Origin: Roseococcus pinisoli
GTDB lineage: Bacteria; Pseudomonadota; Alphaproteobacteria; Acetobacterales; Acetobacteraceae
Length of the DNA: 64,000 nt
Reading direction: 5' to 3'
NCBI RefSeq assembly: GCF_018413645.1
Contig: NZ_JAHCDA010000001.1
Span: 1,240,001 to 1,304,000, forward strand
The notes under the pieces were generated by a model. That model was not told the origin of the DNA. It ran no database searches and worked only from the letters and a program-made list of their open reading frames with translations. Both the position numbers and the translations under genes were made by a program. This document shows, piece after piece, positions 1 to 64,000 of this stretch; within the stretch, counting starts at the first letter, position 1; each line of letters starts with the position of its first letter.

Positions 1-410
1 ATCGTCCGAGCCCGATCGACGTGCATGTCGGTTCGCGTATCCGCCTGAGGCGCACGCTGCTCGGCATGAGCCAGGAGCGCCTGGGCGAGGCGCTCGGGCT
101 GACCTTTCAGCAGATCCAGAAATACGAGCGCGGCGTGAACCGGGTCGGCGCCTCGCGCCTCTTCGACCTGTCGCGCGTGCTCGACGTGCCGATCAGCTTC
201 TTCTTCGACGACATGCCCGGCACGGTCGGCGGCAGCCAGGGCTTCGCGCGCCGCGTCGCGGGCTTCGCCGAGGCGCAGGACGGCTTCCAGGACGACACGC
301 TCCAGCGCCGCGAAACGCTTGAGCTGGTGCGGGCCTATTACCGCATTTCCGACCCCGCCGTGCGCAAGCGCGTCTTCGACCTCATCAAGGCCATGACGCC
401 GCCCGAATAG
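1..410 (+). CDS. XRE-family helix-turn-helix regulator (5' end outside window)
   Basis: A cytoplasmic DNA-binding regulator of the Cro/CI (XRE) type. The visible 129 residues after GTG 21 carry a helix-turn-helix over about residues 5-60 (GMSQERLGEALGLTFQQIQK), followed by a C-terminal helix rich in charged residues. Codons upstream of GTG 21 stay open to the window edge and read PSPIDV, the usual lead-in of this family in alphaproteobacteria, so the true start is outside the window. It converges on the response-regulator gene with 7 bp between stops. Targets cannot be read from the sequence. Confidence 0.85.
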   Translation, partial: RPSPIDVHVGSRIRLRRTLLGMSQERLGEALGLTFQQIQKYERGVNRVGASRLFDLSRVLDVPISFFFDDMPGTVGGSQGFARRVAGFAEAQDGFQDDTLQRRETLELVRAYYRISDPAVRKRVFDLIKAMTPPE

Positions 411-417
411 GCCGCGC

Positions 418-1098
418 TCAGGCGCCCAGGCGGTAGCCGCCCTCTTCCGTCAGCAGCAGCTTGGCCGCTTGCGGCTCCGGCTCGATCTTCCGCCTGAGCC
501 GGTAGATATGCGTCTCCAGCGTGTGCGTGGTCACCGCGCTGGAATAGCCCCAGACCTCGCCCAGCAGCTCCGCCCGCGTCACCGCCCGCCCGCCCGTGCG
601 GTGCAGGTAGAGGAGGATGGCCGCCTCCTTCTCGGTCAGGCGGATCCGCCGTCCGGCCGGGGTCAGCATCAGCTTCGCCGCCGGATGAAAGGCATAGTCG
701 CCGAGCGGGATGGCCGCTTCCGGCGAGGCCTCGAAGGTCGCGAGCAGGGCGTGCAGCCGCGCCACGAGGTCCGGCAGCCGGATGGGGCGTGAGACGCGGC
801 CGCTGATGCCCGGCGGCAGGACCTCAGGCCTATCTTCGTCGGTCGCCTGGCCCAGCAGCAGCACGGGCCGCCCGCCGCCCGCCTCGCGCAGCATCGGCCC
901 CCAGGCCGACGGGCCCTGCGGCACAGCGGCGTCGAGCAGCGTGGCGTCGATGCGTCCGCCCATCTCCGTGAGGCGCGCGCGACCCTCCTCGGGCGGGGCG
1001 ACCTCGGCGGTGAAATCCGTCCCCTGGGCGAGCTGCTGCGGCAGCAGGACCGCCAGCGCGGGGTCGACGGTCACGAGAAGTAGTTTTCGGCCAGGCAT
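418..1098 (-). CDS. OmpR/PhoB-type response regulator with degenerate receiver
   Basis: A 226-residue transcription factor with an N-terminal receiver-like fold (about 1-120) and a C-terminal winged helix (about 130-225, with RLTEKEAAILLYLHR and THTLETHIYRLRRKIE typical of OmpR/PhoB). The receiver looks degenerate: only one acidic residue is in the first loop (VTVDPA), and the conserved Lys before Pro is Arg (VSRPIRLPD). No histidine kinase gene is adjacent. It may therefore act independently of phosphorylation; this is an inference. DNA binding is well supported by the C-terminal domain. Confidence 0.85.
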   Translation of the reverse strand: MPGRKLLLVTVDPALAVLLPQQLAQGTDFTAEVAPPEEGRARLTEMGGRIDATLLDAAVPQGPSAWGPMLREAGGGRPVLLLGQATDEDRPEVLPPGISGRVSRPIRLPDLVARLHALLATFEASPEAAIPLGDYAFHPAAKLMLTPAGRRIRLTEKEAAILLYLHRTGGRAVTRAELLGEVWGYSSAVTTHTLETHIYRLRRKIEPEPQAAKLLLTEEGGYRLGA

Positions 1099-1277
1099 GC
1101 GGGCCCATCGGTTACAGGCAGGTCACCGGCATAGCATCCGCCTTGCCGCGGGGGAAAGGATCGACGCAAACGGGGCAGGTGTGCGGTAGCGAGAAACTTT
1201 GCCGACACCCCCCTGCGCGGCGGCATCCGATCGCCACATTTGGCTCTTATGCATAAGTTCCTCAGGATCATCGACGG

Positions 1278-2438
1278 ATGAAAAGAAACGCCATTCAGGC
1301 CTCGGCGAACCAGCTTTCCGTGCCCAGTGTCGCCGAGACCCTGGCGTTGCGCGCCGTGCACCGGGCCATCTCGGATCTGCGCCGGGGCACGCCCGTGCTG
1401 CTGCGCGGCGAGGGCCAGGCCCTGGCCATCGCTGCGGCGGAGACGGTGAGTGCCGCTGCGTTGGCCGAGATCGTTGGGCTTTCCGCGACGGCGCCCGTCC
1501 TGTTGATGGCGCCGGTGCGTGCCGCCGCCGTGCTGCAGCGCCCCGTGCCCCTGAGCGCGCCGGATGAAGGCGTGGCCGCCCTGCGCCTGCCCGCCGGCCT
1601 GACCTCACCTGAATCCCTGCGCCGCCTCGCCGATCCGACCGAGGAGCTCCTGCTGGGGCCGGATGGCGGCGGCATGGAGCGCGCTGCTCTCCCGCCGCTC
1701 GCTACCGCCGCGCTGGCCTTGGCGAAGCTCGGCCGGCTGCTGCCCGCCCTCGTCGCCGCGCCGGTCCCCGATCGCGACGCGCCGGGCCTCCTGAGCGTTT
1801 CGGCCGCCGATATCCTCGCCTATCCGGAATCCGCCGCGACCACGCTGCGCGCCGTGGGCGAGGCCCGCGTGCCGCTCGAGGACGCGCCCGAGACCCGGAT
1901 CATCGCCTTCCGCGCGGCGGATGGCGGCATCGAGCACCTTGCCATGCTGGTCGGCGATCCGGCCGGCGTCCTGGCCGGGGGCGGCGCGCCGCTCGCGCGC
2001 CTGCATTCCGAATGCTTCACCGGCGACCTGCTGGGCTCGCTGCGCTGCGACTGCGGCCCGCAGCTCCGCGGCGCGCTGCGGCGCATGGCGGAGGAGGGGG
2101 CGGGCGTGCTGCTCTACCTCGCGCAGGAAGGGCGGGGCATCGGCCTCGTGAACAAGCTGCGGGCCTATGCGCTGCAGGATGAAGGGCTGGACACGCTCGA
2201 TGCCAATCGCGCCCTCGGCTACGGCGCGGATGAGCGCAACTTCCTGGTGGCGGGCACGATGCTGCAGCTGCTGGGCATCCCGCGCATCCGCCTCCTGACC
2301 AACAATCCCGACAAGCTCGCCGCGCTCTCGGCCTGCGGCATCGAGATCGCGAGCCGCGAGCAGCACGCCTTCGCCGGCAACGGCGTGAACGACCGCTACC
2401 TGGCGACGAAGGCGGAACGCTTCGGGCATCTGTTCTAG
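1278..2438 (+). CDS. ribA: GTP cyclohydrolase II (riboflavin biosynthesis)
   Basis: Opens the GTP imidazole ring in the first step of riboflavin synthesis. The catalytic domain fills about residues 190-386. It shows the zinc site HSECFTGD (243-250, Cys246) with CDC (Cys257, Cys259), the QEGRGIG motif (283-289) and a C-terminal NPDK segment. At 386 aa it is much longer than E. coli RibA (about 196). The first 190 residues are Ala-rich and show no DHBP-synthase motifs, so this is not an ordinary RibBA fusion. The start is ATG 1278, divergent from the response regulator. Confidence 0.93.
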   Translation: MKRNAIQASANQLSVPSVAETLALRAVHRAISDLRRGTPVLLRGEGQALAIAAAETVSAAALAEIVGLSATAPVLLMAPVRAAAVLQRPVPLSAPDEGVAALRLPAGLTSPESLRRLADPTEELLLGPDGGGMERAALPPLATAALALAKLGRLLPALVAAPVPDRDAPGLLSVSAADILAYPESAATTLRAVGEARVPLEDAPETRIIAFRAADGGIEHLAMLVGDPAGVLAGGGAPLARLHSECFTGDLLGSLRCDCGPQLRGALRRMAEEGAGVLLYLAQEGRGIGLVNKLRAYALQDEGLDTLDANRALGYGADERNFLVAGTMLQLLGIPRIRLLTNNPDKLAALSACGIEIASREQHAFAGNGVNDRYLATKAERFGHLF

Positions 2439-2459
2439 GGTATTGTTTTTCTGGCACCT

Positions 2460-2493
2460 TTACCCGACCGGATGCCTCCATCTGGTCGGGTAA
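2460..2493. terminator. Inverted repeat between ribA and usp (possible bidirectional terminator)
   Basis: A perfect 10-bp inverted repeat (TTACCCGACC at 2460-2469, GGTCGGGTAA at 2484-2493) lies in the 73-bp gap between converging stop codons. Position fits a shared terminator, but there is no T-run on either side, so it is not a classical intrinsic terminator. Confidence 0.45.
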
Positions 2494-2511
2494 TGCTCGC
2501 GGCCGGGCCGG

Positions 2512-3006
2512 TCAGGTCACCCGGTCGAGCTCGGCCTCGGTCATCGAGCCGGGGACCACCGTCATCGGCACGGTCATCTTGCCGCCGAGCCGGCCCGTCA
2601 GCGCCTGGATCAGCGGGCCGGGGCCCTTGCTGTCCGTCGCGGCCGCCAGCACCAGGATCGAGATGCGGGGGTCTTCGGCCAGGAGGGCCAGGAGCTGGTC
2701 CGCCGTATTGCCCTCGCGAGTGATGAGCACCGGCAGCCCACCGGTGATGGCCTGCACCTGCGCCGCGAGGCCGGCCAGCAGCCCCTCGGCCTCCTCGAGC
2801 CGCTCCTGCGCCATCATGGCGCCGATGCCGGCCCATTCGGCCTGCTCCACCGGCTCCACCACGCGCAGCAGGGCCACGCGCCCGCCCGACTTGGCGGCGC
2901 GCAGCGCGGCATAGCGCAAGGCCACCGCCCGTTCCGGGCTGTCGTCCACCACCACGAGAAAGACGCGATCGCGCCGCGCGCGTTCAGCCGTCGTTTCGCT
3001 CATCAA
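2512..3006 (-). CDS. Universal stress protein family
   Basis: A 164-residue cytoplasmic protein with a UspA-like fold. It starts with a hydrophobic strand and acidic loop (VFLVVVDDSPERAVALRYA) typical of the nucleotide-binding site and continues with alternating strands and helices. It is the last gene of a leftward three-gene set: its start overlaps the TIGR02186 gene by 4 bp. Its partner and signal are unknown. Co-transcription with a TauE-type exporter suggests a role in stress or sulfur handling (inference). Confidence 0.8.
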   Translation of the reverse strand: MMSETTAERARRDRVFLVVVDDSPERAVALRYAALRAAKSGGRVALLRVVEPVEQAEWAGIGAMMAQERLEEAEGLLAGLAAQVQAITGGLPVLITREGNTADQLLALLAEDPRISILVLAAATDSKGPGPLIQALTGRLGGKMTVPMTVVPGSMTEAELDRVT

Positions 3007-3764
3007 CCCCTCCGGAAGACCACGCTGCCCGCCCAGCCGGCAAAGGCGGCCGCCAGGATGCAGAGGAGAGCGTAGATCACCGGCTGGCCGCGCGCGACCT
3101 TCTCGATTTCGGCGGCCGATCCGGTCCTTTCCACAACGAAGCCGAGCTGCTCCGTCGCCACGACCCGCCGTGCCCGGACGAGCATGACCTCCACATTGTA
3201 GGTGCCCGGCTGCACGGTGGAGGGCAGGTGCAGGCGGAAGTTGAAGAGCCGCGACCCCGCGATCTCGATCGGCGAGGGGTCTTCCTGCCAGAGGTTGGAG
3301 TTGCGCTTGAGCTCCACCAGGGCGCGGCGGAAGCCGGGCGCCCGGGCGCCGGTGAATTCGAGCGGGATCGAATCGATGCCGATGCCGCGCTGATGCCGCG
3401 CTTCCTCGGGCAGGAGCTGCCAGGGCGGGCGCGTGCCGGCGATGGCATAGAAGCTCGGCACCGCCGCGAATCGGGCCGAGGGGCCATTGAGCCAGAGGCC
3501 GATCACCCGGACCTTCCGCCGCACGACGAAGGGGGCCGAGGGGCCGCGCGCCATGACCACCACCTCGTCACCACCCGGGCCCAGCGGCTGCTCCGTGCTG
3601 CCGAAGACGAGGATGCTCTCGCCCACGAAGGCGGTGGTGATGGCCACGCGCTCGGTCGAGAGGCGGGCAACGAGCTCCGAGGTCTGGGCCGCGGCCGGCC
3701 GGCAGAAACCGCCGGCGAGCAGCGCCAGCATCGCCGCCAGCAGCCACCCGCGGCGCGCGCTCAA
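3003..3764 (-). CDS. TIGR02186 family membrane-anchored periplasmic protein
   Basis: A 253-residue envelope protein with a signal peptide (about 1-26, ending AAAQ), a periplasmic beta-rich body and a C-terminal transmembrane helix (about 228-249) followed by Arg residues. This layout and its motifs (TAFVGESILVFGSTEQP) match the conserved family TIGR02186, which is usually found beside TauE/SafE-type transporters as it is here. It overlaps both neighbours by 4 bp, so translation is probably coupled. Biochemical function is not established. Confidence 0.82.
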   Translation of the reverse strand: MSARRGWLLAAMLALLAGGFCRPAAAQTSELVARLSTERVAITTAFVGESILVFGSTEQPLGPGGDEVVVMARGPSAPFVVRRKVRVIGLWLNGPSARFAAVPSFYAIAGTRPPWQLLPEEARHQRGIGIDSIPLEFTGARAPGFRRALVELKRNSNLWQEDPSPIEIAGSRLFNFRLHLPSTVQPGTYNVEVMLVRARRVVATEQLGFVVERTGSAAEIEKVARGQPVIYALLCILAAAFAGWAGSVVFRRG

Positions 3765-4672
3765 AACGCCGGCCCCACGCTGAAGAGCGCGGCCGGGACG
3801 CGTAGCAGGTCCCAGAGCAGGGAGGCCGCGACGGCCAGCACCAGCGCGCCCAGCAGCGCGCGCGTCTCCTCGCCGCGCAGCTTGCCGCCCATCGCGGCAC
3901 CGAACTGCGCCCCCGCCACGCCGCCCAGCAGCAGCAGCAGCGTCAGCACGATATCGACGCCGCCGACCTGGATGGCCTGGAGGAAGGTCACCGAGGCCGT
4001 GACGCAGACGACCTGGAAGAGCGAGGTGCCGATCACGACCGCCGTCGGCATGCCGAGGATGTAGATCATCGCCGGCACCAGCATGAAGCCGCCGCCCACG
4101 CCCATCACGGCCGAGAGCACGCCGATCAGGAAGCCCACCGCGAGCGGCGGGATGACGGAGATGTAAAGCCGGCTCTTGCGGAAGCGGACCTTGAAGGGGA
4201 GCCCGTGCGCCCAGCTGTGGTTGTGCAGGCGGTGCGCCGCGCCGTGGCGGCGCCGGCGGAAGATGGCACGCACGCTCTCCATCACCATCAGCGCGCCGAC
4301 CGAGCCGAGCACGACGACGTAGAAGATCGCGACCGCGGCATCCACCTGGCCGAGGCGCCGCAGCATCGCGAAGAGCTGCACGCCGGCGACGCTGCCGAAC
4401 AAGCCGCCGGCGACCAGCACGCCGCCCATCTGCCAGTCGACATTGCCGCGCCGCGCCTGCGCCAGCAGGCCCGAGACCGAGGCGCCCAGCGTCTGGTTGG
4501 CGCCCGAGGCGACCGCGACGGTGGAGGGAATGCCGAGCAGGATGAGCAGCGGCGTCAGGAGGAATCCGCCGCCCACGCCGAAAAGTCCCGACAACCAGCC
4601 CACGCCGAAGCCGACGCCCACCAGAAGAAGGGCGTCCACACTCATCTCGGCAATGGGCAGATAGATCTGCAA
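3761..4672 (-). CDS. TauE/SafE family membrane exporter
   Basis: An inner-membrane transporter of the TauE/SafE family, implicated in export of sulfite or organosulfonates. Two repeats with the family signature are visible (GWLSGLFGVGGGFLLTPLL near the N-terminus and VLSAVMGVGGGFMLVPAMI in the second half), and about eight hydrophobic helices can be counted. I chose the TTG at 4672 because it gives MQIYLPIAEMSV, the usual start of alphaproteobacterial members; ATG 4645 is the alternative. Frame remains open to 4849, but that extension is charged and unlike the family. Confidence 0.88.
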   Translation of the reverse strand: MQIYLPIAEMSVDALLLVGVGFGVGWLSGLFGVGGGFLLTPLLILLGIPSTVAVASGANQTLGASVSGLLAQARRGNVDWQMGGVLVAGGLFGSVAGVQLFAMLRRLGQVDAAVAIFYVVVLGSVGALMVMESVRAIFRRRRHGAAHRLHNHSWAHGLPFKVRFRKSRLYISVIPPLAVGFLIGVLSAVMGVGGGFMLVPAMIYILGMPTAVVIGTSLFQVVCVTASVTFLQAIQVGGVDIVLTLLLLLGGVAGAQFGAAMGGKLRGEETRALLGALVLAVAASLLWDLLRVPAALFSVGPAF

Positions 4673-4826
4673 AACGGCAACCAAGCGAAGGACCGGGCCA
4701 CCCTTGGCCTTTAAAAATGGCAGCGCAAGGGCAGGTCCGTACCTATCGCGGATCACCTTGGGTGACGGTATCTTTCGCCCCCTGGCTGTGGCCAGATGGG
4801 CACAAGGGGAGCACAACCCAACCGCC

Positions 4827-6335
4827 ATGCTCAGCCGTCGATCGCTCACCGCGCTGCTCGCCGCCCCGGCCCTGCGCGCTTCCGCCCAGCCCGCGAACCG
4901 CGTCTCGCTGATCCATCTGAACGACTTCCATTCGCGCCATCAGCCCATCGCCGCGACCTCGGCCGTGTGCCGGCCGGGGGAGGCCTGCTTCGGCGGTTCC
5001 GCCCGCATCGCCACCGCCGTGGCCGAGGCGCGGGAGGCCGCGCGGGCGGAGGGGCGCGCGCCCCTGCTGCTGGATGCCGGCGACACCTTCCTGGGCAGCC
5101 TCTTCTTCACGCAGCACGAGGGCCTGGCCGAGGCCGCGGTGCAGAAGGAGTGGGGCGTGCAGGCCTTCACCCTCGGCAACCACGAATTCGACCTCGGCCC
5201 CGAGAAGCTGGCGAAGTACCTGGCGGCGGTGCCCTTCCCGGTGCTCTGCGCCAATCTCGACGCGACCCAGGAGCCGGCCCTGGCGGGCAAGCTGGCGCCG
5301 ACCCTGGCCTTCCGGCGCGAGAACCTTCGCGTGGTGGTCGTCGGCCTCACCACGCCCGAGACGCCGACCCTCTCGCGGCCCGGGCCTAATCTGCGCTTCA
5401 CCGATCCGCTGGAGGCCGCGAACCGCGCCGTCTGGGAGGCGCGGCGGCAGGGTCCCGCCGTGGTCGTGGCGCTCTCGCATCTCGGGGTCAGCGCCGATCG
5501 CCGCCTGGCGGCCGAGGTCGCGGGCGTCGACGTCATCCTGGGCGGGCATTCGCACACGCTGGTGGCGCCGCCGATCGTCGTGGACGGGCAGGACCGGCCG
5601 GTCCTCATCACCCAGGCGCAGGCCTTCGGCCGCTACCTGGACCGTTTCGACCTGGACCTGGCGGCCGATGGGCGGATCGCGGCCCATGAGCAGCACATGC
5701 GCGAGCTGACGGCGGAGATCGCCGAAGATCCGGGCGTGGCCGCCGTCGTCGCCCGCTTCGCCGAGCCGCTGGAGGCGCTGCGGCGCCGCGTCGTCGGCCG
5801 CACGCGCGAGGCGATGGACAATGCCGGCTGCTACCTCGGCCCCTGCGCCCTGGGCGGGATGGTGGCCGAGGCGATGCGCCAGGCCGTGGAGGCCGAGATC
5901 GGCTGGCAGAACGGCGGCGGGCTGCGCGCCGGCCTGCCGGAGGGCGAGGTCTCCGTCGGCGACCTGCTGACCACGCTGCCCTTCGGCAATACCGTGGCCC
6001 GGCTGCGGCTGCGCGGCGCGACGATCAAGGCGGCACTGGAGAACGGTGTGGCGCGGCTGCCGCAGGCCTCGGGCCGCTTCCCGCAGCTGGCCGGCCTGCG
6101 CTTCGCGGTGGAGGCGACCCGCCCCACCGGCGAGCGCATCGCGACGGCCGAGGTGCGGGAGGCCGACGGAAGCTGGCGCCCCCTCGATCCGGAGCGCGCC
6201 TATCTGGTGGCGACGAATGATTTCCTGCGCCGCGGTGGCGACGGCTACGTGATGTTCACGGAAGCGGCGCTGGAGGCGCGGGACGACGGGCCGCTGGTGA
6301 GCGACGTGGTGGAGAAGGCGCTCGGCGGCGGCTGA
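4827..6335 (+). CDS. Bifunctional metallophosphatase / 5'-nucleotidase, exported
   Basis: A UshA/SoxB-like enzyme expected to hydrolyse nucleotides or related phosphoesters in the periplasm. The start at ATG 4827 yields a twin-arginine-like signal (SRRSLTALLAAPALRASA). The metal site is complete: LIHLNDFHSRH, DAGDTFLG, TLGNHEFDLG and GGHSHT. The C-terminal substrate-binding domain follows (NGGGLRAGLPEGEVSVGDLL, RRGGDGY). At 502 aa it has full length for the family. It is divergent from the TauE operon with about 155 bp between starts. Confidence 0.9.
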   Translation: MLSRRSLTALLAAPALRASAQPANRVSLIHLNDFHSRHQPIAATSAVCRPGEACFGGSARIATAVAEAREAARAEGRAPLLLDAGDTFLGSLFFTQHEGLAEAAVQKEWGVQAFTLGNHEFDLGPEKLAKYLAAVPFPVLCANLDATQEPALAGKLAPTLAFRRENLRVVVVGLTTPETPTLSRPGPNLRFTDPLEAANRAVWEARRQGPAVVVALSHLGVSADRRLAAEVAGVDVILGGHSHTLVAPPIVVDGQDRPVLITQAQAFGRYLDRFDLDLAADGRIAAHEQHMRELTAEIAEDPGVAAVVARFAEPLEALRRRVVGRTREAMDNAGCYLGPCALGGMVAEAMRQAVEAEIGWQNGGGLRAGLPEGEVSVGDLLTTLPFGNTVARLRLRGATIKAALENGVARLPQASGRFPQLAGLRFAVEATRPTGERIATAEVREADGSWRPLDPERAYLVATNDFLRRGGDGYVMFTEAALEARDDGPLVSDVVEKALGGG

Positions 6336-6337
6336 AG

Positions 6338-6367
6338 GCCCGGAAGGGTCGTCCCCTCCCGGGCTTT
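6338..6367. terminator. Hairpin between converging nucleotidase and trpS genes
   Basis: GCCCGG (6338-6343) pairs with CCGGGC (6359-6364), with additional inner GGG/CCC pairing, and is followed by TTT on the plus strand. It lies in the 39-bp gap between two converging stop codons, so it may serve both genes. Confidence 0.55.
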
Positions 6368-6374
6368 CGCGGCG

Positions 6375-7376
6375 TCACGCCCGGGGCAGGAAGCCCACGA
6401 TGCGCTTGGCCTCGGTGACGATGGGGCGGGCGATGGCCTCGGCCTTCTCGGCCCCCTTGCGCAGCTCGGCGTCGAGCGACGGCAGGTCCGACAGGTAGCG
6501 CAGCATCTCGCTGCGGATCGGTCCGAGATGGGCGATCAGCGCGTCGGCCAGGATGTCCTTGAAGGCGCCGAAGCCCTTGCCGCCATGCTCGCGCAGCACG
6601 GCATCCGGCGTGGTGCCCGTGACCGCGGCGAGGATGCCGACGAGGTTGCGGACCTCGGGACGGCCCTCGAAGCCGAGCACGTTGTCGGGCAGCGGCTCGG
6701 GATCGGTCTTGGCGCGCTTGATCTTGTTGCGGATGGCGTCGGAATCGTCGTTGAGGTTGATGCGCGACTGGTCGGAGGGGTCCGACTTGCTCATCTTCTT
6801 CGAACCGTCGCGCAGCGACATGACGCGCGCGGCGACACCCAGGATATGCGGCTCGATCCGGGGGAAGAACTCCACGCCGTAGTCGTGGTTGAACTTCTGG
6901 GCGATGTCGTTGGCGAGCTCGAGGTGCTGCTTCTGGTCGTCGCCCACGGGCACCGAGGTCGCCTTGTAGACCAGGATGTCGGCCGCCATGAGGTTCGGAT
7001 AGACGTAGAGGCCGGAGCTCGCGGCCTCGCGGTCCTTGCCGGCCTTGTCCTTGAACTGCGTCATGCGGTTCAGCCAGCCGAGGCGCGCCACGCAGTTGAA
7101 GATCCAGGCGAGCTCGGCATGGGCCGGCACGTGGCTCTGCACGAAGAGGGTGCATTTCGCGAGGTCGAGGCCGCAGGCCAGCAGGGTGGCCGCCATCTCG
7201 CGCGTCTGCGCCAGGAGCTGCTGGGGCTCCTGGAAGACGGTGATGGCGTGCATGTCCACCACGCAGAAGAGGCACTCGTGCTCGTCCTGCATCGGCACCC
7301 AGTTCCGGATGGCGCCGAGATAGTTGCCCAGGGTGGGCACGCCGGAGGGCTGGATGCCGGAGAACACGCGTTGCAT
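6375..7376 (-). CDS. trpS: Tryptophanyl-tRNA synthetase
   Basis: Charges tRNA-Trp with tryptophan in the cytoplasm. This class I synthetase has the HIGH-equivalent region near the N-terminus ([17 protein letters not shown]) and the second signature KMSKSD. At 333 aa it has normal bacterial length. ATG 7376 (MQRVFSG) is preferred over the TTG two codons upstream. The gene stands alone, leftward, between the nucleotidase and the ABC transporter genes. Confidence 0.96.
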
Positions 7377-7431
7377 GGCCAAGACCTATTCGATGTCGTG
7401 GCCCAGTGGTTCGCGCTCCCCGGCGCCGAGG

Positions 7432-9027
7432 TCAAGCCCGGCGGACGCCCGTGAAGGTCGAGAGGCCGACCGGGATGTCCACCAGGTTCCGCTGATGGGC
7501 GATGATCCGGAAGTATTCGCCGAGCGGCAGATAGGGCACGTCCTGGAAGAACTGCGTCTGGAGCTGCCGCGCCACGGCCTGCTGCGCCGGCTGGTCGGGC
7601 GCGTCCATCCAGTCCCGCCGCAGCTGCTCCAGCGGCTCGCTCGTCGGCCAGCCGAACCAGGCGCGGCTGCCATTGGCGCGCAGGCCGAGATTGGCGACGG
7701 GGTTGAGCAGGCCGGCCGCGCTGAAGCCCGTGATGAACACGCTCCAGCCGCCCCGCTCCACCGGCTCGCGCGAGCCGCGGCGCTGCACGATGGTGCCCCA
7801 GTCGGCCGAAAAGGCCTCGGCGTTCATGCCGGCGCGCTGGAACATGTCCACCGCGACATCCGCCATCGACTTCAGGAAGGCGAGGTCCATGGGCTGCAGC
7901 ACCACGATCTTCTCGCCGTTGTAGCCCGCGGCGGCGAGGTCGCGCTTGACCTTGTCCATGTCGCGCGGGCCGCGCAGCACCTCGAGGCCGGCGTCGCTGG
8001 CCATGGGCGTATTCGGGAGGAAGAGGCCCACATCGGTGCGCCAGAGGCTGCTATCGGCGCTGAAGGCCGCCGTCATGAAGGCCGACTGGTCCAGCGCGCC
8101 CAGCATGGCGCGGCGGATCGCCGGGTTGTTGAAGGGGGCGTGCAGGTGGTTGAAGCGCAGCACGCTGATGCTGCTGTCGTCCGTCACCTTCACGACCGCG
8201 TTGCGGGCGCGGCGCAGCACCGGCAGCAGGTCGTTCGGCGCGTATTCCAGCCAGTCCACCTCGCCCTGCTGGAGGGCGGCCGCCGCCGTCGCGGGGTCGG
8301 GCAGGATGTGCCACTCGACGCGGTCCATATGCGCGATCTTGGGCCCGGCCGAGCGGCTGGCCACGCCGTCCGGGCGGGGCACGTAGCCGTCGAACTTGCG
8401 GTAGACGACGCGCGAGCCGGAGACGCGCTCCTCCGGGACGAAGCGGAAGGGACCGCTGCCCACCATCTCGGCCACGGCACGCGAGGGGTCGGTCTCGGCC
8501 AGACGCTCCGGCATGATGGCAGGCATGGCCGCCGTCACCTTGCCCAGCGCCTCGGCCAGCATGGGGAAGGGCCGCTTGAAGCGGAAGCGGAGGGTGCGGT
8601 CGGTCGGCGCGGTCAGCTCGTCGAGGACGGAGAGCATCTCCTGGCCGAACATGTCCCGCGCGCCCCAGCGGCGGATGCTCGCCACGCAGTCGCGCCCGCG
8701 CACCGGCTCGCCGTCGTGGAAGCGCAGGCCCTCGCGCAGGGTGATGGTCCAGGTCCGCCCGTCATCCTCGATGACGTGGCCGGCGGCCATCTGCGGATGC
8801 ACGTTGTAGTCGGCGTCCAGGCCATAAAGGGTGTCGAAGACCATGAAGCCGTGCGCCAGCGTCACGGTGGCCGTGTTGAAGACGGGGTCGAGCACGGTCA
8901 GGTCGGCCTGGGGCACGAAGCGCAGGGTGCGCGACGCCGCGCCCTGGGCGCCCACCAGGCGCGGCGCCGCCACCGTGCCCGCGCCGATCGCGCCGGCGGT
9001 TGCCATGAAGTTGCGGCGACTGTGCAT
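7432..9027 (-). CDS. ABC transporter substrate-binding protein, family 5 (peptide/opine type)
   Basis: A periplasmic binding protein of the DppA/OppA type (SBP family 5), 531 aa. A twin-arginine signal (SRRNFMATAGAIGAG) occupies about the first 33 residues. The mature part has family hallmarks: TLRFVPQADLTVLDPVF, LREGLRFHDGEPV, and RFNHLHAPFNNPAIRRAML. The start is ATG 9027, with AGGA 11 bp upstream. It is divergent from two ABC ATPase genes and shares their 116-bp upstream region, suggesting one transport system. Ligand is not predictable. Confidence 0.92.
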   Translation of the reverse strand: MHSRRNFMATAGAIGAGTVAAPRLVGAQGAASRTLRFVPQADLTVLDPVFNTATVTLAHGFMVFDTLYGLDADYNVHPQMAAGHVIEDDGRTWTITLREGLRFHDGEPVRGRDCVASIRRWGARDMFGQEMLSVLDELTAPTDRTLRFRFKRPFPMLAEALGKVTAAMPAIMPERLAETDPSRAVAEMVGSGPFRFVPEERVSGSRVVYRKFDGYVPRPDGVASRSAGPKIAHMDRVEWHILPDPATAAAALQQGEVDWLEYAPNDLLPVLRRARNAVVKVTDDSSISVLRFNHLHAPFNNPAIRRAMLGALDQSAFMTAAFSADSSLWRTDVGLFLPNTPMASDAGLEVLRGPRDMDKVKRDLAAAGYNGEKIVVLQPMDLAFLKSMADVAVDMFQRAGMNAEAFSADWGTIVQRRGSREPVERGGWSVFITGFSAAGLLNPVANLGLRANGSRAWFGWPTSEPLEQLRRDWMDAPDQPAQQAVARQLQTQFFQDVPYLPLGEYFRIIAHQRNLVDIPVGLSTFTGVRRA

Positions 9028-9113
9028 CGTCAAATCCTGCTGAACGGGTGCCGGAAGGTTTCTTCGGCCGGCAGGCCTGTCAATGGTTGCGGCGCGGCGA
9101 GGCTTTGATGATA

Positions 9114-9130
9114 ATGCGAGTCATTCGCAT
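9114..9130. promoter_or_regulatory. Fur-box-like palindrome upstream of ABC ATPase genes
   Basis: ATGCGA (9114-9119) and TCGCAT (9125-9130) form a perfect inverted repeat with a 5-bp centre, in an AT-rich setting unlike the flanks (TGATAATGCGAGTCATTCGC begins at 9109). It resembles Fur-type iron operators. It lies 14 bp upstream of the ATPase start codon and between the divergent transporter genes. Identification is by eye only. Confidence 0.45.
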
Positions 9131-9143
9131 ATTGGAGAAGAGA

Positions 9144-10187
9144 ATGGCGCCGCTGCTCCAGGTCAGGGACCTCACCGTCCGCTTCGACACGATGGACGGC
9201 GTCGTTCATGCCGTGAGCGGCGTCAGCTACGACCTCGCGGCCGGCGAGACCCTCGCCGTGGTCGGCGAGAGCGGCAGCGGCAAGAGCGTGCATGTGCTCG
9301 CCATGATGGGCCTGATCCCCAAGCCGCCCGGCCGCATCGCCGGCGGCCAGGCGCTCTTCGAGGGGCGGGACCTGCTCACCCTGCCCGAGAAGGAGATGCG
9401 CGCGCTGCGCGGCGGCAAGATCGGCATGATCTTCCAGGATCCGATGAGCTCCCTGAACCCCGTGCTCACCGTCGGCTTCCAGATCGTGGAGAGCCTGCGC
9501 AAGCATATCGGCCTCTCGAAGTCGGCGGCCTGGAAGCGCGCGGCCGAGCTGCTGGATCTCGTCGGCATCGCCGAGCCGCACCGCCGCGTGAAGCAGTACC
9601 CGCACCAGTTCTCGGGCGGCATGCGCCAGCGCGCGATGATCGCTATCGGCATCGCCTGCGAGCCCAAGCTGCTCATCGCCGACGAGCCGACCACCGCGCT
9701 CGACGTCACGGTGCAGGCGCAGATCCTCGACCTCGTGCGCAAGCTGCGGAAGCAGCTCGGCATGGCGGTGATCTGGATCACCCACGACATGGGCGTCGTC
9801 GCCGGCATCGCCGACAATGTGCAGGTCATGTATGGCGGCCGAATCCAGGAGCGCGGGCCCGTGCGCGCCGTCTTCCGGGACACGCGCAGCGCCTATACCT
9901 GGGGCCTGCTGCAATCCCTGCCGGACCATGACGCGCCGGCGGCGGCCGGCGTCGCGGGGGCGCATCGGCTGGTGCAGATCCCCGGCTATCCGCCGGATAT
10001 GTTACGGCCGCCGCTCGGCGATCCCTTCGCGCCTCGCAACCGCTACGCCACCGAGCGCTGCCTGACCGAGGTGCCGCCGCTGGTCCAGGCGGAGGGCGCC
10101 GCCCCCGGCCATCTCGTCGCCGCCTGGTACGACCTGCGCCAGGTCCGCGCCACCCAGGGCGCCGCCCTCCACGGAGCCACCGCATGA
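9144..10187 (+). CDS. Peptide-type ABC transporter ATP-binding protein (DppD/OppD-like)
   Basis: One of two ATPases powering a peptide/opine-type importer at the inner membrane. It has Walker A GESGSGKS, signature FSGGMRQRA, Walker B LLIADEPTTALDV, a switch His (WITHDMGVV) and the C-terminal oligopeptide-ABC extension with Cys near PPLGDPFAPRNRYATERC. The start at ATG 9144 follows a strong GGAGAAG. The 3' end overlaps the next ATPase by 4 bp (ATGA). No permease genes are adjacent, which is unusual for this class. Confidence 0.93.
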   Translation: MAPLLQVRDLTVRFDTMDGVVHAVSGVSYDLAAGETLAVVGESGSGKSVHVLAMMGLIPKPPGRIAGGQALFEGRDLLTLPEKEMRALRGGKIGMIFQDPMSSLNPVLTVGFQIVESLRKHIGLSKSAAWKRAAELLDLVGIAEPHRRVKQYPHQFSGGMRQRAMIAIGIACEPKLLIADEPTTALDVTVQAQILDLVRKLRKQLGMAVIWITHDMGVVAGIADNVQVMYGGRIQERGPVRAVFRDTRSAYTWGLLQSLPDHDAPAAAGVAGAHRLVQIPGYPPDMLRPPLGDPFAPRNRYATERCLTEVPPLVQAEGAAPGHLVAAWYDLRQVRATQGAALHGATA

Positions 10188-11089
10188 TCGCCGCCGACCG
10201 CCCGGTGCTGAAGGTGGAGGGCCTCGCGCGCCACTTCGTCACCAAGGATTTCTTCGGCCGCGAGGTGCATCGGGTGCGCGCGGTGGACGGCGTCTCCTTC
10301 TCGGTCGCGCCCGGCGAGACGCTGGGCCTGGTCGGCGAGAGCGGCTCTGGCAAGAGCACCACGGGCCGGCTGATCCTGCGCCTGGACGACCCCACCGCGG
10401 GGCAGGTCCATTTCGAGGGGCAGGAGATCACGGGCCTGGGCAAGGGGCAGCTCAAGGCCATGCGCCGCCGCATGCAGGTGGTGTTCCAGGACCCCTATTC
10501 CTCGCTCAACCCGCGCATGCGGGTGGGCGAGGCGGTGGCGGAGCCCCTGCGCGCGCACCGTCTCTTCAAGACCGCCGCGGAGCGGCGCGAAAGGGTGGCG
10601 CAGCTGTTCCAGCGCGTCGGCCTCGACCCGCGCTTCGCCGAACGCCTCCCGCACCAGTTCTCCGGCGGCCAGCGCCAGCGCGTCGGCATCGCGCGCGCCA
10701 TCGCGGTGGAGCCCAAGCTGATCGTGGCGGACGAGCCCATCACCGCGCTCGACGTCTCGATCCAGGCGCAGATCGTGAACCTGTTCATGGACCTGCAGCA
10801 GGAGATGGGCGTGGCCTATCTCTTCATCGCGCATGACCTGGCGATGGTGCGCTTCCTCTGCCACCGCGTGGCGGTGATGCTGCGCGGCCGGATCGTGGAG
10901 ATGGCGTCGACCGAGCAGCTCTTCGCCGATGCGCGGCATCCTTATACGCAGGCCCTGATCTCGGCCATGCCGATCCCTGATCCCGATCGCGAGCTGGCGC
11001 GCCAGCGCATCTTCTACGAGGCGGTGACGCCGCCGCAGGAGGCGCAGCTGCAGGAGGTCTCCCCGGGGCACTGGGTCCTGTCCTCCTAA
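10184..11089 (+). CDS. Peptide-type ABC transporter ATP-binding protein (DppF/OppF-like)
   Basis: The second ATPase of the same system, 301 aa. Walker A GESGSGKSTTGR, signature FSGGQRQRVGIARA, Walker B LIVADEPITALDV and the D-loop are intact. The stretch PYSSLNPRMRVG is typical of DppF/OppF. Translation is coupled to the upstream ATPase by an ATGA overlap. A D-aminoacylase gene follows 73 bp downstream in the same direction, hinting at import of N-acyl-D-amino acids or D-peptides (inference from position). Confidence 0.93.
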   Translation: MIAADRPVLKVEGLARHFVTKDFFGREVHRVRAVDGVSFSVAPGETLGLVGESGSGKSTTGRLILRLDDPTAGQVHFEGQEITGLGKGQLKAMRRRMQVVFQDPYSSLNPRMRVGEAVAEPLRAHRLFKTAAERRERVAQLFQRVGLDPRFAERLPHQFSGGQRQRVGIARAIAVEPKLIVADEPITALDVSIQAQIVNLFMDLQQEMGVAYLFIAHDLAMVRFLCHRVAVMLRGRIVEMASTEQLFADARHPYTQALISAMPIPDPDRELARQRIFYEAVTPPQEAQLQEVSPGHWVLSS

Positions 11090-11162
11090 CCGGGCGGGCA
11101 GGGGATGGCGGGTGATGCGGGGGCGGCGCATCATCCGCCGCTTTCATCCGGAGAAACCGCCC

Positions 11163-12623
11163 ATGGCCCTGCGCTGCGACCTCATCATTCGCGATGCCAC
11201 CCTGATTGACGGGACCGGCGCCCCGCGCCGTCGCGGCGACATCGGCGTGAAGGGCGACCGCATCGCGGCCATCGGCGACCTCTCGGCCCTCAGCGCGGAT
11301 CGCGAGGTGATGGCTGAGGGCCGGGTCGTGGCGCCGGGCTTCATCGACGCCCACACGCATGACGACCAGGCCGTGCTCTGCGGTCCCGCCTGCATGCTCT
11401 GCAAGACCTCGCAGGGCGTCACCACGGTCGTCGTCGGCAATTGCGGCATCAGCCTCTCGCCGGTGACCATGACCGAGCGGCCGCCCGCGCCGCTCGATGC
11501 CGTGGGCACACAGGAATGGTGGCGCTTCGGCAGCTTCGGCGCCTATGCCGAGCGCCTGCGGGTCGAGCCCTCCTCGGTCAACACGCTCGCCCTCATCGGC
11601 CATATGTCGCTGCGCGTCGGCGCGATGGGCCGCGAGCTCGACCGTCCGGCGACGGACAAGGAGGCCGAGCGCATGCGCAAGCAGCTGGCCGAGGCGCTGG
11701 GCGAGGGCGCGGCGGGCCTCTCCACCGGCCTCTTCTACCCGCCCAGCAAGCACGCGCCGACGGACGAGGTCATCGCCGTGGCCGAGGCGCTGCGCGAGAC
11801 GGGTGGCCTCTACGTTACCCATATGCGCGACGAGGCCGATGGCGTGCTCGACAGCATCGAGGAGACGCTGAAGATCGGCGCCGCCGTGGGCGCGCCGGTG
11901 GTGATCAGCCATCACAAATGCGCCCAGCCGGAGAATCACGGGCGCTCCGTGCAGACCCTGCCGCTGATCGAGCAGCACGCGGCGAAGTATCCGGTGGCCT
12001 TCGACGTCTATCCCTACGCCGCGGCCTCGACCTCGCTCGCCGCACGCAAGCCGCGGCCGGACGTGCCGGTCACCATCGCCAATTCGGTGCCGCATCCGGA
12101 GATGGCCGGCCGCGCGCTGAAGGACATCGCCGAGGAATGGGGCGTGAGCCTGCAGGAAGCGGCGGACCGGCTGATCCCGGCCGGCGCCGTCTTCCACAAC
12201 ATGTCCGAGGAGGATGTGCGCCGGATCATGGCCCATCGCCTCTCGATGATCGGCAGCGACGGCGGGCCGCTGGCCAAGCATCCGCATCCGCGCCTCTGGG
12301 GCACCTTCCCGCGCGTGCTGGGCCATTACAGCCGGGAGCTCGGCCTCTTCGACCTCGAGACCGCCGTGCACAAGATGACGGGCCGCACCGCGAAGGTCTT
12401 CGGCATCGCCGATCGCGGCACGCTGACCGAGGGCGCCTATGCGGATCTCGTGATGTTCGACGCCGCCACGGTGAAGGACCGCGCGACCTTCGCCGAGCCG
12501 CGCCAGGCCGCCGATGGCATCGTCGAGACCTGGGTGAACGGGCAGTCCGTCTACACCCACGCGAAGGGCGCGAGCGACACGTCGGCCGGCCGGCTGCTGC
12601 AGCGGGTGCCCACCGCGGCGTGA
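11163..12623 (+). CDS. N-acyl-D-amino-acid deacylase (D-aminoacylase)
   Basis: A cytoplasmic amidohydrolase expected to remove the acyl group from N-acyl-D-amino acids. N-terminal strands (LIIRDATLIDGTGAPRRRGD) and the metal-binding GFIDAHTHDD are present. The deacylase-type Cys region VVVGNCGIS and catalytic Asp segment (MIGSDGGPLAKHPHPRLWG) are intact. The start is ATG 11163, with GGAG 11 bp upstream; 486 aa is family length. It probably shares a transcript with the ABC ATPases. Confidence 0.92.
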   Translation: MALRCDLIIRDATLIDGTGAPRRRGDIGVKGDRIAAIGDLSALSADREVMAEGRVVAPGFIDAHTHDDQAVLCGPACMLCKTSQGVTTVVVGNCGISLSPVTMTERPPAPLDAVGTQEWWRFGSFGAYAERLRVEPSSVNTLALIGHMSLRVGAMGRELDRPATDKEAERMRKQLAEALGEGAAGLSTGLFYPPSKHAPTDEVIAVAEALRETGGLYVTHMRDEADGVLDSIEETLKIGAAVGAPVVISHHKCAQPENHGRSVQTLPLIEQHAAKYPVAFDVYPYAAASTSLAARKPRPDVPVTIANSVPHPEMAGRALKDIAEEWGVSLQEAADRLIPAGAVFHNMSEEDVRRIMAHRLSMIGSDGGPLAKHPHPRLWGTFPRVLGHYSRELGLFDLETAVHKMTGRTAKVFGIADRGTLTEGAYADLVMFDAATVKDRATFAEPRQAADGIVETWVNGQSVYTHAKGASDTSAGRLLQRVPTAA

Positions 12624-12629
12624 GCCAAG

Positions 12630-12666
12630 GGCGCGGAGGGCAGGCCGGAGCCTTCCCTCCCGCGCC
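12630..12666. terminator. GC-rich hairpin between D-aminoacylase and murJ
   Basis: GGCGCGG (12630-12636) pairs with CCGCGCC (12660-12666), with inner AGGG/CCCT pairing, in the 43-bp gap between converging stop codons. No T-run follows, so termination is inferred from position and stem strength. Confidence 0.45.
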
Positions 12667-14196
12667 TCAGCGGCGCATGGAGCGGCGCAGTTCCCTGACG
12701 TTCATGCCGCCCGAGAGCTGCGCGACGGCGAAGTAGCAGGCCGCGCCCACCGCGCAGATCACCGCGAGCAGCCCGATCCCCGCGAGGCCGGCTCCCGGGT
12801 CCAGCAGGTGCTTCAGCGCCATGAGCACCGCGCCCATCACCAGGGCGGCGCCCAGCAGCCGGGGCACGGCGCGGCGCAGGCGATGATCCCAGACGAGCTG
12901 GCCGCGCCGCGCCAGCAGCCAGGCCAGCAGGCCCGCATTGGCCCAGGCCGCGAGGCCGGTCGCCAGCGCGACGCCCACATGCTGGAGCGGGCCCATCAGC
13001 GCGAGGTTCAGCCCGAGGTTCAGCGCCACGCAGCCGATGCCGACCTTCACCGGCGTCGCGGTGTCGCCGCGCGCGAAGAAGCCCGGCACGAAGATCTTCA
13101 CCAGCACGAAGGCGGGAAGGCCGAAGGCGTAGGCGACGAGCGCCTGCGAGGTGAGCCGCGCCTCCTCCGCCCCGAAGGCGCCGCGCTGGAACAGCGCCTG
13201 GAGGATGGGCAGCGCCAGCACGGCGAGCGCCACCGCCGCCGGCACCGCCAGCGCCACCGAGATCTCGATGGCGCGGTTGATGCTGCGATGGGCCGAGAGC
13301 GGCTGGCCCGCATGGATCTGCTTGGCCAGCAGCGGCAGCAGGGCGGTCGCCACCGCCGCGCCGATCACGCCCAGCGGCAGCTGCGCCACGCGGTCCGCGT
13401 AATAGAGGAAGGAGACGGAGCCCGCCGGCAGGAAGGAGGCGATGATGACATCGATGGCCAGGTTGAGCTGCGTCACCCCCGCGCCGACCAGGCCGGGGCC
13501 CATGCGCCGCAGCACCAGCCGCACCTCGGGCGAGAGCTTCGGCGGCCGGAGGATGTTCAGCGCCATGCCGGCTCGCGCGCAGGCCCACATCACCAGAGCG
13601 AGCTGCACGGCGCCCGAGATCGTGACACCCCAGGCCAGCGCATGCGCGGGCGTCGCCACGAAGGGCGCGAGCGCGAAGAGCGCGATCATGGAGAGCAGGT
13701 TGAAGAAGATCGGCGCCGCCGCGGCTGCCGCGAACTTGCCGAGGGCGTTCAGCACGCCGCTCACCAGCGCCGTCAGGCAGATCAGCAGCAGATAGGGGAA
13801 GGTGATCCGCGTCAGCTCAATGGCCAGGGCGAATTTCGCAGGGTCGTCGCGAAAGCCCGGCGCCAGCACCTGCATGAGCTGCGGCATGAAGACGAGGCCG
13901 AGGCCGGTGAGGATGGCCAGCCACAGCGTCAGCAGCATCGCCATGCGCTCGGCCAGCGCCCGGGCCGCGGCCGGCCCGCGCTGCGTCAGCGCCTGGGCGA
14001 AGGCCGGGACGAAGGCCGCGTTGAAGGCACCCTCGCCGAAGAGGCGGCGGAACAGGTTGGGCAGCTTGAGGGCGACGAAGAAGGCATCGGCCATGGGGCC
14101 CGCGCCGAGCTTCGAGGCTATGAGCATGTCGCGCAGGAAGCCGAGCACGCGGCTCGCCATCGTCCAGGCGCCCACGGTGGCGATCGAACGAAGCAT
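12667..14196 (-). CDS. murJ: Lipid II flippase MurJ
   Basis: An inner-membrane protein of the MOP superfamily that flips lipid II for peptidoglycan synthesis. At 509 aa, with about 13-14 hydrophobic helices, it fits MurJ. The N-terminal VGAWTMASRVLGFLRDMLIA and LFRRLFGEGAFNAAFVPAF are MurJ signatures. ATG 14196 was chosen because the open frame upstream is Arg-rich. It starts 7 bp after the glnD stop and is the last gene of the leftward mutS-glnD-murJ run. Confidence 0.95.
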   Translation of the reverse strand: MLRSIATVGAWTMASRVLGFLRDMLIASKLGAGPMADAFFVALKLPNLFRRLFGEGAFNAAFVPAFAQALTQRGPAAARALAERMAMLLTLWLAILTGLGLVFMPQLMQVLAPGFRDDPAKFALAIELTRITFPYLLLICLTALVSGVLNALGKFAAAAAAPIFFNLLSMIALFALAPFVATPAHALAWGVTISGAVQLALVMWACARAGMALNILRPPKLSPEVRLVLRRMGPGLVGAGVTQLNLAIDVIIASFLPAGSVSFLYYADRVAQLPLGVIGAAVATALLPLLAKQIHAGQPLSAHRSINRAIEISVALAVPAAVALAVLALPILQALFQRGAFGAEEARLTSQALVAYAFGLPAFVLVKIFVPGFFARGDTATPVKVGIGCVALNLGLNLALMGPLQHVGVALATGLAAWANAGLLAWLLARRGQLVWDHRLRRAVPRLLGAALVMGAVLMALKHLLDPGAGLAGIGLLAVICAVGAACYFAVAQLSGGMNVRELRRSMRR

Positions 14197-14203
14197 GAAG
14201 CGG

Positions 14204-16963
14204 TCAGTCCGGCCCCGCCGCCTCGCGGTACGGCGCCAGGGCCCCACCGGGGAGGGGCGGCGGCGTGAGCGCTTCGAGCAGGGCGGCGCGCAGCGGCGCC
14301 AGCTTGCGCTCGTTCTCCACCTTCAGGCCGAAGACGTCCTTCACGTAGAACACGTCCACGGCGCGCACGCCGTAGGTGGTGATATGCGCCGAGGCGATCT
14401 GCAGCCCCTGCTCGCTGATGGCGGCCGTCACGTCGTGCAGCAGGCCCGGCCGGTCCCGCCCGTTCACCTCGACGACGGTGTGGGTATTGGACGCGAAGTT
14501 ATCCACCACCACGCGCGGCGGGACGGTGACGGCGGCGAGCCGCGCGGGCTCGCGCCGGACGTTCTGGATCTCGGCCGTGATCTTGAGCCGGCCGGACAGC
14601 GCCTGCTCGATCAGCACGGAGAGGCGCGCCAGGCGATGCGGCGCGTCGAAGGCCCCGCCCTCGTTGTCCTGCACCCAGAAGGTGTCGAGCGCCATGCCGT
14701 TGGTGAGCGTGTGGATGCGCGCATCCACGATGGAGGCCCCGGCCACGGCCAGCGCGCCGGAAATGCGGCTGAACAGGCCCGGATGGTCGCTGCAATAGAC
14801 GGTGACCTCGGTCACCGCGCGATCGGCCAGCACGCGGGTCCGGACGGTCAGCGGCGCCTTATCGGCCTCGGCCTCGCGGATGATGCTGGCGTGGCGCGCA
14901 TGGGTCTCGGAATCGAAGGAGAGCCAGTAGCCGGGATAGCCCAGGCCCAGGAACATCTCCGCCTCGGCCTTGGTGAAGGCCGGCAGCATGGCCGCCGCCG
15001 CCTCCTTGGCGCGGGCCACGCGGACGTCGCGCTCGGGCACGGTCATGCCGCCGGCGAGCACCTCGGAGACCCGCCAGTAGACCTCGCGCAGCAGGGTGGC
15101 CTTCCAGGCGTTCCAGACGCGCGGGCCCACGGCGCGCATGTCAGCGACCGTCAGCACCAGCAGCAGGCGGAGCCGCTCGGGCGACTGCACCTGGTCGGCG
15201 ATGTCGAGGATGGTCTTGGGGTCCTCGATGTCGCGCTTGAAGGCGGTCTGCGAGACGAGGAGGTGATGCAGGATGAGCCAGGAGACGGTTTCGGTCTCCT
15301 CCGCGCTCATGCCCAGGCGCGGGCAGATTTCCTGAGCGAGACGGGCGCCGAGCTCGCTGTGGTCGCCGCCGCGGCCCTTGGCGACGTCATGCAGCAGGGC
15401 CGCGACGTAGAGCGCCCGGCGCGATTGCAGCTGGCCCATCAACTCGGTGGCGACGGGCGCGATCTCGTTCAGCTCGCCGCGGTCGATCTGCTGCAGCACG
15501 TCGATGGCCTCGATCGTGTGCTCGTCCACCGTGAAGACGTGATAGGTGTCGAACTGCATCAGGCCGACGATGCGCGCCCATTCGGGGATGAAGCGCCCGA
15601 GGAAGCCGGTCTCGTTCAGCAGGCGCAGCCACTTGGCGCCGTCCTTGCCCGTCAGCAGGTCGATGAAGAGCTTGCTCGCCTCCGGGTCGCCGCGCAGGCG
15701 GTCGGCCTGCCGGGAGTGGCGGATCAGCGCGCGGATGGCGAGGGGATGGATCTCGAGGTTGCGGTCGCGCGCGGCCTTCACGATGCGCAGCATCAGCACC
15801 GGCTCGCGGGAGAAGTCGCGGTCGGGCGGGGCGGCGACCAGCTTGCCGTCGGCGAAGGCGAGGCCGAGGGCCGCGATCCCGTCGTCGCCGCCCTTGCGCG
15901 TCGCGGGCGGGCCCAGTGCGGCGCGCTCGATGGCCGGCTCCAGCACGCGGGACAGGCGCACGACCTCCCGCGCGGTGAGGAAGAGGTGCTTCATCAGCCG
16001 CTCGGCGCCGTCCTGCGCGCCGTGGCGGGTGTAGCCCATGCGGGCGGCGATGACGGGCTGGAGGTCGAAGGTGAGACGTTCCTCGGCGCGGCCGGTCACG
16101 TAGTGAAGGTGGAAGCGCAGCGTCCAGAGGAAGTCCCAGGCGCGGGCGATGCCGCGCACCTCACCCTCGGTCAGCAGGCCGCCGCCGGGGCTATCGGGGC
16201 CGATCAGATCGTGCATGCGGCGGACGCCGAAGGCGTAGCGCGCCAGCCAGTACAGGGTCTGGAGGTCGCGCAGGCCGCCGCGGCCTTCCTTTACATGCGG
16301 TTCGACCAGGAAGGGGCTCTGGCCATAGCGGGAATGGCGCAGGGCGCGCTCGCTGCGCTTGGCGGCGAGGAAGGGCGCGAGGCCCTGGGCGCGCAGCGCC
16401 GTGAAGGCCTCGAGGAAGGCGTCGAAGAGCGTTTCCTCGCCCGACAGCAGGCGCGCATCGACCAGGGCGGTGAGGATCGTGGCGTCCTTCAGCCCTTCGG
16501 TGATGCACTCCTTCACGCCGCGCGTGGCGTGGCCGACCTTCAGGCCAAGGTCCCACAGCAGGTAGAGCATGAATTCGATCATGCGCCGGGTGCGGGGGCC
16601 GGCCTCGCGCTCGGTGAGGAAGAGCAGGTCGATGTCGGAATGCGGGGCCAGGACGCCGCGGCCGTAGCCGCCGGTCGCGACCAGGGCGAAGTCGATCAGC
16701 TTGGCCCCGGGTGCCGGCGGCACCATGGCCGCCGCGTAATCCTGGATGGCGTGGAGGATGCCGTCCATGTGCTGGCTGAGCTGCCGCGCGGCGCCCAGGC
16801 CATGGATCTCCTGGCTCTCGAAGGAGCGTTGGACCTGGGCCTGGAACCGCCCGAGCTCACGGCGCAGCAATCCGAGGGCGACGTCGCGCGCGATCGGCGC
16901 GCCGCCGGGAAGCAGCGTGTCCTGCAAGCTCAACTCGGCCCGAGCGGCCGTCGCCATCCTCAT
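14204..16963 (-). CDS. glnD: [Protein-PII] uridylyltransferase / uridylyl-removing enzyme
   Basis: The nitrogen-status sensor that uridylylates and deuridylylates PII proteins. The nucleotidyltransferase motif ATGGYGRGVLAPHSDIDLLF is complete, followed by the HD domain (LLHDVAKGRGGDHSELGA) and two C-terminal ACT domains (SDHPGLFSRISGALAVAG; RDRPGLLHDVTAAISEQGL). From ATG 16963 it is 919 aa; ATG 16957 is an alternative. It begins 10 bp after the mutS stop, so its transcription probably depends on whatever reads through mutS. Confidence 0.95.
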   Translation of the reverse strand: MRMATAARAELSLQDTLLPGGAPIARDVALGLLRRELGRFQAQVQRSFESQEIHGLGAARQLSQHMDGILHAIQDYAAAMVPPAPGAKLIDFALVATGGYGRGVLAPHSDIDLLFLTEREAGPRTRRMIEFMLYLLWDLGLKVGHATRGVKECITEGLKDATILTALVDARLLSGEETLFDAFLEAFTALRAQGLAPFLAAKRSERALRHSRYGQSPFLVEPHVKEGRGGLRDLQTLYWLARYAFGVRRMHDLIGPDSPGGGLLTEGEVRGIARAWDFLWTLRFHLHYVTGRAEERLTFDLQPVIAARMGYTRHGAQDGAERLMKHLFLTAREVVRLSRVLEPAIERAALGPPATRKGGDDGIAALGLAFADGKLVAAPPDRDFSREPVLMLRIVKAARDRNLEIHPLAIRALIRHSRQADRLRGDPEASKLFIDLLTGKDGAKWLRLLNETGFLGRFIPEWARIVGLMQFDTYHVFTVDEHTIEAIDVLQQIDRGELNEIAPVATELMGQLQSRRALYVAALLHDVAKGRGGDHSELGARLAQEICPRLGMSAEETETVSWLILHHLLVSQTAFKRDIEDPKTILDIADQVQSPERLRLLLVLTVADMRAVGPRVWNAWKATLLREVYWRVSEVLAGGMTVPERDVRVARAKEAAAAMLPAFTKAEAEMFLGLGYPGYWLSFDSETHARHASIIREAEADKAPLTVRTRVLADRAVTEVTVYCSDHPGLFSRISGALAVAGASIVDARIHTLTNGMALDTFWVQDNEGGAFDAPHRLARLSVLIEQALSGRLKITAEIQNVRREPARLAAVTVPPRVVVDNFASNTHTVVEVNGRDRPGLLHDVTAAISEQGLQIASAHITTYGVRAVDVFYVKDVFGLKVENERKLAPLRAALLEALTPPPLPGGALAPYREAAGPD

Positions 16964-16973
16964 GTCAGTCAGC

Positions 16974-19553
16974 CTACAGAGCTTCCGGTTCGGCCGCGAG
17001 GGCCTTGAGGTGGTAAAGCGCATCCTGCGCTTCTCGGGGGGAGAGACGGTCGGGATCCATTCTCTCCAAAGCTTCCAACACTGGGTTGGCCGGGGCCGGG
17101 GCGGCAGGCCGGGCGAAGAGCGGCATCTCGGCGGTCAGCGGGTCTGCCGCCTCGCGCGCGCGTTCCTCGAGCGAGGCCAGCACGGCGGCGGCGCGCTTCA
17201 GGACCGGGGTGGGCACGCCGGCCAGCTTGGCCACATGCACGCCCCAGCTCTTCTCGGCCGCGCCGGCGGCGACGCTGTGCTGGAAGACCACCTCGCCCCG
17301 CCATTCGCGCACCTGCATGGCGGCCAGGCGCATCTCCGGCAGCCGGTCGGCCATCGCGGTGAGCTCGTGGAAATGCGTGGCGAAGAGGGTGCGGCAACGG
17401 ATCCGGTCGTGCAACGATTCCAGCACCGCGGTCGCGATGGCCAGGCCGTCCCAGGTCGCGGTGCCGCGGCCCACCTCGTCCAGCACCACGAGGCTGCGGG
17501 GGCCCGCGAGGTTGAGGATGGCGGCGGTCTCCGTCATCTCGACCATGAAGGTGGAGCGCCCGCCGGCGAGGTCGTCGGCGGCGCCGACGCGGCTGAAGAG
17601 GCGGTCCACCAGGCCGATGCGCGCCGCCGTCGCCGGCAGGAACAGCCCGGCCTGGGCCAGGATCACCATCAGCGCGTTCTGCCGCAGCCAGGTCGACTTG
17701 CCGGCCATGTTGGGGCCGGTGAGCAGGCAGAGGCGCCGGCCGGGCGAAAGATCGCAGTCATTGGGCACGAAGCCCGGCCCCTTGGCCTTGCGCAGGGCGG
17801 CCTCCACCACCGGGTGGCGGCCGGCCTCGATGGCGAAGTCCGGGCGCTCGGTGAGATGGGGGCGGCACCAGGCGCCCTCGGTCGCGAGCTCGGCCGAGGC
17901 GGCGAGCACGTCGATGGCGGCAAGTTCGCGCGCCGCCTCGGCGATGGGCTCGGCCTCGGTCAGTATCATCTTGCGCAGATGGGCGATGACCAGGCGCTCG
18001 CGCTTCGCCGCCTGCTCGCCGGATTCGGAGAGGCGGCGGTCGAGGTTCGCCAGCGCCGCGCAGGTGAAGCGATGCGCATTGGCCATGCTCTGGCGATGGA
18101 TGGGGGCGAGGTCGCCCACGGCCATGGCGGGCGCGCCGCGCAGCAGCTTCTCGCCGGCGGCGGCGGGTACCTCCGCGAGGTAGCCGAGCTGCTGGTGGTG
18201 GCGGATCTTCAGCGCGGCGACGCCCCAGGCCTGGGCGAGGTCGACCTGCATGGCCGCGATGGCGCCCCGCGCGTCGTCGCGCAGGCGGCGCAGGGCATCG
18301 AGCTCGCCATCATAGCCGACGGCGACGACATGGCCGTCATCCAGCCGCGCGGGCAGCTCGGCGGCCAGGGCGCGGGCCAGTTCGGCGGCGATGGCGGGCG
18401 CGGCGGAGAGGGGGGCGATCGCCCCGGCCAGCAGGGCGGGCTCCGCCCCGGCCAGCGCCACCGCCAGCGCCGAGGCGCGCTGCAGCCCGTCGCGGATGGC
18501 GCCGAGGTCGCGGGGCGAGAAGCGCTCCAGGCTGATGCGGGCGAGGGCGCGGGCCATGTCCGGCGCGCCCTTGAGCGCGGCGCGCAGCGCGGCCCGGCGC
18601 GGCGTATCGGCATGCAGCGATGCCACGGCCGCGTGCCGCGCGCCGATCGCGGCAAGGTCGTCGAGCGGCGAGGCGAGGCGCGCCGCCAGTTCGCGGGCGC
18701 CGGGGCCGGTCAGGGTGCGGTCCACGGCGGCCAGCAGCGAGGCGCCGCGCGGCCCCTCCAGGATATCGAGGCTGCGCCGCGTGGCGGCATCCAGCAGCAG
18801 GACGCCCCGGGCGCCCTCGGCCACCGGCGGCGAGAGGCGGGGCAGGGCGCCGTTATTCACCGCGCGCACATATTCGACAGCCATGGCCGCCGCCGCGACC
18901 TCGGCCTCGGCGAAGGTTCCGAAGCCGTCCAGCGAGGCGACGCCCAGCGCGCCGGCCAGCCGGGAGGCGGCGTCGCGCGGGGGCAGGGAGGGCACGGCGT
19001 CCTCGATGCCGAGCGCCTCTTCCGCCAGGATCTCGGCCGGGGCCAGGCGCGCGATGAGCGCGGCCGGCTCGGCGCCCGACTGGGTGAAGAAGAGGCCGGT
19101 GGAGACGTCGATCCAGGCGGCGCCGCCCCGCACCAGAGCCAGCAGCCAGGCCGGGCGCGCGGCGTCGAGCAGCGCTTCCTCGGTGGCGGTTCCCGGCGTC
19201 ACGATGCGAACGATCTCGCGGCGTAACGTCGGCGCGCGGCGGGCCTTGGCCTCCTCCGGCGTCTCCAGCTGTTCGCAGATGGCCACGCGGAAGCCGCGCC
19301 GGATCAGCCGGGCGAGGTAGGCCTCGTGGCTGTGGGCGGGCACGCCGCACATGCGGATGGGGCGGCCCTGATGCTCGCCGCGATGGGTGAGGGCGAGGCC
19401 GAGCGCCTCGCTCGCGGCCTCGGCGTCGTCATGGAACAGCTCGAAGAAATCGCCCATGCGAAAGAAGACGAGCGCCGATCCGGCCGCGGCTTTCGCCGCG
19501 AACCATTGCGCCATTGCCGGGGTTGCCCCTTCCGCCGTGATCCTTTGCTCCAC
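16974..19553 (-). CDS. mutS: DNA mismatch repair ATPase MutS, 5' end at prophage junction
   Basis: Recognises mismatches and recruits MutL. Visible are the mismatch-binding F-x-E motif (FRMGDFFELF, about 31-40), Walker A GPNMAGKSTWLRQ and the MutS signature region (STFMVEMTETA, VVLDEVGRGTATWDGLAIA). GTG 19553 gives 859 aa and ATG 19514 gives 846; neither has a clear ribosome site. The frame remains open far upstream but there reads antisense-like Arg-rich sequence through the integrase. The phage integrase gene ends 29 bp upstream on the same strand, so the native promoter has probably been displaced. Confidence 0.95.
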   Translation of the reverse strand: MEQRITAEGATPAMAQWFAAKAAAGSALVFFRMGDFFELFHDDAEAASEALGLALTHRGEHQGRPIRMCGVPAHSHEAYLARLIRRGFRVAICEQLETPEEAKARRAPTLRREIVRIVTPGTATEEALLDAARPAWLLALVRGGAAWIDVSTGLFFTQSGAEPAALIARLAPAEILAEEALGIEDAVPSLPPRDAASRLAGALGVASLDGFGTFAEAEVAAAAMAVEYVRAVNNGALPRLSPPVAEGARGVLLLDAATRRSLDILEGPRGASLLAAVDRTLTGPGARELAARLASPLDDLAAIGARHAAVASLHADTPRRAALRAALKGAPDMARALARISLERFSPRDLGAIRDGLQRASALAVALAGAEPALLAGAIAPLSAAPAIAAELARALAAELPARLDDGHVVAVGYDGELDALRRLRDDARGAIAAMQVDLAQAWGVAALKIRHHQQLGYLAEVPAAAGEKLLRGAPAMAVGDLAPIHRQSMANAHRFTCAALANLDRRLSESGEQAAKRERLVIAHLRKMILTEAEPIAEAARELAAIDVLAASAELATEGAWCRPHLTERPDFAIEAGRHPVVEAALRKAKGPGFVPNDCDLSPGRRLCLLTGPNMAGKSTWLRQNALMVILAQAGLFLPATAARIGLVDRLFSRVGAADDLAGGRSTFMVEMTETAAILNLAGPRSLVVLDEVGRGTATWDGLAIATAVLESLHDRIRCRTLFATHFHELTAMADRLPEMRLAAMQVREWRGEVVFQHSVAAGAAEKSWGVHVAKLAGVPTPVLKRAAAVLASLEERAREAADPLTAEMPLFARPAAPAPANPVLEALERMDPDRLSPREAQDALYHLKALAAEPEAL

Positions 19554-19582
19554 AAGTGACAACAATAAGCTATTCCAATGAG
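19554..19582. other. Prophage-chromosome junction region (probable attL)
   Basis: This 29-bp gap between the integrase stop and the mutS GTG is AT-rich compared with both sides (TGACAACAATAAGCTATTCC begins at 19556). Its place between integrase and a host gene makes it, or the first codons of mutS, the likely attachment core. No second copy was found in the window, so the exact core is unproven. No hairpin terminator separates integrase from mutS. Confidence 0.5.
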
Positions 19583-20701
19583 TTACCTGCGGTTTTTGAC
19601 GGCTTTTGACGCGGCCTTTTCCAGTCGGCCGACGGCGGCGCGCGCCATCTTCTCTTGGTCCGCCCCTTCCGTATAGAGGTGAACGGTCCGCAACGAGTCC
19701 CATCCCTGCGCGGCAGCTATCTCGCCATCGCCGTTCCCCGCCTCGAGGAGCATCTGCGCGCGGAGACGCCGAAGCCCGTGCAGACCCCGTTTGGTGGGCC
19801 AGCCTTCGGCGCGGAGCATTGCGCGGACGGCGGTGGAGAGCGCCATTTTGGTCCACTCGCGACCGTCTGCCCGGGTCAGGATATGCGTAGCCGTAGGCGC
19901 CTCCGCCCGCCAGCGCCGCATTTCCCAAGCCAGGGCGGCCGGGACGATCAGCCGAAGGGGAGGCTTGCCGGCCGCCTCGCGATAGCGGCGCGTCTTTTCC
20001 GGCTGGAGCGTAATGACCCCCGCGGCCTCGTCGTAGGCGTCCCATAGTAGCCGGCTCAAATCGCCCTTCCGCTGCCCGAGATGGTAGGCGAGCACGACGG
20101 CGCGGCGCACGGGCTCTGGCCATGCCTGCATGGCGTGTCGAGCATCGGCCTCCGTCCAGGCTGGTATGTGCCCCCCGGGGAGTGATCGCAGCCGCGTAAG
20201 CGGCGACATGGCCATGCGGCCGCGATCGACCGCCCAGGCGAATAGGGCGGCGACGGACTGGCCAAATACTGTGGCAGCCCCGGGGCCGCGCGCGTGCGCG
20301 ATGGCGTCGCGCATATCGAGGAGATCCGCCCGCAGGCGGCGCATCTCCGCCGGAGCCAAGTCCACCGCGGCTCGCGCACTCCAGGCCGGTACCTCAATTG
20401 CGGCCAGGTATCGATCACGGTTGGTCCGTGTGTTGCTGGATGTCTCGGCCCATTCGCGGGAGCGCCGCCAGTCTGCGATCAGGGCGCCGATTGTGCCCTC
20501 GGCGTAGCGCGCACTCGATACCCCCCGGGCCGCGGCAAGCGCCGCGGAGAATGCTGGGTCGGCGATGTCAGGGAGGCGTGCGCCGGTTACCCGGCAATAC
20601 CAGTAGACGGCCTCGGTTCCGTCAGCCCGCCGCGCGCGAACCCCGCGCACGCCTTTTGGACGAGAGGGCGGCGAGCCCGGCGGCGATGGCGTCTCTGACA
20701 T
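19583..20701 (-). CDS. int: Prophage tyrosine recombinase (integrase)
   Basis: A 372-residue site-specific recombinase that would integrate and, with the excisionase, excise the prophage. The catalytic set is complete: Arg211 (LGQRKGDL), a Lys near 236, His308-x-x-Arg311 (LHGLRR), Trp334 (AAQGWDS) and nucleophile Tyr343 (HLYTEG). The N-terminal half has an Arg-rich start and a core-binding helical domain (about 65-165). Start ATG 20701 lies inside the excisionase gene (about 80 bp overlap), implying translational coupling. It is the last phage gene before mutS. Confidence 0.93.
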   Translation of the reverse strand: MSETPSPPGSPPSRPKGVRGVRARRADGTEAVYWYCRVTGARLPDIADPAFSAALAAARGVSSARYAEGTIGALIADWRRSREWAETSSNTRTNRDRYLAAIEVPAWSARAAVDLAPAEMRRLRADLLDMRDAIAHARGPGAATVFGQSVAALFAWAVDRGRMAMSPLTRLRSLPGGHIPAWTEADARHAMQAWPEPVRRAVVLAYHLGQRKGDLSRLLWDAYDEAAGVITLQPEKTRRYREAAGKPPLRLIVPAALAWEMRRWRAEAPTATHILTRADGREWTKMALSTAVRAMLRAEGWPTKRGLHGLRRLRAQMLLEAGNGDGEIAAAQGWDSLRTVHLYTEGADQEKMARAAVGRLEKAASKAVKNRR

Positions 20702-20942
20702 TAGGTATCTCCGGGTGCGGAGCGTCCGCAGCGAGGCGGTGTGAGTCAAGCGCGGGCGGCTTGAGCTTGTCCAGCCACGCGTCCAGATCCTCACGGAGCC
20801 ACGCCACTCGGCCGGTGGTGAGCCTGACGGCTGGCACCGCCGGCACCACCACTTGGCGGAACGTGCTGCCCGAGAGCCCGACGTAGGCGGCGGCCAGCGG
20901 CTCCCGGAGCGCACGCGGCCAGTAGGGCAGGGTATCACCCAT
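20622..20942 (-). CDS. Excisionase-like / AlpA-like DNA-binding protein
   Basis: A 106-residue protein with an N-terminal winged-helix-like segment (LAAAYVGLSGSTFRQVVVPAV) and WLREDLDAWLDKL, the pattern of AlpA/excisionase DNA-binding proteins that read phage attachment sites. The start at ATG 20942 follows an excellent GGAGGTGA. It overlaps the integrase start by about 80 bp. The C-terminal 35 residues are basic and low-complexity. The excisionase role is inferred from fold and position next to int. Confidence 0.7.
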   Translation of the reverse strand: MGDTLPYWPRALREPLAAAYVGLSGSTFRQVVVPAVPAVRLTTGRVAWLREDLDAWLDKLKPPALDSHRLAADAPHPEIPNVRDAIAAGLAALSSKRRARGSRAAG

Positions 20943-21189
20943 CGTCGTCACCTCCCGCGCGCTCGCGCCGTTGCTGGCCGAGCCTGGGCTTCCTGGCCAT
21001 GAAAGGCTGGCCGCGCTCGCGGGCGAGTCTGCGTTGGCAGAGCCGCTGACGCAGCACGTTGAGACGCGCTGTGACTGATTTGCGCCGCTCGTCCAGCTCG
21101 CGAGCGCGGGACGTCAGATCCTCCCACTCCCGCATCTCCGCTGGCGATGCCTCGCTTAGGCAGGTGTCCCTCACCGCATCACCCGCCAT
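20935..21189 (-). CDS. Small coiled-coil protein, prophage early region
   Basis: An 84-residue protein of unknown function. Residues 10-60 are strongly helical with heptad-like charge (SPAEMREWEDLTSRARELDE), and the C-terminus is very basic. It overlaps the downstream excisionase start by 8 bp and the upstream gene by 11 bp, so it belongs to the leftward early operon. No enzyme motif is visible. Confidence 0.6.
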   Translation of the reverse strand: MAGDAVRDTCLSEASPAEMREWEDLTSRARELDERRKSVTARLNVLRQRLCQRRLARERGQPFMARKPRLGQQRRERAGGDDDG

Positions 21190-21442
21190 CGCCCGCCTCC
21201 GTGCGCTGGAGGGCAGCCCGGACGGCGAGGCCGAGGGAGCGAAGCCCGTGGCCGCCGCATTCGACAGCGGAAACGACAACGTTGGCGACGCAACCCATCT
21301 GCCAAAGCTCGTAGAGCGCGTTACCCATCTCCTTGTCGGCCCCCCAATCGAGCAGCCGCACACAGCCATCCTCCGGCAGCCACAACAGCGCCTTGGCCTG
21401 CGCCGGGCTGAGCCCGCGCGCGATGGTGGCGGGGTCAACCAT
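21179..21442 (-). CDS. Hypothetical protein, prophage early region
   Basis: An 87-residue protein of unknown function with a compact mixed composition (LSPAQAKALLWLPEDGCVRL, then GNALYELWQMGCVANVV) that looks like a folded wHTH-sized domain. Start ATG 21442 overlaps the upstream gene by 8 bp. Its place in an unbroken series of overlapping leftward genes supports that it is real. Confidence 0.6.
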   Translation of the reverse strand: MVDPATIARGLSPAQAKALLWLPEDGCVRLLDWGADKEMGNALYELWQMGCVANVVVSAVECGGHGLRSLGLAVRAALQRTEAGDGG

Positions 21443-21659
21443 GGGGTGGCTCCTCCTGTAGCGGGAACGCGACCCGGATATGGCTCGGACCGCCCCAAAC
21501 CGCGGCGCTCCGAGGATCAGCTAACCCGCGGCTATAGATCGCGCAGTCTCGCTGCCGTGCCCGGCTCCCATCTGCGTACCCCGCCTCCCTGTACTGCTCG
21601 ACGAGGCCGGGCACGCGGCCCAGATCGACGATGGTGGCGTTGAGGACGGTGATCTTCAT
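21435..21659 (-). CDS. Hypothetical protein, prophage early region
   Basis: A 74-residue protein of unknown function. It starts with a short strand (MKITVLNATIVDLG) and has a Tyr/Arg-rich middle. ATG 21659 forms a TGATG junction with the upstream stop, so translation is coupled. No motif was recognised. Confidence 0.55.
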   Translation of the reverse strand: MKITVLNATIVDLGRVPGLVEQYREAGYADGSRARQRDCAIYSRGLADPRSAAVWGGPSHIRVAFPLQEEPPHG

Positions 21660-22012
21660 CACGCCCCTCCCTCGGCCTGCGCGGCGAGGGCGCGGGTACG
21701 CTCCACATAATTGGGGAATTCCGGGTCAGGGCGAGGCGGGTCGAGAGGCCCCATCGCGTGCATTCCCATACCGAAAAGCCACACGCTGGTTCCGCGGCAA
21801 ACGCCGCACGTCAGCACGTCAAGCGACGCGTCATCATCCCAGGGGCGGAATGACCATCCGGGCTGCGTCTGGGCGAACTGACGGCACCAGGGGCAGCGCT
21901 GGATGCCCCCGAAGCGCTCCATCAGGCGATCTTCCGCGCGGCGGGAAATCCAACCCGCCACGCGCGTTTCCAGGCGGCGCAGGACGCCGCCCATCTGCCG
22001 CTCATCCGCCAT
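21659..22012 (-). CDS. Small zinc-ribbon protein, prophage early region
   Basis: A 117-residue protein with two CxxC pairs (CPWC at about residue 33 and CGVC at about 67) that should bind one zinc, preceded by a helical RRLETRVAGWISRRAED segment. Start ATG 22012 overlaps the upstream gene by 11 bp. The function is unknown; zinc ribbons of this size in phage early operons often bind nucleic acid or a host protein. Confidence 0.6.
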   Translation of the reverse strand: MADERQMGGVLRRLETRVAGWISRRAEDRLMERFGGIQRCPWCRQFAQTQPGWSFRPWDDDASLDVLTCGVCRGTSVWLFGMGMHAMGPLDPPRPDPEFPNYVERTRALAAQAEGGA

Positions 22013-22751
22013 CGGCCTGCCCTCCGGTCGCGGGCGTGCGGGCGCGGTGGTTGTCCAGCCCCTTCGCGGCGCGCCACTCATCGACCGAACTGTCGCCGTC
22101 GATCGCGACGCGGGCCGCCATAACGGCAGTCTGCACCGCCTCCTTCCAGACCGCTTCCGCGCTCTCCTCCAGCATGGCCTTGCACAACTCCCCGAACTCT
22201 TCCGCGAGAGCGATGGTCATGATCCGGTCGCCCGGGAACTTCGCGCGGGCGCGCCGCAACTCGGCCGCCATGTCGCGGATAAACCGCTCGGTGGGATCGG
22301 AGGCGTCAGGTGCCGCCGCATACGCCTCCCCGCGCGCCTGCTCCAGCGCGGTGGCCAGCGCCGCGCCGAGGTCGGGCGGCGGGGTGAGGGCTTGCAGTGC
22401 GGCCAGTCGGGCAGCATCGCGTCTGCGCCCATACTCCTCGGGTGCCATGGCGATGGCTTCGGCAGGCGCAGTCGCCGGGAGCGTCCAAAAGCACTCCTCG
22501 GCCGCATCTCGCCCGTTGATCCACGCGGCGCCGAGGTCGGCGTCGGTGCGGACGGGAAACTCCTCGAACGTCTCCTCCAGGACCTGGACGAATTCGTCGC
22601 AGGTCAGCCCGAGCATATCGGGCTGATCGTCCGGCGACGTGTAGTCAGGCAGTTCACATGCCCGCGTCAGCGCGGCGGCGATAAAGCGGGCCACGTAGGT
22701 GTTCTCCGGCTTTACCGGCGCGCCGTCCCAGGGCGTCGCGAGCGGGCTCAT
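22002..22751 (-). CDS. MazG-like domain protein, prophage early region
   Basis: A 249-residue protein. The C-terminal third (about 170-240) resembles the MazG/dUTPase-like all-alpha NTP pyrophosphohydrolase fold, with IALAEEFGELCKAMLEE providing the E-E-x-x-E metal motif and a later Glu/Asp helix (KEAVQTAVMAARVAIDGD). The N-terminal 150 residues are unrecognised. It might cleave nucleotides or alarmones during phage growth. Start ATG 22751 overlaps the HNH gene stop by 4 bp. Confidence 0.6.
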   Translation of the reverse strand: MSPLATPWDGAPVKPENTYVARFIAAALTRACELPDYTSPDDQPDMLGLTCDEFVQVLEETFEEFPVRTDADLGAAWINGRDAAEECFWTLPATAPAEAIAMAPEEYGRRRDAARLAALQALTPPPDLGAALATALEQARGEAYAAAPDASDPTERFIRDMAAELRRARAKFPGDRIMTIALAEEFGELCKAMLEESAEAVWKEAVQTAVMAARVAIDGDSSVDEWRAAKGLDNHRARTPATGGQADGG

Positions 22752-23125
22752 GCGGTCGCTCCGATCGGCCGTCGCGCGCCGAACAAGACGGCCTCGCCGC
22801 GATGCGTGTTGGTCCGCGCCGTCACCGCCTCGAGGTGCGCCGGATTGCAGCAGCAGCGCGTGCGGCAACGATGGTCGAGGACGAGGCCGGGCGCGATAGG
22901 GCCGACCAGCTCCTCATAGACCGCGCGATGCGCCACGGGCTCGCGGCCCTTGTGCCAGGCGCGGCCATAGCCGTTGCGGTTCAGGCGGCCGATCCAGTGC
23001 CAGCAGGGCCCGACCAGCCCAGCCGGGGCATCCGCGCCGATGCGCAGATTCAGGCGGAGGTTCTCGGGCAGCCGCTCGGGCGAGATCCTGCGCGGCCGCC
23101 GGGCGGCGTTATGCGCGGCGCTCAT
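22748..23125 (-). CDS. HNH endonuclease
   Basis: A 125-residue HNH-type nuclease. The core is visible as LVLDHRCRTRCCCNPAHLEAVTAR with the usual spacing of His and the NPAHL finger, flanked by CWHWIGRLNRNGYGR, a substrate-strand motif of phage and mobile HNH proteins. The role could be homing, packaging or general nicking; packaging HNH genes usually sit next to the terminase, which this one does not. It overlaps both neighbours by 4 bp. Confidence 0.82.
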   Translation of the reverse strand: MSAAHNAARRPRRISPERLPENLRLNLRIGADAPAGLVGPCWHWIGRLNRNGYGRAWHKGREPVAHRAVYEELVGPIAPGLVLDHRCRTRCCCNPAHLEAVTARTNTHRGEAVLFGARRPIGATA

Positions 23126-23466
23126 GCGCGGGGAACCTGGAAAAAGCCCAGCTGCCCACGATACGGCCGGAAGGGCAGCGGCCGCGCGTTGCGGATCACG
23201 AAGCCGTAGGGGCCGGTGAACCAGGGCGAGGCCGACGCGTCCACGCAGTCGACGATCTCGGCCTCGCCGACGATGCCGCCATAGTCGAGATGGTCGGGCC
23301 GGGCGATGTCGGGCCAGTCCCAATCGGCGGGCGAGCCGTCATGCTTCTTGCCGGCGTGGATGAGGATGCGGCCGCGCAGCTGCGTCTTCCAGTCGCGGTT
23401 TTCGATGTCCTTGTGGCCGTTGGCGATGAGCCAGGCCCAGGGCTGTTTGATCGAGAGGGTCAGCAT
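23122..23466 (-). CDS. ASCH-domain protein
   Basis: A 114-residue PUA-like RNA-binding protein. The characteristic opening (LTLSIKQPWAWLIANGHKD, IENRDWKT, GRILIHAGKK) identifies an ASCH domain. Such proteins bind or modify RNA, and some are amidohydrolases on modified nucleosides. Start ATG 23466 is 2 bp after the sliding-clamp stop, and its stop overlaps the HNH start, so it belongs to the same operon. Confidence 0.82.
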   Translation of the reverse strand: MLTLSIKQPWAWLIANGHKDIENRDWKTQLRGRILIHAGKKHDGSPADWDWPDIARPDHLDYGGIVGEAEIVDCVDASASPWFTGPYGFVIRNARPLPFRPYRGQLGFFQVPRA

Positions 23467-23468
23467 GG

Positions 23469-24614
23469 TCACACCCTCATCGGCATGAGCACGGCCACGC
23501 CTTCGGCGCCGGTGACGCGGATCGGCGCCCGGCCGTCCTCCACGCGGAAGGTCAGCCCTTCGCCCCCGCGAAAGACGCGCAAGGTGTCCAGCAGATAGCG
23601 GGCCTGCACGCCGAATTCGGGGTGCGCACCGTTGCTGGCCCACGCGGCGACCTCAGCCGGAACATCGAGCTGAGCCTCCCCGTTTTCCGGCTGGCGGCAA
23701 TGCAGCGTGACCGCCAGCCCGCTCCCATTGGTGACCCTGATGGGGCGACTGCGCTCGTCACTGATGGCCGATACCGACTGGATCGCCTCCATCATCCGGC
23801 GCGGGTCCAGGATCTGCAGCGCCTCGCCTAAGCCGTCGGCCGGCATCACGCGGCGATAGTCGGGGAACGTCCCGTCGATGAGCTTGCTGTTGAAGGTCCA
23901 GCTGCCCGCCTGAAACTCGATGCGCGAATCGGTCTGGCGGGCCTCGACCGGCCGGCCCGGCGGCAGCTGCGCCAGCATGGCGCGCAGGATGTTCGCGGTC
24001 TTGCGGGGTAGGATGCCCGCGAGAGGCATGTCGCCCGCCGGCAGCGGTATCTCGGCGAGCATCAATCGATGCCCATCCGTCGAGGCGGCGCGCAGGTTCC
24101 GCGCCTCGTCATCGTGCGGCGGGTGGAGGTAGATGCCGTTCAGGTAATAGCGCGTCTCCTCGGTGCTGACCGCGTGCATCGTCCGATCAAGCAGGGCGCG
24201 GAGGTCGCCGGCGGGCACGGTCCATTTCGCGGCCCAGGCAGGGGCAGCCTCAGTCGGGAAATCCTCGACCTCCAGCGCGAAGAGCTGCACGCGCATCGTG
24301 CCCGCCGCCAGCTCCAGCTGGCCGCCTTTGGCCCGCGTGAGCGTCACTGTCTGCTCCTCGCGGATGTGCGGCAGCAGGGCGGCGAGGCGCGCGGCGCTGG
24401 CCGTGATGGGCGGCAGGTCACCGTCGCCCTTGGCCTCGATGCTGATCCGGATCTCGAGGTCGGTGGCCCGCACCGTCAGCACGCCATCCTTCGCCTCGAG
24501 ATGGAGGTGGGCGAGGATGGGGATGGTATTGCGGCGTTCCGTCACCGCGACGGCACGGGCAAAGGCGGCGCGCAGCGCGCCGGCCTGGATCGCGAAGGAC
24601 TGCTTATCGGACAC
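23469..24614 (-). CDS. dnaN: DNA polymerase III beta subunit (sliding clamp), prophage-encoded
   Basis: A 381-residue ring-clamp protein that should tether a polymerase to DNA. All three DnaN-like domains appear. Domain 1 starts QAGALRAAFARAVAVTERRN and contains TIPILAHLHLEA; domain 2 contains STDGHRLMLAEIPLP; the loop GTFPDYRRVMP and C-terminus VAVLMPMRV match bacterial clamps. It sits in the prophage leftward early operon rather than beside dnaA/recF, so it is an extra, phage-borne clamp. GTG start, overlapping the zinc-finger gene by 11 bp. Confidence 0.92.
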   Translation of the reverse strand: MSDKQSFAIQAGALRAAFARAVAVTERRNTIPILAHLHLEAKDGVLTVRATDLEIRISIEAKGDGDLPPITASAARLAALLPHIREEQTVTLTRAKGGQLELAAGTMRVQLFALEVEDFPTEAAPAWAAKWTVPAGDLRALLDRTMHAVSTEETRYYLNGIYLHPPHDDEARNLRAASTDGHRLMLAEIPLPAGDMPLAGILPRKTANILRAMLAQLPPGRPVEARQTDSRIEFQAGSWTFNSKLIDGTFPDYRRVMPADGLGEALQILDPRRMMEAIQSVSAISDERSRPIRVTNGSGLAVTLHCRQPENGEAQLDVPAEVAAWASNGAHPEFGVQARYLLDTLRVFRGGEGLTFRVEDGRAPIRVTGAEGVAVLMPMRV

Positions 24615-24810
24615 GCGGGGCCTCCATGGTTTCCTGGCAGGGGACGCAGCGAATCGCCGACGGATGCTTGTCGCGCCGGCGCTGCGGGATCTCGACGTCG
24701 CAATCGACGCAGTAGCGGGAGCCCGGGCCGCTCGCGGGGCGAGCCGCGGCGATGTGGGCAGCCGTCTGGAGCTCGGTGAGCTCGGCGGCGCGGTCCATGT
24801 CGTCCGCCAT
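24604..24810 (-). CDS. DksA/TraR-type C4 zinc-finger protein
   Basis: A 68-residue protein with a C4 finger of the TraR/DksA type (YCVDCDVEIPQRRRDKHPSA then CVPC) preceded by an acidic helix. Small TraR proteins bind RNA polymerase through its secondary channel and alter promoter choice. A role in tuning host transcription during phage growth is likely but inferred. ATG 24810 makes a TGATG junction with the upstream gene. Confidence 0.78.
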   Translation of the reverse strand: MADDMDRAAELTELQTAAHIAAARPASGPGSRYCVDCDVEIPQRRRDKHPSAIRCVPCQETMEAPRVR

Positions 24811-25571
24811 CACGCCGCGCTCTTCCTGGGCTCGGCGCGGACTGCCTCGGCGAAATCCTGGGCCTCGCTGAGGTCCCAGCCGAACCAGGCCACCAGGTCG
24901 AGCGCGCCGCGGCCCTGCTGGATCATCTGGCGCGCCTCGGCCTTGTCCTCCTCGGGGATGGTGGACGGCTTGGCGGGCGCCGGCTTGGCTGCGGGCGCCG
25001 TGGGAGGCTTGATGAGGCCCGCGTCCAGACGCAGCCGATACTTGACGCGCATCGCGCCGACGCTCGCGCAGGGCGGGCCCTCCAGCGCATTGACGCGCGC
25101 GAGCAGATCCTTGCCGTGCTGGCTGATGTTGTGGCCCTCGGCGTCGAGCAGCCGCAGGCGCTCGTCGGTCCAGGTGGAGGGCAGTCTGCCCCGGTTGCCC
25201 TTGCGCTCGAGCCGCGGGACGGCCGCGATGGCGGAGGCTGCGGCGCAGGCAGCGGCCTCTTGCCGATCCTCGTCCTCGGGCGCGGTGACGATGGCCTCCG
25301 CAACCGCGGCGGCGGCCCGGTCCAGCTCGTCCTCATCACGATCGGCCGCGACGTTGGCGCCGGCGACGCGCGGCAGCAGGCGGTCGATCCGGTCGAGTAG
25401 TGCCTGGTCAGTGCTCAGCTTCAGAGGCGCCCCCGCGCATCTGCTAAGCATGTGCAGGGTCAGTCGCGCCCTGGCCTCCCGAAGCATGCCGTGGGCCGCG
25501 TGCAGGCTCGTCTGCAGCTGCTCGACGTCGGTGAGGGCGCGCTCCAGCTGCGCCGCCAAGGAGGGCATCAT
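24810..25571 (-). CDS. Hypothetical protein, prophage early region
   Basis: A 253-residue protein of unknown function. The N-terminal 90 residues are helical, the middle is Ala-rich and acidic. A central block (LPSTWTDERLRLLDAEGHNI) looks like a small HTH or GcrA-like element, and a Pro/Lys linker precedes a C-terminal helical domain. ATG 25571 overlaps the upstream stop (ATGA). It may be a DNA-binding regulator; evidence is weak. Confidence 0.55.
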   Translation of the reverse strand: MMPSLAAQLERALTDVEQLQTSLHAAHGMLREARARLTLHMLSRCAGAPLKLSTDQALLDRIDRLLPRVAGANVAADRDEDELDRAAAAVAEAIVTAPEDEDRQEAAACAAASAIAAVPRLERKGNRGRLPSTWTDERLRLLDAEGHNISQHGKDLLARVNALEGPPCASVGAMRVKYRLRLDAGLIKPPTAPAAKPAPAKPSTIPEEDKAEARQMIQQGRGALDLVAWFGWDLSEAQDFAEAVRAEPRKSAA

Positions 25572-26086
25572 GGGTGCATGCTCCATTCGAGGAGATCGAG
25601 GCCCCAGGTGAGGGCGTAGGCGAGGCCGAGGGCGATGGCGCCCTGGGCGAGAGGCCGGCGACGCGGGCCGGAGCCAGGCGCGAGGTCGAGCAGGCTCGTC
25701 TGCACCGCGCGCCGCGTGGTCCCGCGGAAATGCGTGCAGCTGCGCTCATAGACCCGGACATAGGCGACGCGCGCGGCGTCGACCGTCGGGTGCAGGCTCT
25801 CCACGCGGCGCCAGCGCGGCACCAGCACCGGCCGGCCGTCGTCGGCGATGTTGTAGGCGCGGACCTCGCGATAGCCGTGCCGCTCGCGCTCACCGCGGCC
25901 CAGGCGCACCGGCTGCACGCCGCGCGACGTGATCAGGTAGCGCAGCTCGCCGAGGTCATCCTCGATGGCGGTCGGGGGCGCGGGCGCCGGGAAGGCGATG
26001 GCAGGCGGCGGCGCGATGCGGCCGGCGGGCCAGGCCAGCAGCCGCAGCGCGAGCGCCATGCGGGGCAGAACGGCCGCGCCGATCAT
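25568..26086 (-). CDS. Hypothetical membrane-associated protein
   Basis: A 172-residue protein with hydrophobic segments at the N-terminus (about 3-30) and C-terminus (about 150-168, IALGLAYALTWGLDLLEW), so it is probably membrane-attached. The middle is basic, with no recognised motif. It overlaps both neighbours by 4 bp in the leftward operon. Confidence 0.5.
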   Translation of the reverse strand: MIGAAVLPRMALALRLLAWPAGRIAPPPAIAFPAPAPPTAIEDDLGELRYLITSRGVQPVRLGRGERERHGYREVRAYNIADDGRPVLVPRWRRVESLHPTVDAARVAYVRVYERSCTHFRGTTRRAVQTSLLDLAPGSGPRRRPLAQGAIALGLAYALTWGLDLLEWSMHP

Positions 26087-26478
26087 GCTCCACGCTCCTG
26101 CGCGGCGGCCGCGGCCTCGATGGCGTTGAGGAGCGGCGACCAGCCCCAGGCGCGGCAGGAGCCGGGTAGTGCCGCGCGCAGCATGCCGACCGAACCGGCG
26201 GTGACCGGGCAGACGCGCAGCAGCGCCGCGGCCTGCAGCTGGCCCGGCACGCCGCAGGCCTTGGCGCGCAGGCGGAGCCGCGCTTCGCTGCTGCGCAGGC
26301 GCCGCAGGTCGGCGTTGGAGGGGGCCTCTCGGATCGCCTCGGCCATGGCGTCAGCCGCGACAAGGAGATCGTCCGGCGTGAGGCCCGGCATGCCGAGGAT
26401 GCGCTCGGCCAGGCGCTCGAGGTCCGTCGTGGTCGGCGGGAGGTCGAGCGCGGGGCGGGCTGCGTTGGCGGCGCTCAC
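26083..26478 (-). CDS. Hypothetical protein, prophage early region
   Basis: A 131-residue helical protein of unknown function starting at a GTG that overlaps the upstream stop (GTGA). It contains LERLAERILGMPGLTPDDLL and a basic helix (RRLRSSEARLRLRAKACG). The overlap pattern supports coding; the open frame continues upstream but is Arg-rich there. Confidence 0.5.
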   Translation of the reverse strand: MSAANAARPALDLPPTTTDLERLAERILGMPGLTPDDLLVAADAMAEAIREAPSNADLRRLRSSEARLRLRAKACGVPGQLQAAALLRVCPVTAGSVGMLRAALPGSCRAWGWSPLLNAIEAAAAAQERGA

Positions 26479-26609
26479 GCGAAGAGCTCCCACACGCGGA
26501 GCGCCCACACGATGAGGACCAGCGCGGCGATGTCGGTGAGCCACGCGACAACGGAGATCCAGCGCGGCAGGTCGCCCTGGTCGGCGCAGGTCAAGGGGAG
26601 CTGGCCCAT
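26475..26609 (-). CDS. Small single-span membrane protein
   Basis: A 44-residue protein with one transmembrane helix (WISVVAWLTDIAALVLIVWA) and a short polar N-terminus. ATG 26609 forms a TGATG junction with the upstream stop, and its own stop overlaps the next GTG. Function unknown. Confidence 0.5.
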   Translation of the reverse strand: MGQLPLTCADQGDLPRWISVVAWLTDIAALVLIVWALRVWELFA

Positions 26610-26809
26610 CAGGCGGCCCGCCGCACCGGGGCCGGCACCCGATCGAGAGAAACGATCTCCCAATTGCCAGGCCCGCCGCCGCTCGTCCGGTGGGCATCGA
26701 TGCGCGCCAGGCGCTCGGCCTGCTCGGTGTCATCGGCCGAGAGGGCCAGTGAAGAGTGGGTCAGATCACCCAGGCGCAGGGCGACGTCGTAGTGCTGCTT
26801 GCTGGCCAT
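26609..26809 (-). CDS. Hypothetical protein, first gene of leftward early operon
   Basis: A 66-residue protein of unknown function (SKQHYDVALRLGDLTHSSLA). It is the promoter-proximal gene of the leftward run that ends with int. The region just upstream (26838-26891) holds two repressor-type operators. Start ATG 26809 is preferred; ATG 26821 is possible. Confidence 0.55.
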   Translation of the reverse strand: MASKQHYDVALRLGDLTHSSLALSADDTEQAERLARIDAHRTSGGGPGNWEIVSLDRVPAPVRRAA

Positions 26810-26837
26810 GCGGCCCTCCATCGGCGTGTGCGATGGA

Positions 26838-26891
26838 GGTTGCATTGGATGCATCCTAAGCGCAAGAGAAAAAGGTGCATACAACGCACCT
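26838..26891. promoter_or_regulatory. Two 19-bp operators at the leftward early promoter
   Basis: GGTTGCATTGGATGCATCC (26838-26856) and AGGTGCATACAACGCACCT (26873-26891, perfect AGGTGC/GCACCT arms) are near-palindromes of the same length and pattern as the sites at cI/cro. A related half-site GGGTGC is at 26925-26930, overlapping the start region of the rightward gene at 26935. The region lies between divergent genes. The repressor identity is inferred. Confidence 0.65.
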
Positions 26892-26934
26892 TATGTCATG
26901 TAGAAGTTTGTAACTTAGGGCAGAGGGTGCATTG

Positions 26935-27219
26935 ATGGCGGATGTTGAAGCGAGGTTGGATGCAATCGAGGCGAAGCTCGGTCGTGCCTTGGAGTGGATG
27001 GAATTTCTGGCGAAGAGGGCGGGCCTCCCTCAGATGGAGGACGCGGCCCATGTCCGCCCCGAGTTTACGGAGCGCCAACTGATCATCGCGCTATTAACGG
27101 CCGTTGGTCAGATCCACGAGCGCACGACCGGCGAGATCATGCGCATCCGCATCCCAACGGGCGCAGGCGGCCGCCTGAGTTTTTCCAGCGATGGGTCGTA
27201 CGTGCCTTCTCGGGACTAG
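26935..27219 (+). CDS. Hypothetical coiled-coil protein
   Basis: A 94-residue protein with an N-terminal coiled coil (EARLDAIEAKLGRALEWMEF). It is divergent from the leftward early operon, and a repressor half-site lies immediately upstream of its ATG. It converges on the gene behind cI with a 4-bp overlap. Function unknown. Confidence 0.55.
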   Translation: MADVEARLDAIEAKLGRALEWMEFLAKRAGLPQMEDAAHVRPEFTERQLIIALLTAVGQIHERTTGEIMRIRIPTGAGGRLSFSSDGSYVPSRD

Positions 27220-27581
27220 TACCGCGAGCGCTGGCGCTGGCGGCGCGTTTTGACAGCACCAGGCGCCTCAACACCATCCCGGTCAGGCGGCGGGATGGCC
27301 TTCCATGCGTCGCTCATGGCCGTATGCGCGGCATGGTAGGCTTCCGATATATGCAGGACTTCGTCGATCGGGGGCCAGGAATCACGTTCGATCTGGCAAT
27401 CGTAGAAATTGGACGTGCTCGGTGCCCGTTCTTCACCTGGATTGATGACTGTGATTTTTGTGTGCAGGCGTTCCAGAGCTTCGCCAATCTTTTTGATGCT
27501 CTCGCCGCTCGCCTCAGCCTTTTCCGCAGCCTTCAGGTAGGCGGCCCGCGCCCTCAGGTAAGTCTCGACTTCGCCCGTCAT
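27216..27581 (-). CDS. Hypothetical protein co-transcribed with cI
   Basis: A 121-residue, largely helical, charged protein (RAAYLKAAEKAEASGESIKK). It begins one base after the cI stop, so it should be made with the repressor in the lysogen. Genes in this place often alter host traits or exclude other phages. Nothing in this sequence identifies the mechanism. Confidence 0.6.
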   Translation of the reverse strand: MTGEVETYLRARAAYLKAAEKAEASGESIKKIGEALERLHTKITVINPGEERAPSTSNFYDCQIERDSWPPIDEVLHISEAYHAAHTAMSDAWKAIPPPDRDGVEAPGAVKTRRQRQRSRY

Positions 27582-27582
27582 G

Positions 27583-28143
27583 TCAGCCCCTCTTCACCCA
27601 ACGCACGATCGCGGCGCTTTGCAGGTAAACATTCTGCTCCGCCTCTTGTGTTTCGTAGCTCAATAGTTGAACGGCTGAGCCAGCGCCAGGCAGGACTTTC
27701 TTAACCAGCCGACGCCCATCGATGGTTAGCACGACGCAGTCCTTGTTCAGGATCTCTCGGCTGGTCACTGGCTGCACATCGCAAATCAAAACGTCGCCAT
27801 CCCGGTAGGCGGGCACCATGGATGTGCCCCTCACGCGCACCGCGAAGGGCTCGATCAGGCCAGGGGGTGTGTCGACGACTTCTCGGTCGTCTTCGACCGG
27901 GATAACGACGGCCCCTGCTCCCACGTAACCAATGAGAGGCGCGACCGATCCGGATAAGGCGCCGAGGATTTCGTCCTCAGTTCGGTAGCCCATCGCACCG
28001 AAGATAGCGATCGCCCCTTCGTTGAAGAGCGGGATATCGCCTTTTTCGTAGCGGTACACGCTGCTCTTATCGAGACCGCTGTCGCGGATCACCTCGGCCT
28101 GCTTGAGGCCGGCCTTCACCCGAATTTGGCGAATAGAATTCAT
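27583..28143 (-). CDS. CI-type prophage repressor with S24 self-cleavage domain
   Basis: A 186-residue repressor maintaining lysogeny. It has an N-terminal XRE helix-turn-helix (about 5-60, KQAEVIRDSGLDKSSVYRYE) and a C-terminal LexA/CI peptidase domain: cleavage site Ala76-Gly77 (YVGAGAVV), nucleophile Ser108 (RGTSMVPAYRDGD) and general base near Lys148 (RRLVKKV). RecA-stimulated self-cleavage, hence SOS induction, is expected. It is divergent from the cro-like gene with 92 bp of operator DNA between them. Confidence 0.92.
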   Translation of the reverse strand: MNSIRQIRVKAGLKQAEVIRDSGLDKSSVYRYEKGDIPLFNEGAIAIFGAMGYRTEDEILGALSGSVAPLIGYVGAGAVVIPVEDDREVVDTPPGLIEPFAVRVRGTSMVPAYRDGDVLICDVQPVTSREILNKDCVVLTIDGRRLVKKVLPGAGSAVQLLSYETQEAEQNVYLQSAAIVRWVKRG

Positions 28144-28150
28144 GCCGCAT

Positions 28151-28228
28151 TGTTGCATTTGCCGCACCCAATTGCGGCGGCCTTCAATGCAACCTGACTC
28201 TTGCGTTTAGGGTGCATTGTGTGCAACC
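28151..28228. promoter_or_regulatory. Immunity-region operators between cI and cro-like genes
   Basis: Two 19-bp sites face each other: TGTTGCATTTGCCGCACCC (28151-28169; reverse complement begins GGGTGCGG) and GGGTGCATTGTGTGCAACC (28210-28228). A half-site TGCAACC lies at 28188-28194. They match the pattern at 26838-26891 (GGxTGCA, about 5-bp centre, TGCAxCC), the arrangement expected for CI/Cro control of divergent promoters. Confidence 0.7.
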
Positions 28229-28235
28229 TATCTCC

Positions 28236-28472
28236 ATGACCCTCGCCGATTACCTGGCCAATCATCGAGAGACTCGCATGGCCTTCGCCGCAAGGGTGGG
28301 CGTCGCTTCGTCCACCATCAGCCGACTTTGCCGGGGCGAAACCGCGCCGGAGGCCTCTTTGGTCGCGGCTATCGTCCGTGCGACTGGCGGGGAAGTGTTG
28401 CCCAACGACCTCTTCCCCGCGGCGATGGCACAGATCTCGCTGGCAGTTGCCCAGCCCAACGAGCCGGCGTGA
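28236..28472 (+). CDS. Cro-like / YdaS-type DNA-binding protein
   Basis: A 78-residue helix-turn-helix protein (MAFAARVGVASSTISRLCRG) opposite cI, first gene of the rightward early arm. Size, position and operators just upstream fit Cro. A few residues after the HTH (GGEVLPNDLFP) resemble YdaS/Cro-like proteins of other proteobacterial prophages. Start ATG 28236. Confidence 0.82.
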   Translation: MTLADYLANHRETRMAFAARVGVASSTISRLCRGETAPEASLVAAIVRATGGEVLPNDLFPAAMAQISLAVAQPNEPA

Positions 28473-28477
28473 TGCGC

Positions 28478-28756
28478 CTATCCAGGCTTGCGCTGCACGA
28501 TGCGCGCCAAACCGCAGGCCGGGCAACGCCACGTCTCGTCCATCTGACCAAAGACGCCGAAGTGTCGGCTTGGCACCTCGCCCTCCCACTTCATCTGCGT
28601 CCCATCCACCGGGCACACAGTCTCCGGATTGGTGGGGCTCGCCTCCAGCGCAGACAGCCGTTTCTCGAGCGCCTCGATGCGCGCGGGGGCTTCTTTCAGG
28701 GCCTTCCAGGTAGGCCAGCGATCGAGGACCGCAAGAATGTCGGATAGTCCCAGCAC
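28478..28756 (-). CDS. Small zinc-ribbon protein
   Basis: A 92-residue protein with an N-terminal helix/coiled coil and a C-terminal zinc ribbon (CPVDG ... CPACGLARI). A GTG start at 28756 follows GGGAGAG. It faces the cro-like gene and overlaps the start of the divergent 28737 gene by 20 bp. Function unknown. Confidence 0.55.
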   Translation of the reverse strand: MLGLSDILAVLDRWPTWKALKEAPARIEALEKRLSALEASPTNPETVCPVDGTQMKWEGEVPSRHFGVFGQMDETWRCPACGLARIVQRKPG

Positions 28757-28967
28757 GTCTATATCTCTCCCTCATTTCGACCTTCGCCCCGGCAGCGTCA
28801 CCATCGGCGCACTCTCGTTCACCACGATTGAGGTTGCGACGAGACCTGATGGATCGAAGGTTATGACCATCCTGCGGGACGGTCGGGTTGAATTCCAGCA
28901 GAGCCTTTCGGGGCCTGCGGCGAATCACCTTGCTCATCAACTGATCCAGCCCAGCGAGGCCGCATGA
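28737..28967 (+). CDS. Hypothetical protein
   Basis: A 76-residue protein with a beta-rich pattern (SVTIGALSFTTIEVATRPDG, VMTILRDGRVEFQQ) that reads as real coding sequence. Start ATG 28737 overlaps the divergent gene by 20 bp. Function unknown. Confidence 0.5.
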   Translation: MSDSPSTSISLPHFDLRPGSVTIGALSFTTIEVATRPDGSKVMTILRDGRVEFQQSLSGPAANHLAHQLIQPSEAA

Positions 28968-28987
28968 TGGCTGGCCGGCTCCTTGCC

Positions 28988-29266
28988 TCAGTGTGTCGTC
29001 TGGCGCTTCCAGCCACTGGCAACGGCGGCGGCAAAGGTCGCCCTGCCGTCCCGGTCCATGCGGCGTCCTGTCTCCGCGCAGAATGCCTGCAGCTCCTCGA
29101 GTTTGATCTCGACGCGGACAAGGCTGCTGGCGGGGAATTGCGACAGCTGCTTTTCGATGCGGGTTTTCCACTCGATCCATGTGATCGGGAGATTGTTGGC
29201 GTCGACCTGAGCTTTCCGAAACTCGGCATAGGTCGCCTCGGGCAACCAGGCGATGGCGATGGCCAT
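28988..29266 (-). CDS. Hypothetical protein
   Basis: A 92-residue protein starting MAIAIAWLPEATYAEFRKAQ, with a valine-rich strand (SLVRVEIKLEELQAFC) and a polar C-terminus. ATG 29266 follows a good CGAGGA. It belongs to a type of small cytoplasmic protein common in proteobacteria and phages without known function. It is leftward amid rightward genes. Confidence 0.6.
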   Translation of the reverse strand: MAIAIAWLPEATYAEFRKAQVDANNLPITWIEWKTRIEKQLSQFPASSLVRVEIKLEELQAFCAETGRRMDRDGRATFAAAVASGWKRQTTH

Positions 29267-29324
29267 AGGTGTTCCTCGTCCTCTGACTTGGAGGCTGAGC
29301 CTGCCACATCTGGAGGCATGCATC

Positions 29325-29414
29325 ATGCGTGATCGCCATGCGCAGACCCTGACGCACCTGCAGGTCCTCCGCACCTTGAACCCTACAACGCGTCCTGGAG
29401 GGCCTCGCTCATGA
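29325..29414 (+). CDS. Possible 29-aa leader peptide
   Basis: ATG 29325 opens a 29-codon frame (MRDRHAQTLTHLQVLRTLNP at its start) whose TGA overlaps the ATG of the next gene. A GGAGG lies about 9 bp upstream. The coupling suggests a translated leader for the 29411 gene, but the frame is short and could be chance. Confidence 0.35.
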   Translation: MRDRHAQTLTHLQVLRTLNPTTRPGGPRS

Positions 29415-29884
29415 GCGGCCACGTTGAGCTCACGCCGCAACAGCGGATCTTCAAGGCCCTGACCCTGCAGCTCGTCCAGCTCTGCGGCGGGTTCGAGGCT
29501 GCCGCCGCCATCCCCGGCGTGCGCGTCAGCTGGCAGCAGCTGCAGAATTACACCTCCATGGAGAAGCCACTTGTCGCGCCGGTCGACGTGATCGCGGCGC
29601 TCGAGATGGTGGCCGGCAAGCCTCTCGTCACGGCCGAGCTCGCGCGCCTCTCTGGGCACGGCCTGATCCGGCGCGTCGCCATGGCGGTGGGTGAGTTGGC
29701 GGGCCGTATGGCCAAGATCGGCAAGGAGTGCGGCGAGGCCTTCGCGGCCTGGGCCGAGGCCATGGCCGACGGCAAGCTGACGCGCGAGGAGATGGTGCAT
29801 CTCGCCCACGAGCTTGGCGATATCGAGACGGCCGCGGTCGAGGCCCAGGGCGCCGTCCAGAAGATGCTGAGCGACCTGGAATGA
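29411..29884 (+). CDS. Phage regulatory protein, CII-like (tentative)
   Basis: A 157-residue helical protein. Its N-terminal part (TLQLVQLCGGFEAAAAIPGV, then a VSWQQLQNYTS segment) resembles CII-type phage regulators that recognise DNA through a lambda-repressor-like fold. The C-terminal half is an amphipathic helix bundle. Position after cro and before replication genes fits CII. It overlaps the next gene by ATGA. Assignment is by pattern only. Confidence 0.5.
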   Translation: MSGHVELTPQQRIFKALTLQLVQLCGGFEAAAAIPGVRVSWQQLQNYTSMEKPLVAPVDVIAALEMVAGKPLVTAELARLSGHGLIRRVAMAVGELAGRMAKIGKECGEAFAAWAEAMADGKLTREEMVHLAHELGDIETAAVEAQGAVQKMLSDLE

Positions 29885-30102
29885 CCCTCAAGCTCCTGGG
29901 CCTCGAGCAAGTCTATGCGCTGATCAAGTCGGCCTGCGCGGCCGCGGGCGGCCAGAAGGCCTGGGCGAGGCACTACGGCCTCGCTCCCTCCAGCATCACC
30001 GAGGTGCTCCACGGTCGCCGCGATCCCGGCCCCGGTCTGCTGCGCGCGCTCGGCCTCCAGCACGTCCCCCGATACGCAAAAGTGAGAATTCCGAACCGAT
30101 GA
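29881..30102 (+). CDS. Small helix-turn-helix protein
   Basis: A 73-residue protein with a clear HTH (GGQKAWARHYGLAPSSITEV, then LHGRRDPGPGLLRALGL) of the Cro/YdaS type. It is coupled by 4-bp overlaps to both the CII-like gene and dnaB. Its role may be a second switch regulator or a replication accessory. Confidence 0.65.
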   Translation: MTLKLLGLEQVYALIKSACAAAGGQKAWARHYGLAPSSITEVLHGRRDPGPGLLRALGLQHVPRYAKVRIPNR

Positions 30103-31610
30103 ATTTCCCGGCTCATTCCATCGTATCGCCGCTTCGGCTCCCGCCCGCCAACCTCGAGGCCGAGCAGGCTCTGCTCGGCGGGCTCCTGGCCAACAACAAG
30201 GCCTATGACCGGCTCGGGGGGCAGCTCGAGGCGCGCCATTTCGCCGATGAGGTGCATGGCAAGATCTTCGAGGTCATCCGCCTGCGGATCGAGAGCGGCC
30301 GTCTGGCGGATGCTGTCACCGTCAGCCAGGACTTCGAGGGCAACCATGAGCTCGATGACGCGGGTGGCCCGGCCTATGTCCGGCGGCTGCTCGGCTCGAT
30401 GGTCAGCATCATCGGCGTGGGCGAGTACGCCCGCGAGATCCGCGAGCTCTGGCTCCGGCGTGAGATCATCGACAAATGCGCGGCGGCGGCCGAGGCGGCG
30501 TTCAGCAACGACCCGCAGCTGAGCGCTCCGGCGATCCTGTCGGGCCTCGACAGCGATCTCGCCGACCTGTCGCGCGATGGCTCCGGTGGAGGAGAGGCGC
30601 GCGATAGCGCCACCGTGGCGCGTGAGGTGATGGAAAACTTCGACGCGGCCGCGGCCCGCAAGGGTGGTTTGGCGGGCATCACGACGGGCTACGCGGGCTT
30701 CGACCGCATGACCGGCGGCATGATGGGCGGCCAGCTCATCCTCTGCGGCGCGCGGCCGGCCATGGGCAAGACCGCTCTCTCGTTGGGCATTGCCACACGA
30801 TCGGCTGCGGCGGGCAGCCGCATCTTTTACGCTTCGGCGGAGATGCTGGCGAAGCAGGTGTTGGCCCGGGCCGTGGCCTCGGCATCGGGCCAGCCCATCA
30901 CGGCAGCTCTGCGCGCCGGATGCGAGGATGAGCAGGGCAACTGGCAGCCGCTTGCCCGGAGCGGCAATGAGGCCCGCGCGCTGGCCATGGCGGCGCGGCG
31001 GATCGGCGCGCTCCCCATCCATTGGGATGATAGCTCCCGCCAGACGGCGGCCTCCATCCGCCAGAAGGCCCGCCTGATGAAGCGGCGCGTGGGCCTCGAC
31101 GCCATTGTCGTCGACTATCTCGGGCGCATGCAGCCCAGCCAGCGCGCCAGTGGCTTCAAGAACCGGACCATCGAGATCGGTGAGCTTGCGCGCGACCTCA
31201 AGTATCTCGCGATGGAGTTGGAGGTCCCTGTCTTCCTGCTGTCGCAGCTCTCGCGCGGCGTGGAGACGCGGGACAGCAAGCGCCCGACGCTGAGTGACCT
31301 CCGCGATTCCGGCGAGATCGAGCAGGAGGCGGACATCGTCACCTTCCTCTACCGCGAGCACTACTACCTCCTGCAGGACAAGCCGGAGCGGAAGGCCAAG
31401 GAAGGCGCCGAGGCCTGGAATGAGCGCCTGGACGCCTGGGGCCGCGCCGTCGAGGCGGCGGAAGGCAAGGCCGAGCTGATCATCGCGAAGCAGCGCCAGG
31501 GGCCCGTGGGGCCCGTCCGGCTGCGCTTCGACGGGCCCAGCACCTGGTTTTTCAACGATCAGCCCCGGGATGAGGCGCGCGAGCCGGCCATTCCCGGCCT
31601 GCCGGAATAG
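30099..31610 (+). CDS. dnaB: Replicative DNA helicase (DnaB-type), prophage
   Basis: A hexameric 5'-3' helicase that would unwind the phage origin. The N-terminal domain starts with PPANLEAEQALLGGLL, and the RecA-like domain carries Walker A GARPAMGKTA (217-226). Later motifs include IVVDYLGRMQPS and FLLSQLSRGVETR, SDLRDSGEIEQEADIV. At 503 aa it is full-length. It overlaps the upstream HTH gene by 4 bp and heads a replication module with GapR and an initiator. Confidence 0.95.
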   Translation: MNFPAHSIVSPLRLPPANLEAEQALLGGLLANNKAYDRLGGQLEARHFADEVHGKIFEVIRLRIESGRLADAVTVSQDFEGNHELDDAGGPAYVRRLLGSMVSIIGVGEYAREIRELWLRREIIDKCAAAAEAAFSNDPQLSAPAILSGLDSDLADLSRDGSGGGEARDSATVAREVMENFDAAAARKGGLAGITTGYAGFDRMTGGMMGGQLILCGARPAMGKTALSLGIATRSAAAGSRIFYASAEMLAKQVLARAVASASGQPITAALRAGCEDEQGNWQPLARSGNEARALAMAARRIGALPIHWDDSSRQTAASIRQKARLMKRRVGLDAIVVDYLGRMQPSQRASGFKNRTIEIGELARDLKYLAMELEVPVFLLSQLSRGVETRDSKRPTLSDLRDSGEIEQEADIVTFLYREHYYLLQDKPERKAKEGAEAWNERLDAWGRAVEAAEGKAELIIAKQRQGPVGPVRLRFDGPSTWFFNDQPRDEAREPAIPGLPE

Positions 31611-31619
31611 GAGGCGAGC

Positions 31620-31889
31620 ATGGCGCGACCTAAGGCCTTGGCTGAGGGCGAGGATGTCGGCGGCATCGCCTCCGACCGGCTGCGCTCCCTCATCGAGCGC
31701 ATCGAGCGGCTGGAGGAGGAGCGCAAGGCCCTCGCCGACGACATCAAGGACATCTTCGCAGAGGCCAAATCCGCGGGCTTCGACGTGAAGGTGCTGCGCC
31801 AGGTGCTCCGCGTCCGGAAGATGGAGCCGGCCGAATTCGAGGAGCAGCAGACGCTGCTCGATCTCTACCTGCGCGCGCTGGGCATGTGA
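31620..31889 (+). CDS. gapR: GapR-family (DUF2312) nucleoid-associated protein, prophage
   Basis: An 89-residue relative of alphaproteobacterial GapR, which clamps overtwisted DNA ahead of moving forks and assists topoisomerases. Diagnostic segments are visible: LRSLIERIERLEEERKALAD, IKDIFAEAKSAGFDVKVLRQ and LLDLYLRALG. It lies 9 bp after phage dnaB, placing it in the replication module. Whether it aids phage forks or disturbs the host's is unknown. Confidence 0.88.
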   Translation: MARPKALAEGEDVGGIASDRLRSLIERIERLEEERKALADDIKDIFAEAKSAGFDVKVLRQVLRVRKMEPAEFEEQQTLLDLYLRALGM

Positions 31890-31893
31890 CGTC

Positions 31894-32211
31894 ATGACGC
31901 CCGCCGCCATGCGCCACGCGCCCGCCATCCTCCAGCACCTCGTCGAGGATCGGGAGATCGCCTCCCTGCCGCTCACCGTGGGCGCTGTGTGGCTCTATCT
32001 CGTCCTCGCCATGCTGGACCGGGCGCATACCGGGTACGGCCTCGTCGAAGACGCTGCGCGCCTCTCTGAGCAGGTGGTCTGTCATCGAGGTGAGATGGAG
32101 ACGGCCCTCGCGATGCTGCTGGAGCTCCGGCTGCTCGAGCGTGGCGTGGCTGATCCGTACCTGCGCAGCCCGTTCCTGATGCGCCTCCTCCGGCCTTCGG
32201 GCCGGCGCTGA
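31894..32211 (+). CDS. Hypothetical protein in replication module (winged-helix-like)
   Basis: A 105-residue protein with a winged-helix-like run (LPLTVGAVWLYLVLAMLDRA, DAARLSEQVVCHRGEME). It resembles in size the small wHTH partners of phage replication initiators. It starts 4 bp after gapR. No specific family was recognised. Confidence 0.55.
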   Translation: MTPAAMRHAPAILQHLVEDREIASLPLTVGAVWLYLVLAMLDRAHTGYGLVEDAARLSEQVVCHRGEMETALAMLLELRLLERGVADPYLRSPFLMRLLRPSGRR

Positions 32212-32238
32212 AAACCCAAGAAACCGAAAGTCGAACCG

Positions 32239-33126
32239 ATGGGAAGCCGATGCTCCTGCGACCGGATCGAGGCGATGCTCGAAGGCACGCCTTGGTTCAA
32301 GACGCTGCCCGGTGGCGCGCGCTGGCTGTGCTTCCAGCTCGTGAAGCTGATGGCCACGCCCTCCTATGCCGGTGCAATTCCGTTCGCCGATGCGCGTCGG
32401 GTTTCGCTTTTGGTTTCCATGGAGGTTTCCGAGGTGGAAACCCAACTGGAAACCCTCGTCGAATCCGGCCTGCTTGCTCGGGATGAGAAGGGGCGGCTGT
32501 CGTGCCCGTCGCTCGGTGCCGTGGCCGCACGAGCCGCGGTGGCGCGCCATAATGGCTCGCATGGTGGGCGTCCCCGTAAGGGGGAGACCGCCGAGCAGAT
32601 GCACCAACGGCGACAGCGCGAGATGCTGTATCCCATCGCAGGCGGCACGCCTGAGAAACCCAGCGAAACCCAGCGATGGGAAACCGCGTCGGCGGGCGCG
32701 GCGCCTCGTACTACTAGTAGTTCTTCTCTTAAGTCAGAAACTACTCAGTCAGTCGCGCGCGATGGCGATTGGCAGCAGGTGGCTCGACGGATCGTCGCTG
32801 AGCTTGGGCTGTCGAGCCCGCGCATCGTGTGGACACCGGTCCGTGATTGGATGGCTGCTGGCGCGACGCCGGAGATCATCATGCGCGCCGTGCACCGCCA
32901 GGCTGGCGAAAAGGGCTTCGACCCCGCGAAGGTGTTCAGCCTCAATTTCTTTCGGAACGAGGTGAAGGCCGAGATCGGCGCGGCGGCGTCGGGCGGCAGC
33001 GGCACGGCGGCCGCCTTCTACGGGCACGAGGAAACCGACTTGGACCGGCAGCACCGCGCATGGGCAGAGAGCGGCTATCGCGGCCCGCCGCCGCGCCTGG
33101 CGCGGTCGCAGCAGCACGCAGCGTGA
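32239..33126 (+). CDS. Phage replication initiator-like protein (O-like), carries candidate origin
   Basis: A 295-residue protein with an N-terminal winged-helix DNA-binding region (about 10-110) and a polar linker (about 110-175, Ser/Thr-rich near 155). A C-terminal helical domain (DGDWQQVARRIVAELGLSSP) resembles phage replication proteins that contact helicase. Its gene contains five 12-bp-spaced repeats and an AT-richer patch, as lambda O contains its origin. Position right after dnaB and gapR supports the role. No ATPase motif is visible. Confidence 0.6.
   Translation: MGSRCSCDRIEAMLEGTPWFKTLPGGARWLCFQLVKLMATPSYAGAIPFADARRVSLLVSMEVSEVETQLETLVESGLLARDEKGRLSCPSLGAVAARAAVARHNGSHGGRPRKGETAEQMHQRRQREMLYPIAGGTPEKPSETQRWETASAGAAPRTTSSSSLKSETTQSVARDGDWQQVARRIVAELGLSSPRIVWTPVRDWMAAGATPEIIMRAVHRQAGEKGFDPAKVFSLNFFRNEVKAEIGAAASGGSGTAAAFYGHEETDLDRQHRAWAESGYRGPPPRLARSQQHAA
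32400..32454. repeat. Iteron-like array, candidate prophage replication origin
   Basis: Five repeats start exactly 12 bp apart: GGTTTC at 32400, GGTTTCC at 32412 and 32424, then the inverted form GGAAACC at 32436 and 32448. Related GAAACCCAGC copies occur in tandem at 32655 and 32665, with GGAAACC at 32679. An AT-richer patch with palindrome ACTACTAGTAGT (32710-32721) follows. The repeats force the codons GTT and GAA, uncommon here, suggesting the DNA itself is selected. Confidence 0.65.
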
Positions 33127-33845
33127 TGGGGGCGAGAAAGATGCTTGACGGGATGGAAGTGACGATGGCAAACAGCGCGCTGAAAGCAGACGTAGAGCGG
33201 CATGGCTTGGCCAACCCCTCGACCCTGCCGGAGACGCCTCGGCGCTCCGAAGCACCGGAAGAAGCTCAGGCTCCTCCGGTGCGTAAGCAATTCCAGATCC
33301 CCGCCGCCCGCTGGTACTGCATCCAGCACCGCCCCATGGAGGGGGCGCGAGCGCGGCTCGCCATCCGGCGCGAGGGCTTCGACGTGCATTGGCCGCGCGT
33401 CATCGTCCGAGGCTTTCGCCGCGACGACGTGCTCGAGCCGCTGTTCCCGGGCTACCTGTTCGTGCTCTTCGATGTGCGGCGTGGCGGCTGGGGCGCCATC
33501 CGGAAGAAGGGAAACCACGTCGACGCCATCCTCGGTGTCCGGGAGCTTGGGGCGCCCATCCCGATGCCGGTCGGCGTGGTGGAAGGGCTGATCGACAGGG
33601 CCCGCGGGGCGATCGGTGGCGCCATCGATGGCACCGGCGACCCCGAGGGCGAGGGCGCCCTTGCGGAGCGGCCCATCATCCTCGAGCCCGGCGCGCCGAT
33701 CTCGTTTCTCGACAAGGCGCTCTTCGCGCAGCCTGCCTTGCTCAAGGCCGATCGTGGCGGGGAGCGGGTCAAGGTGCTCATGACGTTCTTCGGCCAGGAG
33801 CAGGAGGTCAGCGTCCAGCGCCGCGCCCTGCAGGTGCCGACCTGA
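33126..33845 (+). CDS. NusG-like transcription factor, prophage-encoded
   Basis: A 239-residue NusG paralogue. The NGN domain begins at about residue 60 with RWYCIQHRPMEGARARLAIR and continues through LFPGYLFVLFD and AIRKKGNHVDAILGV. The last 25 residues (VKVLMTFFGQEQEVSVQRRA) resemble a short KOW strand. An extra Gly/Asp-rich insert and a 55-residue N-terminal tail are unlike housekeeping NusG. It lies between early genes and the terminase, where lambda has the antiterminator Q. The start makes a TGATG junction; ATG 33141 is possible. Confidence 0.8.
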   Translation: MGARKMLDGMEVTMANSALKADVERHGLANPSTLPETPRRSEAPEEAQAPPVRKQFQIPAARWYCIQHRPMEGARARLAIRREGFDVHWPRVIVRGFRRDDVLEPLFPGYLFVLFDVRRGGWGAIRKKGNHVDAILGVRELGAPIPMPVGVVEGLIDRARGAIGGAIDGTGDPEGEGALAERPIILEPGAPISFLDKALFAQPALLKADRGGERVKVLMTFFGQEQEVSVQRRALQVPT

Positions 33846-33956
33846 TGGCCCCCTTATCCCCATGACGAAAATGTTCGGCATGGCGGGCCGGGTTGGCCCG
33901 GCCTTGGCTGCGGGCGAAGGCTGCAGCGTGGCATCGGCCCGGCCGGACCCGCTCCG

Positions 33957-33981
33957 TTTCGCGCAACATTATTGCGCGAAA
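33957..33981. repeat. Perfect 10-bp inverted repeat upstream of terminase
   Basis: TTTCGCGCAA (33957-33966) and TTGCGCGAAA (33972-33981) flank a 5-bp loop in the 251-bp gap before the small terminase gene. There is no T-run. It could be a terminase/cos binding element, since cos lies just upstream of the small terminase gene in lambda, or an RNA hairpin acting with the NusG-like protein. The rest of the gap shows no gene. Confidence 0.55.
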
Positions 33982-34096
33982 GTCCGGGTCCCTCCTGCGG
34001 CTCAGGCGTATACGGGCGGGCAGGGCGCGGAAGCGGGCACTCGTTGATATTGAAAACATTGGTTTGTGTTGTTCTTCTTGTTGTCGGAGCCCCGGC

Positions 34097-34642
34097 ATGC
34101 CTCAGGTAACAAAGGCGGAATTGGCGAAGCTGCTCGGCGTCTCGCTGCCGACGATGTCCAGCATCATCGCCAAGTACCCCGATATGCCGATCGAGCGTCA
34201 GGGTCGCAGCGGCGAATCCTGGCAGTTCGATGCCGACGCCGTCATCGAGTTCCTGCGCGATACACGCGCCCAGGAGGCTGAGGAGGCCGCCAGCCGGACC
34301 GACCTGCTGAGCGAGCTCCGCCTCCCCTTCGACGAAGACCCGTCCTTGGAGGCCGCTGGTCTCACGCCTGCCCAGCAGCTCGCCGCGGTGAAGACGCGCA
34401 TGCTCCTGGCGAAGGAGGCACGAGAGGCCGGGCACCTCGTCCCTGTCACGGATGTCCGCATGGCGCTCAACGCCGCCGTTGCCAGCCTGTCGCAAAGCTT
34501 GGATGGCTTTCCGGCCCGCATCGGCCGAAATCATAACCTGCCCGCTCCGGTGGTGGACGAAATCGGTAAGGAACTGGACAAGCTGCGCACCTCCTTTGTG
34601 CGCGCGCTCGGCTCCTATCACCAGCCCAATGCCGCTGCTTGA
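34097..34642 (+). CDS. Terminase small subunit (Nu1-like)
   Basis: A 181-residue DNA-recognition subunit of the packaging motor. The N-terminal winged helix (KAELAKLLGVSLPTMSSIIA, then WQFDADAVIEFLRD) matches Nu1-type small terminases. The C-terminal helical region would bind the large subunit. Start ATG 34097 excludes an Arg-rich upstream extension. The 3' end overlaps the large-subunit gene by 14 bp, as in lambda-like phages. Confidence 0.8.
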   Translation: MPQVTKAELAKLLGVSLPTMSSIIAKYPDMPIERQGRSGESWQFDADAVIEFLRDTRAQEAEEAASRTDLLSELRLPFDEDPSLEAAGLTPAQQLAAVKTRMLLAKEAREAGHLVPVTDVRMALNAAVASLSQSLDGFPARIGRNHNLPAPVVDEIGKELDKLRTSFVRALGSYHQPNAAA

Positions 34643-36746
34643 AGCGCCAGCCTACGCCGACGCAGGGGATCTAATCCGGGCCGTTTTCCAGGCCCTTCTC
34701 CCGCCGGAGAAGATCTCCACGGCCGCCTACGCCGAGGCCAAGCGTTGGATCAAGCGACCGGGCGCCGGCAGCCTTGTGAAGTACGGCGCGGATGAGGCGC
34801 CCTACGTCACGGGCATTCAGGACGCGCTCGACGACGATCGCTTCCTCACCGTGGCTGTGCCTGGCTGCGCACAGTCCGGAAAGAACGTCGGAGCCGAGAA
34901 CTGGCTCCTCAAGAGCGTCGCGGCCGACGCGGCCGACATGCTCTGGTACATGCAGACCGACGACGCGGTCGAAGCCTACGTGAAGCAGCGCATCGAGCCG
35001 ATGATCGAGGCACATCAGGAGATGGTCTCCTCGCTCGGGGCACGCTCGATCGACAACAGCCTGCACTTCAAGCGCTTCGCGCGGATGTCGGTGGAGTTCC
35101 TCGGCGCCTCGCCGCGAAACTTCGTGAACAAGACCACCTCGCGCATCGTCGCGGACGAATACGACGCCTGGAGCGAAAGCCTGGGCGACGGCATGGTGCT
35201 GATGGACTTCCGCCGCCAGGTGGCCGGCGAAGGCTCCAAGATCCTCGTGATGTCTCACCCCGACCGTGCCAAGGGCCTGAACCCGACGCGCGATTGGAAC
35301 CAGGGCGTGATGTCCGTCTATCGGGACAGCGATCGCCGCACCTGGTGGTGGCAGTGCCCGGAATGCGGCTGCTATTCCAGCCCGCACCCCACGACGCGGC
35401 GTCAGATGGTGATCGACTACGACGTCGACGCGCCGCTCGATGAGGTTGCCGATATGGCGCGGCTCGCATGCCCGGTTCATGGATGCGTGATTCCCGACCA
35501 TGCGCGCCGCGGCATGAACCGCACGGGACGCTGGGTCTGCGAAGGCGAAGAATGTGCGGAGGATGGCGCCATTACCGGCACGCCGATCGGCTCGCGCACG
35601 GCCGGTTTCTGGATATTGGGCGTGATGTCGCCCTTCATCCTGGGCGGCATTGGCGGCCTCGCCCGAGCCCGTGAGAAGGCGCGGCGCGAGATGGCGATGA
35701 CCGGGGACGAGAAACCCTTCCGCGAGATCATGGTGAAGGGCTGGGGGATTCCGCAGGGCGCGGAGAAGCAGGTCGGCGCGGTCGAGGCGCAGGCGCTGGT
35801 CGAGCGTGCGGAGAGCAAGCTGTCGCTCGGCGTGGTGCCGGAGGGCGTGCGGTTCCTGACGGCATCTGTCGATTCGCAGGGCAATCGTTTCGAGTTGCTG
35901 ACCCGGGGATGGGGCGTCGGCGGCGAATCCTGGGTCATCGACTGGCAGCCGATCACGGCGGCACCCTCGACCAGCGCGGCGGATTGGGACGATCTGCTGA
36001 CCAAGCTGGCCGAGCTCGCCTATCCGCTCGCGGACGATTCCGGGCGGGTCATGCGGGTCCGCGCCGCCGGCTTCGATAGCGGCGGACAGGCAGGGGTTAC
36101 AGAGCATGCCTACGCCGCTTGGCGCCGCGCAAAGCGGGAAGGTCGGGCGCGGATTGCGGGGCGGATCGACGGTCGCGATGGCTGGATGTTGGTGCCGATG
36201 AAGGGCGCAAGCTCGGCCGCCGCGGCGCTGATCAACCTCGCCTATCCGGAAGCAGCCCGGAAGGACCGGACGGCGCGGGCGCGGGGAGAGGTGCCGATCC
36301 TCTTCTTCAATCCGAACTTGATGAAGGACGCCCTTGCGTCGCAGCTCGGCGTAGCGCTGCCGGGTCCGAACCATGTGCATTTTCCGGCCAAGCTGAAGAG
36401 CCGAGAAGAGCCGCATGTTTGGTTCGAGCAGCTGGCGGCGGAGCGCCGGAAAGCGAACGGCCGCTGGGAAAAGGTCAACGCCTCGGCGCGCAACGAGGTG
36501 ACAGACCTCATGGTCATGACGGACGCCCTGGCGCGGCTGCATGGCCTGCATCGCATCAACTGGGCCAGCCCGCCGGGCTGGGCGGCGCCATGGGACGAGA
36601 ACAGCATGGTCTCGGTCCCGGACTTGGCCCCGCCCAAATTGGTGGTGACGGCTTCGCTGCCGCCCGCCGATGCTCCTGCCCCGGCCGCGCAAACATACTT
36701 CCGGCCTCGGCCGGGCTCATTTTTCGGAGGGGGGCGAAGAGGATGA
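34629..36746 (+). CDS. Phage terminase large subunit (GpA family)
   Basis: A 705-residue packaging ATPase/nuclease of the lambda gpA family. The ATP-binding region is a deviant Walker A (VAVPGCAQSGKNV, about residue 75) followed by VADEYDAW as Walker B. A zinc-finger-like CPECGC ... C region lies mid-protein, and a C-terminal nuclease part holds acidic motifs (ASVDSQGNRFELL, VRAAGFDSGGQA). GpA-type terminases usually cut at cos sites. It overlaps gpW by 4 bp. Confidence 0.93.
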   Translation: MPLLEAPAYADAGDLIRAVFQALLPPEKISTAAYAEAKRWIKRPGAGSLVKYGADEAPYVTGIQDALDDDRFLTVAVPGCAQSGKNVGAENWLLKSVAADAADMLWYMQTDDAVEAYVKQRIEPMIEAHQEMVSSLGARSIDNSLHFKRFARMSVEFLGASPRNFVNKTTSRIVADEYDAWSESLGDGMVLMDFRRQVAGEGSKILVMSHPDRAKGLNPTRDWNQGVMSVYRDSDRRTWWWQCPECGCYSSPHPTTRRQMVIDYDVDAPLDEVADMARLACPVHGCVIPDHARRGMNRTGRWVCEGEECAEDGAITGTPIGSRTAGFWILGVMSPFILGGIGGLARAREKARREMAMTGDEKPFREIMVKGWGIPQGAEKQVGAVEAQALVERAESKLSLGVVPEGVRFLTASVDSQGNRFELLTRGWGVGGESWVIDWQPITAAPSTSAADWDDLLTKLAELAYPLADDSGRVMRVRAAGFDSGGQAGVTEHAYAAWRRAKREGRARIAGRIDGRDGWMLVPMKGASSAAAALINLAYPEAARKDRTARARGEVPILFFNPNLMKDALASQLGVALPGPNHVHFPAKLKSREEPHVWFEQLAAERRKANGRWEKVNASARNEVTDLMVMTDALARLHGLHRINWASPPGWAAPWDENSMVSVPDLAPPKLVVTASLPPADAPAPAAQTYFRPRPGSFFGGGRRG

Positions 36747-36967
36747 CGACCGAAGATATCGATGCCGGCATCGCCGCCCTCGTGAAAGCTCTTTCGACCG
36801 GGGAGCTCAAGGTGCGCTTCGCCGATGGTCGCGAGGTCACCTACCAGAGCGCGGCGGATATCCAGAGCCGCCTGGCGGCCCTGCGCCGCGAGCGCGCCGC
36901 GCTGCTGGCCGGTGACGCGGGGCCGATTTCTCGCCCCCGCTTCTACCTGGTGAACGCTATCCGATGA
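36743..36967 (+). CDS. Head-tail joining protein (gpW-like)
   Basis: A 74-residue protein of gpW size and position, between terminase and portal. It includes ALSTGELKVRFADGREVTYQ and an amphipathic helix (IQSRLAALRRERAALLAG), the pattern of gpW proteins that close the head after packaging. It overlaps both neighbours by 4 bp. Confidence 0.8.
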   Translation: MTTEDIDAGIAALVKALSTGELKVRFADGREVTYQSAADIQSRLAALRRERAALLAGDAGPISRPRFYLVNAIR

Positions 36968-38508
36968 AGCCGACGCTCCTGGATCGCGCCATCGGGGCGA
37001 TTTCGCCCGCGGCGGGCCTGCGGCGCGCGCGCGCCCGCGCGCAGCTCGGGGCCATCACGGCCTATGCCGCCGGCCGTCAGACGCCGCGAACGACCGGCTG
37101 GAAGGCAACGGGTAGCGGACCGAATGCGGAGCTGGCGCCGGCTCTGGCGACGATGCGCAATCGCTCGCGCCAGATGGTGCGGGACAACCCTTATGCGTCG
37201 CGTGCCGTGACCATCCTGGCCGCCCATCAGGTCGGCTACGGCATCACGGCGCGTTTCGAGGACGAGCAAGCCCAGGCGCTCTGGGAGCGCTGGACGAAGG
37301 TCAGCGACGCCGCCGGCCTCCTCACCTTCGAGGCCCAGCAACAGCAGGTCGCCCGTGCCCGCGCCGAGGCAGGTGAGGCGCTGATTCGCCTCGTGCGGCT
37401 GAGCCCGGCTCAGATGGCGGCCCGCCGCGTACCGGTCCCGCTGCAGGTCGAGGTGATCGAGGCGGACCTGCTGCCCGAGGATACCGTCGGCGTGCGGGAC
37501 CAGCGCTTTGCTGACCGGCGCGTCGTCTGCGGCATCGAGATGGATGTGACCGGCCGCCGCGCTGCTTATTGGCTCCGGCGCCGCCATCCCGGCGAGCACG
37601 CCGCCTATCTGACGACGAGCGATGCTCTCGACCGGGTGCCGGCGGCGGAGATCCTGCATGTCTTTCGCGCCCTCCGGCCCGGCCAGGTGCGCGGCGTTCC
37701 GGACGCCGCCTCGGTGCTGCTGCGCCTGCGCGAGCTCGACGACTATGAAGACGCCGCCCTGGCTCGCGCGAAGACCGAGGCGATGCTTGGCGTCTTCTTC
37801 ACCAATGAAGCGGATTTCGGCGAGCAGGCGCCGGGCTCCGGCACGAAGGAGAGCCCCTTCACTCTCGACTTGTTCCCCGGCATGGCCGCGACGCTGCCGC
37901 CGGGCCTCGAGCCGAAGTTCCTGCAGCCGGGCGCAGCCGGCCCCTTCGAGCCCCTGGCGCTCCACCACCTCCACGCCGCGGCTGCTGGCTTCGGCGTCAC
38001 CTATGACCAGCTGACCGGCGATCTGCGGCAGGCCAACTATTCCAGCCTCCGGGCGGGCAAGATCGAGTTCCGGCGGATGGTCGAGCAGGATCAGTGGCTG
38101 CTCTTCATCCCGCGGCTCTGCGACCCGGTGGCAGACGCCTTCATCGAGGCAGCGATGCTGTCCGGTGCGCTGCCCTATCGGCCGGATGGCTACGCTCGTG
38201 AGTGGGGGCCGCCGCGCTTCGAGATGGTCGACCCGCTGAAGGAGATTGATGCCGCGATAGCGAGCGTGCGGGCCGGCTTCTCCACATGGCAGGAGCAGGT
38301 GGCCGCCTTTGGCTACGACCCGCGAAAGCAAATCGCTGAGATCGCGGCGTGGAACAAGCAGATCGACGGCGCCGGGGTCATCCTGGACACCGACGCGCGC
38401 CGCACCGCTGGCACCGGTAGCGCCCAAGATCCCAAGCAGAATGCCGCCGTCGAGCTCGGCGCCACGAAGACCGCCAGGCGCGACTACCCGTCCGACGCAG
38501 CGGAATAG
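36964..38508 (+). CDS. Phage portal protein (lambda family)
   Basis: A 514-residue portal forming the dodecameric ring through which DNA enters the capsid. The N-terminal ATMRNRSRQMVRDNPYASRA and central LTGDLRQANYSSLRAGKIEF are strong signatures of the lambda-type portal family. Its size and order (terminase, gpW, portal, protease) are as in lambda. Confidence 0.94.
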   Translation: MKPTLLDRAIGAISPAAGLRRARARAQLGAITAYAAGRQTPRTTGWKATGSGPNAELAPALATMRNRSRQMVRDNPYASRAVTILAAHQVGYGITARFEDEQAQALWERWTKVSDAAGLLTFEAQQQQVARARAEAGEALIRLVRLSPAQMAARRVPVPLQVEVIEADLLPEDTVGVRDQRFADRRVVCGIEMDVTGRRAAYWLRRRHPGEHAAYLTTSDALDRVPAAEILHVFRALRPGQVRGVPDAASVLLRLRELDDYEDAALARAKTEAMLGVFFTNEADFGEQAPGSGTKESPFTLDLFPGMAATLPPGLEPKFLQPGAAGPFEPLALHHLHAAAAGFGVTYDQLTGDLRQANYSSLRAGKIEFRRMVEQDQWLLFIPRLCDPVADAFIEAAMLSGALPYRPDGYAREWGPPRFEMVDPLKEIDAAIASVRAGFSTWQEQVAAFGYDPRKQIAEIAAWNKQIDGAGVILDTDARRTAGTGSAQDPKQNAAVELGATKTARRDYPSDAAE

Positions 38509-38517
38509 GAGACCTTC

Positions 38518-40602
38518 ATGCCCGAAGCACTGGCTGCCGCGCTCGCCGCGGCGGATGCGCTCGCGCGCGACCTTCCCATCACCGAGCGCACCGGGCGGCT
38601 TTCCGTCCGCGCGGCCGCCCAGGGTCCGGCCGAGATCGGCATCTATGGCGAGATCGGATGGGAGGTGACCGCGCGGGACGTTCGCGACGCCTTGAAGCCC
38701 CTCGCGGGGCGCGACTTGCTGGTCCGGGTGAACTCGCCAGGCGGCTCTGCCTTCGACGGCTTCGCGATCTATAACATGCTGGCGCGCCACGAGGGCCGGA
38801 AGACGGTCCAGATTGAGGCGCTGGCAGCCTCGGCGGCCTCCTACATTGCCATGGCCGGCGACGTCATCGAGATGCCGGCCGCCTCCTTCCTGATGATCCA
38901 TAACTCCGGCGTGCTCGCCATGGGCGACCGCAACACGCTGGCCGAGACCATCGCCATCCTCGAGCGGCTCGATGCCGCCATGCGCGACATCTACGCGGCG
39001 CGGACAGGCCTCGCGGCCGATGCGATCGCCGCGATGATGGACGCCGAGACCTGGATGACCGCGGAGGAAGCCGTCGAGCACGGCTTTGCGACCGCCATCC
39101 TTCCGCCCGCGGCTGCCCCGCAGGCCCACGCTCTGACGGCCCGCGCCAAGGCGGTGCTCTCGGGCTTCCGCGCGGCGCCCGCCGCTGCGGTCGCACTCTC
39201 CACCTCTTCCACCCCGCCGGCTGCGCCGGCTCAACAGCAGGAGGCCTCCATGCCCGAAGCCAAGGTCACCCAGGCCGGCGGGACGCCCCCGGCGCCTTCC
39301 CCCAACCCGGTTGCGGCGCCGCCCCTGTCGGCGCCGCCCAAGGCCAGCCTCACCGACCTCCAGGGCATCGTGGCCCGCAGCAACGGCCGGCTCAGCAGCG
39401 ATTTCATCGTCGCCCAGCTTGCGGCCGGCGCGACGATGGACACCGCGCGCGACGCGGCCATTGAGGCGGTCGCCAGTGCGCCGCGCCCGGCCACCCACAT
39501 CACGATCACGAGCGACGAGCGCGAGACGGTGCGCGCCGGCATGCAGGCGGCCCTGGCCTTCCGTGCGGGTGACCGCAAGGTGGATCTCCGCGCGGGCCCG
39601 GGCCGCCCCTACGCTCACATGTCGCTGCGTGAGATGGCGCGAGCGGCGGTGCAGTCGGTCGGCGGCAAGCCGGACGGCCTCTCGCCCCTGGAGATCGCGG
39701 GCGCCGCCCTGGGCCTGCCCGGTTTCATGGCCTCGGCCGGCATGCACACCACGTCGGATTTCCCGCTCATCCTGGGCAATACGGCGCGCAAGGTGCTGCT
39801 CGACGCCTATATCGGCGCCTCCTCGGAATGGCGCACCATCGCCCGCCCGACCAGCCATTCGGACTTCAAGGCCACCAGCTATCTGCGGCTTTCGGAGGGG
39901 CCGGCGCTCCTCGAGGTGCCCGAGCACGCCGAGTTCAAGTACGGCAGCATGAGCGAGAAGGGCGAGAGCCTGTATCTCAAGACCTGGGGCCGCATCATCG
40001 CGATCACGCGCCAGGCCATCATCAACGATGACCTCTCGGCCTTCACCCGACTGCCGACGCTCTACGGCCGCTCGGCTGCCGATCTCGTCTCCAATCTCGT
40101 CTGGGCCGTGCTCACCGCCAATCCGACGATGGGTGACGGCGTGGCGCTCTTCCATGCGAGCCACGGCAATCTCGCGGCCTCCGGCTCGGCGATCACCGAG
40201 GCATCCCTCGCGGCGGCGATCACCGCGATGCGCAAGCAGAAGGGGGTGACCGACAACCCCATCGTGATCACGCCGAAGTACCTGGTCGTCTCGCCGGACA
40301 AGGAGTTCGAGGCCAAGAAGCTGCTGGCCACGACCTTCAACCTGCCGGACGGCACGGCCAACATCGTCGGCCAGGGCCTGACTCTGGTGGTGACGCCGTG
40401 GCTCACGGGTAATGCCTGGTACCTGTCGGTCGATCCGAATGCCTTCGAGACGATCTTCGTGCCGTTCCTGAACGGCAACGAGGAGCCGCGCATCGAGGAG
40501 CGGGTCGGCTTCGAGGTGGACGGCCTCGAGATCAAGGCCGCGCTCGACGTGAACGCCGCGCCGATCGACTGGCGCGGCCTCTACAAGAACCCGGGCGCGT
40601 AA
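38518..40602 (+). CDS. ClpP-type prohead protease fused to major capsid protein
   Basis: A 694-residue fusion. Residues 1-215 are an S14/ClpP-like protease with VNSPGGSAFDG (71-81), nucleophile in ASAASYI (Ser108) and MIHNSG (His128). A Pro/Ala-rich linker (about 220-280) leads to a C-terminal Mu-type major capsid domain (about 330-694, SDFPLILGNTARKVLLDAYI; ITRQAIINDDLSAF). An in-frame ATG at 39250 (residue 245) follows a perfect AGGAGG, so capsid protein may also be made separately. Such fusions are known in some phages. Confidence 0.9.
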   Translation: MPEALAAALAAADALARDLPITERTGRLSVRAAAQGPAEIGIYGEIGWEVTARDVRDALKPLAGRDLLVRVNSPGGSAFDGFAIYNMLARHEGRKTVQIEALAASAASYIAMAGDVIEMPAASFLMIHNSGVLAMGDRNTLAETIAILERLDAAMRDIYAARTGLAADAIAAMMDAETWMTAEEAVEHGFATAILPPAAAPQAHALTARAKAVLSGFRAAPAAAVALSTSSTPPAAPAQQQEASMPEAKVTQAGGTPPAPSPNPVAAPPLSAPPKASLTDLQGIVARSNGRLSSDFIVAQLAAGATMDTARDAAIEAVASAPRPATHITITSDERETVRAGMQAALAFRAGDRKVDLRAGPGRPYAHMSLREMARAAVQSVGGKPDGLSPLEIAGAALGLPGFMASAGMHTTSDFPLILGNTARKVLLDAYIGASSEWRTIARPTSHSDFKATSYLRLSEGPALLEVPEHAEFKYGSMSEKGESLYLKTWGRIIAITRQAIINDDLSAFTRLPTLYGRSAADLVSNLVWAVLTANPTMGDGVALFHASHGNLAASGSAITEASLAAAITAMRKQKGVTDNPIVITPKYLVVSPDKEFEAKKLLATTFNLPDGTANIVGQGLTLVVTPWLTGNAWYLSVDPNAFETIFVPFLNGNEEPRIEERVGFEVDGLEIKAALDVNAAPIDWRGLYKNPGA
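39239..39244 (+). promoter_or_regulatory. Internal ribosome binding site for a separate capsid product
   Basis: AGGAGG lies 5 bp before ATG 39250, in frame inside the protease-capsid gene. The internal product begins MPEAKVTQAGG and would be 450 aa. The residues opening the whole gene (MPEA) recur at this internal start, as if two once-separate genes were joined. Confidence 0.65.
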
Positions 40603-40669
40603 GGCGCCCTCCCCCACAATCCACTCATGAGCGCCGCCCGGGACTACCCGGGCCGCGCGGAGAACCGTC

Positions 40670-41014
40670 ATGAAGAACTTCGTTCAGAAGGGGGCCATCA
40701 TCTCGGTGACCGCCCCCGCCATTCTCGCCTCCGGCCAGGGCTGCCTGGTGGGCGACCTCTTCGGTGTCGCTACGAAGGCGGCGGCCTCCGGATCGATCGT
40801 GGAGATCCTGACGCAGGGTGTCGTCGAGCTGCCCAAGGCCTCGGGCGCGGTCAACGAGGGCGTGCGCGTCTTCTGGGACAACGCGGCCGGCAACGTCACC
40901 ACGACGGCCATCGGCAACAAGGGCATCGGCTGGGCTGTGGGGCCGGGCAACTACGGCTCCGGCGCCACGCTGATCAAGGTGAAGCTCGGCCAGCCGAACG
41001 CGACCGCGGCCTGA
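40670..41014 (+). CDS. Capsid decoration / stabilisation protein (DUF2190-like)
   Basis: A 114-residue beta-rich protein (AIISVTAPAILASGQGCLVG; ASGAVNEGVRVFWDNAAGN) matching DUF2190-type proteins that cement phage capsids. It follows the capsid gene after 67 bp that include a CCCGGG hairpin near 40640. Position and fold support the role. Confidence 0.78.
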   Translation: MKNFVQKGAIISVTAPAILASGQGCLVGDLFGVATKAAASGSIVEILTQGVVELPKASGAVNEGVRVFWDNAAGNVTTTAIGNKGIGWAVGPGNYGSGATLIKVKLGQPNATAA

Positions 41015-41015
41015 C

Positions 41016-41324
41016 GTGACCGCTTTCGCGCGCGCCGCGGCTGCGCTGCACGCGGACCCGAACCTGTCCAGCGAGGCCATCTACACGCCCGTCGCTGGGC
41101 AGCCGGTGCCGGTCCGGGTGATCCGCTCCTCGCCGATCGAAGGCATGGGCGAGTTTCGGCCCAGCACCGCGCGTCGCGAGGAAGCGTCCATCCCTGCGGC
41201 GGCCGTGCCTGGCGGGCCCAGGAAGGGCGCCAGCCTCACCGTGGGCGGTGAGGCCTTCCTGATCGAGGAGGTCACCCTCGACCCCGAGGGCACGGCCTAC
41301 ACCCTCGTCCTTTCGCGGGACTGA
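41016..41324 (+). CDS. Head-tail joining protein (gpFII-like)
   Basis: A 102-residue protein with a GTG start one base after the preceding stop. The C-terminal beta sheet (ASLTVGGEAFLIEEVTLDPE) is like gpFII-type connectors that receive the tail. Position between decoration and tail-terminator genes fits. Confidence 0.65.
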   Translation: MTAFARAAAALHADPNLSSEAIYTPVAGQPVPVRVIRSSPIEGMGEFRPSTARREEASIPAAAVPGGPRKGASLTVGGEAFLIEEVTLDPEGTAYTLVLSRD

Positions 41325-41327
41325 GCC

Positions 41328-41816
41328 ATGGCCACCAACATGCGCACGGCGCTTGCGTCCGCCGTCGTGGCGCGGCTGCAGGCCGTCATTCCCGCCGTCG
41401 CCGTCGAGCGCGGCCGTCGTGCGGCCGTCGGTGAGGGGGAGCGCCCGCTCATCCTGGTCGAGACCTCGGATGCTGCCGCCGACGACGACATGTCGCCCAG
41501 TGAGACGTTCTGGACGCTGACCTTCACGGCGACGGCGTTTCTCGTTGCCTCACGCGGCGCGGGGGCATCCGGCGCCCAGGCCGACGTCGCCGCCGAGGAT
41601 GCCCTCGGCGACATGGAGGCGGCCATCATCGCCGCCCTGCATGCCGAAAGCCTTTCCACCCCAGGCGGCACGGCCCCCCTGACCTGCGGCGTCGAGATCG
41701 CGGGTTCGCAAATCGACATCACCGAGGCCGCAAGCGCGGCCAAGCGGCTCGGCTCGGTCAGCGTGGATTTCCGCGCCCAGATCGTCCTGCCCGTCGGCAC
41801 CACCATCATTCCCTAG
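41328..41816 (+). CDS. Minor tail protein, probable tail terminator
   Basis: A 162-residue protein with an alpha-beta pattern (MRTALASAVVARLQAVIPAV, TFWTLTFTATAFLVA, SVDFRAQIVLPVG) like gpU/gpZ-type tail completion proteins. It lies directly before the tail-tube gene. Specific family not confirmed. Confidence 0.6.
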   Translation: MATNMRTALASAVVARLQAVIPAVAVERGRRAAVGEGERPLILVETSDAAADDDMSPSETFWTLTFTATAFLVASRGAGASGAQADVAAEDALGDMEAAIIAALHAESLSTPGGTAPLTCGVEIAGSQIDITEAASAAKRLGSVSVDFRAQIVLPVGTTIIP

Positions 41817-41825
41817 GAGACGACA

Positions 41826-42887
41826 ATGAGCGGTAGCTTGGTGCGGAGCCGCTTTGCGGCGATCGCGGCGAAGGTCGAGAGCCCTCTCGGCACGGATGCC
41901 ATTGCGGGTGCTCCCGTATTGGCGGACCTGATCCTCGGCGAGGCGACCATCCGCCTCAATCGCCAGGTCGTACCCGACCCCAGGTTTTCCGGGGCGCTGG
42001 ACATCCTGCCCGGCATCCCCGGCGGGACGCAGGCCTCGGTGGAGATCTCGGTGCCCCTCCGCGGCTCCGGCGTCGCCGGCACGGCCGCAAGCTGGGGCCG
42101 CCTCCTGCAGGCCTGCACGATGGTCGAGACGGCCGATCCGACCGGCATTCCGGCCACGGCCGCGACGGCCGGCACCGTCAACTCGGCGACGCTGGCGAGC
42201 GCCTTCAGCGCGGTCGGCCAGGCCTATCGTGGCCTGCCGCTCCTACTCTCCGGCAACCCGGCTGAGCCCAGGGTTTCCATGGTCACCAACTACACGCCCG
42301 GCCGTGTTGCGACCTTCGGCGAGACCTTCGGCGCCGCCCTCGACACCTCCTCGCTGGTCGCCCTGCCGCCGCACGTCGCCTACCGGGTCACCAGCGACGA
42401 GAGCGCCTACAAGTCCGTCACGATCTACGTCTACAAGGACGGCTGGCTCTGGAAGTTCGTCGGCTGCGTTGGCAGCGTCCGGGTGCAGCTCACGACCGGC
42501 GGCATCGCCATGCTGGCCTTTACGATGCAGGGCCAGTTCCTGGGCCAGGGGGCCGCCGCCCTTCCGACGGCGCTCACTGCTGGTACCGCCGTCTCCCCGC
42601 CGATCTTCAAGAAGGGTCGGTCTCGCCTCCTGGGCGAGCTCGCGCGCACGTCCAGCCTGACCTTCGATCTCGGCGTCTCGGTGCAGCAGCCCGCGGACCT
42701 ATCACGTCGCGCCGCTGACCTTCCGGGAGCGGGTGGCCTATCGCGCCGAGCTCACCCGCCTGGCCGGCACCTATCCGACCGATGCGGCGCTGCTCCGGGC
42801 ACTCCGCGAGGCCGTGCGCGCCCATTCGCCCAGCAATGCCGCCGATCTCATTGCCGTGATCGACGCGGCCGAGGCCGACATCACTGA
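41826..42887 (+). CDS. Phage tail tube protein, C-terminus apparently lost by deletion/frameshift
   Basis: Residues 1-290 read as a tail tube (major tail) protein: MSGSLVRSRFAAIAAKVESP, repeated beta strands, YKSVTIYVYKDGWLWKFVG, LTTGGIAMLAFTMQGQFLG. After about position 42695 the frame turns into Arg/Pro-rich sequence typical of non-coding frames, while sense-like coding shifts to the frame of the next gene upstream of that gene's first start codon. The native C-terminus therefore seems to be missing. The nominal 353-aa product is probably not functional as a tube. Confidence 0.7.
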   Translation: MSGSLVRSRFAAIAAKVESPLGTDAIAGAPVLADLILGEATIRLNRQVVPDPRFSGALDILPGIPGGTQASVEISVPLRGSGVAGTAASWGRLLQACTMVETADPTGIPATAATAGTVNSATLASAFSAVGQAYRGLPLLLSGNPAEPRVSMVTNYTPGRVATFGETFGAALDTSSLVALPPHVAYRVTSDESAYKSVTIYVYKDGWLWKFVGCVGSVRVQLTTGGIAMLAFTMQGQFLGQGAAALPTALTAGTAVSPPIFKKGRSRLLGELARTSSLTFDLGVSVQQPADLSRRAADLPGAGGLSRRAHPPGRHLSDRCGAAPGTPRGRARPFAQQCRRSHCRDRRGRGRHH

Positions 42888-43287
42888 TGGGGAGGCGCAC
42901 GCCCAGCTCGGCGCCATCGAGGCGGCTTGCGCGGCCGTCCCGGTCTATTCCGAGCTGCTCTCCGCCCGGCAGCGCTACATGGGCATGCTGCCCTATGTCG
43001 CGGCCAAGCACGCGCTGCGCGGCTGGGAGGGCGAATCCCTGCCCGCCTTCGCGGCGCGGCTCGGCGTCGTCCCCGACGATCTCCTGGAGGTGCTGCCCCC
43101 CGAGGAGGTCGAGATGGTCGGGTGGCGCGCCAGCGCCCTGATGCAGCCCGGGCGGGCCGCCCTGGGAAACTCCGCGTCGCCCTCGCTCTCGTCCGCGAGC
43201 CCGGCGCCTGTGACGGGGGCGAGCAGCCAGAGGACGGCGGGCGCTGGCAGATCGCGGGCCAAGAGTACGAAACGAACCCGCGCCTGA
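42733..43287 (+). CDS. Tail assembly-like protein, 5' end possibly lost
   Basis: A 184-residue reading from GTG 42733, helical and acidic (LLRALREAVRAHSPSNAADL, DDLLEVLPPEEVEMVGW), in the place of tail-assembly chaperone genes. Codons before the GTG still look coding (YHVAPLTFRER), so the true start has probably been removed together with the end of the tail-tube gene. The C-terminal 50 residues are low-complexity. Confidence 0.5.
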   Translation: MAYRAELTRLAGTYPTDAALLRALREAVRAHSPSNAADLIAVIDAAEADITDGEAHAQLGAIEAACAAVPVYSELLSARQRYMGMLPYVAAKHALRGWEGESLPAFAARLGVVPDDLLEVLPPEEVEMVGWRASALMQPGRAALGNSASPSLSSASPAPVTGASSQRTAGAGRSRAKSTKRTRA

Positions 43288-43469
43288 GCCTGCCGCCGGC
43301 CTATCCCGAGTTCGTCCGGATGTGGGGCGCCTGCCGCGGCGGCATGGGCGGCTATTCGTCCTGGTCCGACCAGGGAGGCGTTTCCGACCAGGCGGCGTGG
43401 GTCATCGACGCGTTCGGGTTTCTCTCGGGCGTGGATCAGGAACTGAGCAAAAGGGCACCACCGACATGA
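43122..43469 (+). CDS. Hypothetical tail-region protein (overlapping frame)
   Basis: A 115-residue frame whose C-terminal 60 residues look genuinely coding (LSLPPAYPEFVRMWGACRGG, DQAAWVIDAFGFLSGVDQEL). It overlaps the previous gene by about 165 bp in another frame. In lambda-like phages two overlapping chaperone frames lie here (G and G-T), so a slippage product is conceivable. The start GTG 43122 is uncertain. Confidence 0.45.
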   Translation: MARQRPDAARAGRPGKLRVALALVREPGACDGGEQPEDGGRWQIAGQEYETNPRLSLPPAYPEFVRMWGACRGGMGGYSSWSDQGGVSDQAAWVIDAFGFLSGVDQELSKRAPPT

Positions 43470-43696
43470 GCAAGCGTATTCCTGTGGCTTGGGCCGATCG
43501 AGCCCGTCTCCGCCTCATTCTGCCGGGTGAGGTCGTGGCGCTCTACGATGGTGCCGCCAAGCTCTCGCCGGAGCGCTATGTGCTCGACGAGCGCGCGGGG
43601 CTCATCCTCCTCATGGCGGAGCCCGCGGGCGCGATCACGGCAGAGCTGCGCGAGGAGGCTCCTGTGGGGCGTCCGACACCGCCTACGACGGAATAG
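43466..43696 (+). CDS. Hypothetical tail-region protein
   Basis: A 76-residue protein of unknown function (RLRLILPGEVVALYDGAAKL, ERYVLDERAGLILLMAEPAG). Its ATG overlaps the preceding stop. It is the last rightward gene before three leftward small genes. Confidence 0.5.
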   Translation: MSKRIPVAWADRARLRLILPGEVVALYDGAAKLSPERYVLDERAGLILLMAEPAGAITAELREEAPVGRPTPPTTE

Positions 43697-43706
43697 GACC
43701 ACGCCG

Positions 43707-43889
43707 TCAGTCGGCAAGCTTGGGCCCGTCCGGCCAATGCTTGTCTTCGTAGGCCGCGATCAGATTCCACAGCGCATTGAACGCGTCCGCGCCCGGTGTG
43801 CCGGGGGCCGGCGGGTTGTCGATGAAGCACTGCAGCTCGAAGAGCGCCTGCTTGAGGTCCCGATCGTTACGGATGACGGTGACGGGCAT
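43707..43889 (-). CDS. Small protein resembling the N-terminus of HigA-type antitoxins
   Basis: A 60-residue leftward protein within the rightward late operon. The segment FNALWNLIAAYEDKHWPDGP resembles the N-terminal helix of HigA-like antitoxins that precedes their HTH, but no HTH follows and no toxin gene is beside it. It might be a truncated antitoxin or an independent regulator. Confidence 0.45.
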   Translation of the reverse strand: MPVTVIRNDRDLKQALFELQCFIDNPPAPGTPGADAFNALWNLIAAYEDKHWPDGPKLAD

Positions 43890-43939
43890 TCCAGCTCTTC
43901 TCCCCAATCCAAGGATAAACATGCCCAAGGTTGGGGCCG

Positions 43940-44017
43940 TCAGGCCAGCACCGCGGCGAGCAACACAAAGGCAAGAGCCGCTATGCAGACCAAGGCTATG
44001 AACTGAAGGTCGGACAT
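43940..44017 (-). CDS. 25-residue single-span membrane peptide
   Basis: MSDLQFIALVCIAALAFVLL, then AAVLA and a stop. A GGAGG lies 7 bp upstream of ATG 44017. Almost the whole peptide is one hydrophobic helix. The strong ribosome site and position between two other leftward small genes support it, but it is too short to prove by composition. Confidence 0.45.
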   Translation of the reverse strand: MSDLQFIALVCIAALAFVLLAAVLA

Positions 44018-44046
44018 TGCGGCGCCTCCAACTTCCTGCACCTCGA

Positions 44047-44406
44047 TCAATAGCCCGGCATGATTCCGGTGGCCTGATAGGCGCGCAGGCACGCGGCGGC
44101 GACCTCCGAGCCGGCCCATCCCTGCTGGAGCCCTGCATTGATTGAACCAGCCAGGCCACGCCCACCGTAGGCAGGCTGAGCAGCGGCCATATTGCCGCGT
44201 TCCTGGCAGATAATCGCAGCTTGCCGGTCAAGCGCTTCCTGACGCGGGGCATCTGCCAGCATGTCATCCGAGGCGGCAAGAAACGGGGCGTTCCGCGCCA
44301 TGTTCTCGCGCGTAAGCTCTTCTGTCTGCCTCCTCTGCTCAGGCGTCATGGGCGAGTTCGGCGGTGTGCACCCCGTCAGCACCGCAAGAACGACCAACCA
44401 CCTCAT
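44047..44406 (-). CDS. Small lipoprotein in tail region (probable moron)
   Basis: A 119-residue lipoprotein: signal MRWLVVLAVLTGC with lipobox LTGC (Cys13) and a polar helical body. It is oriented against the surrounding late genes, so it probably has its own promoter and may be expressed in the lysogen. Surface lipoproteins of this kind sometimes block superinfection; that is inference. Confidence 0.65.
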   Translation of the reverse strand: MRWLVVLAVLTGCTPPNSPMTPEQRRQTEELTRENMARNAPFLAASDDMLADAPRQEALDRQAAIICQERGNMAAAQPAYGGRGLAGSINAGLQQGWAGSEVAAACLRAYQATGIMPGY

Positions 44407-44457
44407 TACCCCTCCCCGCGGCCCAAGCCGCTCACCTGCTCATGGAAGGATGCACGG

Positions 44458-45189
44458 ATGCGCCTTGCGGCTGCAATCTCCGGCAATCTGCGCGCGGCCA
44501 TGGAGCAGGAGGTCCGCGCCACGCCCGCGGCGCTCAAGCGCGCCGTGACGGCGGCGGGCAAGACGGTTCAGGCCGAGCTGCGCGAGCAGGCCCGCGCGGC
44601 CGGCATGGTCGACGGCGGGCGCGCGGTGGCCAACTCCTGGCGCCTCACCACCTTCCCGCGCCCGGGCGTCAGCCGGAGCACCCTGCGCCCCGCCGCGAGC
44701 ATCAAGTCGAGCGTGCCCAATATCGTCGACGCCTTCGAGCGCGCGCCGGTCATCACCCCCAAGGCGGGGCGCTATCTCGCAATCCCCACGGCGCTCAACC
44801 GCCAAGGCGGCCGGCGTGGCGCCAAGCCCCGCGTCTCGGTCCAGCAGATGACGCAGGCCGGCGCAGGCGCCTTCACGCTGCCGATGAAAAACGGTCGCGG
44901 GAAGCTCTGGTGCATCCGGCTTAACCAGGCCCAGGGCGTCTCCAAGCGCCGTGGGCGCGGCCGTATGCAGGCCTTTGCCGGCAGCACGGGCGTGCAGCTC
45001 TACGTGGGCAATCGGCGCGGCCAACAGGCCCATCTGCGCGCACAGATCGAGCGAGGCTATGCCGTGATGTATCTCCTCCTCCCCAGCGTGCAGGCGCCCA
45101 AGCTCCTGCGTGTCGCGGAAACTCGTCGCCGCAGCGGCGATGTGCTCGCCGCTGAAATGGTGCGTGAGCTGGGAGCCCTGCCGAAATGA
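44458..45189 (+). CDS. Phage tail protein (DUF6441-like, tentative)
   Basis: A 243-residue protein directly before and overlapping (4 bp) the tape-measure gene. It starts MRLAAAISGNLRAAMEQEVR and contains a basic central region (RPGVSRSTLRPAASIKSSVP). It ends with a helical YLLLPSVQAPKLLRVAETRR segment typical of tail proteins in this place. The family name is from memory of the pattern and is not verified. Confidence 0.6.
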   Translation: MRLAAAISGNLRAAMEQEVRATPAALKRAVTAAGKTVQAELREQARAAGMVDGGRAVANSWRLTTFPRPGVSRSTLRPAASIKSSVPNIVDAFERAPVITPKAGRYLAIPTALNRQGGRRGAKPRVSVQQMTQAGAGAFTLPMKNGRGKLWCIRLNQAQGVSKRRGRGRMQAFAGSTGVQLYVGNRRGQQAHLRAQIERGYAVMYLLLPSVQAPKLLRVAETRRRSGDVLAAEMVRELGALPK

Positions 45190-48100
45190 GCGGCTCTGCT
45201 GCCCGTACCGTCGTCATCCGCCTTGCGGTTCAGGATGATGACGTCCGCAAGAAGCTGGAGGCACTAGGCGAGCGGGGTGAGGTCTCGCTCAAGCAGATCG
45301 AGAAGGCGGCGAACGACGCGTCGCCCGGCATGCTCAGGCTCGCATCGGTCACCGATGGCGTCTCGCGCAGCATGGGTGGCTTTGGCGCGGCCCTGATCTC
45401 GCCCACGGCCGCCGTCTCGGCGCTCACCACGGCGGCGGTCGGCGCGGGTATCGCGATCGCCAAGGTTGGCGACGAGATGGTCCAGACGCAGGCCCGCCTG
45501 ACGGCCGCCACGGGCAGCGCCGAGGCGGCGGGGCGCGTCCTGGCCGACCTCACCAAGCTCGGTCAGCAGACCGGCGTCTCGGTGTCGGAGAGCGCCGGCG
45601 CCTTCGCGCGCTTCGCTATTGCGGCCCGCGAAGTTGGCGCCACCAACACCCAGCTGGTCGCGCTGGTCCGAACGGTGCAGCAGGCCGGCATTATCGCCGG
45701 CGCCTCGACGCAAGAGACGACGGCGACGGTGCTGCAGCTTGGCCAGGCGCTCGCGTCGGGCCGTCTCCAGGGTGACGAGCTCCGCTCCATCATGGAGAGC
45801 ATGCCGAACCTCGCGGAGGCCTTGGCCCGGGCGCTGAACGTCAGCGTGGGTCGGCTGCGCGAGATGGGCTCCGAGGGGAAGCTCACCGCTGAGGTCGTGA
45901 TGAACGGCCTTGGCCGGGCCGGCGAGCAGATCAACGCGCAGTTCGAGCGCATGCCCGTGACGATGAGCCGGGCCTTCGACATCCTCGGGGTGTCGATGAC
46001 CGGCTTCATCGGCCGCCTGGATCAGGCCCTGGGCATCTCTCAGGCCATCGCTCGGGCAGTTCAGGCGGCAGCTGCTGCCGTCAATGGGGCGACGGCAGCG
46101 ATCACGCCGCTCACGCCCACGCAGTCGGTCGATGCGGACATTTCGGCATCTGACGCTCGGTTGGCCGAGATCCGGGCTGAGATGGCGCGTCTCACGGGCA
46201 CCGCCGTCGGCCCCAGCGCCATACGGCGCGGGACCATCTCGCGCACCATGCAGGAGACCGCCGCGCAGGCAGCAGGGCCGGACACGCGCCTTGCCGATCT
46301 GCAGGCCAGGCTGGACGCGGAGACCCGCGTCATGGCCCAGGCGCTGGAGCGCCGCAACGCCATCGCCCGCCAGGAGCAGGATCAGGCCGAGGCGGAGGAG
46401 GCAACCGCCAACGCGCGCCGCACGGCTGCGGCCCGGGCCGCCTCGACGACCGCCTTCAATACCACGCGCGACAGCCTGGACCGTGAGCGCAAGCTTCGCG
46501 AGGACCACCGCCTCGCCATCGAGGTCATTGACCGCGGGCTTATCGTCGGGGCCACCAATCAGGCCGAGGCCACTCGGCTGCGGGATCTCGCGAACCGCCA
46601 GCTCGAGGACGGGTTGAAGCGGCTCACCGGCACGCAGGGCCGTAACAACGAGGCGCAGCGCGAGGCCAACGATCTGGCGCGCGAATACAATACGCTCCGG
46701 CGTGACACGTCCGGCGTGCTGACGATGAATGAGGCGGATACCCGGATGGCCCGGGAGATCACGCAGCAGATCCGTGGAACGCAGGCCGATCCAGCAGTGC
46801 GCCGTCGGGAGGCGGCGAAGGAGCAAGAAGACGCGCGGCGCGACGCTGAGCGGACGGCCAACAGCATCGAGACTGCTTTCGCTGGGGCCTTCACGCGCGC
46901 CTTTGAAAGCGGCGCCGACGCCGGCCGCAGCTTCCTGGAAAGCATCGAGCGGGGCGTGAAGTCCCTCGCGGCTACCATCGCCTCGCAGCTGGTCTTCCGG
47001 ATGGCGGTCGTCCCGGTTGTGAATAGCGTCGGAAGCTCTCTCGGCTTCGGCTCGAACCTGCTCGGGATGCCGAGCTCGCCGATCGGCGGCCTCAACTTCG
47101 GTGGGCTGTTCGGGGGCGGCTCGCCGGTGGCGAGCGCTGCGGGCTCAGCGAGCGCAGCTATGCAGCGGGGGCAGCAAACCGTCGGCCTGACCGGCGCGGG
47201 GCGGATCACGGGCCTAAGTGGAATAATGAGCTACGGAGGCGTGTCGAATACCGGCTGGGCTGGTGTCGACGGCTTTCTCAACACGACCTTTTCAGGCCAA
47301 CCGAGCCTGGCCGCGAATATCGGCGCGCAGACCTACAACGGCCTTCCGGTCGTTGACAGCATCTCTGGGTCCGCTGCCACCTATGGCAATGTGCTCGGCG
47401 GCGGCGCGGCCATGCTGGGCGGCGCTTACGGCATTTACTCCGGCATCCAGAAGGGTGGCATCGGAGGCGCTGTGGGCGCCGTTGGCGGCGCGGCCGGCAT
47501 GTTCGGCGGCGCCGCCACCATGGGCCTGCTCGGCCCGGCTCTTGGCGCCCTCGGCCCGGCCGGCATGATCGCGGCGGCCGTGCTCTCGATCGCTGGCGCC
47601 CTCCTCCCCGGGCAGAAGCCTTCGGGCCGCGGTCAGGAATTCCGCTACGATCTCGGGTCAGGCGACGTGGAGCGCAACGGCCTCGGCGGCAATCGCTACA
47701 GCGCAGAGAACGCGTCTCAGGCTGAGCTTGCGACGCGCGGTATCGTCGACCTCGCTAACCGGCTCGGCCAGCGCCTGGGGGGCGTCCGCAACGATGGCCA
47801 GGTGGCCGTCGGCGTCACCAGCTCGCGCGGCAATGGCCCGGGCACGCTGTACCTCGAGGTCAACAACCAGCGCGCGCAGTTTGCCAACGACGAGGACGGC
47901 GCGAAGCAGTTGGCTGACAGGGCTGCGGAGCTGCTCATTGGCCAGCTGCGCGACCGTGCGCAGGGTGACTATCGCAGCATCCTCAATGCGTCGGGCAACA
48001 GCGTCGAGAAGCTCGACGAGAATCTGACCTGGTACGAGACCACCTACAAATCCCTGACCGGCGCTGCGGACGCGACTTCCGCCTTCGCCACGCAGCTCAA

Positions 48101-49214
48101 AGGGCTCACCGACCAGTGGCAGGCGAGCATCGACAAGGCCAACGAGCTGGGCCTTGCGACGTGGCGCCTCAACGAGCGCCGAGACGAGGAGATCGCCAAG
48201 CTCTACGCCCAGCGCGACCTACAGGTGCGGAGCTTTGATCTCGGCCTCGATCTCCGTGCGGCGCAGGCAGCGGGTAGCGCCAACGCCATGGCCGGTGCCG
48301 GCACCGCGCAGCAGGTCGCCCTCCTGCAATTCGACCTGCAGGCGGCGCAGCAGATCGCACAGGCCAGGGAGACGCTGGAAGGCCTGGGCCTGACATCGGA
48401 CGAGGTGACGCGGCGCATTGCGCGCAACGAGCAGGTGCTCGGCCAGGAGCGCCTGGCGATCATCGAGCAGGTCGCCGCTGCGCAGCGCCAGCTCTACGAG
48501 GGCGCGGTCAGCGCGGATCAGGATTGGGTCATTCGTGCCAAGCGTTCCGAGGGAGATGGTCTGGGCGCGGATCTGATCGACTTCGACCGCCAGTCCCGCG
48601 TGGCGGTCGAGCAGTCCAAGGCGGCATGGCAGGCGGCGGGGATGACGGCGGAGGATATCGCCGCGCGTATGGTCTGGATCGAGCAGGCGCTTGCTCGTGA
48701 GCGGCTGGCGATCGTCGAGCAGTACGCGGAGAAGGCCCGCGCGGCCGAAGAGCAAGCCCGCGCGGCCGAGCAATCGGCGGCCGGCTCCGCCCTGAGCGTC
48801 GTGACCTCCATGCGCGACTATGTGCGCAGCCTTTCCACCTCGGATGCGGCGGCCGGCACGGTGATGGATCGCTACGCGGCCGCGAACGACAACTTCGGCG
48901 AGATCTATCGGCTGGCGAGTGGCGGCGATGCCGCATCCATCGCCGGTCTGCAAGGCGCGGCCGAGACCTATCGCGCGCTGGCGCGGGAGATCTACGGCGG
49001 CGGCCAGGGCTATGCCGACGCGATCCAGCTGATCGGGGATCGACTGGACGGCATCTCGGGAATGGGGGCGGACGCTTTGACGCAAAGCTTTGTGCGGGAA
49101 AACGCGCGGGAGAATACCGACCGCATCGTCGATGCGCTTGCGGATCTGCGGCGCGAGAACGCCTCCCTCCGCCGCGACATCAACATGCTGATGATGCGGC
49201 CGGCGGCGGCATGA
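45186..49214 (+). CDS. Tail tape measure protein
   Basis: A 1342-residue protein that sets tail length. The N-terminal tape-measure domain is clear (QTGVSVSESAGAFARFAIAA, GDELRSIMESMPNLAEALAR, AFDILGVSMTGFIGRLDQAL). A long coiled-coil middle (about 400-560) follows, then a Gly/Ala-rich membrane-active stretch (about 640-800) and a C-terminal coiled coil. At roughly 0.15 nm per residue the tail would be about 200 nm, if it works like known examples. Confidence 0.92.
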   Translation: MSGSAARTVVIRLAVQDDDVRKKLEALGERGEVSLKQIEKAANDASPGMLRLASVTDGVSRSMGGFGAALISPTAAVSALTTAAVGAGIAIAKVGDEMVQTQARLTAATGSAEAAGRVLADLTKLGQQTGVSVSESAGAFARFAIAAREVGATNTQLVALVRTVQQAGIIAGASTQETTATVLQLGQALASGRLQGDELRSIMESMPNLAEALARALNVSVGRLREMGSEGKLTAEVVMNGLGRAGEQINAQFERMPVTMSRAFDILGVSMTGFIGRLDQALGISQAIARAVQAAAAAVNGATAAITPLTPTQSVDADISASDARLAEIRAEMARLTGTAVGPSAIRRGTISRTMQETAAQAAGPDTRLADLQARLDAETRVMAQALERRNAIARQEQDQAEAEEATANARRTAAARAASTTAFNTTRDSLDRERKLREDHRLAIEVIDRGLIVGATNQAEATRLRDLANRQLEDGLKRLTGTQGRNNEAQREANDLAREYNTLRRDTSGVLTMNEADTRMAREITQQIRGTQADPAVRRREAAKEQEDARRDAERTANSIETAFAGAFTRAFESGADAGRSFLESIERGVKSLAATIASQLVFRMAVVPVVNSVGSSLGFGSNLLGMPSSPIGGLNFGGLFGGGSPVASAAGSASAAMQRGQQTVGLTGAGRITGLSGIMSYGGVSNTGWAGVDGFLNTTFSGQPSLAANIGAQTYNGLPVVDSISGSAATYGNVLGGGAAMLGGAYGIYSGIQKGGIGGAVGAVGGAAGMFGGAATMGLLGPALGALGPAGMIAAAVLSIAGALLPGQKPSGRGQEFRYDLGSGDVERNGLGGNRYSAENASQAELATRGIVDLANRLGQRLGGVRNDGQVAVGVTSSRGNGPGTLYLEVNNQRAQFANDEDGAKQLADRAAELLIGQLRDRAQGDYRSILNASGNSVEKLDENLTWYETTYKSLTGAADATSAFATQLKGLTDQWQASIDKANELGLATWRLNERRDEEIAKLYAQRDLQVRSFDLGLDLRAAQAAGSANAMAGAGTAQQVALLQFDLQAAQQIAQARETLEGLGLTSDEVTRRIARNEQVLGQERLAIIEQVAAAQRQLYEGAVSADQDWVIRAKRSEGDGLGADLIDFDRQSRVAVEQSKAAWQAAGMTAEDIAARMVWIEQALARERLAIVEQYAEKARAAEEQARAAEQSAAGSALSVVTSMRDYVRSLSTSDAAAGTVMDRYAAANDNFGEIYRLASGGDAASIAGLQGAAETYRALAREIYGGGQGYADAIQLIGDRLDGISGMGADALTQSFVRENARENTDRIVDALADLRRENASLRRDINMLMMRPAAA

Positions 49215-50911
49215 GCGGCCCCCACGCTGCCCAGGCGCATGGGGCGCTGCCTCAGCTGCCGTCGCCCGAGGCGCCGCCCCAGCCTGGAATTCCGCCCGCA
49301 GCCTACGATCCGCGCATGGGCGGGGCGCTCGTCTGGCTGGTCGACATCGAGGCCGCGCGGGATGGCGGAACCTTGCCCCAGGCCGGCCGACCGCATGCCG
49401 CGGCCGCGCATGGCGCTCACCCGCCCGAGTTCCGGCCGGCCGGCGGTTTGGAGACGATCCGCGTCAGCGACCTGGGCTGGCACGGCGCGCTGCCCTATCC
49501 GCCGCTGCTGGTCGGCGGGCCGGACATCGAGCGCCGCGTGGCGCTGGCGCCCGGGGCGGCCGACACCTTCGCCTGGGGCATCGTCAGCTTGGCCTCGCCA
49601 GGCCTCGTGCCCGGAACCGCTCTCGAGGGCCGTGATACCGCGCTGCGCCGCCTGCGCGTCCGCGCCGGCCTGCAGGGATGGGACGCGACGCGCGGCCTCA
49701 TCACCGACCCGCCGGCCTCGGGCCTGATCGATGTCTTCAACGGCATCGGCATGACCTGGCGCGCGCGGGACGGCGGGGCCGAGGTGCCGCTGCGTGATCC
49801 TTCCGCTTGGCTCGACGCGCCGATCGGCATCCGGCGCTACCTCGGCACCGGAGGCTCCGAGGGGCCGGCCGAGCTGGCCGGCCAGCCCTGGCCTATCGTG
49901 CGCGGCGGGTCCGCTCTCGCGCCCGTCCGCAGCTGCGGCACGCAGCTGCTGGACAGCCTCACCCAGCTCTACCGCTGGAGCGACCGAGGCACCGTCACGG
50001 CGCTCTATGAGGACGGCGCGCCGGTCTACACCAGCGCCGGCCTGGTGCCGGATTGCGCCACGGCGGGCAGCCCCGGGGCGGGGCGCTACTACCACGACGC
50101 CAAGGGGCAGGTCCGTCTCGGCTCCCCGCCGCAGGGCGTCATCACGGTTGACGGCTACTCGGGCGGCTTCCTCGCCGCCCTCGTCCTGCGGGATCTGCTG
50201 CGCGAGACCTTGGCTCTCCCGGCGGGCATGCTGGACGAGGGCAGTGTCATCGCCACGGCCGCCTCAGTGCCCTACGCGGGCGGCTGGGCCTGGACGGGGC
50301 GGGAGACGGCCCGCGAGGCCATCCAGCCGCTCCTGGCGGCCCTGGGCGCCCGTCTGGTGGCTTCCCGATCCGGCGGGCTCCGGCTGTGGCCCCTACGGGC
50401 TCTGACGGCCAGCGCACGGCCCGTGGCACTGTTGGACCCTGCCTCGGCCGTCTCCGTCGTGCCGGTGCCATTGGATGCGCCCTTGGTCCCGCCGGCGGCC
50501 GCCTGGACGGTCGGCTACGGGCGGACCCACGTCACGACCACCACGCCCAAGCCCAGCGTCTCGGCTGAGGAGCGCGCGCGCCTGGAGCAGCCCTACCGCA
50601 CGGCGCCCTGGGCCGATCCCGCCAACCTGACCCGCTACGCCCAGGCCTCGCGGCCCGATGTGGTTGAGACGGCGCTTCTGCAGCGGGCGGATGCGCTGGC
50701 GATGGCGGCCGCGCTCGGCGGGCTCTGGGGCGTGCCGCGCACGCTCTGGCAGGTGACCATGCCCACGGCCTCGGCTCTGCTGCGCGAGATCGGCGATGTC
50801 GTGTCGTTGGCCTGGCCGGCCGACGGTCTGCGCGCCGGCCGGCTGGGTCAGGTGGTTGGCGACAGTATCCGGGCGGGCGCCGACGAGGCCTCGCTCCTCA
50901 TCCTCGTCTAG
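49211..50911 (+). CDS. Tail/baseplate protein, unknown family
   Basis: A 566-residue protein after the tape measure, where tail-tip hub proteins lie. It has many beta strands (RVSDLGWHGALPYPPLLVGG; GVITVDGYSGGFLAALVLRD) and a C-terminal LGQVVGDSIRAGADEASLLI strand. Probably part of the tail tip. It overlaps the tape-measure gene by 4 bp. No catalytic motif seen. Confidence 0.6.
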   Translation: MSGPHAAQAHGALPQLPSPEAPPQPGIPPAAYDPRMGGALVWLVDIEAARDGGTLPQAGRPHAAAAHGAHPPEFRPAGGLETIRVSDLGWHGALPYPPLLVGGPDIERRVALAPGAADTFAWGIVSLASPGLVPGTALEGRDTALRRLRVRAGLQGWDATRGLITDPPASGLIDVFNGIGMTWRARDGGAEVPLRDPSAWLDAPIGIRRYLGTGGSEGPAELAGQPWPIVRGGSALAPVRSCGTQLLDSLTQLYRWSDRGTVTALYEDGAPVYTSAGLVPDCATAGSPGAGRYYHDAKGQVRLGSPPQGVITVDGYSGGFLAALVLRDLLRETLALPAGMLDEGSVIATAASVPYAGGWAWTGRETAREAIQPLLAALGARLVASRSGGLRLWPLRALTASARPVALLDPASAVSVVPVPLDAPLVPPAAAWTVGYGRTHVTTTTPKPSVSAEERARLEQPYRTAPWADPANLTRYAQASRPDVVETALLQRADALAMAAALGGLWGVPRTLWQVTMPTASALLREIGDVVSLAWPADGLRAGRLGQVVGDSIRAGADEASLLILV

Positions 50912-50919
50912 GGGGCTCC

Positions 50920-51687
50920 ATGGCACTGTTCGGCTGGCAAAATGCGGTGGAGGCCGCAGGGGTGGCGCTGACCGCCTCCTCGGCCGCGGCGGGCTACGGG
51001 CCCGAGGCGCTGCGCGTGCCGATCGGCAATCCGTCGGTGGCGTGGATGACCGCCTTGGGCGTGACCTCGGCCTCGCTGGTCATCGCGGCGCCCGGTGCGA
51101 TCGACTGGCGCGCGGTGTGCCTCGCTCGAACGAACCTCACGCCAGCCGCGACGATGCGGGTGCGCGTTGGCGGCCCGCTCGCGCCTGACTATGACAGCGG
51201 CATGGTGCCGGCCGGCGTAAGGGTCGGCGTAGGCCAGGGCCTGCATCTGCTTCCGGCAGCGGTGCCCGGCACGCTGCTGACGATCGATATCGCCGATCCA
51301 GGCAATCCCGACGGCCGGCTCAACGTGCCGCTCGTCTATGCCGGGCCGGGCGCGGAGATCGCCATCGCACCGCAGTCCGATACGGGGCTCGATATCCGCC
51401 GCGGCGACGTCATCACGCGTGGCGGTACCGTACTGACGCAGGCGCTCTCCGCTGCGCGGTCCTGGCAGATCAGCGTCGGCTTTGCGCGCGACGCGGCGTT
51501 GGGCTGGCTCGACGAGCTCGAGTCCGCAGCGGCGGCTGGGCGCAACGTCCTTTTCATCCCGCGCCTCGCCCATCCCCGCGCTGCGGGGGAGGCGATTTTC
51601 GGCCTGCTCGCGCCAGGCCGCCGCGGCTTCCTCGGCCCGTCCGGCCTCTACCGGATCTGGGCTGCCACCATCACCGAGAGGCTTTGA
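50920..51687 (+). CDS. Tail-tip associated protein, unknown family
   Basis: A 255-residue beta-rich protein (VTSASLVIAAPGAIDWRAVC; TLLTIDIADPGNPDGRLNVP) whose middle resembles a jelly-roll binding module. Located between the tail-tip and collar genes, so probably structural. No firm family. Confidence 0.55.
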   Translation: MALFGWQNAVEAAGVALTASSAAAGYGPEALRVPIGNPSVAWMTALGVTSASLVIAAPGAIDWRAVCLARTNLTPAATMRVRVGGPLAPDYDSGMVPAGVRVGVGQGLHLLPAAVPGTLLTIDIADPGNPDGRLNVPLVYAGPGAEIAIAPQSDTGLDIRRGDVITRGGTVLTQALSAARSWQISVGFARDAALGWLDELESAAAAGRNVLFIPRLAHPRAAGEAIFGLLAPGRRGFLGPSGLYRIWAATITERL

Positions 51688-51688
51688 C

Positions 51689-52549
51689 ATGCTCGCAGAT
51701 CGCGTCATGTGCGCGGTGCCCAACCCGGGCGTCGTGGACGTTGGCAGGACCATCACGCTCGGCGCCGCACCGAACGGATTTCGCAGATTTCTCACCGCTT
51801 TCGGGGGTGCCAAACCCGCCTATTTCGTCCTGTCCGACGGCGCGGAGCGAACCATCACGGGCGTCTGGACCGTCAATGCGACGACGCCCGAGACGGCCAC
51901 GATCACCAGGATCATCGGCAACGACCGCACCGGCGACACCTCCGGCGAGACGTTCGGCGGGGACTGCGTGGCGTGGAACGAGGTGCCGGCGGCGGAGGTG
52001 GTCGCCTTCGCTGCGTTCCAGCGGCTGCAGGACATGTTCATCGGGATGTCGCTCGAATGGAACGGCGCTGCCCTCCCGCCGGGCTTCCTGTGGGAAAATG
52101 GCGCGAACCACAGTCGCACGACTTACGCCAAGCTTTTCGCCGCCATTGGAACGACCCATGGTGCAGGTGACGGCACGACGACGTTTGCGGTCCCTGATAG
52201 CCGCGGCCTCGTCGCCATCGGCCGAGACAACATGGGCGGCGCCGCCACCGGCCGCATGACGATGATTCCAGGCACCACGCTAGGTGCCAAGGGCGGCAGC
52301 GAATGGCTCCACGCGCATAACCACGCGGTCAACGATCCTGGCCACACCCATCTGACGCGGACGCGAACCCAACTCCTGGGCTCAGCGCCCCCAGGCGGAG
52401 GCCAGCCGCTCTGGAACGGCGATGATACCTATTACATCAACGCCGCCCTGACCGGCGTCAGCGTCGTCACCAACGGCGCGGGCAACAGCCAGAACGTCCA
52501 GCCCGGCATCATCAAAAACAAGATCATTTTCACGGGGGTGTTCCCATGA
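51689..52549 (+). CDS. Tail fibre protein with phage collar domain
   Basis: A 286-residue receptor-binding type protein. Residues 115-190 form a Phage Collar domain (SLEWNGAALPPGFLWENGAN; TTYAKLFAAIGTTHGAGDGT; FAVPDSRGLVAIGRDNMGG). A His-rich segment (EWLHAHNHAVNDPGHTHLT) often seen in fibre tips follows. Start ATG 51689 overlaps the preceding stop region. Confidence 0.82.
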   Translation: MLADRVMCAVPNPGVVDVGRTITLGAAPNGFRRFLTAFGGAKPAYFVLSDGAERTITGVWTVNATTPETATITRIIGNDRTGDTSGETFGGDCVAWNEVPAAEVVAFAAFQRLQDMFIGMSLEWNGAALPPGFLWENGANHSRTTYAKLFAAIGTTHGAGDGTTTFAVPDSRGLVAIGRDNMGGAATGRMTMIPGTTLGAKGGSEWLHAHNHAVNDPGHTHLTRTRTQLLGSAPPGGGQPLWNGDDTYYINAALTGVSVVTNGAGNSQNVQPGIIKNKIIFTGVFP

Positions 52550-53004
52550 GCAGTACGATCACGGTCCCGCGCGCCCTCTATGACATGTTCGGGGGCGAGC
52601 TGGAGGCGCGCGTGGCGGCCTTCGTCACGGCGCTGGAAGCGCATCAGCTGACAGTCGGCGAGCCAGCGCCTGTCGAGCATGAGGTCGTCGAGGCGCTGGC
52701 CCGATCCGGCGCGGAGATTGAGATCGAGGAGCCGCCAGCGACCAACCAGCCGGAGCCGGACCCGTTCCCCCCGCTCACGGCGCGGCAACTGCGCCTGTGG
52801 CTCCTCGCGCGCGGCATCACGCGCGCGATGGTCGAGGCCGCGCTTGCCAATCTCCCTGAGCCCGATCGCGAGGTCGCGGAGATCGAGTGGGAATACTCGA
52901 CGCAGTACCTCCGCTCGCACCGTCTCATCGACCTGTTTGGCGCACTCTTTGACCTCTCGCCGGCCGACATCGACGCGGGCTGGCCCGAGGCGGCGGCTCT
53001 CTGA
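52546..53004 (+). CDS. Hypothetical, possible tail fibre assembly protein
   Basis: A 152-residue acidic protein directly downstream of the fibre gene (4-bp overlap). The C-terminal half (FPPLTARQLRLWLLARGITR, REVAEIEWEYSTQYLRSHRL) is a compact helical domain common downstream of phage fibres. A chaperone role is plausible but unproven. Confidence 0.5.
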   Translation: MSSTITVPRALYDMFGGELEARVAAFVTALEAHQLTVGEPAPVEHEVVEALARSGAEIEIEEPPATNQPEPDPFPPLTARQLRLWLLARGITRAMVEAALANLPEPDREVAEIEWEYSTQYLRSHRLIDLFGALFDLSPADIDAGWPEAAAL

Positions 53005-53381
53005 TGCCCGCGCCTCGCATCAACATGGAGGTCAGCCTGGGCCACATCATCCAGATGTGCGTCATCGTCGGCGGCGGCCTGATCCTCTACGGCCGGGGCG
53101 ACGAGAGGGCCGCGAGCACGGCGGCGGCTGTGGCCGGATTTGACGTGCGACTGACGCGGGAACTCGCCGAGGTGCGTGGGTCCATCGACAGCCTGCGGGT
53201 GATCGTCAATCCGATCGGCGCGCTCAACACCCGGCTTGCCGAAGTCGAGCGCCGGCTGACGGAGCAGGACACCCGCGACAACGACCAGGACCGACGGCTG
53301 GGCGCGCAGGCCGAGGCCATCGCGACCCTGCGCGCCCGGGTGGAGTTCGTGGCCCAGCCCGGCCGGCGCGTCGTGCCGTGA
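53004..53381 (+). CDS. Single-span membrane protein with coiled coil (holin/lysis accessory candidate)
   Basis: A 125-residue protein with an N-terminal transmembrane helix (IIQMCVIVGGGLILYG) and a long coiled coil (TRLAEVERRLTEQDTRDNDQ). The architecture recalls XhlA-type lysis accessories and i-spanins. It overlaps the following lipoprotein gene by GTGA, an arrangement like Rz-Rz1. Confidence 0.55.
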   Translation: MPAPRINMEVSLGHIIQMCVIVGGGLILYGRGDERAASTAAAVAGFDVRLTRELAEVRGSIDSLRVIVNPIGALNTRLAEVERRLTEQDTRDNDQDRRLGAQAEAIATLRARVEFVAQPGRRVVP

Positions 53382-53572
53382 GGGCTTGGCCGCTGCTGGT
53401 GCTGCTGGTGGCGGCCTGCTCTTCGCCACCGCCGGCGCCGGCCCCCGACCCGCAAGCTCCTGCGTGCCACCTGCGGCCGCTGAGCATCTCGACCCACGAC
53501 CAGCTGACGCCCGCCACCTTGCGCGAGATCCGCAGGGTCAATCGCGAGCTGCGCCGGTTCTGCGCCGGTTAG
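53378..53572 (+). CDS. Small outer-membrane lipoprotein in lysis region
   Basis: A 64-residue lipoprotein from a GTG start: signal MRAWPLLVLLVAAC with lipobox VAAC (Cys14), a Pro-rich stretch and a helical C-terminus. Coupled by 4 bp to the coiled-coil membrane protein. It may be a second spanin-like outer-membrane partner. Confidence 0.55.
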   Translation: MRAWPLLVLLVAACSSPPPAPAPDPQAPACHLRPLSISTHDQLTPATLREIRRVNRELRRFCAG

Positions 53573-53655
53573 GCCCCTCGCGAACTGGCGCAAATGACCC
53601 CGAGCGTCAGGATGGCTGCACCGACTGCGGCAATGAATCCGGCAATGATCAGCAT
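53569..53655 (-). CDS. 28-residue membrane peptide (antisense to late operon)
   Basis: MLIIAGFIAAVGAAILTLGV followed by ICASSRGA. AGGAG lies about 8 bp before ATG 53655. One hydrophobic helix. It lies in the only gap of the lysis module and faces the other genes. Might be an antiholin-like or toxin-like peptide; weak evidence. Confidence 0.35.
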   Translation of the reverse strand: MLIIAGFIAAVGAAILTLGVICASSRGA

Positions 53656-53740
53656 GGAAATGGCTCCTGCCTGCTGGATCTCTAACGCCCTCGCCGCCGG
53701 GTAGGCGGCACCCCACCCATCATAGAGAGAGGAGGCGGCT

Positions 53741-54385
53741 ATGGCCGACCCCACGCTTTCGCGCGGCTATCGCAACCGGAACCCCGGGAATATCGACTGG
53801 TCGGCCGCCAATCATTGGCAGGGGCAGGCGGGCATTGAGCCGGCTCCGGTCGGCGGGCGCGCGCGGTTCGCGACGTTCCAGTCCCACGAGTACGGCATTC
53901 GGGCCCTGGCCATGCTGCTGACCACCTACCAGGATCGGCACGGACTGCGGACCATCCATCAGATCATCTCGCGCTGGGCGCCGGGGAACGAGAACGACAC
54001 GGGCGCCTATGTGCGCCACGTCGCGCGCATCACCGGCTTCGGCGCGAACGATGTGTTGAACCTGCACACCTACGCCCACCTCCGGCCGCTGGTGGAGGCG
54101 ATCATCACCGTGGAGCTGGGTGGCCAGCCCTATCCGGCCTCGGTGATCGACGAGGGCCTGCGCCTGGCCGGCGTGCCGCGACCGGTCGAGACGGTGGCGC
54201 AGGCTGCCACTACCCAGACCGGGCAGGGCGCGCTGACGGTGGCCGGCATCGGCGCTGCTGCTGCGGCGATCGCGCCAGCGCTTCAGGCGATCGGCACCGC
54301 CCCGCAATGGACGGGTGTCGCGGTGGTTGTCGCCGGGCTGGTGCTGGCCCTGGTGCTGGTGCTGCGCAGCCGGAGAGATGCATGA
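53741..54385 (+). CDS. Endolysin-like protein with C-terminal membrane segments
   Basis: A 214-residue protein. The N-terminal 150 residues (SRGYRNRNPGNIDWSAANHW; ARFATFQSHEYGIRALAMLL) match the phage structural/peptidoglycan-hydrolase family often named P5-like or virion lysozyme. The C-terminus has two hydrophobic stretches (about 165-183 and 190-209) and a basic tail (LRSRRDA), so the enzyme is probably membrane-tethered. A perfect GGAGG precedes ATG 53741. Confidence 0.72.
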   Translation: MADPTLSRGYRNRNPGNIDWSAANHWQGQAGIEPAPVGGRARFATFQSHEYGIRALAMLLTTYQDRHGLRTIHQIISRWAPGNENDTGAYVRHVARITGFGANDVLNLHTYAHLRPLVEAIITVELGGQPYPASVIDEGLRLAGVPRPVETVAQAATTQTGQGALTVAGIGAAAAAIAPALQAIGTAPQWTGVAVVVAGLVLALVLVLRSRRDA

Positions 54386-54618
54386 GCCTGCTCCTCGCCC
54401 AGCCCTTCGTCCGCAACGTGCTGCTGGTCGTCGGCCTGCTGGCGCTCGGGCTCACGGCCGTGTGGTGGCTGCGTCGCGACGCGGCTTCCGACGCGCTCAA
54501 CCAAGCCGCGGCGAAAGCGGCCCAGACCCAAGAGAGGATCAGGACCGATGCGGACGCTGCTGCTCGCGCTGCCGAGCGTGATGGTGCTGCTGGCCGGCTG
54601 CGCGACGGCACCTTCTAG
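54382..54618 (+). CDS. Rz-like inner-membrane spanin
   Basis: A 78-residue type II membrane protein: an N-terminal transmembrane helix (NVLLVVGLLALGLTAVWWL) and a periplasmic coiled coil (LNQAAAKAAQTQERIRTDAD). This is the i-spanin layout. Its last 71 bp are shared with the Rz1-like gene in another frame. It overlaps the endolysin gene by 4 bp. Confidence 0.72.
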   Translation: MSLLLAQPFVRNVLLVVGLLALGLTAVWWLRRDAASDALNQAAAKAAQTQERIRTDADAAARAAERDGAAGRLRDGTF

Positions 54619-54760
54619 CCGGCCCTGTCCGCGGGTCACCGAGTTCCCGGCCGCGCTCCAGGCCAAGGCGGCCGAGGAGCTCGAGGGCGCCCCGGCGCTC
54701 AAGCAGATGATGGACGGGATGGGCGCGGACCGGGCGTTCAATCGCGCGGTGTGCCCTTGA
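54548..54760 (+). CDS. Rz1-like outer-membrane spanin lipoprotein
   Basis: A 70-residue lipoprotein starting inside the Rz-like gene in a different frame and running past its stop, as in classical overlapping Rz/Rz1 pairs. Signal and lipobox: MRTLLLALPSVMVLLAGC (Cys18). The mature part is short and includes a Pro and an acidic helix. Together with Rz it would fuse the membranes at lysis. Confidence 0.72.
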   Translation: MRTLLLALPSVMVLLAGCATAPSSRPCPRVTEFPAALQAKAAEELEGAPALKQMMDGMGADRAFNRAVCP

Positions 54761-54783
54761 GGTAGCGGAGATGCCCCCGGCGC

Positions 54784-55809
54784 CTAATCGTCTTCCGGAA
54801 GATCGATCTCGCCTTGCGTCCCAATCTTGGGGAAAGCGATGTCCACATGCCTTTTGAAACTCCCCCAATCGCGAGAGATTTTCATTATCGGGATCAGCTG
54901 CAAGATATGATCTCGAAGATCCGGCTGCCCGACATCGGCCGAAAGAAACTGATGGTGCTTGAATTTGCGCCGTTTCGTTAGCTCCTGTGTAGGGTTCAGT
55001 TCTCGCAGGCTTTCGATGACACCTGGTGGAAGACGATCATAGACGATGTCGTTCGTGATGTGGCCGAGGAGAGGGGTTTTGGCTTTCCCGACAGGCCATT
55101 TCCAACTCTTGAGCCGGTAAATCTGCTTATAGAACTCGTCGGGGAAGCGTTTTGCCCAAGCTAATCTTTCCTCCGCGAGATACAGCGATAGGAGACGATG
55201 TAGCTCATCGCGGTCGCGATCCTTCTGGAACCCCGTAGCCTCGTCCACAAGCGCGACGATGCCCACCTTGGCGAAGGCCCGGATCAACGATTCGCATTGC
55301 TCGGCGATGTGCAACTGCTGCTTGAGGAGAGCACCGGCCTGCCGCGCCGACAGAACCGCCTCGCACAGCTCTGGTAGAATGGTGGCTTCATAGCCGGACG
55401 CGACACTACCGCCGGACGGCACACGGAAGCGAACGGGCTCGGTGATCCTGCTGATCAACCTGCTGGAAACAAACTGAGAAATGGTCTTTCCGGTAGCAAA
55501 TTTGTGCAGTCGATCACCCTCGCCGGCACCCGCTCCGCCGATAGACATGCCCAAAGCTTTGACGATGCCTCCAAGGGAAAGCACGCGTCTTCCGTCCTCA
55601 AGTACATAGCAAGGGATCTCGATGTCCCCGATCTTCAGAGGATGCTCAGCGGAGCCGTGCGTCGCCTTCGGTAGCGACTTCAGAGCATCCCAGCGCGCCG
55701 TCGCCCCCGCGCGTGCAACGGCGCTCCGCTCCTCGGAGGTTAACGAACCAGCGCGGGCCTTGCCGCCTTTGCTCTGCTTCGTCCCCTCAATCCCCGGCTT
55801 TTCCACCAT
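54784..55809 (-). CDS. P63C-domain phage-associated protein
   Basis: A 341-residue protein with a P63C domain in its C-terminal half (ALVDEATGFQKDRDRDELHR; FPDEFYKQIYRLKSWKWPVG; LGHITNDIVYDRLPPGVIES), found in many prophages and genomic islands with unknown function. The N-terminal region is basic with a middle helical part (TSEERSAVARAGATARWDAL). It faces the lysis genes and has its own promoter region crowded with TGCTTGCTA repeats. Confidence 0.82.
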   Translation of the reverse strand: MVEKPGIEGTKQSKGGKARAGSLTSEERSAVARAGATARWDALKSLPKATHGSAEHPLKIGDIEIPCYVLEDGRRVLSLGGIVKALGMSIGGAGAGEGDRLHKFATGKTISQFVSSRLISRITEPVRFRVPSGGSVASGYEATILPELCEAVLSARQAGALLKQQLHIAEQCESLIRAFAKVGIVALVDEATGFQKDRDRDELHRLLSLYLAEERLAWAKRFPDEFYKQIYRLKSWKWPVGKAKTPLLGHITNDIVYDRLPPGVIESLRELNPTQELTKRRKFKHHQFLSADVGQPDLRDHILQLIPIMKISRDWGSFKRHVDIAFPKIGTQGEIDLPEDD

Positions 55810-55819
55810 GGTTACCCCC

Positions 55820-55902
55820 TGCTTGCTAGTATTCCATCAGGGTATGCTTGCTTGAGCCTTCTTAGCAAGCAAAAATTATATATGAATTTCGATGCTTGCT
55901 AG
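55820..55902. repeat. TGCTTGCTA repeat cluster upstream of P63C gene
   Basis: TGCTTGCTAG occurs at 55820-55829 and 55893-55902, TGCTTGCTTG at 55845-55854, and the inverted TAGCAAGCA at 55863-55871, in an AT-rich 83-bp stretch just upstream of the P63C start (55809). The density and orientation suggest binding sites for a regulator, possibly P63C itself. No other cluster was noticed in the window. Confidence 0.6.
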
Positions 55903-55930
55903 AATTCTCCCGATCGATGCCAGAGAATTG

Positions 55931-55964
55931 AAGCCCGGCCGGGGAGACCCGCGCCGGGCTTTTT
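55931..55964 (+). terminator. Intrinsic terminator, copy A of a repeated hairpin
   Basis: AGCCCGGC (55931-55938) pairs with GCCGGGCT (55952-55959), followed by TTTTT. A near-identical hairpin occurs at 57616-57647, and a decayed one at 58313-58346. Confidence 0.75.
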
Positions 55965-55992
55965 GTCGTGGGTGCCGCCCCTGGTGACTGAC

Positions 55993-56493
55993 TTATCGAG
56001 AGGGCTCGACGATCGGGGCCACGCCAGGTGCCAGCGAGCCGGGAGCCGTCGGCGCTGTTCTGCGGGCGCCGCGCCGACCTGCCACCACGCCCGCTGGCGC
56101 CTGCTGTCCGGGCTGGACGTAAGTGACGATGGGGCGCCCATCCGCCCCAACACCCGTGACGACTGGCGTGCCACTTGGCGCCAAACTGCCGGCAGCGGGA
56201 CTCACACGCTCGATGACCGGTCGGCCCTCGTCAGACCCAACGACCCGAGCTTGGCCGGCCGTCACACCACCGCTTACGCGGGGGCCAAGTGTCACGAGCT
56301 GGTCCTGACCGTTGATGTTCGCTCGAAGAGCTGTCCCGGGCGGTGTACTGCGCACCACAGACTCGCGAACCATCGCGACCGTCGAGCCAGTTACATCGAC
56401 GAGTGGGTACATCGCCTCGGGTGGTGCGCCTGAGTTGCACGCCGCGAAGGCGAGCGTGCCACTGAGAACAAGACCCCGTGCAAGCCTGACCAT
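55993..56493 (-). CDS. Lipoprotein of unknown function
   Basis: A 166-residue lipoprotein: signal MVRLARGLVLSGTLAFAAC with lipobox at Cys19, then a Pro/Gly/Val-rich, probably extended outer-membrane domain (GTPVVTGVGADGRPIVTYVQ). Composition and isolation suggest host or cargo origin rather than phage morphogenesis. Function unknown. Confidence 0.65.
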   Translation of the reverse strand: MVRLARGLVLSGTLAFAACNSGAPPEAMYPLVDVTGSTVAMVRESVVRSTPPGTALRANINGQDQLVTLGPRVSGGVTAGQARVVGSDEGRPVIERVSPAAGSLAPSGTPVVTGVGADGRPIVTYVQPGQQAPAGVVAGRRGARRTAPTAPGSLAPGVAPIVEPSR

Positions 56494-56880
56494 GATCAGT
56501 CCTCCTCCCGCGCTTCTAGTTCTGATTCTGACGCACAGGTCGACGGCGGGAGCCGACCCATTTTTCTCTACCGCCGTCAGGCAGGAGACCCCGAAGCGGC
56601 ATAATCAGCTGAGCAGATTTCGATACGGGAACGGAGTCATTGTTATAGGGGTGTAAATACTTGCCGCGGGCCGACTGGACTGAATGAGTGCGCGCGGTGC
56701 TTGCCGACCGGTGGTTACGGCCTCCATCCGGCAACGGCCGTCACCGCAACTGGTGGTGGAATCCGCGGCCGCCCTCAGCCCGAACACGGGCCAGCGGGGC
56801 GCCAAATTTAGGCTTGCCTCGGCTGGATACCGATCAGATCATTCCCTGCACAAGTCAATTTCACATAGGGCGTACCCGCG
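56494..56880. other. Intergenic region without a convincing gene
   Basis: 387 bp between a leftward lipoprotein gene and a rightward orphan. An 8-bp inverted repeat GACGGCGG/CCGCCGTC lies near 56531-56575, and an AT-rich stretch follows around 56630-56660 that might hold a promoter. Short frames here are Arg-rich and unconvincing. Confidence 0.5.
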
Positions 56881-57567
56881 GTGCCAGGCTACCACGAAGT
56901 GAACACGCCTCCGAATGCCGGCAGCTGGGCCAGCTTATGCTGGCACAACAGCGGCAGATACGCTTGGCTTGAATTAGTAGGGCACAAAGCGAGATACGCG
57001 CCTGGCGGCGGAGACGGTGCGAGAACAGCACTGATTGGTGCCGTCCCGGAAGGGGCCGGCAAGTTTCAGACGGGCAGATGGGCGGCGATTACTGGACAGC
57101 AAGTTCGCAGCTTGGGAAGAGACGCAAGCCGCATTCATTTTGGGTCGATTGCAAATGATCAATTTTACCTTGGTGTGCTGAGTAATTGGGAATGGTTTAA
57201 GCCTGAAGAGGCAAAGCGGTATGCTGGAGGAGCAAATTTCGGTGCAGGAGTTTCGAGCCTGAATTTTGCACTGGGAGCACTTAAGGCGGGATTTGCGCAG
57301 CAATTTCAACCAAAAAGACTACCTTTAGTTCACACAGGAACCCAGCATTCCAACATATCTGTAAATACTTTGAGGAACTACTTGGCCTCTCAAGTTAATA
57401 ACCTCTATCCTGGCATTCGATCGCCACTTTTCAGTAATGTTGCGCAGCCATATGTGCTGTGGGGTTCTGGCATTCAGCCTCCTGGCCCCGCGCCCCGGCC
57501 TGGAGCTGGGCCTGGACCTGACGACGGCGGCTTCGTCCCCGGGGCCGCACAGCATCAGGCCGGGTGA
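56881..57567 (+). CDS. AT-richer orphan protein (possible cargo)
   Basis: A 228-residue protein from GTG 56881 with no recognised domain. The central 150 residues (FQTGRWAAITGQQVRSLGRD; NWEWFKPEEAKRYAGGANFG; TLRNYLASQVNNLYPGIRSP) are Asn/Phe/Ser-rich with codons ending in A/T, clearly unlike neighbours. The C-terminus is Pro/Gly-rich. No signal peptide. A stop codon lies just upstream, and the ribosome site is weak. Probably horizontally acquired. Confidence 0.55.
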   Translation: MPGYHEVNTPPNAGSWASLCWHNSGRYAWLELVGHKARYAPGGGDGARTALIGAVPEGAGKFQTGRWAAITGQQVRSLGRDASRIHFGSIANDQFYLGVLSNWEWFKPEEAKRYAGGANFGAGVSSLNFALGALKAGFAQQFQPKRLPLVHTGTQHSNISVNTLRNYLASQVNNLYPGIRSPLFSNVAQPYVLWGSGIQPPGPAPRPGAGPGPDDGGFVPGAAQHQAG

Positions 57568-57615
57568 GTCCTCCGGCTAGCCGCTACCGCAGCTGCTAGG
57601 GTGCTCGCCCTGAAT

Positions 57616-57647
57616 ACCCGGCCGGGGAAATCCGCGCCGGGCTTTTT
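57616..57647 (+). terminator. Intrinsic terminator, copy B of a repeated hairpin
   Basis: ACCCGGC (57616-57622) with GCCGGG (57636-57641) and a following TTTTT. The interior (GGGGAAATCCGC) differs only slightly from copy A. It lies about 50 bp after the orphan gene and probably terminates it. Confidence 0.72.
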
Positions 57648-57754
57648 CGTTTCAGGGCTGTCGCTGCCCGTGGTGTTTTGCGTCCGGGAACACGCGCGAA
57701 AAGAACTGATGGCCGATGGCCGAGCGCAATCCTGGACCAGCCGCTGACATCTGT

Positions 57755-58186
57755 TCAGGTGCGAGCGGGGTAGGTGAACGCGGGCCGCGCCTTGAGACTA
57801 TCTACCGTGGCGCCAGGAAGCATCCATCGCTCCCGTTCACCATTCCACCGCAGATCGCTCAATGGGATAGCGACATAGCGCTCGCCCATCCCAAGAAATC
57901 CGCCGACCGAAAGCACTGCAATTGTGGCACCTCCGGCAGTGTCGACCATCAGATCATGCACCTCTCCGACATTGCGATTTTCTTCGTTAATCACATTTGC
58001 GCCGATAATGGTGCTTGCGCGGCGTGCGCTGGACGCCGCTCTCGGCGTTACGACGGTCGTCGTAGGCGGCGATGCGGTCACGGGTGCCGACGGAGCCGTA
58101 GTGCCGCTGGTTTGCGCGAGCGCGAATGTGGGCATGGCTAATGCCACAGCGGCCAGCAATGTCCGCCGAATGTGCGAATGAATCAT
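57755..58186 (-). CDS. Exported PRC-barrel domain protein
   Basis: A 143-residue protein with a signal peptide (MIHSHIRRTLLAAVALAMPT ending ALAQ, about 25 residues), a Thr/Pro/Ala linker and a PRC-barrel domain (IIGANVINEENRNVGEVHDL; ERYVAIPLSDLRW). Such envelope proteins are common in alphaproteobacteria and often stress-related. ATG 58186 follows a strong GGAGG. Confidence 0.82.
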   Translation of the reverse strand: MIHSHIRRTLLAAVALAMPTFALAQTSGTTAPSAPVTASPPTTTVVTPRAASSARRASTIIGANVINEENRNVGEVHDLMVDTAGGATIAVLSVGGFLGMGERYVAIPLSDLRWNGERERWMLPGATVDSLKARPAFTYPART

Positions 58187-58430
58187 TTTTCTTCCTCCCT
58201 CTTCTGATCTGCCTGCAGATCCAACCATTGAACGCCCCAGCTTGGGGATAGTTCCCCGTCGTGGCCTTCTCGGGGGAAAGGGCCAGCGAAGCAGCGGAAT
58301 ATGCGGAGGGTTGAAGCCCGGCCGGGAAGGCCCGCGTCGAGCCTCGCTCATCTTGCGATCCGGTTTCGAAACGGTAAGATCTAGGCACCCTTCGGGGTGC
58401 TGAATGACCCACATGCACAGCATACAAACT
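58187..58430. other. Regulatory/intergenic DNA upstream of PRC-barrel gene
   Basis: Contains a perfect palindrome GATCTGC/GCAGATC (58206-58221, 2-bp centre) near the PRC-barrel promoter, a decayed copy of the repeated terminator hairpin (58313-58346, no T-run) and a GCACCC-TTCG-GGGTGC hairpin (about 58385-58400). No gene is supported. Confidence 0.5.
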
Positions 58431-58461
58431 GCCCGTCCTCATTGCGAGGGCGGGCGTTTTT
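58431..58461 (+). terminator. Intrinsic terminator-like hairpin (copy D)
   Basis: GCCCGTCCTC (58431-58440) with GAGGGCGGGC (58446-58455; one G-T pair), followed by TTTTT. It resembles the hairpin at 61011-61040 in sequence and in its preceding CAAACT. The rest of 58462-58728 shows no gene. Confidence 0.68.
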
Positions 58462-58728
58462 GAGTTGGGGAGTGTCGAGTATGGGCTCGTGGCCCGCTTG
58501 GCTGAACGTTGGCGCGGGCCGGTATTTGGCACGATGAGCGACCGGTCGAACCGGCTGCAAATTCTTCGCCACAAGCCTGCTGAAGCTCTTGGATCTGTTA
58601 GCCAGAGCTAACCCGGGACGCCGGCTCCATGGCCCGCCTGAGGCTGTCGTAACCCCAACGATATAGTTGTGGATTCATGTAGGCCGAGATATCCACGCGA
58701 AATCGTCATCCATTTCAAGGTCTAGGCC

Positions 58729-59814
58729 ATGGACGGCAGCACTAAAGTTGAGGGCGGCCTCGGCAGTGCCGCCGAAGTCCCGGCCACACAAACCGTATCG
58801 GAATCGCACGTCGTCACCTTTTCGACGCGCGGATTGCCCAGGGAGCGGCAGGCAGAATCTTGGCGCGCCGGCAATGCGACCTCACTCGACCTCGTCTTTG
58901 ATGCGGATCGGCGTGCCGATTGTGGCTTCGCCGCCGACCGAGATGTTGTGCGCTTCGGTTCCCTCGTTATGACCCGGATCGCAATCGATAGCGTGACTGC
59001 CCTCCGTACTCGAGGCCATATCCAACGCGATGGCCTCGATCACTGGTGCGTCAATGTCACCACTCGTGGCGACCGGCGCTTTCGCTTGGACCGTCACGAT
59101 CGTTGCATCTCGGTGCCCGCCGGCCAATTGCACGTCCAGTCGCTTGATGAGGCCTACAGGAGCTTCGCCGAGGATATCGAATGGATCGGCGTTTTCTTTC
59201 CTCGTGACAGCTTGCCTGCCCTGTCGGTCCACCTCGACGCAACGCGCGACCATCCCCGCAACGATGCACTGTCGCGGATGCTCGGCGATTACCTCGTCCG
59301 GCTATGGGCGATCTTGCCGACCATGACCTCTGATGAGCTCTCCCGAGCGGCTGAGGCCACCATGGCCGTGATCAGTGCTTTTCTCAGCGCCACCCCTGAT
59401 GCCTTGACCATGGCGAAGGAGCATCTGCAGAGCTATCAGCGCGCCCGCGCCCTGTCCTTCATTAGGCGCAATTTGGGATCAAGCCAGCTCAGCGCGGAGG
59501 CTATTATGCTCGCTCTGGGTACGACCCGGACGCAACTTTACCGCGCCTTTGAGCCGTTGGGAGGTGTGGCGCAGGCCATCCGAGAGGAGAGGCTGAAAGC
59601 CGCCAAGATCTTACTGTCAAAGACGACGGAGGAGCGCACTATCAGCGAGATCGCGGAGGCGCTCGGCATGATCGATTTTTCCACCTTCAGCCGCCAGTTC
59701 CGCCGCAGCTTCGGAGTGTCACCCAGTGAGGTGCGCAATTCGGCCCAAGTCGGGTGCTCTGTACGAGAAGCGACGGACATACCGCGGGTCTCGCTCGCCG
59801 ATTTTCTGCTTTGA
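58729..59814 (+). CDS. AraC-family transcriptional regulator
   Basis: A 361-residue regulator. The N-terminal 230 residues form an effector/dimer domain of the AraC-binding-like type (HWCVNVTTRGDRRFRLDRHD; FAEDIEWIGVFFPRDSLPAL). The C-terminal 100 residues carry two HTH motifs (AEAIMLALGTTRTQLYRAFE; SEIAEALGMIDFSTFSRQFR then RSFGVSPSEVR). It precedes a small monooxygenase gene by about 260 bp on the same strand and may control it. Confidence 0.9.
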   Translation: MDGSTKVEGGLGSAAEVPATQTVSESHVVTFSTRGLPRERQAESWRAGNATSLDLVFDADRRADCGFAADRDVVRFGSLVMTRIAIDSVTALRTRGHIQRDGLDHWCVNVTTRGDRRFRLDRHDRCISVPAGQLHVQSLDEAYRSFAEDIEWIGVFFPRDSLPALSVHLDATRDHPRNDALSRMLGDYLVRLWAILPTMTSDELSRAAEATMAVISAFLSATPDALTMAKEHLQSYQRARALSFIRRNLGSSQLSAEAIMLALGTTRTQLYRAFEPLGGVAQAIREERLKAAKILLSKTTEERTISEIAEALGMIDFSTFSRQFRRSFGVSPSEVRNSAQVGCSVREATDIPRVSLADFLL

Positions 59815-60076
59815 GGGAGATCGGCTCGCGTCCCCCTCGAGCTGCTGAAGGAATGGGGCAGGTGTACGGATTGGGGCTATCCCAGTGGCACCCCGAGCGC
59901 CCGTCCTCCGCGCGTGACCGGGTGTTTAGCGTTGTTCGGCGAGGGCTGACTGTCGCCGCTGGGATCATTCGGCTCTCGGATCGAGGCCATCTTCGGCGAT
60001 CTTCCTCTCGAGGCAGTTTGAGAGCTATGCGATGCCCCGCAGACCTGCATCTGTTCGAGCGGGGCGGAAGGAAGAC

Positions 60077-60370
60077 ATGCTGAAAGTCATCGCGCAGGAT
60101 TTCGTGCGCCTGGACGCCCTTGAAATTGTCCGTCCTTTTTATCGCGAGCTTGTGGAACTCACGCGGCGGGAACCACTCTGTCTCGCCTATGACCTCTTCG
60201 TGAACCAGAAAGACCCCGGGCATTTCATTTTCGTCGAGGAATGGCCGGATCGGGCAGCATTGGACGCGCATTGCGCAACTGAGCATTTCAGGCGGTTGGT
60301 TCCGCTCATCAATGCTCATCACCGGCAGGACCCCACATTCATCCTAATGGATGCGATGGCGGACGTCTGA
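60077..60370 (+). CDS. Antibiotic-biosynthesis-monooxygenase (ABM) domain protein
   Basis: A 97-residue dimeric alpha-beta barrel protein of the ABM/YgiN family: MLKVIAQDFVRLDALEIVRP, the strand CLAYDLFVNQKDPGHFIFVE and the helix WPDRAALDAHCATEHFRRLV. Members act as quinol monooxygenases or as heme or aldehyde handlers; substrate cannot be told. GGAAGGAAG precedes ATG 60077. Likely target of the upstream AraC regulator. Confidence 0.82.
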   Translation: MLKVIAQDFVRLDALEIVRPFYRELVELTRREPLCLAYDLFVNQKDPGHFIFVEEWPDRAALDAHCATEHFRRLVPLINAHHRQDPTFILMDAMADV

Positions 60371-60406
60371 TCGGGCGGCGTGTCGCTGGACTATGGCTGT
60401 CTCGAA

Positions 60407-60874
60407 TTACCCGAACCCACCGCCGCGCCAAGAGCCTTGGAAATTCCCCATCTGAGTTCCGGTCGTGTTTCTGCCTTCAAAATCCACAGTGGCCAATGTC
60501 ATGATAAAATTCGCTACTTTCTTAAGAATAGAAAATTCATTCAAGTTATAACCACAGCTCAAAACCAGCAATATAAAGTCAGGGGTCGTAAGATTTCTTG
60601 CGGTGTCAACCGGGCCTTTGTTGCCGTGAGATTTCCTGTTGTAGTCATTGATTGATGTAATGAACTCTTTTACTTTTTCTCTATTGCTCATCTGCGTTGC
60701 AAAGCTTGGATATGCAAAAGAATTGGCTGTTTTCTCTAATTCTTCTGCGTTGTAGATATGGGCTCCGCGTGCTTGATCGATCTCTATATATTTAGCTTGC
60801 GCCATACCGGTGAGAATATTCGTCACCTTCATTGGCGTTTCGATGTCATTCAGGCTCTGGGTGCGATCAGACAT
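60407..60874 (-). CDS. AT-rich hypothetical protein (horizontally acquired)
   Basis: A 155-residue protein with no recognised domain (ETPMKVTNILTGMAQAKYIE; NSFAYPSFATQMSNREKVKE; LVLSCGYNLNEFSILKKVAN). Its coding DNA is strikingly AT-rich compared with all neighbours, with Lys/Asn/Ile/Phe codons. Start ATG 60874 has a modest GAGGGA upstream. It is probably foreign cargo. Confidence 0.6.
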   Translation of the reverse strand: MSDRTQSLNDIETPMKVTNILTGMAQAKYIEIDQARGAHIYNAEELEKTANSFAYPSFATQMSNREKVKEFITSINDYNRKSHGNKGPVDTARNLTTPDFILLVLSCGYNLNEFSILKKVANFIMTLATVDFEGRNTTGTQMGNFQGSWRGGGFG

Positions 60875-61010
60875 TCTGCGTCCCTCTGGGAATGTTGTGT
60901 CCAATAGAGCCTGCCTGGCCGCGAAAGCGCCACCGTGGAATTTAATGCCCTCGCAAAAATATCGCCGGCCGGCGGGCCACACACCGGTGTTCCATGCCTC
61001 GGTCCAAACT

Positions 61011-61040
61011 GCCCGGTCTCCTCGCCAGGGCGGGCACTTT
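61011..61040. terminator. Terminator-like hairpin (copy E)
   Basis: GCCCG (61011-61015) with CGGGC (61031-61035), extended by partial inner pairing and followed by ACTTTT. Related to the copy at 58431-58461. It lies between the AT-rich gene and the next leftward group. Confidence 0.5.
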
Positions 61041-61045
61041 TGCGA

Positions 61046-61747
61046 CTAGGGGGTCAACAGCCCCATAGCCTCCAGCGCCGCGCGCACGGCTCGTGAGCGG
61101 CTGACGCCCATCGTCTCGCAGTGCCGGTCCAAGGCGGCGATCTCCTCCTCGCTCATCGTGACGGCGACTTGGAGCTGCCTATTGGTGCCGCCTCTCGGTG
61201 CGCGCTGCGTCGCGAGCTCCTCGACTACCTCGAGCCCCCGTGTAGGCGGCAGCGATCCGCGCGCTGCCTTTGCCGTCGGGCGCGACGCTCGGCTGCGCGC
61301 GGCCTTGCGCTGCTCGTCGGGAGTTCGGATGCGGTCGCTGATGACCTGCTGCAGCATCGTGGTCTTGAGGTGGGTGAGGCGCTCTACCCGCTCCACCCAT
61401 TCGCCGTCGACGTACTCCACGACCGGCACGGTGTCGTCCGTCAGGATTCTGCCCTGATCCTCGGGCCGCAGGTCGGCCAGCCGCCGCAAGAGCGTGCTGT
61501 GTCCCGCGTACTTGACCACGAGCTCTGCACGCAGCCGGCCGCTGGCGATCAAGGGCATGTAGGCCCAGAGCCCGCCGCGCAGCGCCGACAGATCCTCGCC
61601 ACGGCGCTCCAGCTCCCGCCAGATCATGGCCACGCGGCCGAGATGTGCCGCGGTGACCTCGAGGGCCTGCGCAAGCTCGCGGCGCAGGTCCGCGGTCGTG
61701 GCGGTCATGATCGCCTCGGTCGGCTGCATGATGACGAGCTCACTCAT
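61046..61747 (-). CDS. Ribbon-helix-helix-containing mobile-element protein
   Basis: A 233-residue protein. The N-terminal part (DLRRELAQALEVTAAHLGRV; LWAYMPLIASGRLRAELVVK) looks like a plasmid/phage accessory domain. A basic linker (about 140-170) precedes a C-terminal ribbon-helix-helix (LQVAVTMSEEEIAALDRHCE). It may be a partition or regulatory protein. It overlaps the upstream gene by 8 bp. Confidence 0.6.
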   Translation of the reverse strand: MSELVIMQPTEAIMTATTADLRRELAQALEVTAAHLGRVAMIWRELERRGEDLSALRGGLWAYMPLIASGRLRAELVVKYAGHSTLLRRLADLRPEDQGRILTDDTVPVVEYVDGEWVERVERLTHLKTTMLQQVISDRIRTPDEQRKAARSRASRPTAKAARGSLPPTRGLEVVEELATQRAPRGGTNRQLQVAVTMSEEEIAALDRHCETMGVSRSRAVRAALEAMGLLTP

Positions 61748-62486
61748 CGAGCATCTCCTTGAGTTGGGTGGCCTGCACCATCAGCCGGGCCAGTGCCAGG
61801 CGGCGGCGGTATTCAGCCTGAAGGTCAAGATAGCGGCGGTGGGCCTCGGGGTCCGATTGGATCTCCGAGCGCCAGCGGCGCTGGTAGGCACGCTGATAGG
61901 CCGCGCCGCGATCGAGCCAGCGGCGCAGCTCCTCCCGGGACATGGCGTCCAGGCGGGCCGCCCGACGCGACTGGATCTCCTCGGCGTGCATGGCGTAGTG
62001 CACGTTGGCGCGGGCGCGGCGCTTGGCCACGACCTCCGGGTTGGCCGCCTCGCGGGCCGCTCTGCGGCGGTACTGCTCCGCGCGCTCCGCCTTGGATAGG
62101 TCTGCCCAGTTCCTCTGCGCCCGGGCCTTGCGGGCAGCTCGTATGGCCGGCCCTTTTATCGGATCAGATGTGGCCCGCGCGTAGTGGGCGGTCGCGGCTC
62201 GCCGATAGGCGATCAGCTCGCAGGCGGGGCTCCCACACCGGGCGCGGCGTTTGTTGAGAACCGGCGCCCCGCACTCGGGGCAAGCCACCGCCTCGCAGCG
62301 CGCGCAGGCCCTGCGCAAGCCCGGGCGGGAGACCTCCGTGAGGCGCCGCTGGCGGATCGCCTCCTCGACGCCGCAGTCGCAGCGGACGCGCCATAGGCGG
62401 CCCATGGCGCCGGGCGGGACGGGCTCCTCGGCCAGCACGACAAGTAAGCCAAATCTTGCGCCACGTAGATCAGACGGCGCGGGCAT
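61740..62486 (-). CDS. Hypothetical zinc-binding protein, mobile-element type
   Basis: A 248-residue protein with several Cys pairs in the first 90 residues (VRCDCG, CARC, CPECG, CGSPAC), suggesting zinc ribbons, and a very basic, helical remainder (Arg/Ala-rich, RRWLDRGAAYQRAYQRRWRS). N-terminal LRGARFGLLVVLAEE resembles the start of some phage AP2/HNH-associated proteins. Probably nucleic-acid binding. Confidence 0.55.
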   Translation of the reverse strand: MPAPSDLRGARFGLLVVLAEEPVPPGAMGRLWRVRCDCGVEEAIRQRRLTEVSRPGLRRACARCEAVACPECGAPVLNKRRARCGSPACELIAYRRAATAHYARATSDPIKGPAIRAARKARAQRNWADLSKAERAEQYRRRAAREAANPEVVAKRRARANVHYAMHAEEIQSRRAARLDAMSREELRRWLDRGAAYQRAYQRRWRSEIQSDPEAHRRYLDLQAEYRRRLALARLMVQATQLKEMLDE

Positions 62487-62524
62487 CGTGGGGATACATG
62501 TCTGGGGCCTCTCTGGGGCGAGGC

Positions 62525-62800
62525 TCAGTCGGCCTCGGCATCGGACGGATGCGTGGCTGCGCGGCTTGGCGCCCCGCCTGGCGAGGCCGCGATCCGCAGC
62601 TTGTCCGTGAGGTCGTCCAGAAGGAGGGCGCGCTGCTGCGTTAGCCGCATCAGGTCGCCATAGGCGCCGTCGGGGACGGGCGAATCACCTGCAACCCAGC
62701 GCCGCATGGTGCGATCGGTCACCCCAAGGTCGCGGGCCAGCGGCGATTGCCACTGGCCCCCGTAGAGCGCTTCGCCCGCCTCGCGGAGAAGCTGGGTCAT
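62525..62800 (-). CDS. Helix-turn-helix protein
   Basis: A 91-residue protein with an HTH (SPLARDLGVTDRTMRRWVAG) of the XRE/transposase-regulator type. ATG 62800 overlaps the upstream stop (TGATG), so it is co-translated with the 69-aa protein. Probably a regulator of this small leftward operon. Confidence 0.65.
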   Translation of the reverse strand: MTQLLREAGEALYGGQWQSPLARDLGVTDRTMRRWVAGDSPVPDGAYGDLMRLTQQRALLLDDLTDKLRIAASPGGAPSRAATHPSDAEAD

Positions 62801-63009
62801 CAGCGGTTGAGCCACCGGCCGTTCATGGACCGCGAGGCGACGACATAACCCTCGCGGTCGTGAATCACGATATCGTGATCGCTATAGCCGCCGGCGAAGC
62901 GAATGGTCGCCGCCCGCTTGGCCGCCTGCAGCGTGCCGACAACCTGGATCTCCGGCGCGCTGGCGATGCTGCTGTGGCAAATGGTGGCGGTGTAGATGTT
63001 CTGAGCCAT
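62800..63009 (-). CDS. Small protein, first gene of leftward group
   Basis: A 69-residue protein of unknown function (HDIVIHDREGYVVASRSMNG) with a beta-rich pattern. GGAGG precedes ATG 63009. A perfect palindrome lies 48 bp upstream (63057-63074). Confidence 0.55.
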   Translation of the reverse strand: MAQNIYTATICHSSIASAPEIQVVGTLQAAKRAATIRFAGGYSDHDIVIHDREGYVVASRSMNGRWLNR

Positions 63010-63056
63010 GGTTCCCGGGCCTCCTTGCCCTGTCCGGCGGGGCTATCCCCTTCCTA

Positions 63057-63074
63057 TGTCCTATATGTAGGACA
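63057..63074. promoter_or_regulatory. Perfect 7-bp-arm palindrome, probable operator
   Basis: TGTCCTA (63057-63063), TATG centre, TAGGACA (63068-63074), in AT-rich DNA upstream of the leftward group starting at 63009. The position suggests binding by the HTH or RHH protein encoded downstream. Binding protein unknown. Confidence 0.6.
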
Positions 63075-63215
63075 CGATACGCCGGAGGGCAACAAGAAAT
63101 TCGCCCGCGGCCATGCCGTTTTGCGGCTAAGCCTGCGTCGGCGCTGGCTCCCGCGGCGGTGCCGTCGTCGGCCTTATCGCGAGATCTGTGAGATCTGCCG
63201 CGGGACGCCGACGGA

Positions 63216-63380
63216 TGCAGCAAGTTGGCGCTCCGGCTCACGCTGTGGATGACGGCACCGGCGGCCGAGGCCCTGAAGCTCCAGCGCGCACTGCCCGACG
63301 GCGCGTTGCAGGTGGTCGGCCGAGGCGGTCGGCAGGACCCTCCGGGGCAACCCCCGACGGTGCAGGGGACGCTCCTCTAG
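63216..63380 (+). pseudogene. C-terminal remnant resembling an SOS-response-associated peptidase
   Basis: The frame ending at TAG 63378-63380 reads LTLWMTAPAAEALKLQRALP then DGALQVVGRG, which resembles the last part of COG2135 (YedK/HMCES-like) proteins from alphaproteobacteria. Upstream the frame closes with a TGA at 63189, and no N-terminal catalytic Cys region is present, so this would be a truncated remnant. Identification is from pattern memory and uncertain. An AGTCGAAT/ATTCGACT inverted repeat follows (63379-63401). Confidence 0.4.
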
Positions 63381-63411
63381 TCGAATTCTTGGGATTCGAC
63401 TCTCGCTCGAT

Positions 63412-63426
63412 GTTCCCTTTATGTTC
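63412..63426 (+). promoter_or_regulatory. LexA (SOS) box, alphaproteobacterial type
   Basis: GTTC at 63412-63415 and GTTC at 63423-63426 are separated by exactly 7 bp (CCTTTAT), the GTTC-N7-GTTC operator of alphaproteobacterial LexA. It lies 29 bp upstream of the ATG at 63456. Confidence 0.65.
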
Positions 63427-63455
63427 TCATCATCGAGAGCATGGAGGCGAGAGCA

Positions 63456-63968
63456 ATGAGCAGGATTTCGCGGCGGAGCAATCGCGCTGACGCCGGCCCG
63501 CCCCAGTTGAGCGGCGGTGTTGAACCGCAGGCGTTGGAGGCCTGGCTCGGCCGTACGGATGGTGGTTTTCGCCGCCGGATGATCGGCCATGACCTGGAGC
63601 ACATGGGTATCCGGCACGGCGATCTGCTGATCGAGGGCGAGCGCACGCCACTACGGTTGGGCGGCGCCGCCATGCGGCTGGTGACGGATTTCGAGGGTGG
63701 TTACGAAAGGCTCGCGGGCGCCGGAGAGGTCTACGTCGATGCCGACGGCACGGCCGCGATGCGGGTCGACGGCCAGGCTTGGTCTCTCGATGACGAGACC
63801 TACTCCTATGTCCTGCCCGTGGCTGGCTGGGTCCCCGTTCTGGACGGCTGGCCGGTTTTTGCCGACGTCCGGCTGCTGCCGCAGATCGGGGAGGAGGTCG
63901 TCCGGGCGCCGCGCGTCCCGGACCCGGCGCCGGTCTCGGCCATCCATCCCGACGAAATCCCGTTCTAA
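63456..63968 (+). CDS. Hypothetical protein under a probable LexA box
   Basis: A 170-residue protein with no recognised domain. It starts basic (SRISRRSNRADAGPPQL), has a mixed middle (GIRHGDLLIEGERTPLRLGG; VYVDADGTAAMRVDGQAWSL) and a Pro-rich C-terminus. ATG 63456 follows GGAGG at 63443-63447. The upstream GTTC-N7-GTTC box predicts induction by DNA damage. ATG 63441 is a less likely start. Confidence 0.6.
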   Translation: MSRISRRSNRADAGPPQLSGGVEPQALEAWLGRTDGGFRRRMIGHDLEHMGIRHGDLLIEGERTPLRLGGAAMRLVTDFEGGYERLAGAGEVYVDADGTAAMRVDGQAWSLDDETYSYVLPVAGWVPVLDGWPVFADVRLLPQIGEEVVRAPRVPDPAPVSAIHPDEIPF

Positions 63969-64000
63969 GCCGCCTTCCGCGACACAATCGAATCGGCACC

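Follow-up and report, generated by a model that had tools for sequence, protein, structure and literature searches.

A prophage of about 45.3 kb lies between maeB and mutS, from 19543 to 64868 in the numbering of the window (the whole 64,000-nucleotide stretch of DNA analysed), with its far end 868 bp beyond the window edge (64000). The insertion, the att repeats at its ends, the loss of the native mutS promoter and the operon layout are evident in the DNA itself, and mutS, glnD and murJ are placed behind the phage integrase gene. We lean towards a reading in which these three genes, after promoter loss, came under the phage CI circuit, with read-through on induction and native control after excision. 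Read-through from int into mutS, the expression levels and the SOS response are what we infer. Should expression bear out this layout, a change of prophage state would alter both the mutation rate and a cell-wall step that is usually essential, and repair and the two genes behind mutS may depend on the state of a dormant phage.

The attachment site and the displaced mutS promoter

The prophage ends and the host genes behind it are as follows.

19543..64000 within the window, no strand assigned: prophage; the remainder is just outside the window, in L031
19543..19555, minus strand: att core at the mutS junction, TTGTGGAGCAAAG; it includes the GTG start codon of mutS (19553-19551)
64856-64868: att core on the far side, a second exact copy of the 13-bp core
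Outer end of the prophage, toward maeB: core 64856-64868, native mutS promoter block 64902-64874, orphan GTG 64866, then maeB
16974..19553, minus strand: mutS, intact frame with the GTG start retained in the lysogen; MutS domains I-V; NCBIfam MutS
14204..16963, minus strand: glnD, PF08335; 10 bp after mutS, given the chosen start codon
12667..14196, minus strand: murJ, lipid II flippase, PF03023; 7 bp after glnD, given the chosen start codon

Junction positions were set by comparison with G008, the nearest same-genus relative, which is prophage-free and has 12 of the 13 core bases. The prophage has direct-repeat att sites at both ends, and the relative has an empty site. Only two exact copies of the 13-bp core are present in the 4,789,249-bp genome, both at host/phage junctions (a control pattern had none), and the exact core search of the genome found no attB or attP copy in the assembly, only these two integrated-form copies. 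The mutS GTG lies inside the core. On this evidence attB is the mutS start codon, and crossover there preserves the GTG and the entire MutS reading frame. The frame contains no stop and its NCBIfam family match is near full-length; own-genome searches found both mutS and murJ to be single-copy.

In all 15 same-genus loci maeB directly adjoins mutS, and in 14 of the 15 a promoter-like block is found at a constant distance from the mutS GTG; none of the three out-of-genus loci compared (L017, L019 and L021) has it. The fixed distance suggests that the mutS transcript is leaderless, and a leaderless start would fit a GTG that is without a Shine-Dalgarno in its phage context (+1.3 kcal/mol). Displacement of the native promoter by the prophage, which the sequence-only reading had considered probable, is borne out by alignment to prophage-free relatives: the native intergenic block is located at 64855-65000, beside maeB at the opposite end of the prophage, and the promoter block stays on the maeB side, oriented into the prophage. 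This arrangement points to the start codon of a leaderless gene as a possible attachment site, one at which an insertion would swap the promoter and leave the protein untouched.

Prophage control of maeB was also considered and was dropped, as maeB retains native intergenic sequence as far as the core. The orphan mutS GTG (64866) continues into phage DNA as a putative 78-codon open frame (counted by hand).

The leftward phage operon and its predicted control

The element is apparently a complete tailed temperate lambda-like phage. Integrase, repressor, replication, packaging, head, tail and lysis genes are all present, as in an intact temperate tailed prophage (small terminase and holin were outside this check). 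The main phage features are listed below.

19583..20701, minus strand: tyrosine integrase, PF00589 (E 4.9e-10) and phrog_1 (E 7.9e-20); last gene of the leftward phage operon
20622..20942, minus strand: excisionase-like small protein, phrog_25900 (E 8.6e-8) and phrog_66 'excisionase and transcriptional regulator' (E 5.2e-7); no Pfam match
23469..24614, minus strand: phage DNA polymerase sliding clamp (DnaN), in the leftward operon; three DNA_pol3_beta Pfam domains, TIGR00663 over cut-off
26609..26809, minus strand: first gene of the leftward operon, an ORF with a possible ribosome-binding site; no NCBIfam match
26838..26891, minus strand: putative leftward phage promoter region, with operator-like sites at 26838-26856 (perfect) and 26873-26891 (3 mismatches)
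27583..28167, minus strand: CI-type repressor with a LexA-like S24 autocleavage domain, PF00717 (E 7.1e-13)
28210..28228, plus strand: operator-like site without mismatch, where the cro-like gene begins
28212-28472, plus strand: cro-like gene, upstream of cI
29411..54385, plus strand: rightward replication, packaging, head and tail genes (PHROG matches), including DnaB helicase, terminase, portal, protease/major head, head decoration, tape measure, tail and endolysin

Rfam gave no matches in the window, and pattern scans of genome_contigs and viral_contigs found no close relatives of the integrase or the phage DnaN.

There are 16 leftward phage ORFs (ends 26609 ... 19583), and each of the 15 after the first has a start codon that overlaps the stop before it or lies right against it. 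The integrase stop is 29 bp ahead of the mutS GTG (19553) on the same strand; the gaps after int to mutS, glnD and murJ are 29, 10 and 7 bp, the last two depending on the choice of start codon. A terminator scan of 16500-29500 gave five sites against a chance mean of 4.8. The minus-strand ones, 26892-26872 (inside an operator) and 28569-28556, are both upstream of the first gene (26809), and none was found between 26809 and mutS. The earlier description of an integrase that ends 29 bp before mutS on the same strand, with no visible terminator between them and with leftward, mostly overlapping genes from 26809 onward, is therefore accurate, and PF00589 and phrog_1 identify the enzyme as a tyrosine recombinase. 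By this layout, the leftward phage operon would close with mutS, glnD and murJ.

The operator-like pattern, which was selected after the sites had been seen, has three matches in the window with at most one mismatch (the third at 36535) against 0.34 expected, and 0 of 100 shuffles reach three; with up to three mismatches there is no overall excess in the window (62 vs 54.85). A 20-bp module at 26849-26868 recurs at 28198-28217 (0.03 expected). The promoter scan did not find an E. coli-type promoter at the supposed leftward phage promoter. By its sequence the repressor would be an SOS-inducible CI, with HTH and S24 domains (from Pfam) and an Ala-Gly cleavage site, Ser and Lys; these residues come from reading the sequence and from an alignment with a LexA chain, weak at E 0.0066, which spans the Ala-Gly and the Lys and has Ala at the position of the repressor's Ser. 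CI operator-like sites at the leftward phage promoter are supported, and repressor control of the leftward operon is likely because such sites are common to both phage promoters and the repressor is LexA-like.

Lambda-type control involves a cI/cro pair, operators common to two promoters, and a leftward operon that closes with int and xis. The element resembles this in its cI/cro pair with operator-like sites at two promoters, its xis-like gene and int at the leftward end and its LexA-like repressor. However, host genes make up the last part of its leftward operon, and the terminator scan gave no site in the gap from int to mutS.

Expression of mutS, glnD and murJ

Under the reading that we favour, the tyrosine recombinase would insert the phage at attB, the mutS start codon, leaving the native promoter on the maeB side. 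In the lysogen, CI would keep the leftward phage promoter low, and mutS-glnD-murJ would be fed by leak, by cryptic promoters lying within int, mutS or glnD, or by spontaneously excised cells. Some transcription is to be expected because murJ is single-copy and is normally essential. DNA damage would lead to cleavage of the LexA-like CI and open the leftward phage promoter, and transcription from the first gene (26809) would pass via the xis-like gene and int into mutS. Int/Xis would excise the phage, returning mutS to its native promoter and ending the read-through.

The proposal that prophage state could control these genes is supported in part, by the displaced promoter, the same-strand int operon and the likely repressor control (operator-like sites and LexA-like repressor). 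The accompanying predictions need to be tempered. For low mutS in the lysogen, the need for murJ means that the operon is transcribed, and no mutator signature was seen (a test of low power). High mutS on induction is tempered by the second role of int, excision, which would detach mutS from the phage promoter and may make any rise brief, and by the GTG, which is without a Shine-Dalgarno in its phage context. A more far-reaching version, which we think rather unlikely, is that the phage brings mismatch repair, together with nitrogen signalling and lipid II export, under CI/SOS control as a damage-triggered, self-ending mutS pulse, with the stranded mutS promoter driving leftward DNA at the far phage end in a two-way promoter exchange.

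A possible alternative, though one we doubt, is that a cryptic constitutive promoter inside int or attR feeds mutS-glnD-murJ and mismatch repair is hardly altered. Some promoter must act in the lysogen if murJ is to be expressed, and no long-term mutator signature was found in the flanking DNA: derived sites in flanking genes number 351 on the lysogen branch and 353 on the G008 branch, with ts/tv of 0.44 and 0.42 (17 of 98 segments usable, giving low power if the insertion is young). However, the int-mutS gap is only 29 bp, and the E. coli-type scan found no promoter on the phage side of mutS. The search there also counted CTTGAC-N16..18-CTATAT, a promoter consensus: sites matching at least 8/12 within 1200 bp upstream of mutS number four, which is background density (2.5 per kb), and the nearest stops 120 nt before the GTG. 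Both scans can overlook real promoters. At neither consensus does a promoter-like site rise above the rest on the phage side of mutS, and this weighs against the favoured reading too, which is left with no explanation for basal expression of the usually essential murJ. Precedents for such capture are in PMC3430984 (SpyCIM5 of S. pyogenes Manfredo) and, as a proposal, in PMC5296598 (proteobacterial mutS elements).

It is improbable that the insertion silences mutS and makes the lysogen a stable mutator, with internal promoters serving glnD-murJ. The native promoter block is indeed missing from the mutS side and the start codon is buried, but branch length and transition/transversion ratio equal those of the prophage-free sister, within the power of the segments used, and mutS retains its near full-length, stop-free frame. 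An assembly or chance artefact is scarcely credible, since, although only one genome has the junction, both junctions are within one 1.78-Mb contig with an identical 13-bp core and host sides that match the relative.

Relatives and known systems

Integrase homologues at E 1e-40 were found in eight genomes, including this one, among 397 family genomes sampled from a larger group. The seven others are 39-45 % identical, and mutS was in none of the fetched flanks of 14 integrase-homologue loci (L038-L051). The mutS survey covered 120 further family loci, among the matches listed from 388 positive genomes, and left out same-genus loci, L017, L019 and 14 others; four of the 120 are short (427 to 2080 bp). 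maeB is adjacent to mutS in 80 of them. The integrase profile built here, even at E up to 10, found an integrase beside mutS in 0/120; this profile finds this genome's integrase (one of its training sequences) and misses the short E. coli 536 one, and other types could escape it. Pfam was run, with two controls, on 71 ORFs taken from the 40 loci without maeB, at most two from each. Phage_integrase is not among the 25 of 68 Pfam families listed (a list that takes in each family having at least two members), and so has at most one member, this genome's own.

The literature searched contained no report of mismatch repair tied to prophage state in this lineage. Elements of this kind are already known, namely SpyCI in mutL and the mobile elements that occupy mutS in beta- and gammaproteobacteria, but they differ from the present one in site, architecture and host group. 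SpyCI are islands rather than whole phages, whereas the element here resembles a whole phage. In the available portions of PMC3430984 and PMC4129442, SpyCI of Streptococcus pyogenes is in mutL, inside the mutS-mutL operon, and separates the mismatch-repair gene and the following genes from their promoter, which excision restores; mitomycin C stimulates SpyCIM1 excision, and growth-phase cycling and a mutator phenotype were measured. SpyCI is a precedent to the extent that a phage-like element there cuts off mismatch repair and downstream genes from their promoter. However, the site here is the mutS start codon, not mutL.

The suggestion that an alphaproteobacterial counterpart would be new has to be set beside a closer precedent at mutS itself. 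Judged by malic-enzyme matches in a plasmid collection, the host here is closest to alphaproteobacteria. As far as the available text of PMC5296598 extends, integrase-bearing elements, some of them apparent prophages, are found at the mutS 5' end in Vibrio splendidus 12B01 and other Beta- and Gammaproteobacteria. They insert at a conserved HTPMMQQ coding motif and supply a new start, and excision restores host control (scarless in the three non-Vibrio strains, E. coli 536 among the strains with such elements, for which it was sequenced). In common with them, the host mutS promoter here is on the far side and the mutS frame is open while integrated. Unlike them, the element here uses the start codon, upstream of the motif, and retains the GTG: the core ends inside codon 4, and the corresponding TPAMAQ starts at codon 11 and is intact. 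The integrase was compared with one member, that of E. coli 536, and gave no clear similarity: a one-sequence BLASTP search aligned 31 query residues at E 0.005, and the phmmer score was below threshold. The E. coli 536 protein as annotated (DUF4102) has a length of just 249 aa, though, and seems to be without a catalytic domain. Its gene is 220 bp from mutS and is directed away from it, whereas here the integrase gene points toward mutS.

The prophage junctions at mutS

The window lies on a 1.78-Mb contig; the whole genome measures 4.79 Mb. In the window, mutS, glnD and murJ all run leftward, glnD beginning 10 bp after mutS and murJ 7 bp after glnD if the start codons chosen are right. The order in the four relatives examined is maeB (divergent), mutS, glnD, murJ, trpS, and maeB adjoins mutS in 15/15 same-genus loci. 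Here, maeB and the native intergenic DNA (89 % identity to G008, the nearest prophage-free relative) are found from 64855 on, beyond the window. As mutS begins at 19553 and the two genes are neighbours in relatives, a prophage of approximately 45.3 kb lies between them. The malic enzyme of this genome, compared with a plasmid collection, most resembles alphaproteobacterial ones, among them those of Methylobacterium, Shinella and Ensifer.

Features discussed in the text
16974-19553, leftward: mutS
23469-24614, -: phage-encoded sliding clamp (DnaN), a member of the leftward operon running into mutS
26838-26856: operator-like site upstream of the leftward operon
27583-28167, -: repressor cI, S24 domain
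28210-28228: operator-like site between cI and cro
32847-33845, +: NusG-domain protein, phage-antiterminator-like, preceding terminase and late genes
64902-64874: stranded native promoter block beside maeB, pointing into the prophage

The sequence-only reading placed the integrase end 29 bp upstream of mutS on the same strand, without a visible terminator. The coordinates agree (the mutS GTG lies 29 bp past the integrase stop at 19583), as does a terminator scan, which found no terminator-like site between the leftward phage operon and mutS. Its view that the native mutS promoter was displaced is borne out by comparison with relatives, which puts the promoter block beside maeB.

Both junctions (19543-19555 and 64856-64868) contain the 13-bp core TTGTGGAGCAAAG, and an exact search of the whole genome finds it at these two places only (reversed control pattern, 0 occurrences). 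The att sequence on the maeB side is an inverted repeat, GCTTTG-TGGAG-CAAAGC, which we take to be of the kind bound by tyrosine recombinases. As the mutS GTG lies inside the core, MutS is unaltered by integration. The core was compared in the 15 of 20 same-genus relatives with a complete mutS 5′ end; in the other five, mutS matches were absent or incomplete. G008 matches at 12/13 positions and the remaining loci at 7 to 9 of 13, and because the core is close in G008 alone, the site differs from the conserved MutS motif of the PMC5296598 elements. At the integrase 3′ end (19583-19640, + strand), the near-repeats TTTTTGACGGC and CTTTTGACGCG are possible arm-type integrase sites.

Native promoter and start codon of mutS

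In 14/15 same-genus loci, CTTCGC-N17-CTA is found at fixed spacing, the second hexamer ending 7 nt upstream of the GTG, though these loci are related to one another and hence not 15 independent tests. The spacing is kept even in L002 and L004, whose GTG is farther from the downstream ATG. The exact string was not found in the same-genus locus L006 or in the out-of-genus loci L017, L019 and L021. In L005, L007, L015 and L016, the GTG is the sole in-frame start upstream of the MAQWF ATG in the stretch examined. The hexamers resemble a rhizobial consensus, CTTGAC-N17-CTATAT. From its sequence, this arrangement predicts transcription starting at or beside the GTG, i.e. a leaderless mutS mRNA.

In the lysogen, the phage DNA upstream of the mutS GTG has no Shine-Dalgarno (+1.3 kcal/mol; eight leftward phage genes score −4.7 to −11.6 and cI −1.7), and an ATG 13 codons downstream has a possible one (−7.7 kcal/mol). 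The stranded promoter-like block and an orphan GTG (L031:956-1002, i.e. 64856-64902, in the locus read past the window end) face the left end of the prophage, and this GTG opens a 78-codon frame into phage DNA.

Probable repressor control and expected effect on mutS, glnD and murJ

Family matches include DnaB-like helicase, terminase, portal, protease and major head, decoration, tape measure, tail and endolysin genes, and as far as these go the prophage looks complete. The repressor cleavage region aligns weakly with a LexA chain (E 0.0066). Exactly two sites in the 64 kb, the operator-like sites listed, match GGNTGCA-N5-TGCANCC with 0 mismatches. Allowing one mismatch brings the total to three (0.34 expected; 0/100 shuffles reach this number), the additional site lying in the late genes at 36535, and at ≤3 mismatches there is no overall excess in the window (62 vs 54.85 expected). 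A 20-bp module common to both perfect sites has two exact matches (0.03 expected); like the pattern, which was chosen after the sites were seen, it is more a description than a test. Together, pattern and module make it likely, short of proof, that CI represses the leftward operon ending in int. The cI start codon (about 28143, −) has almost no Shine-Dalgarno, fitting, as expected, a leaderless repressor transcript.

Integration cuts mutS-glnD-murJ off from their own promoter and sets them behind a probably repressed phage operon. murJ is essential in most bacteria studied and no second copy was found in this genome; being single-copy and usually essential, it must somehow be transcribed in the lysogen. 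Its transcripts could come from leaky transcription, from a cryptic promoter within int, mutS or glnD, or from spontaneously excised prophage, and the sequence favours none of the three. Induction should carry transcription past int into mutS until excision breaks this connection and returns mutS to native control. MutS works with the host sliding clamp, and a phage clamp co-produced with it could matter.

In the 17 of 98 segments usable (9783 sites), derived changes number 351 on this branch and 353 on the G008 branch, with ts/tv of 0.44 and 0.42. No transition excess, the mark of a long-lasting mutator, was seen in these segments, at low power because the two genomes have diverged far (DNA identity about 86 % over the 75 segments with a match in G008). 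A long-lasting mutator would be expected to leave such an excess; a young insertion would not.

A lower-GC stretch (54784-62000, about 57-63 % in 2-kb windows) encodes a P63C-domain protein and an AraC-type regulator and could be cargo.

Occurrence and known elements

No close relative of the integrase turned up in the sequences searched. It is 39-45 % identical to matches above cut-off in other family genomes and 30 % identical to its best phage-record matches, Komagataeibacter phages; pattern scans of two sequence collections (genome contigs and viral contigs) gave no close relatives. No integrase was detected upstream of mutS in 120 further family loci, drawn from among the matches listed, using a profile trained partly on this integrase that could miss other types; maeB is in place in 80/120. 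So far, this insertion stands alone.

Mobile elements inserted in mismatch-repair genes are already known. PMC5296598 describes elements, some of which look like prophages, that occupy the HTPMMQQ motif of mutS in many beta- and gammaproteobacteria and supply a new promoter and start; here, in contrast to that conserved motif, the site is the mutS start codon. The sequence-only reading drew a parallel with SpyCI, which holds for a phage-like element at a mismatch-repair gene but not for the gene, as SpyCI sits in mutL according to PMC3430984 and PMC4129442 (SpyCIM1 is the subject of PMC4689407). In strain Manfredo, a promoter within the broken int is reported to rescue mutL, the best precedent for a rival reading here, rescue by a cryptic promoter. 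The expectation that an alphaproteobacterial counterpart would be new is matched by text searches of open-licence papers, judged partly by title or abstract start, in which none was found. What sets this insertion apart from the known elements is its host group, the start codon as site, an integrase read in the same direction as mutS, and a phage that looks complete and has a LexA-like repressor.
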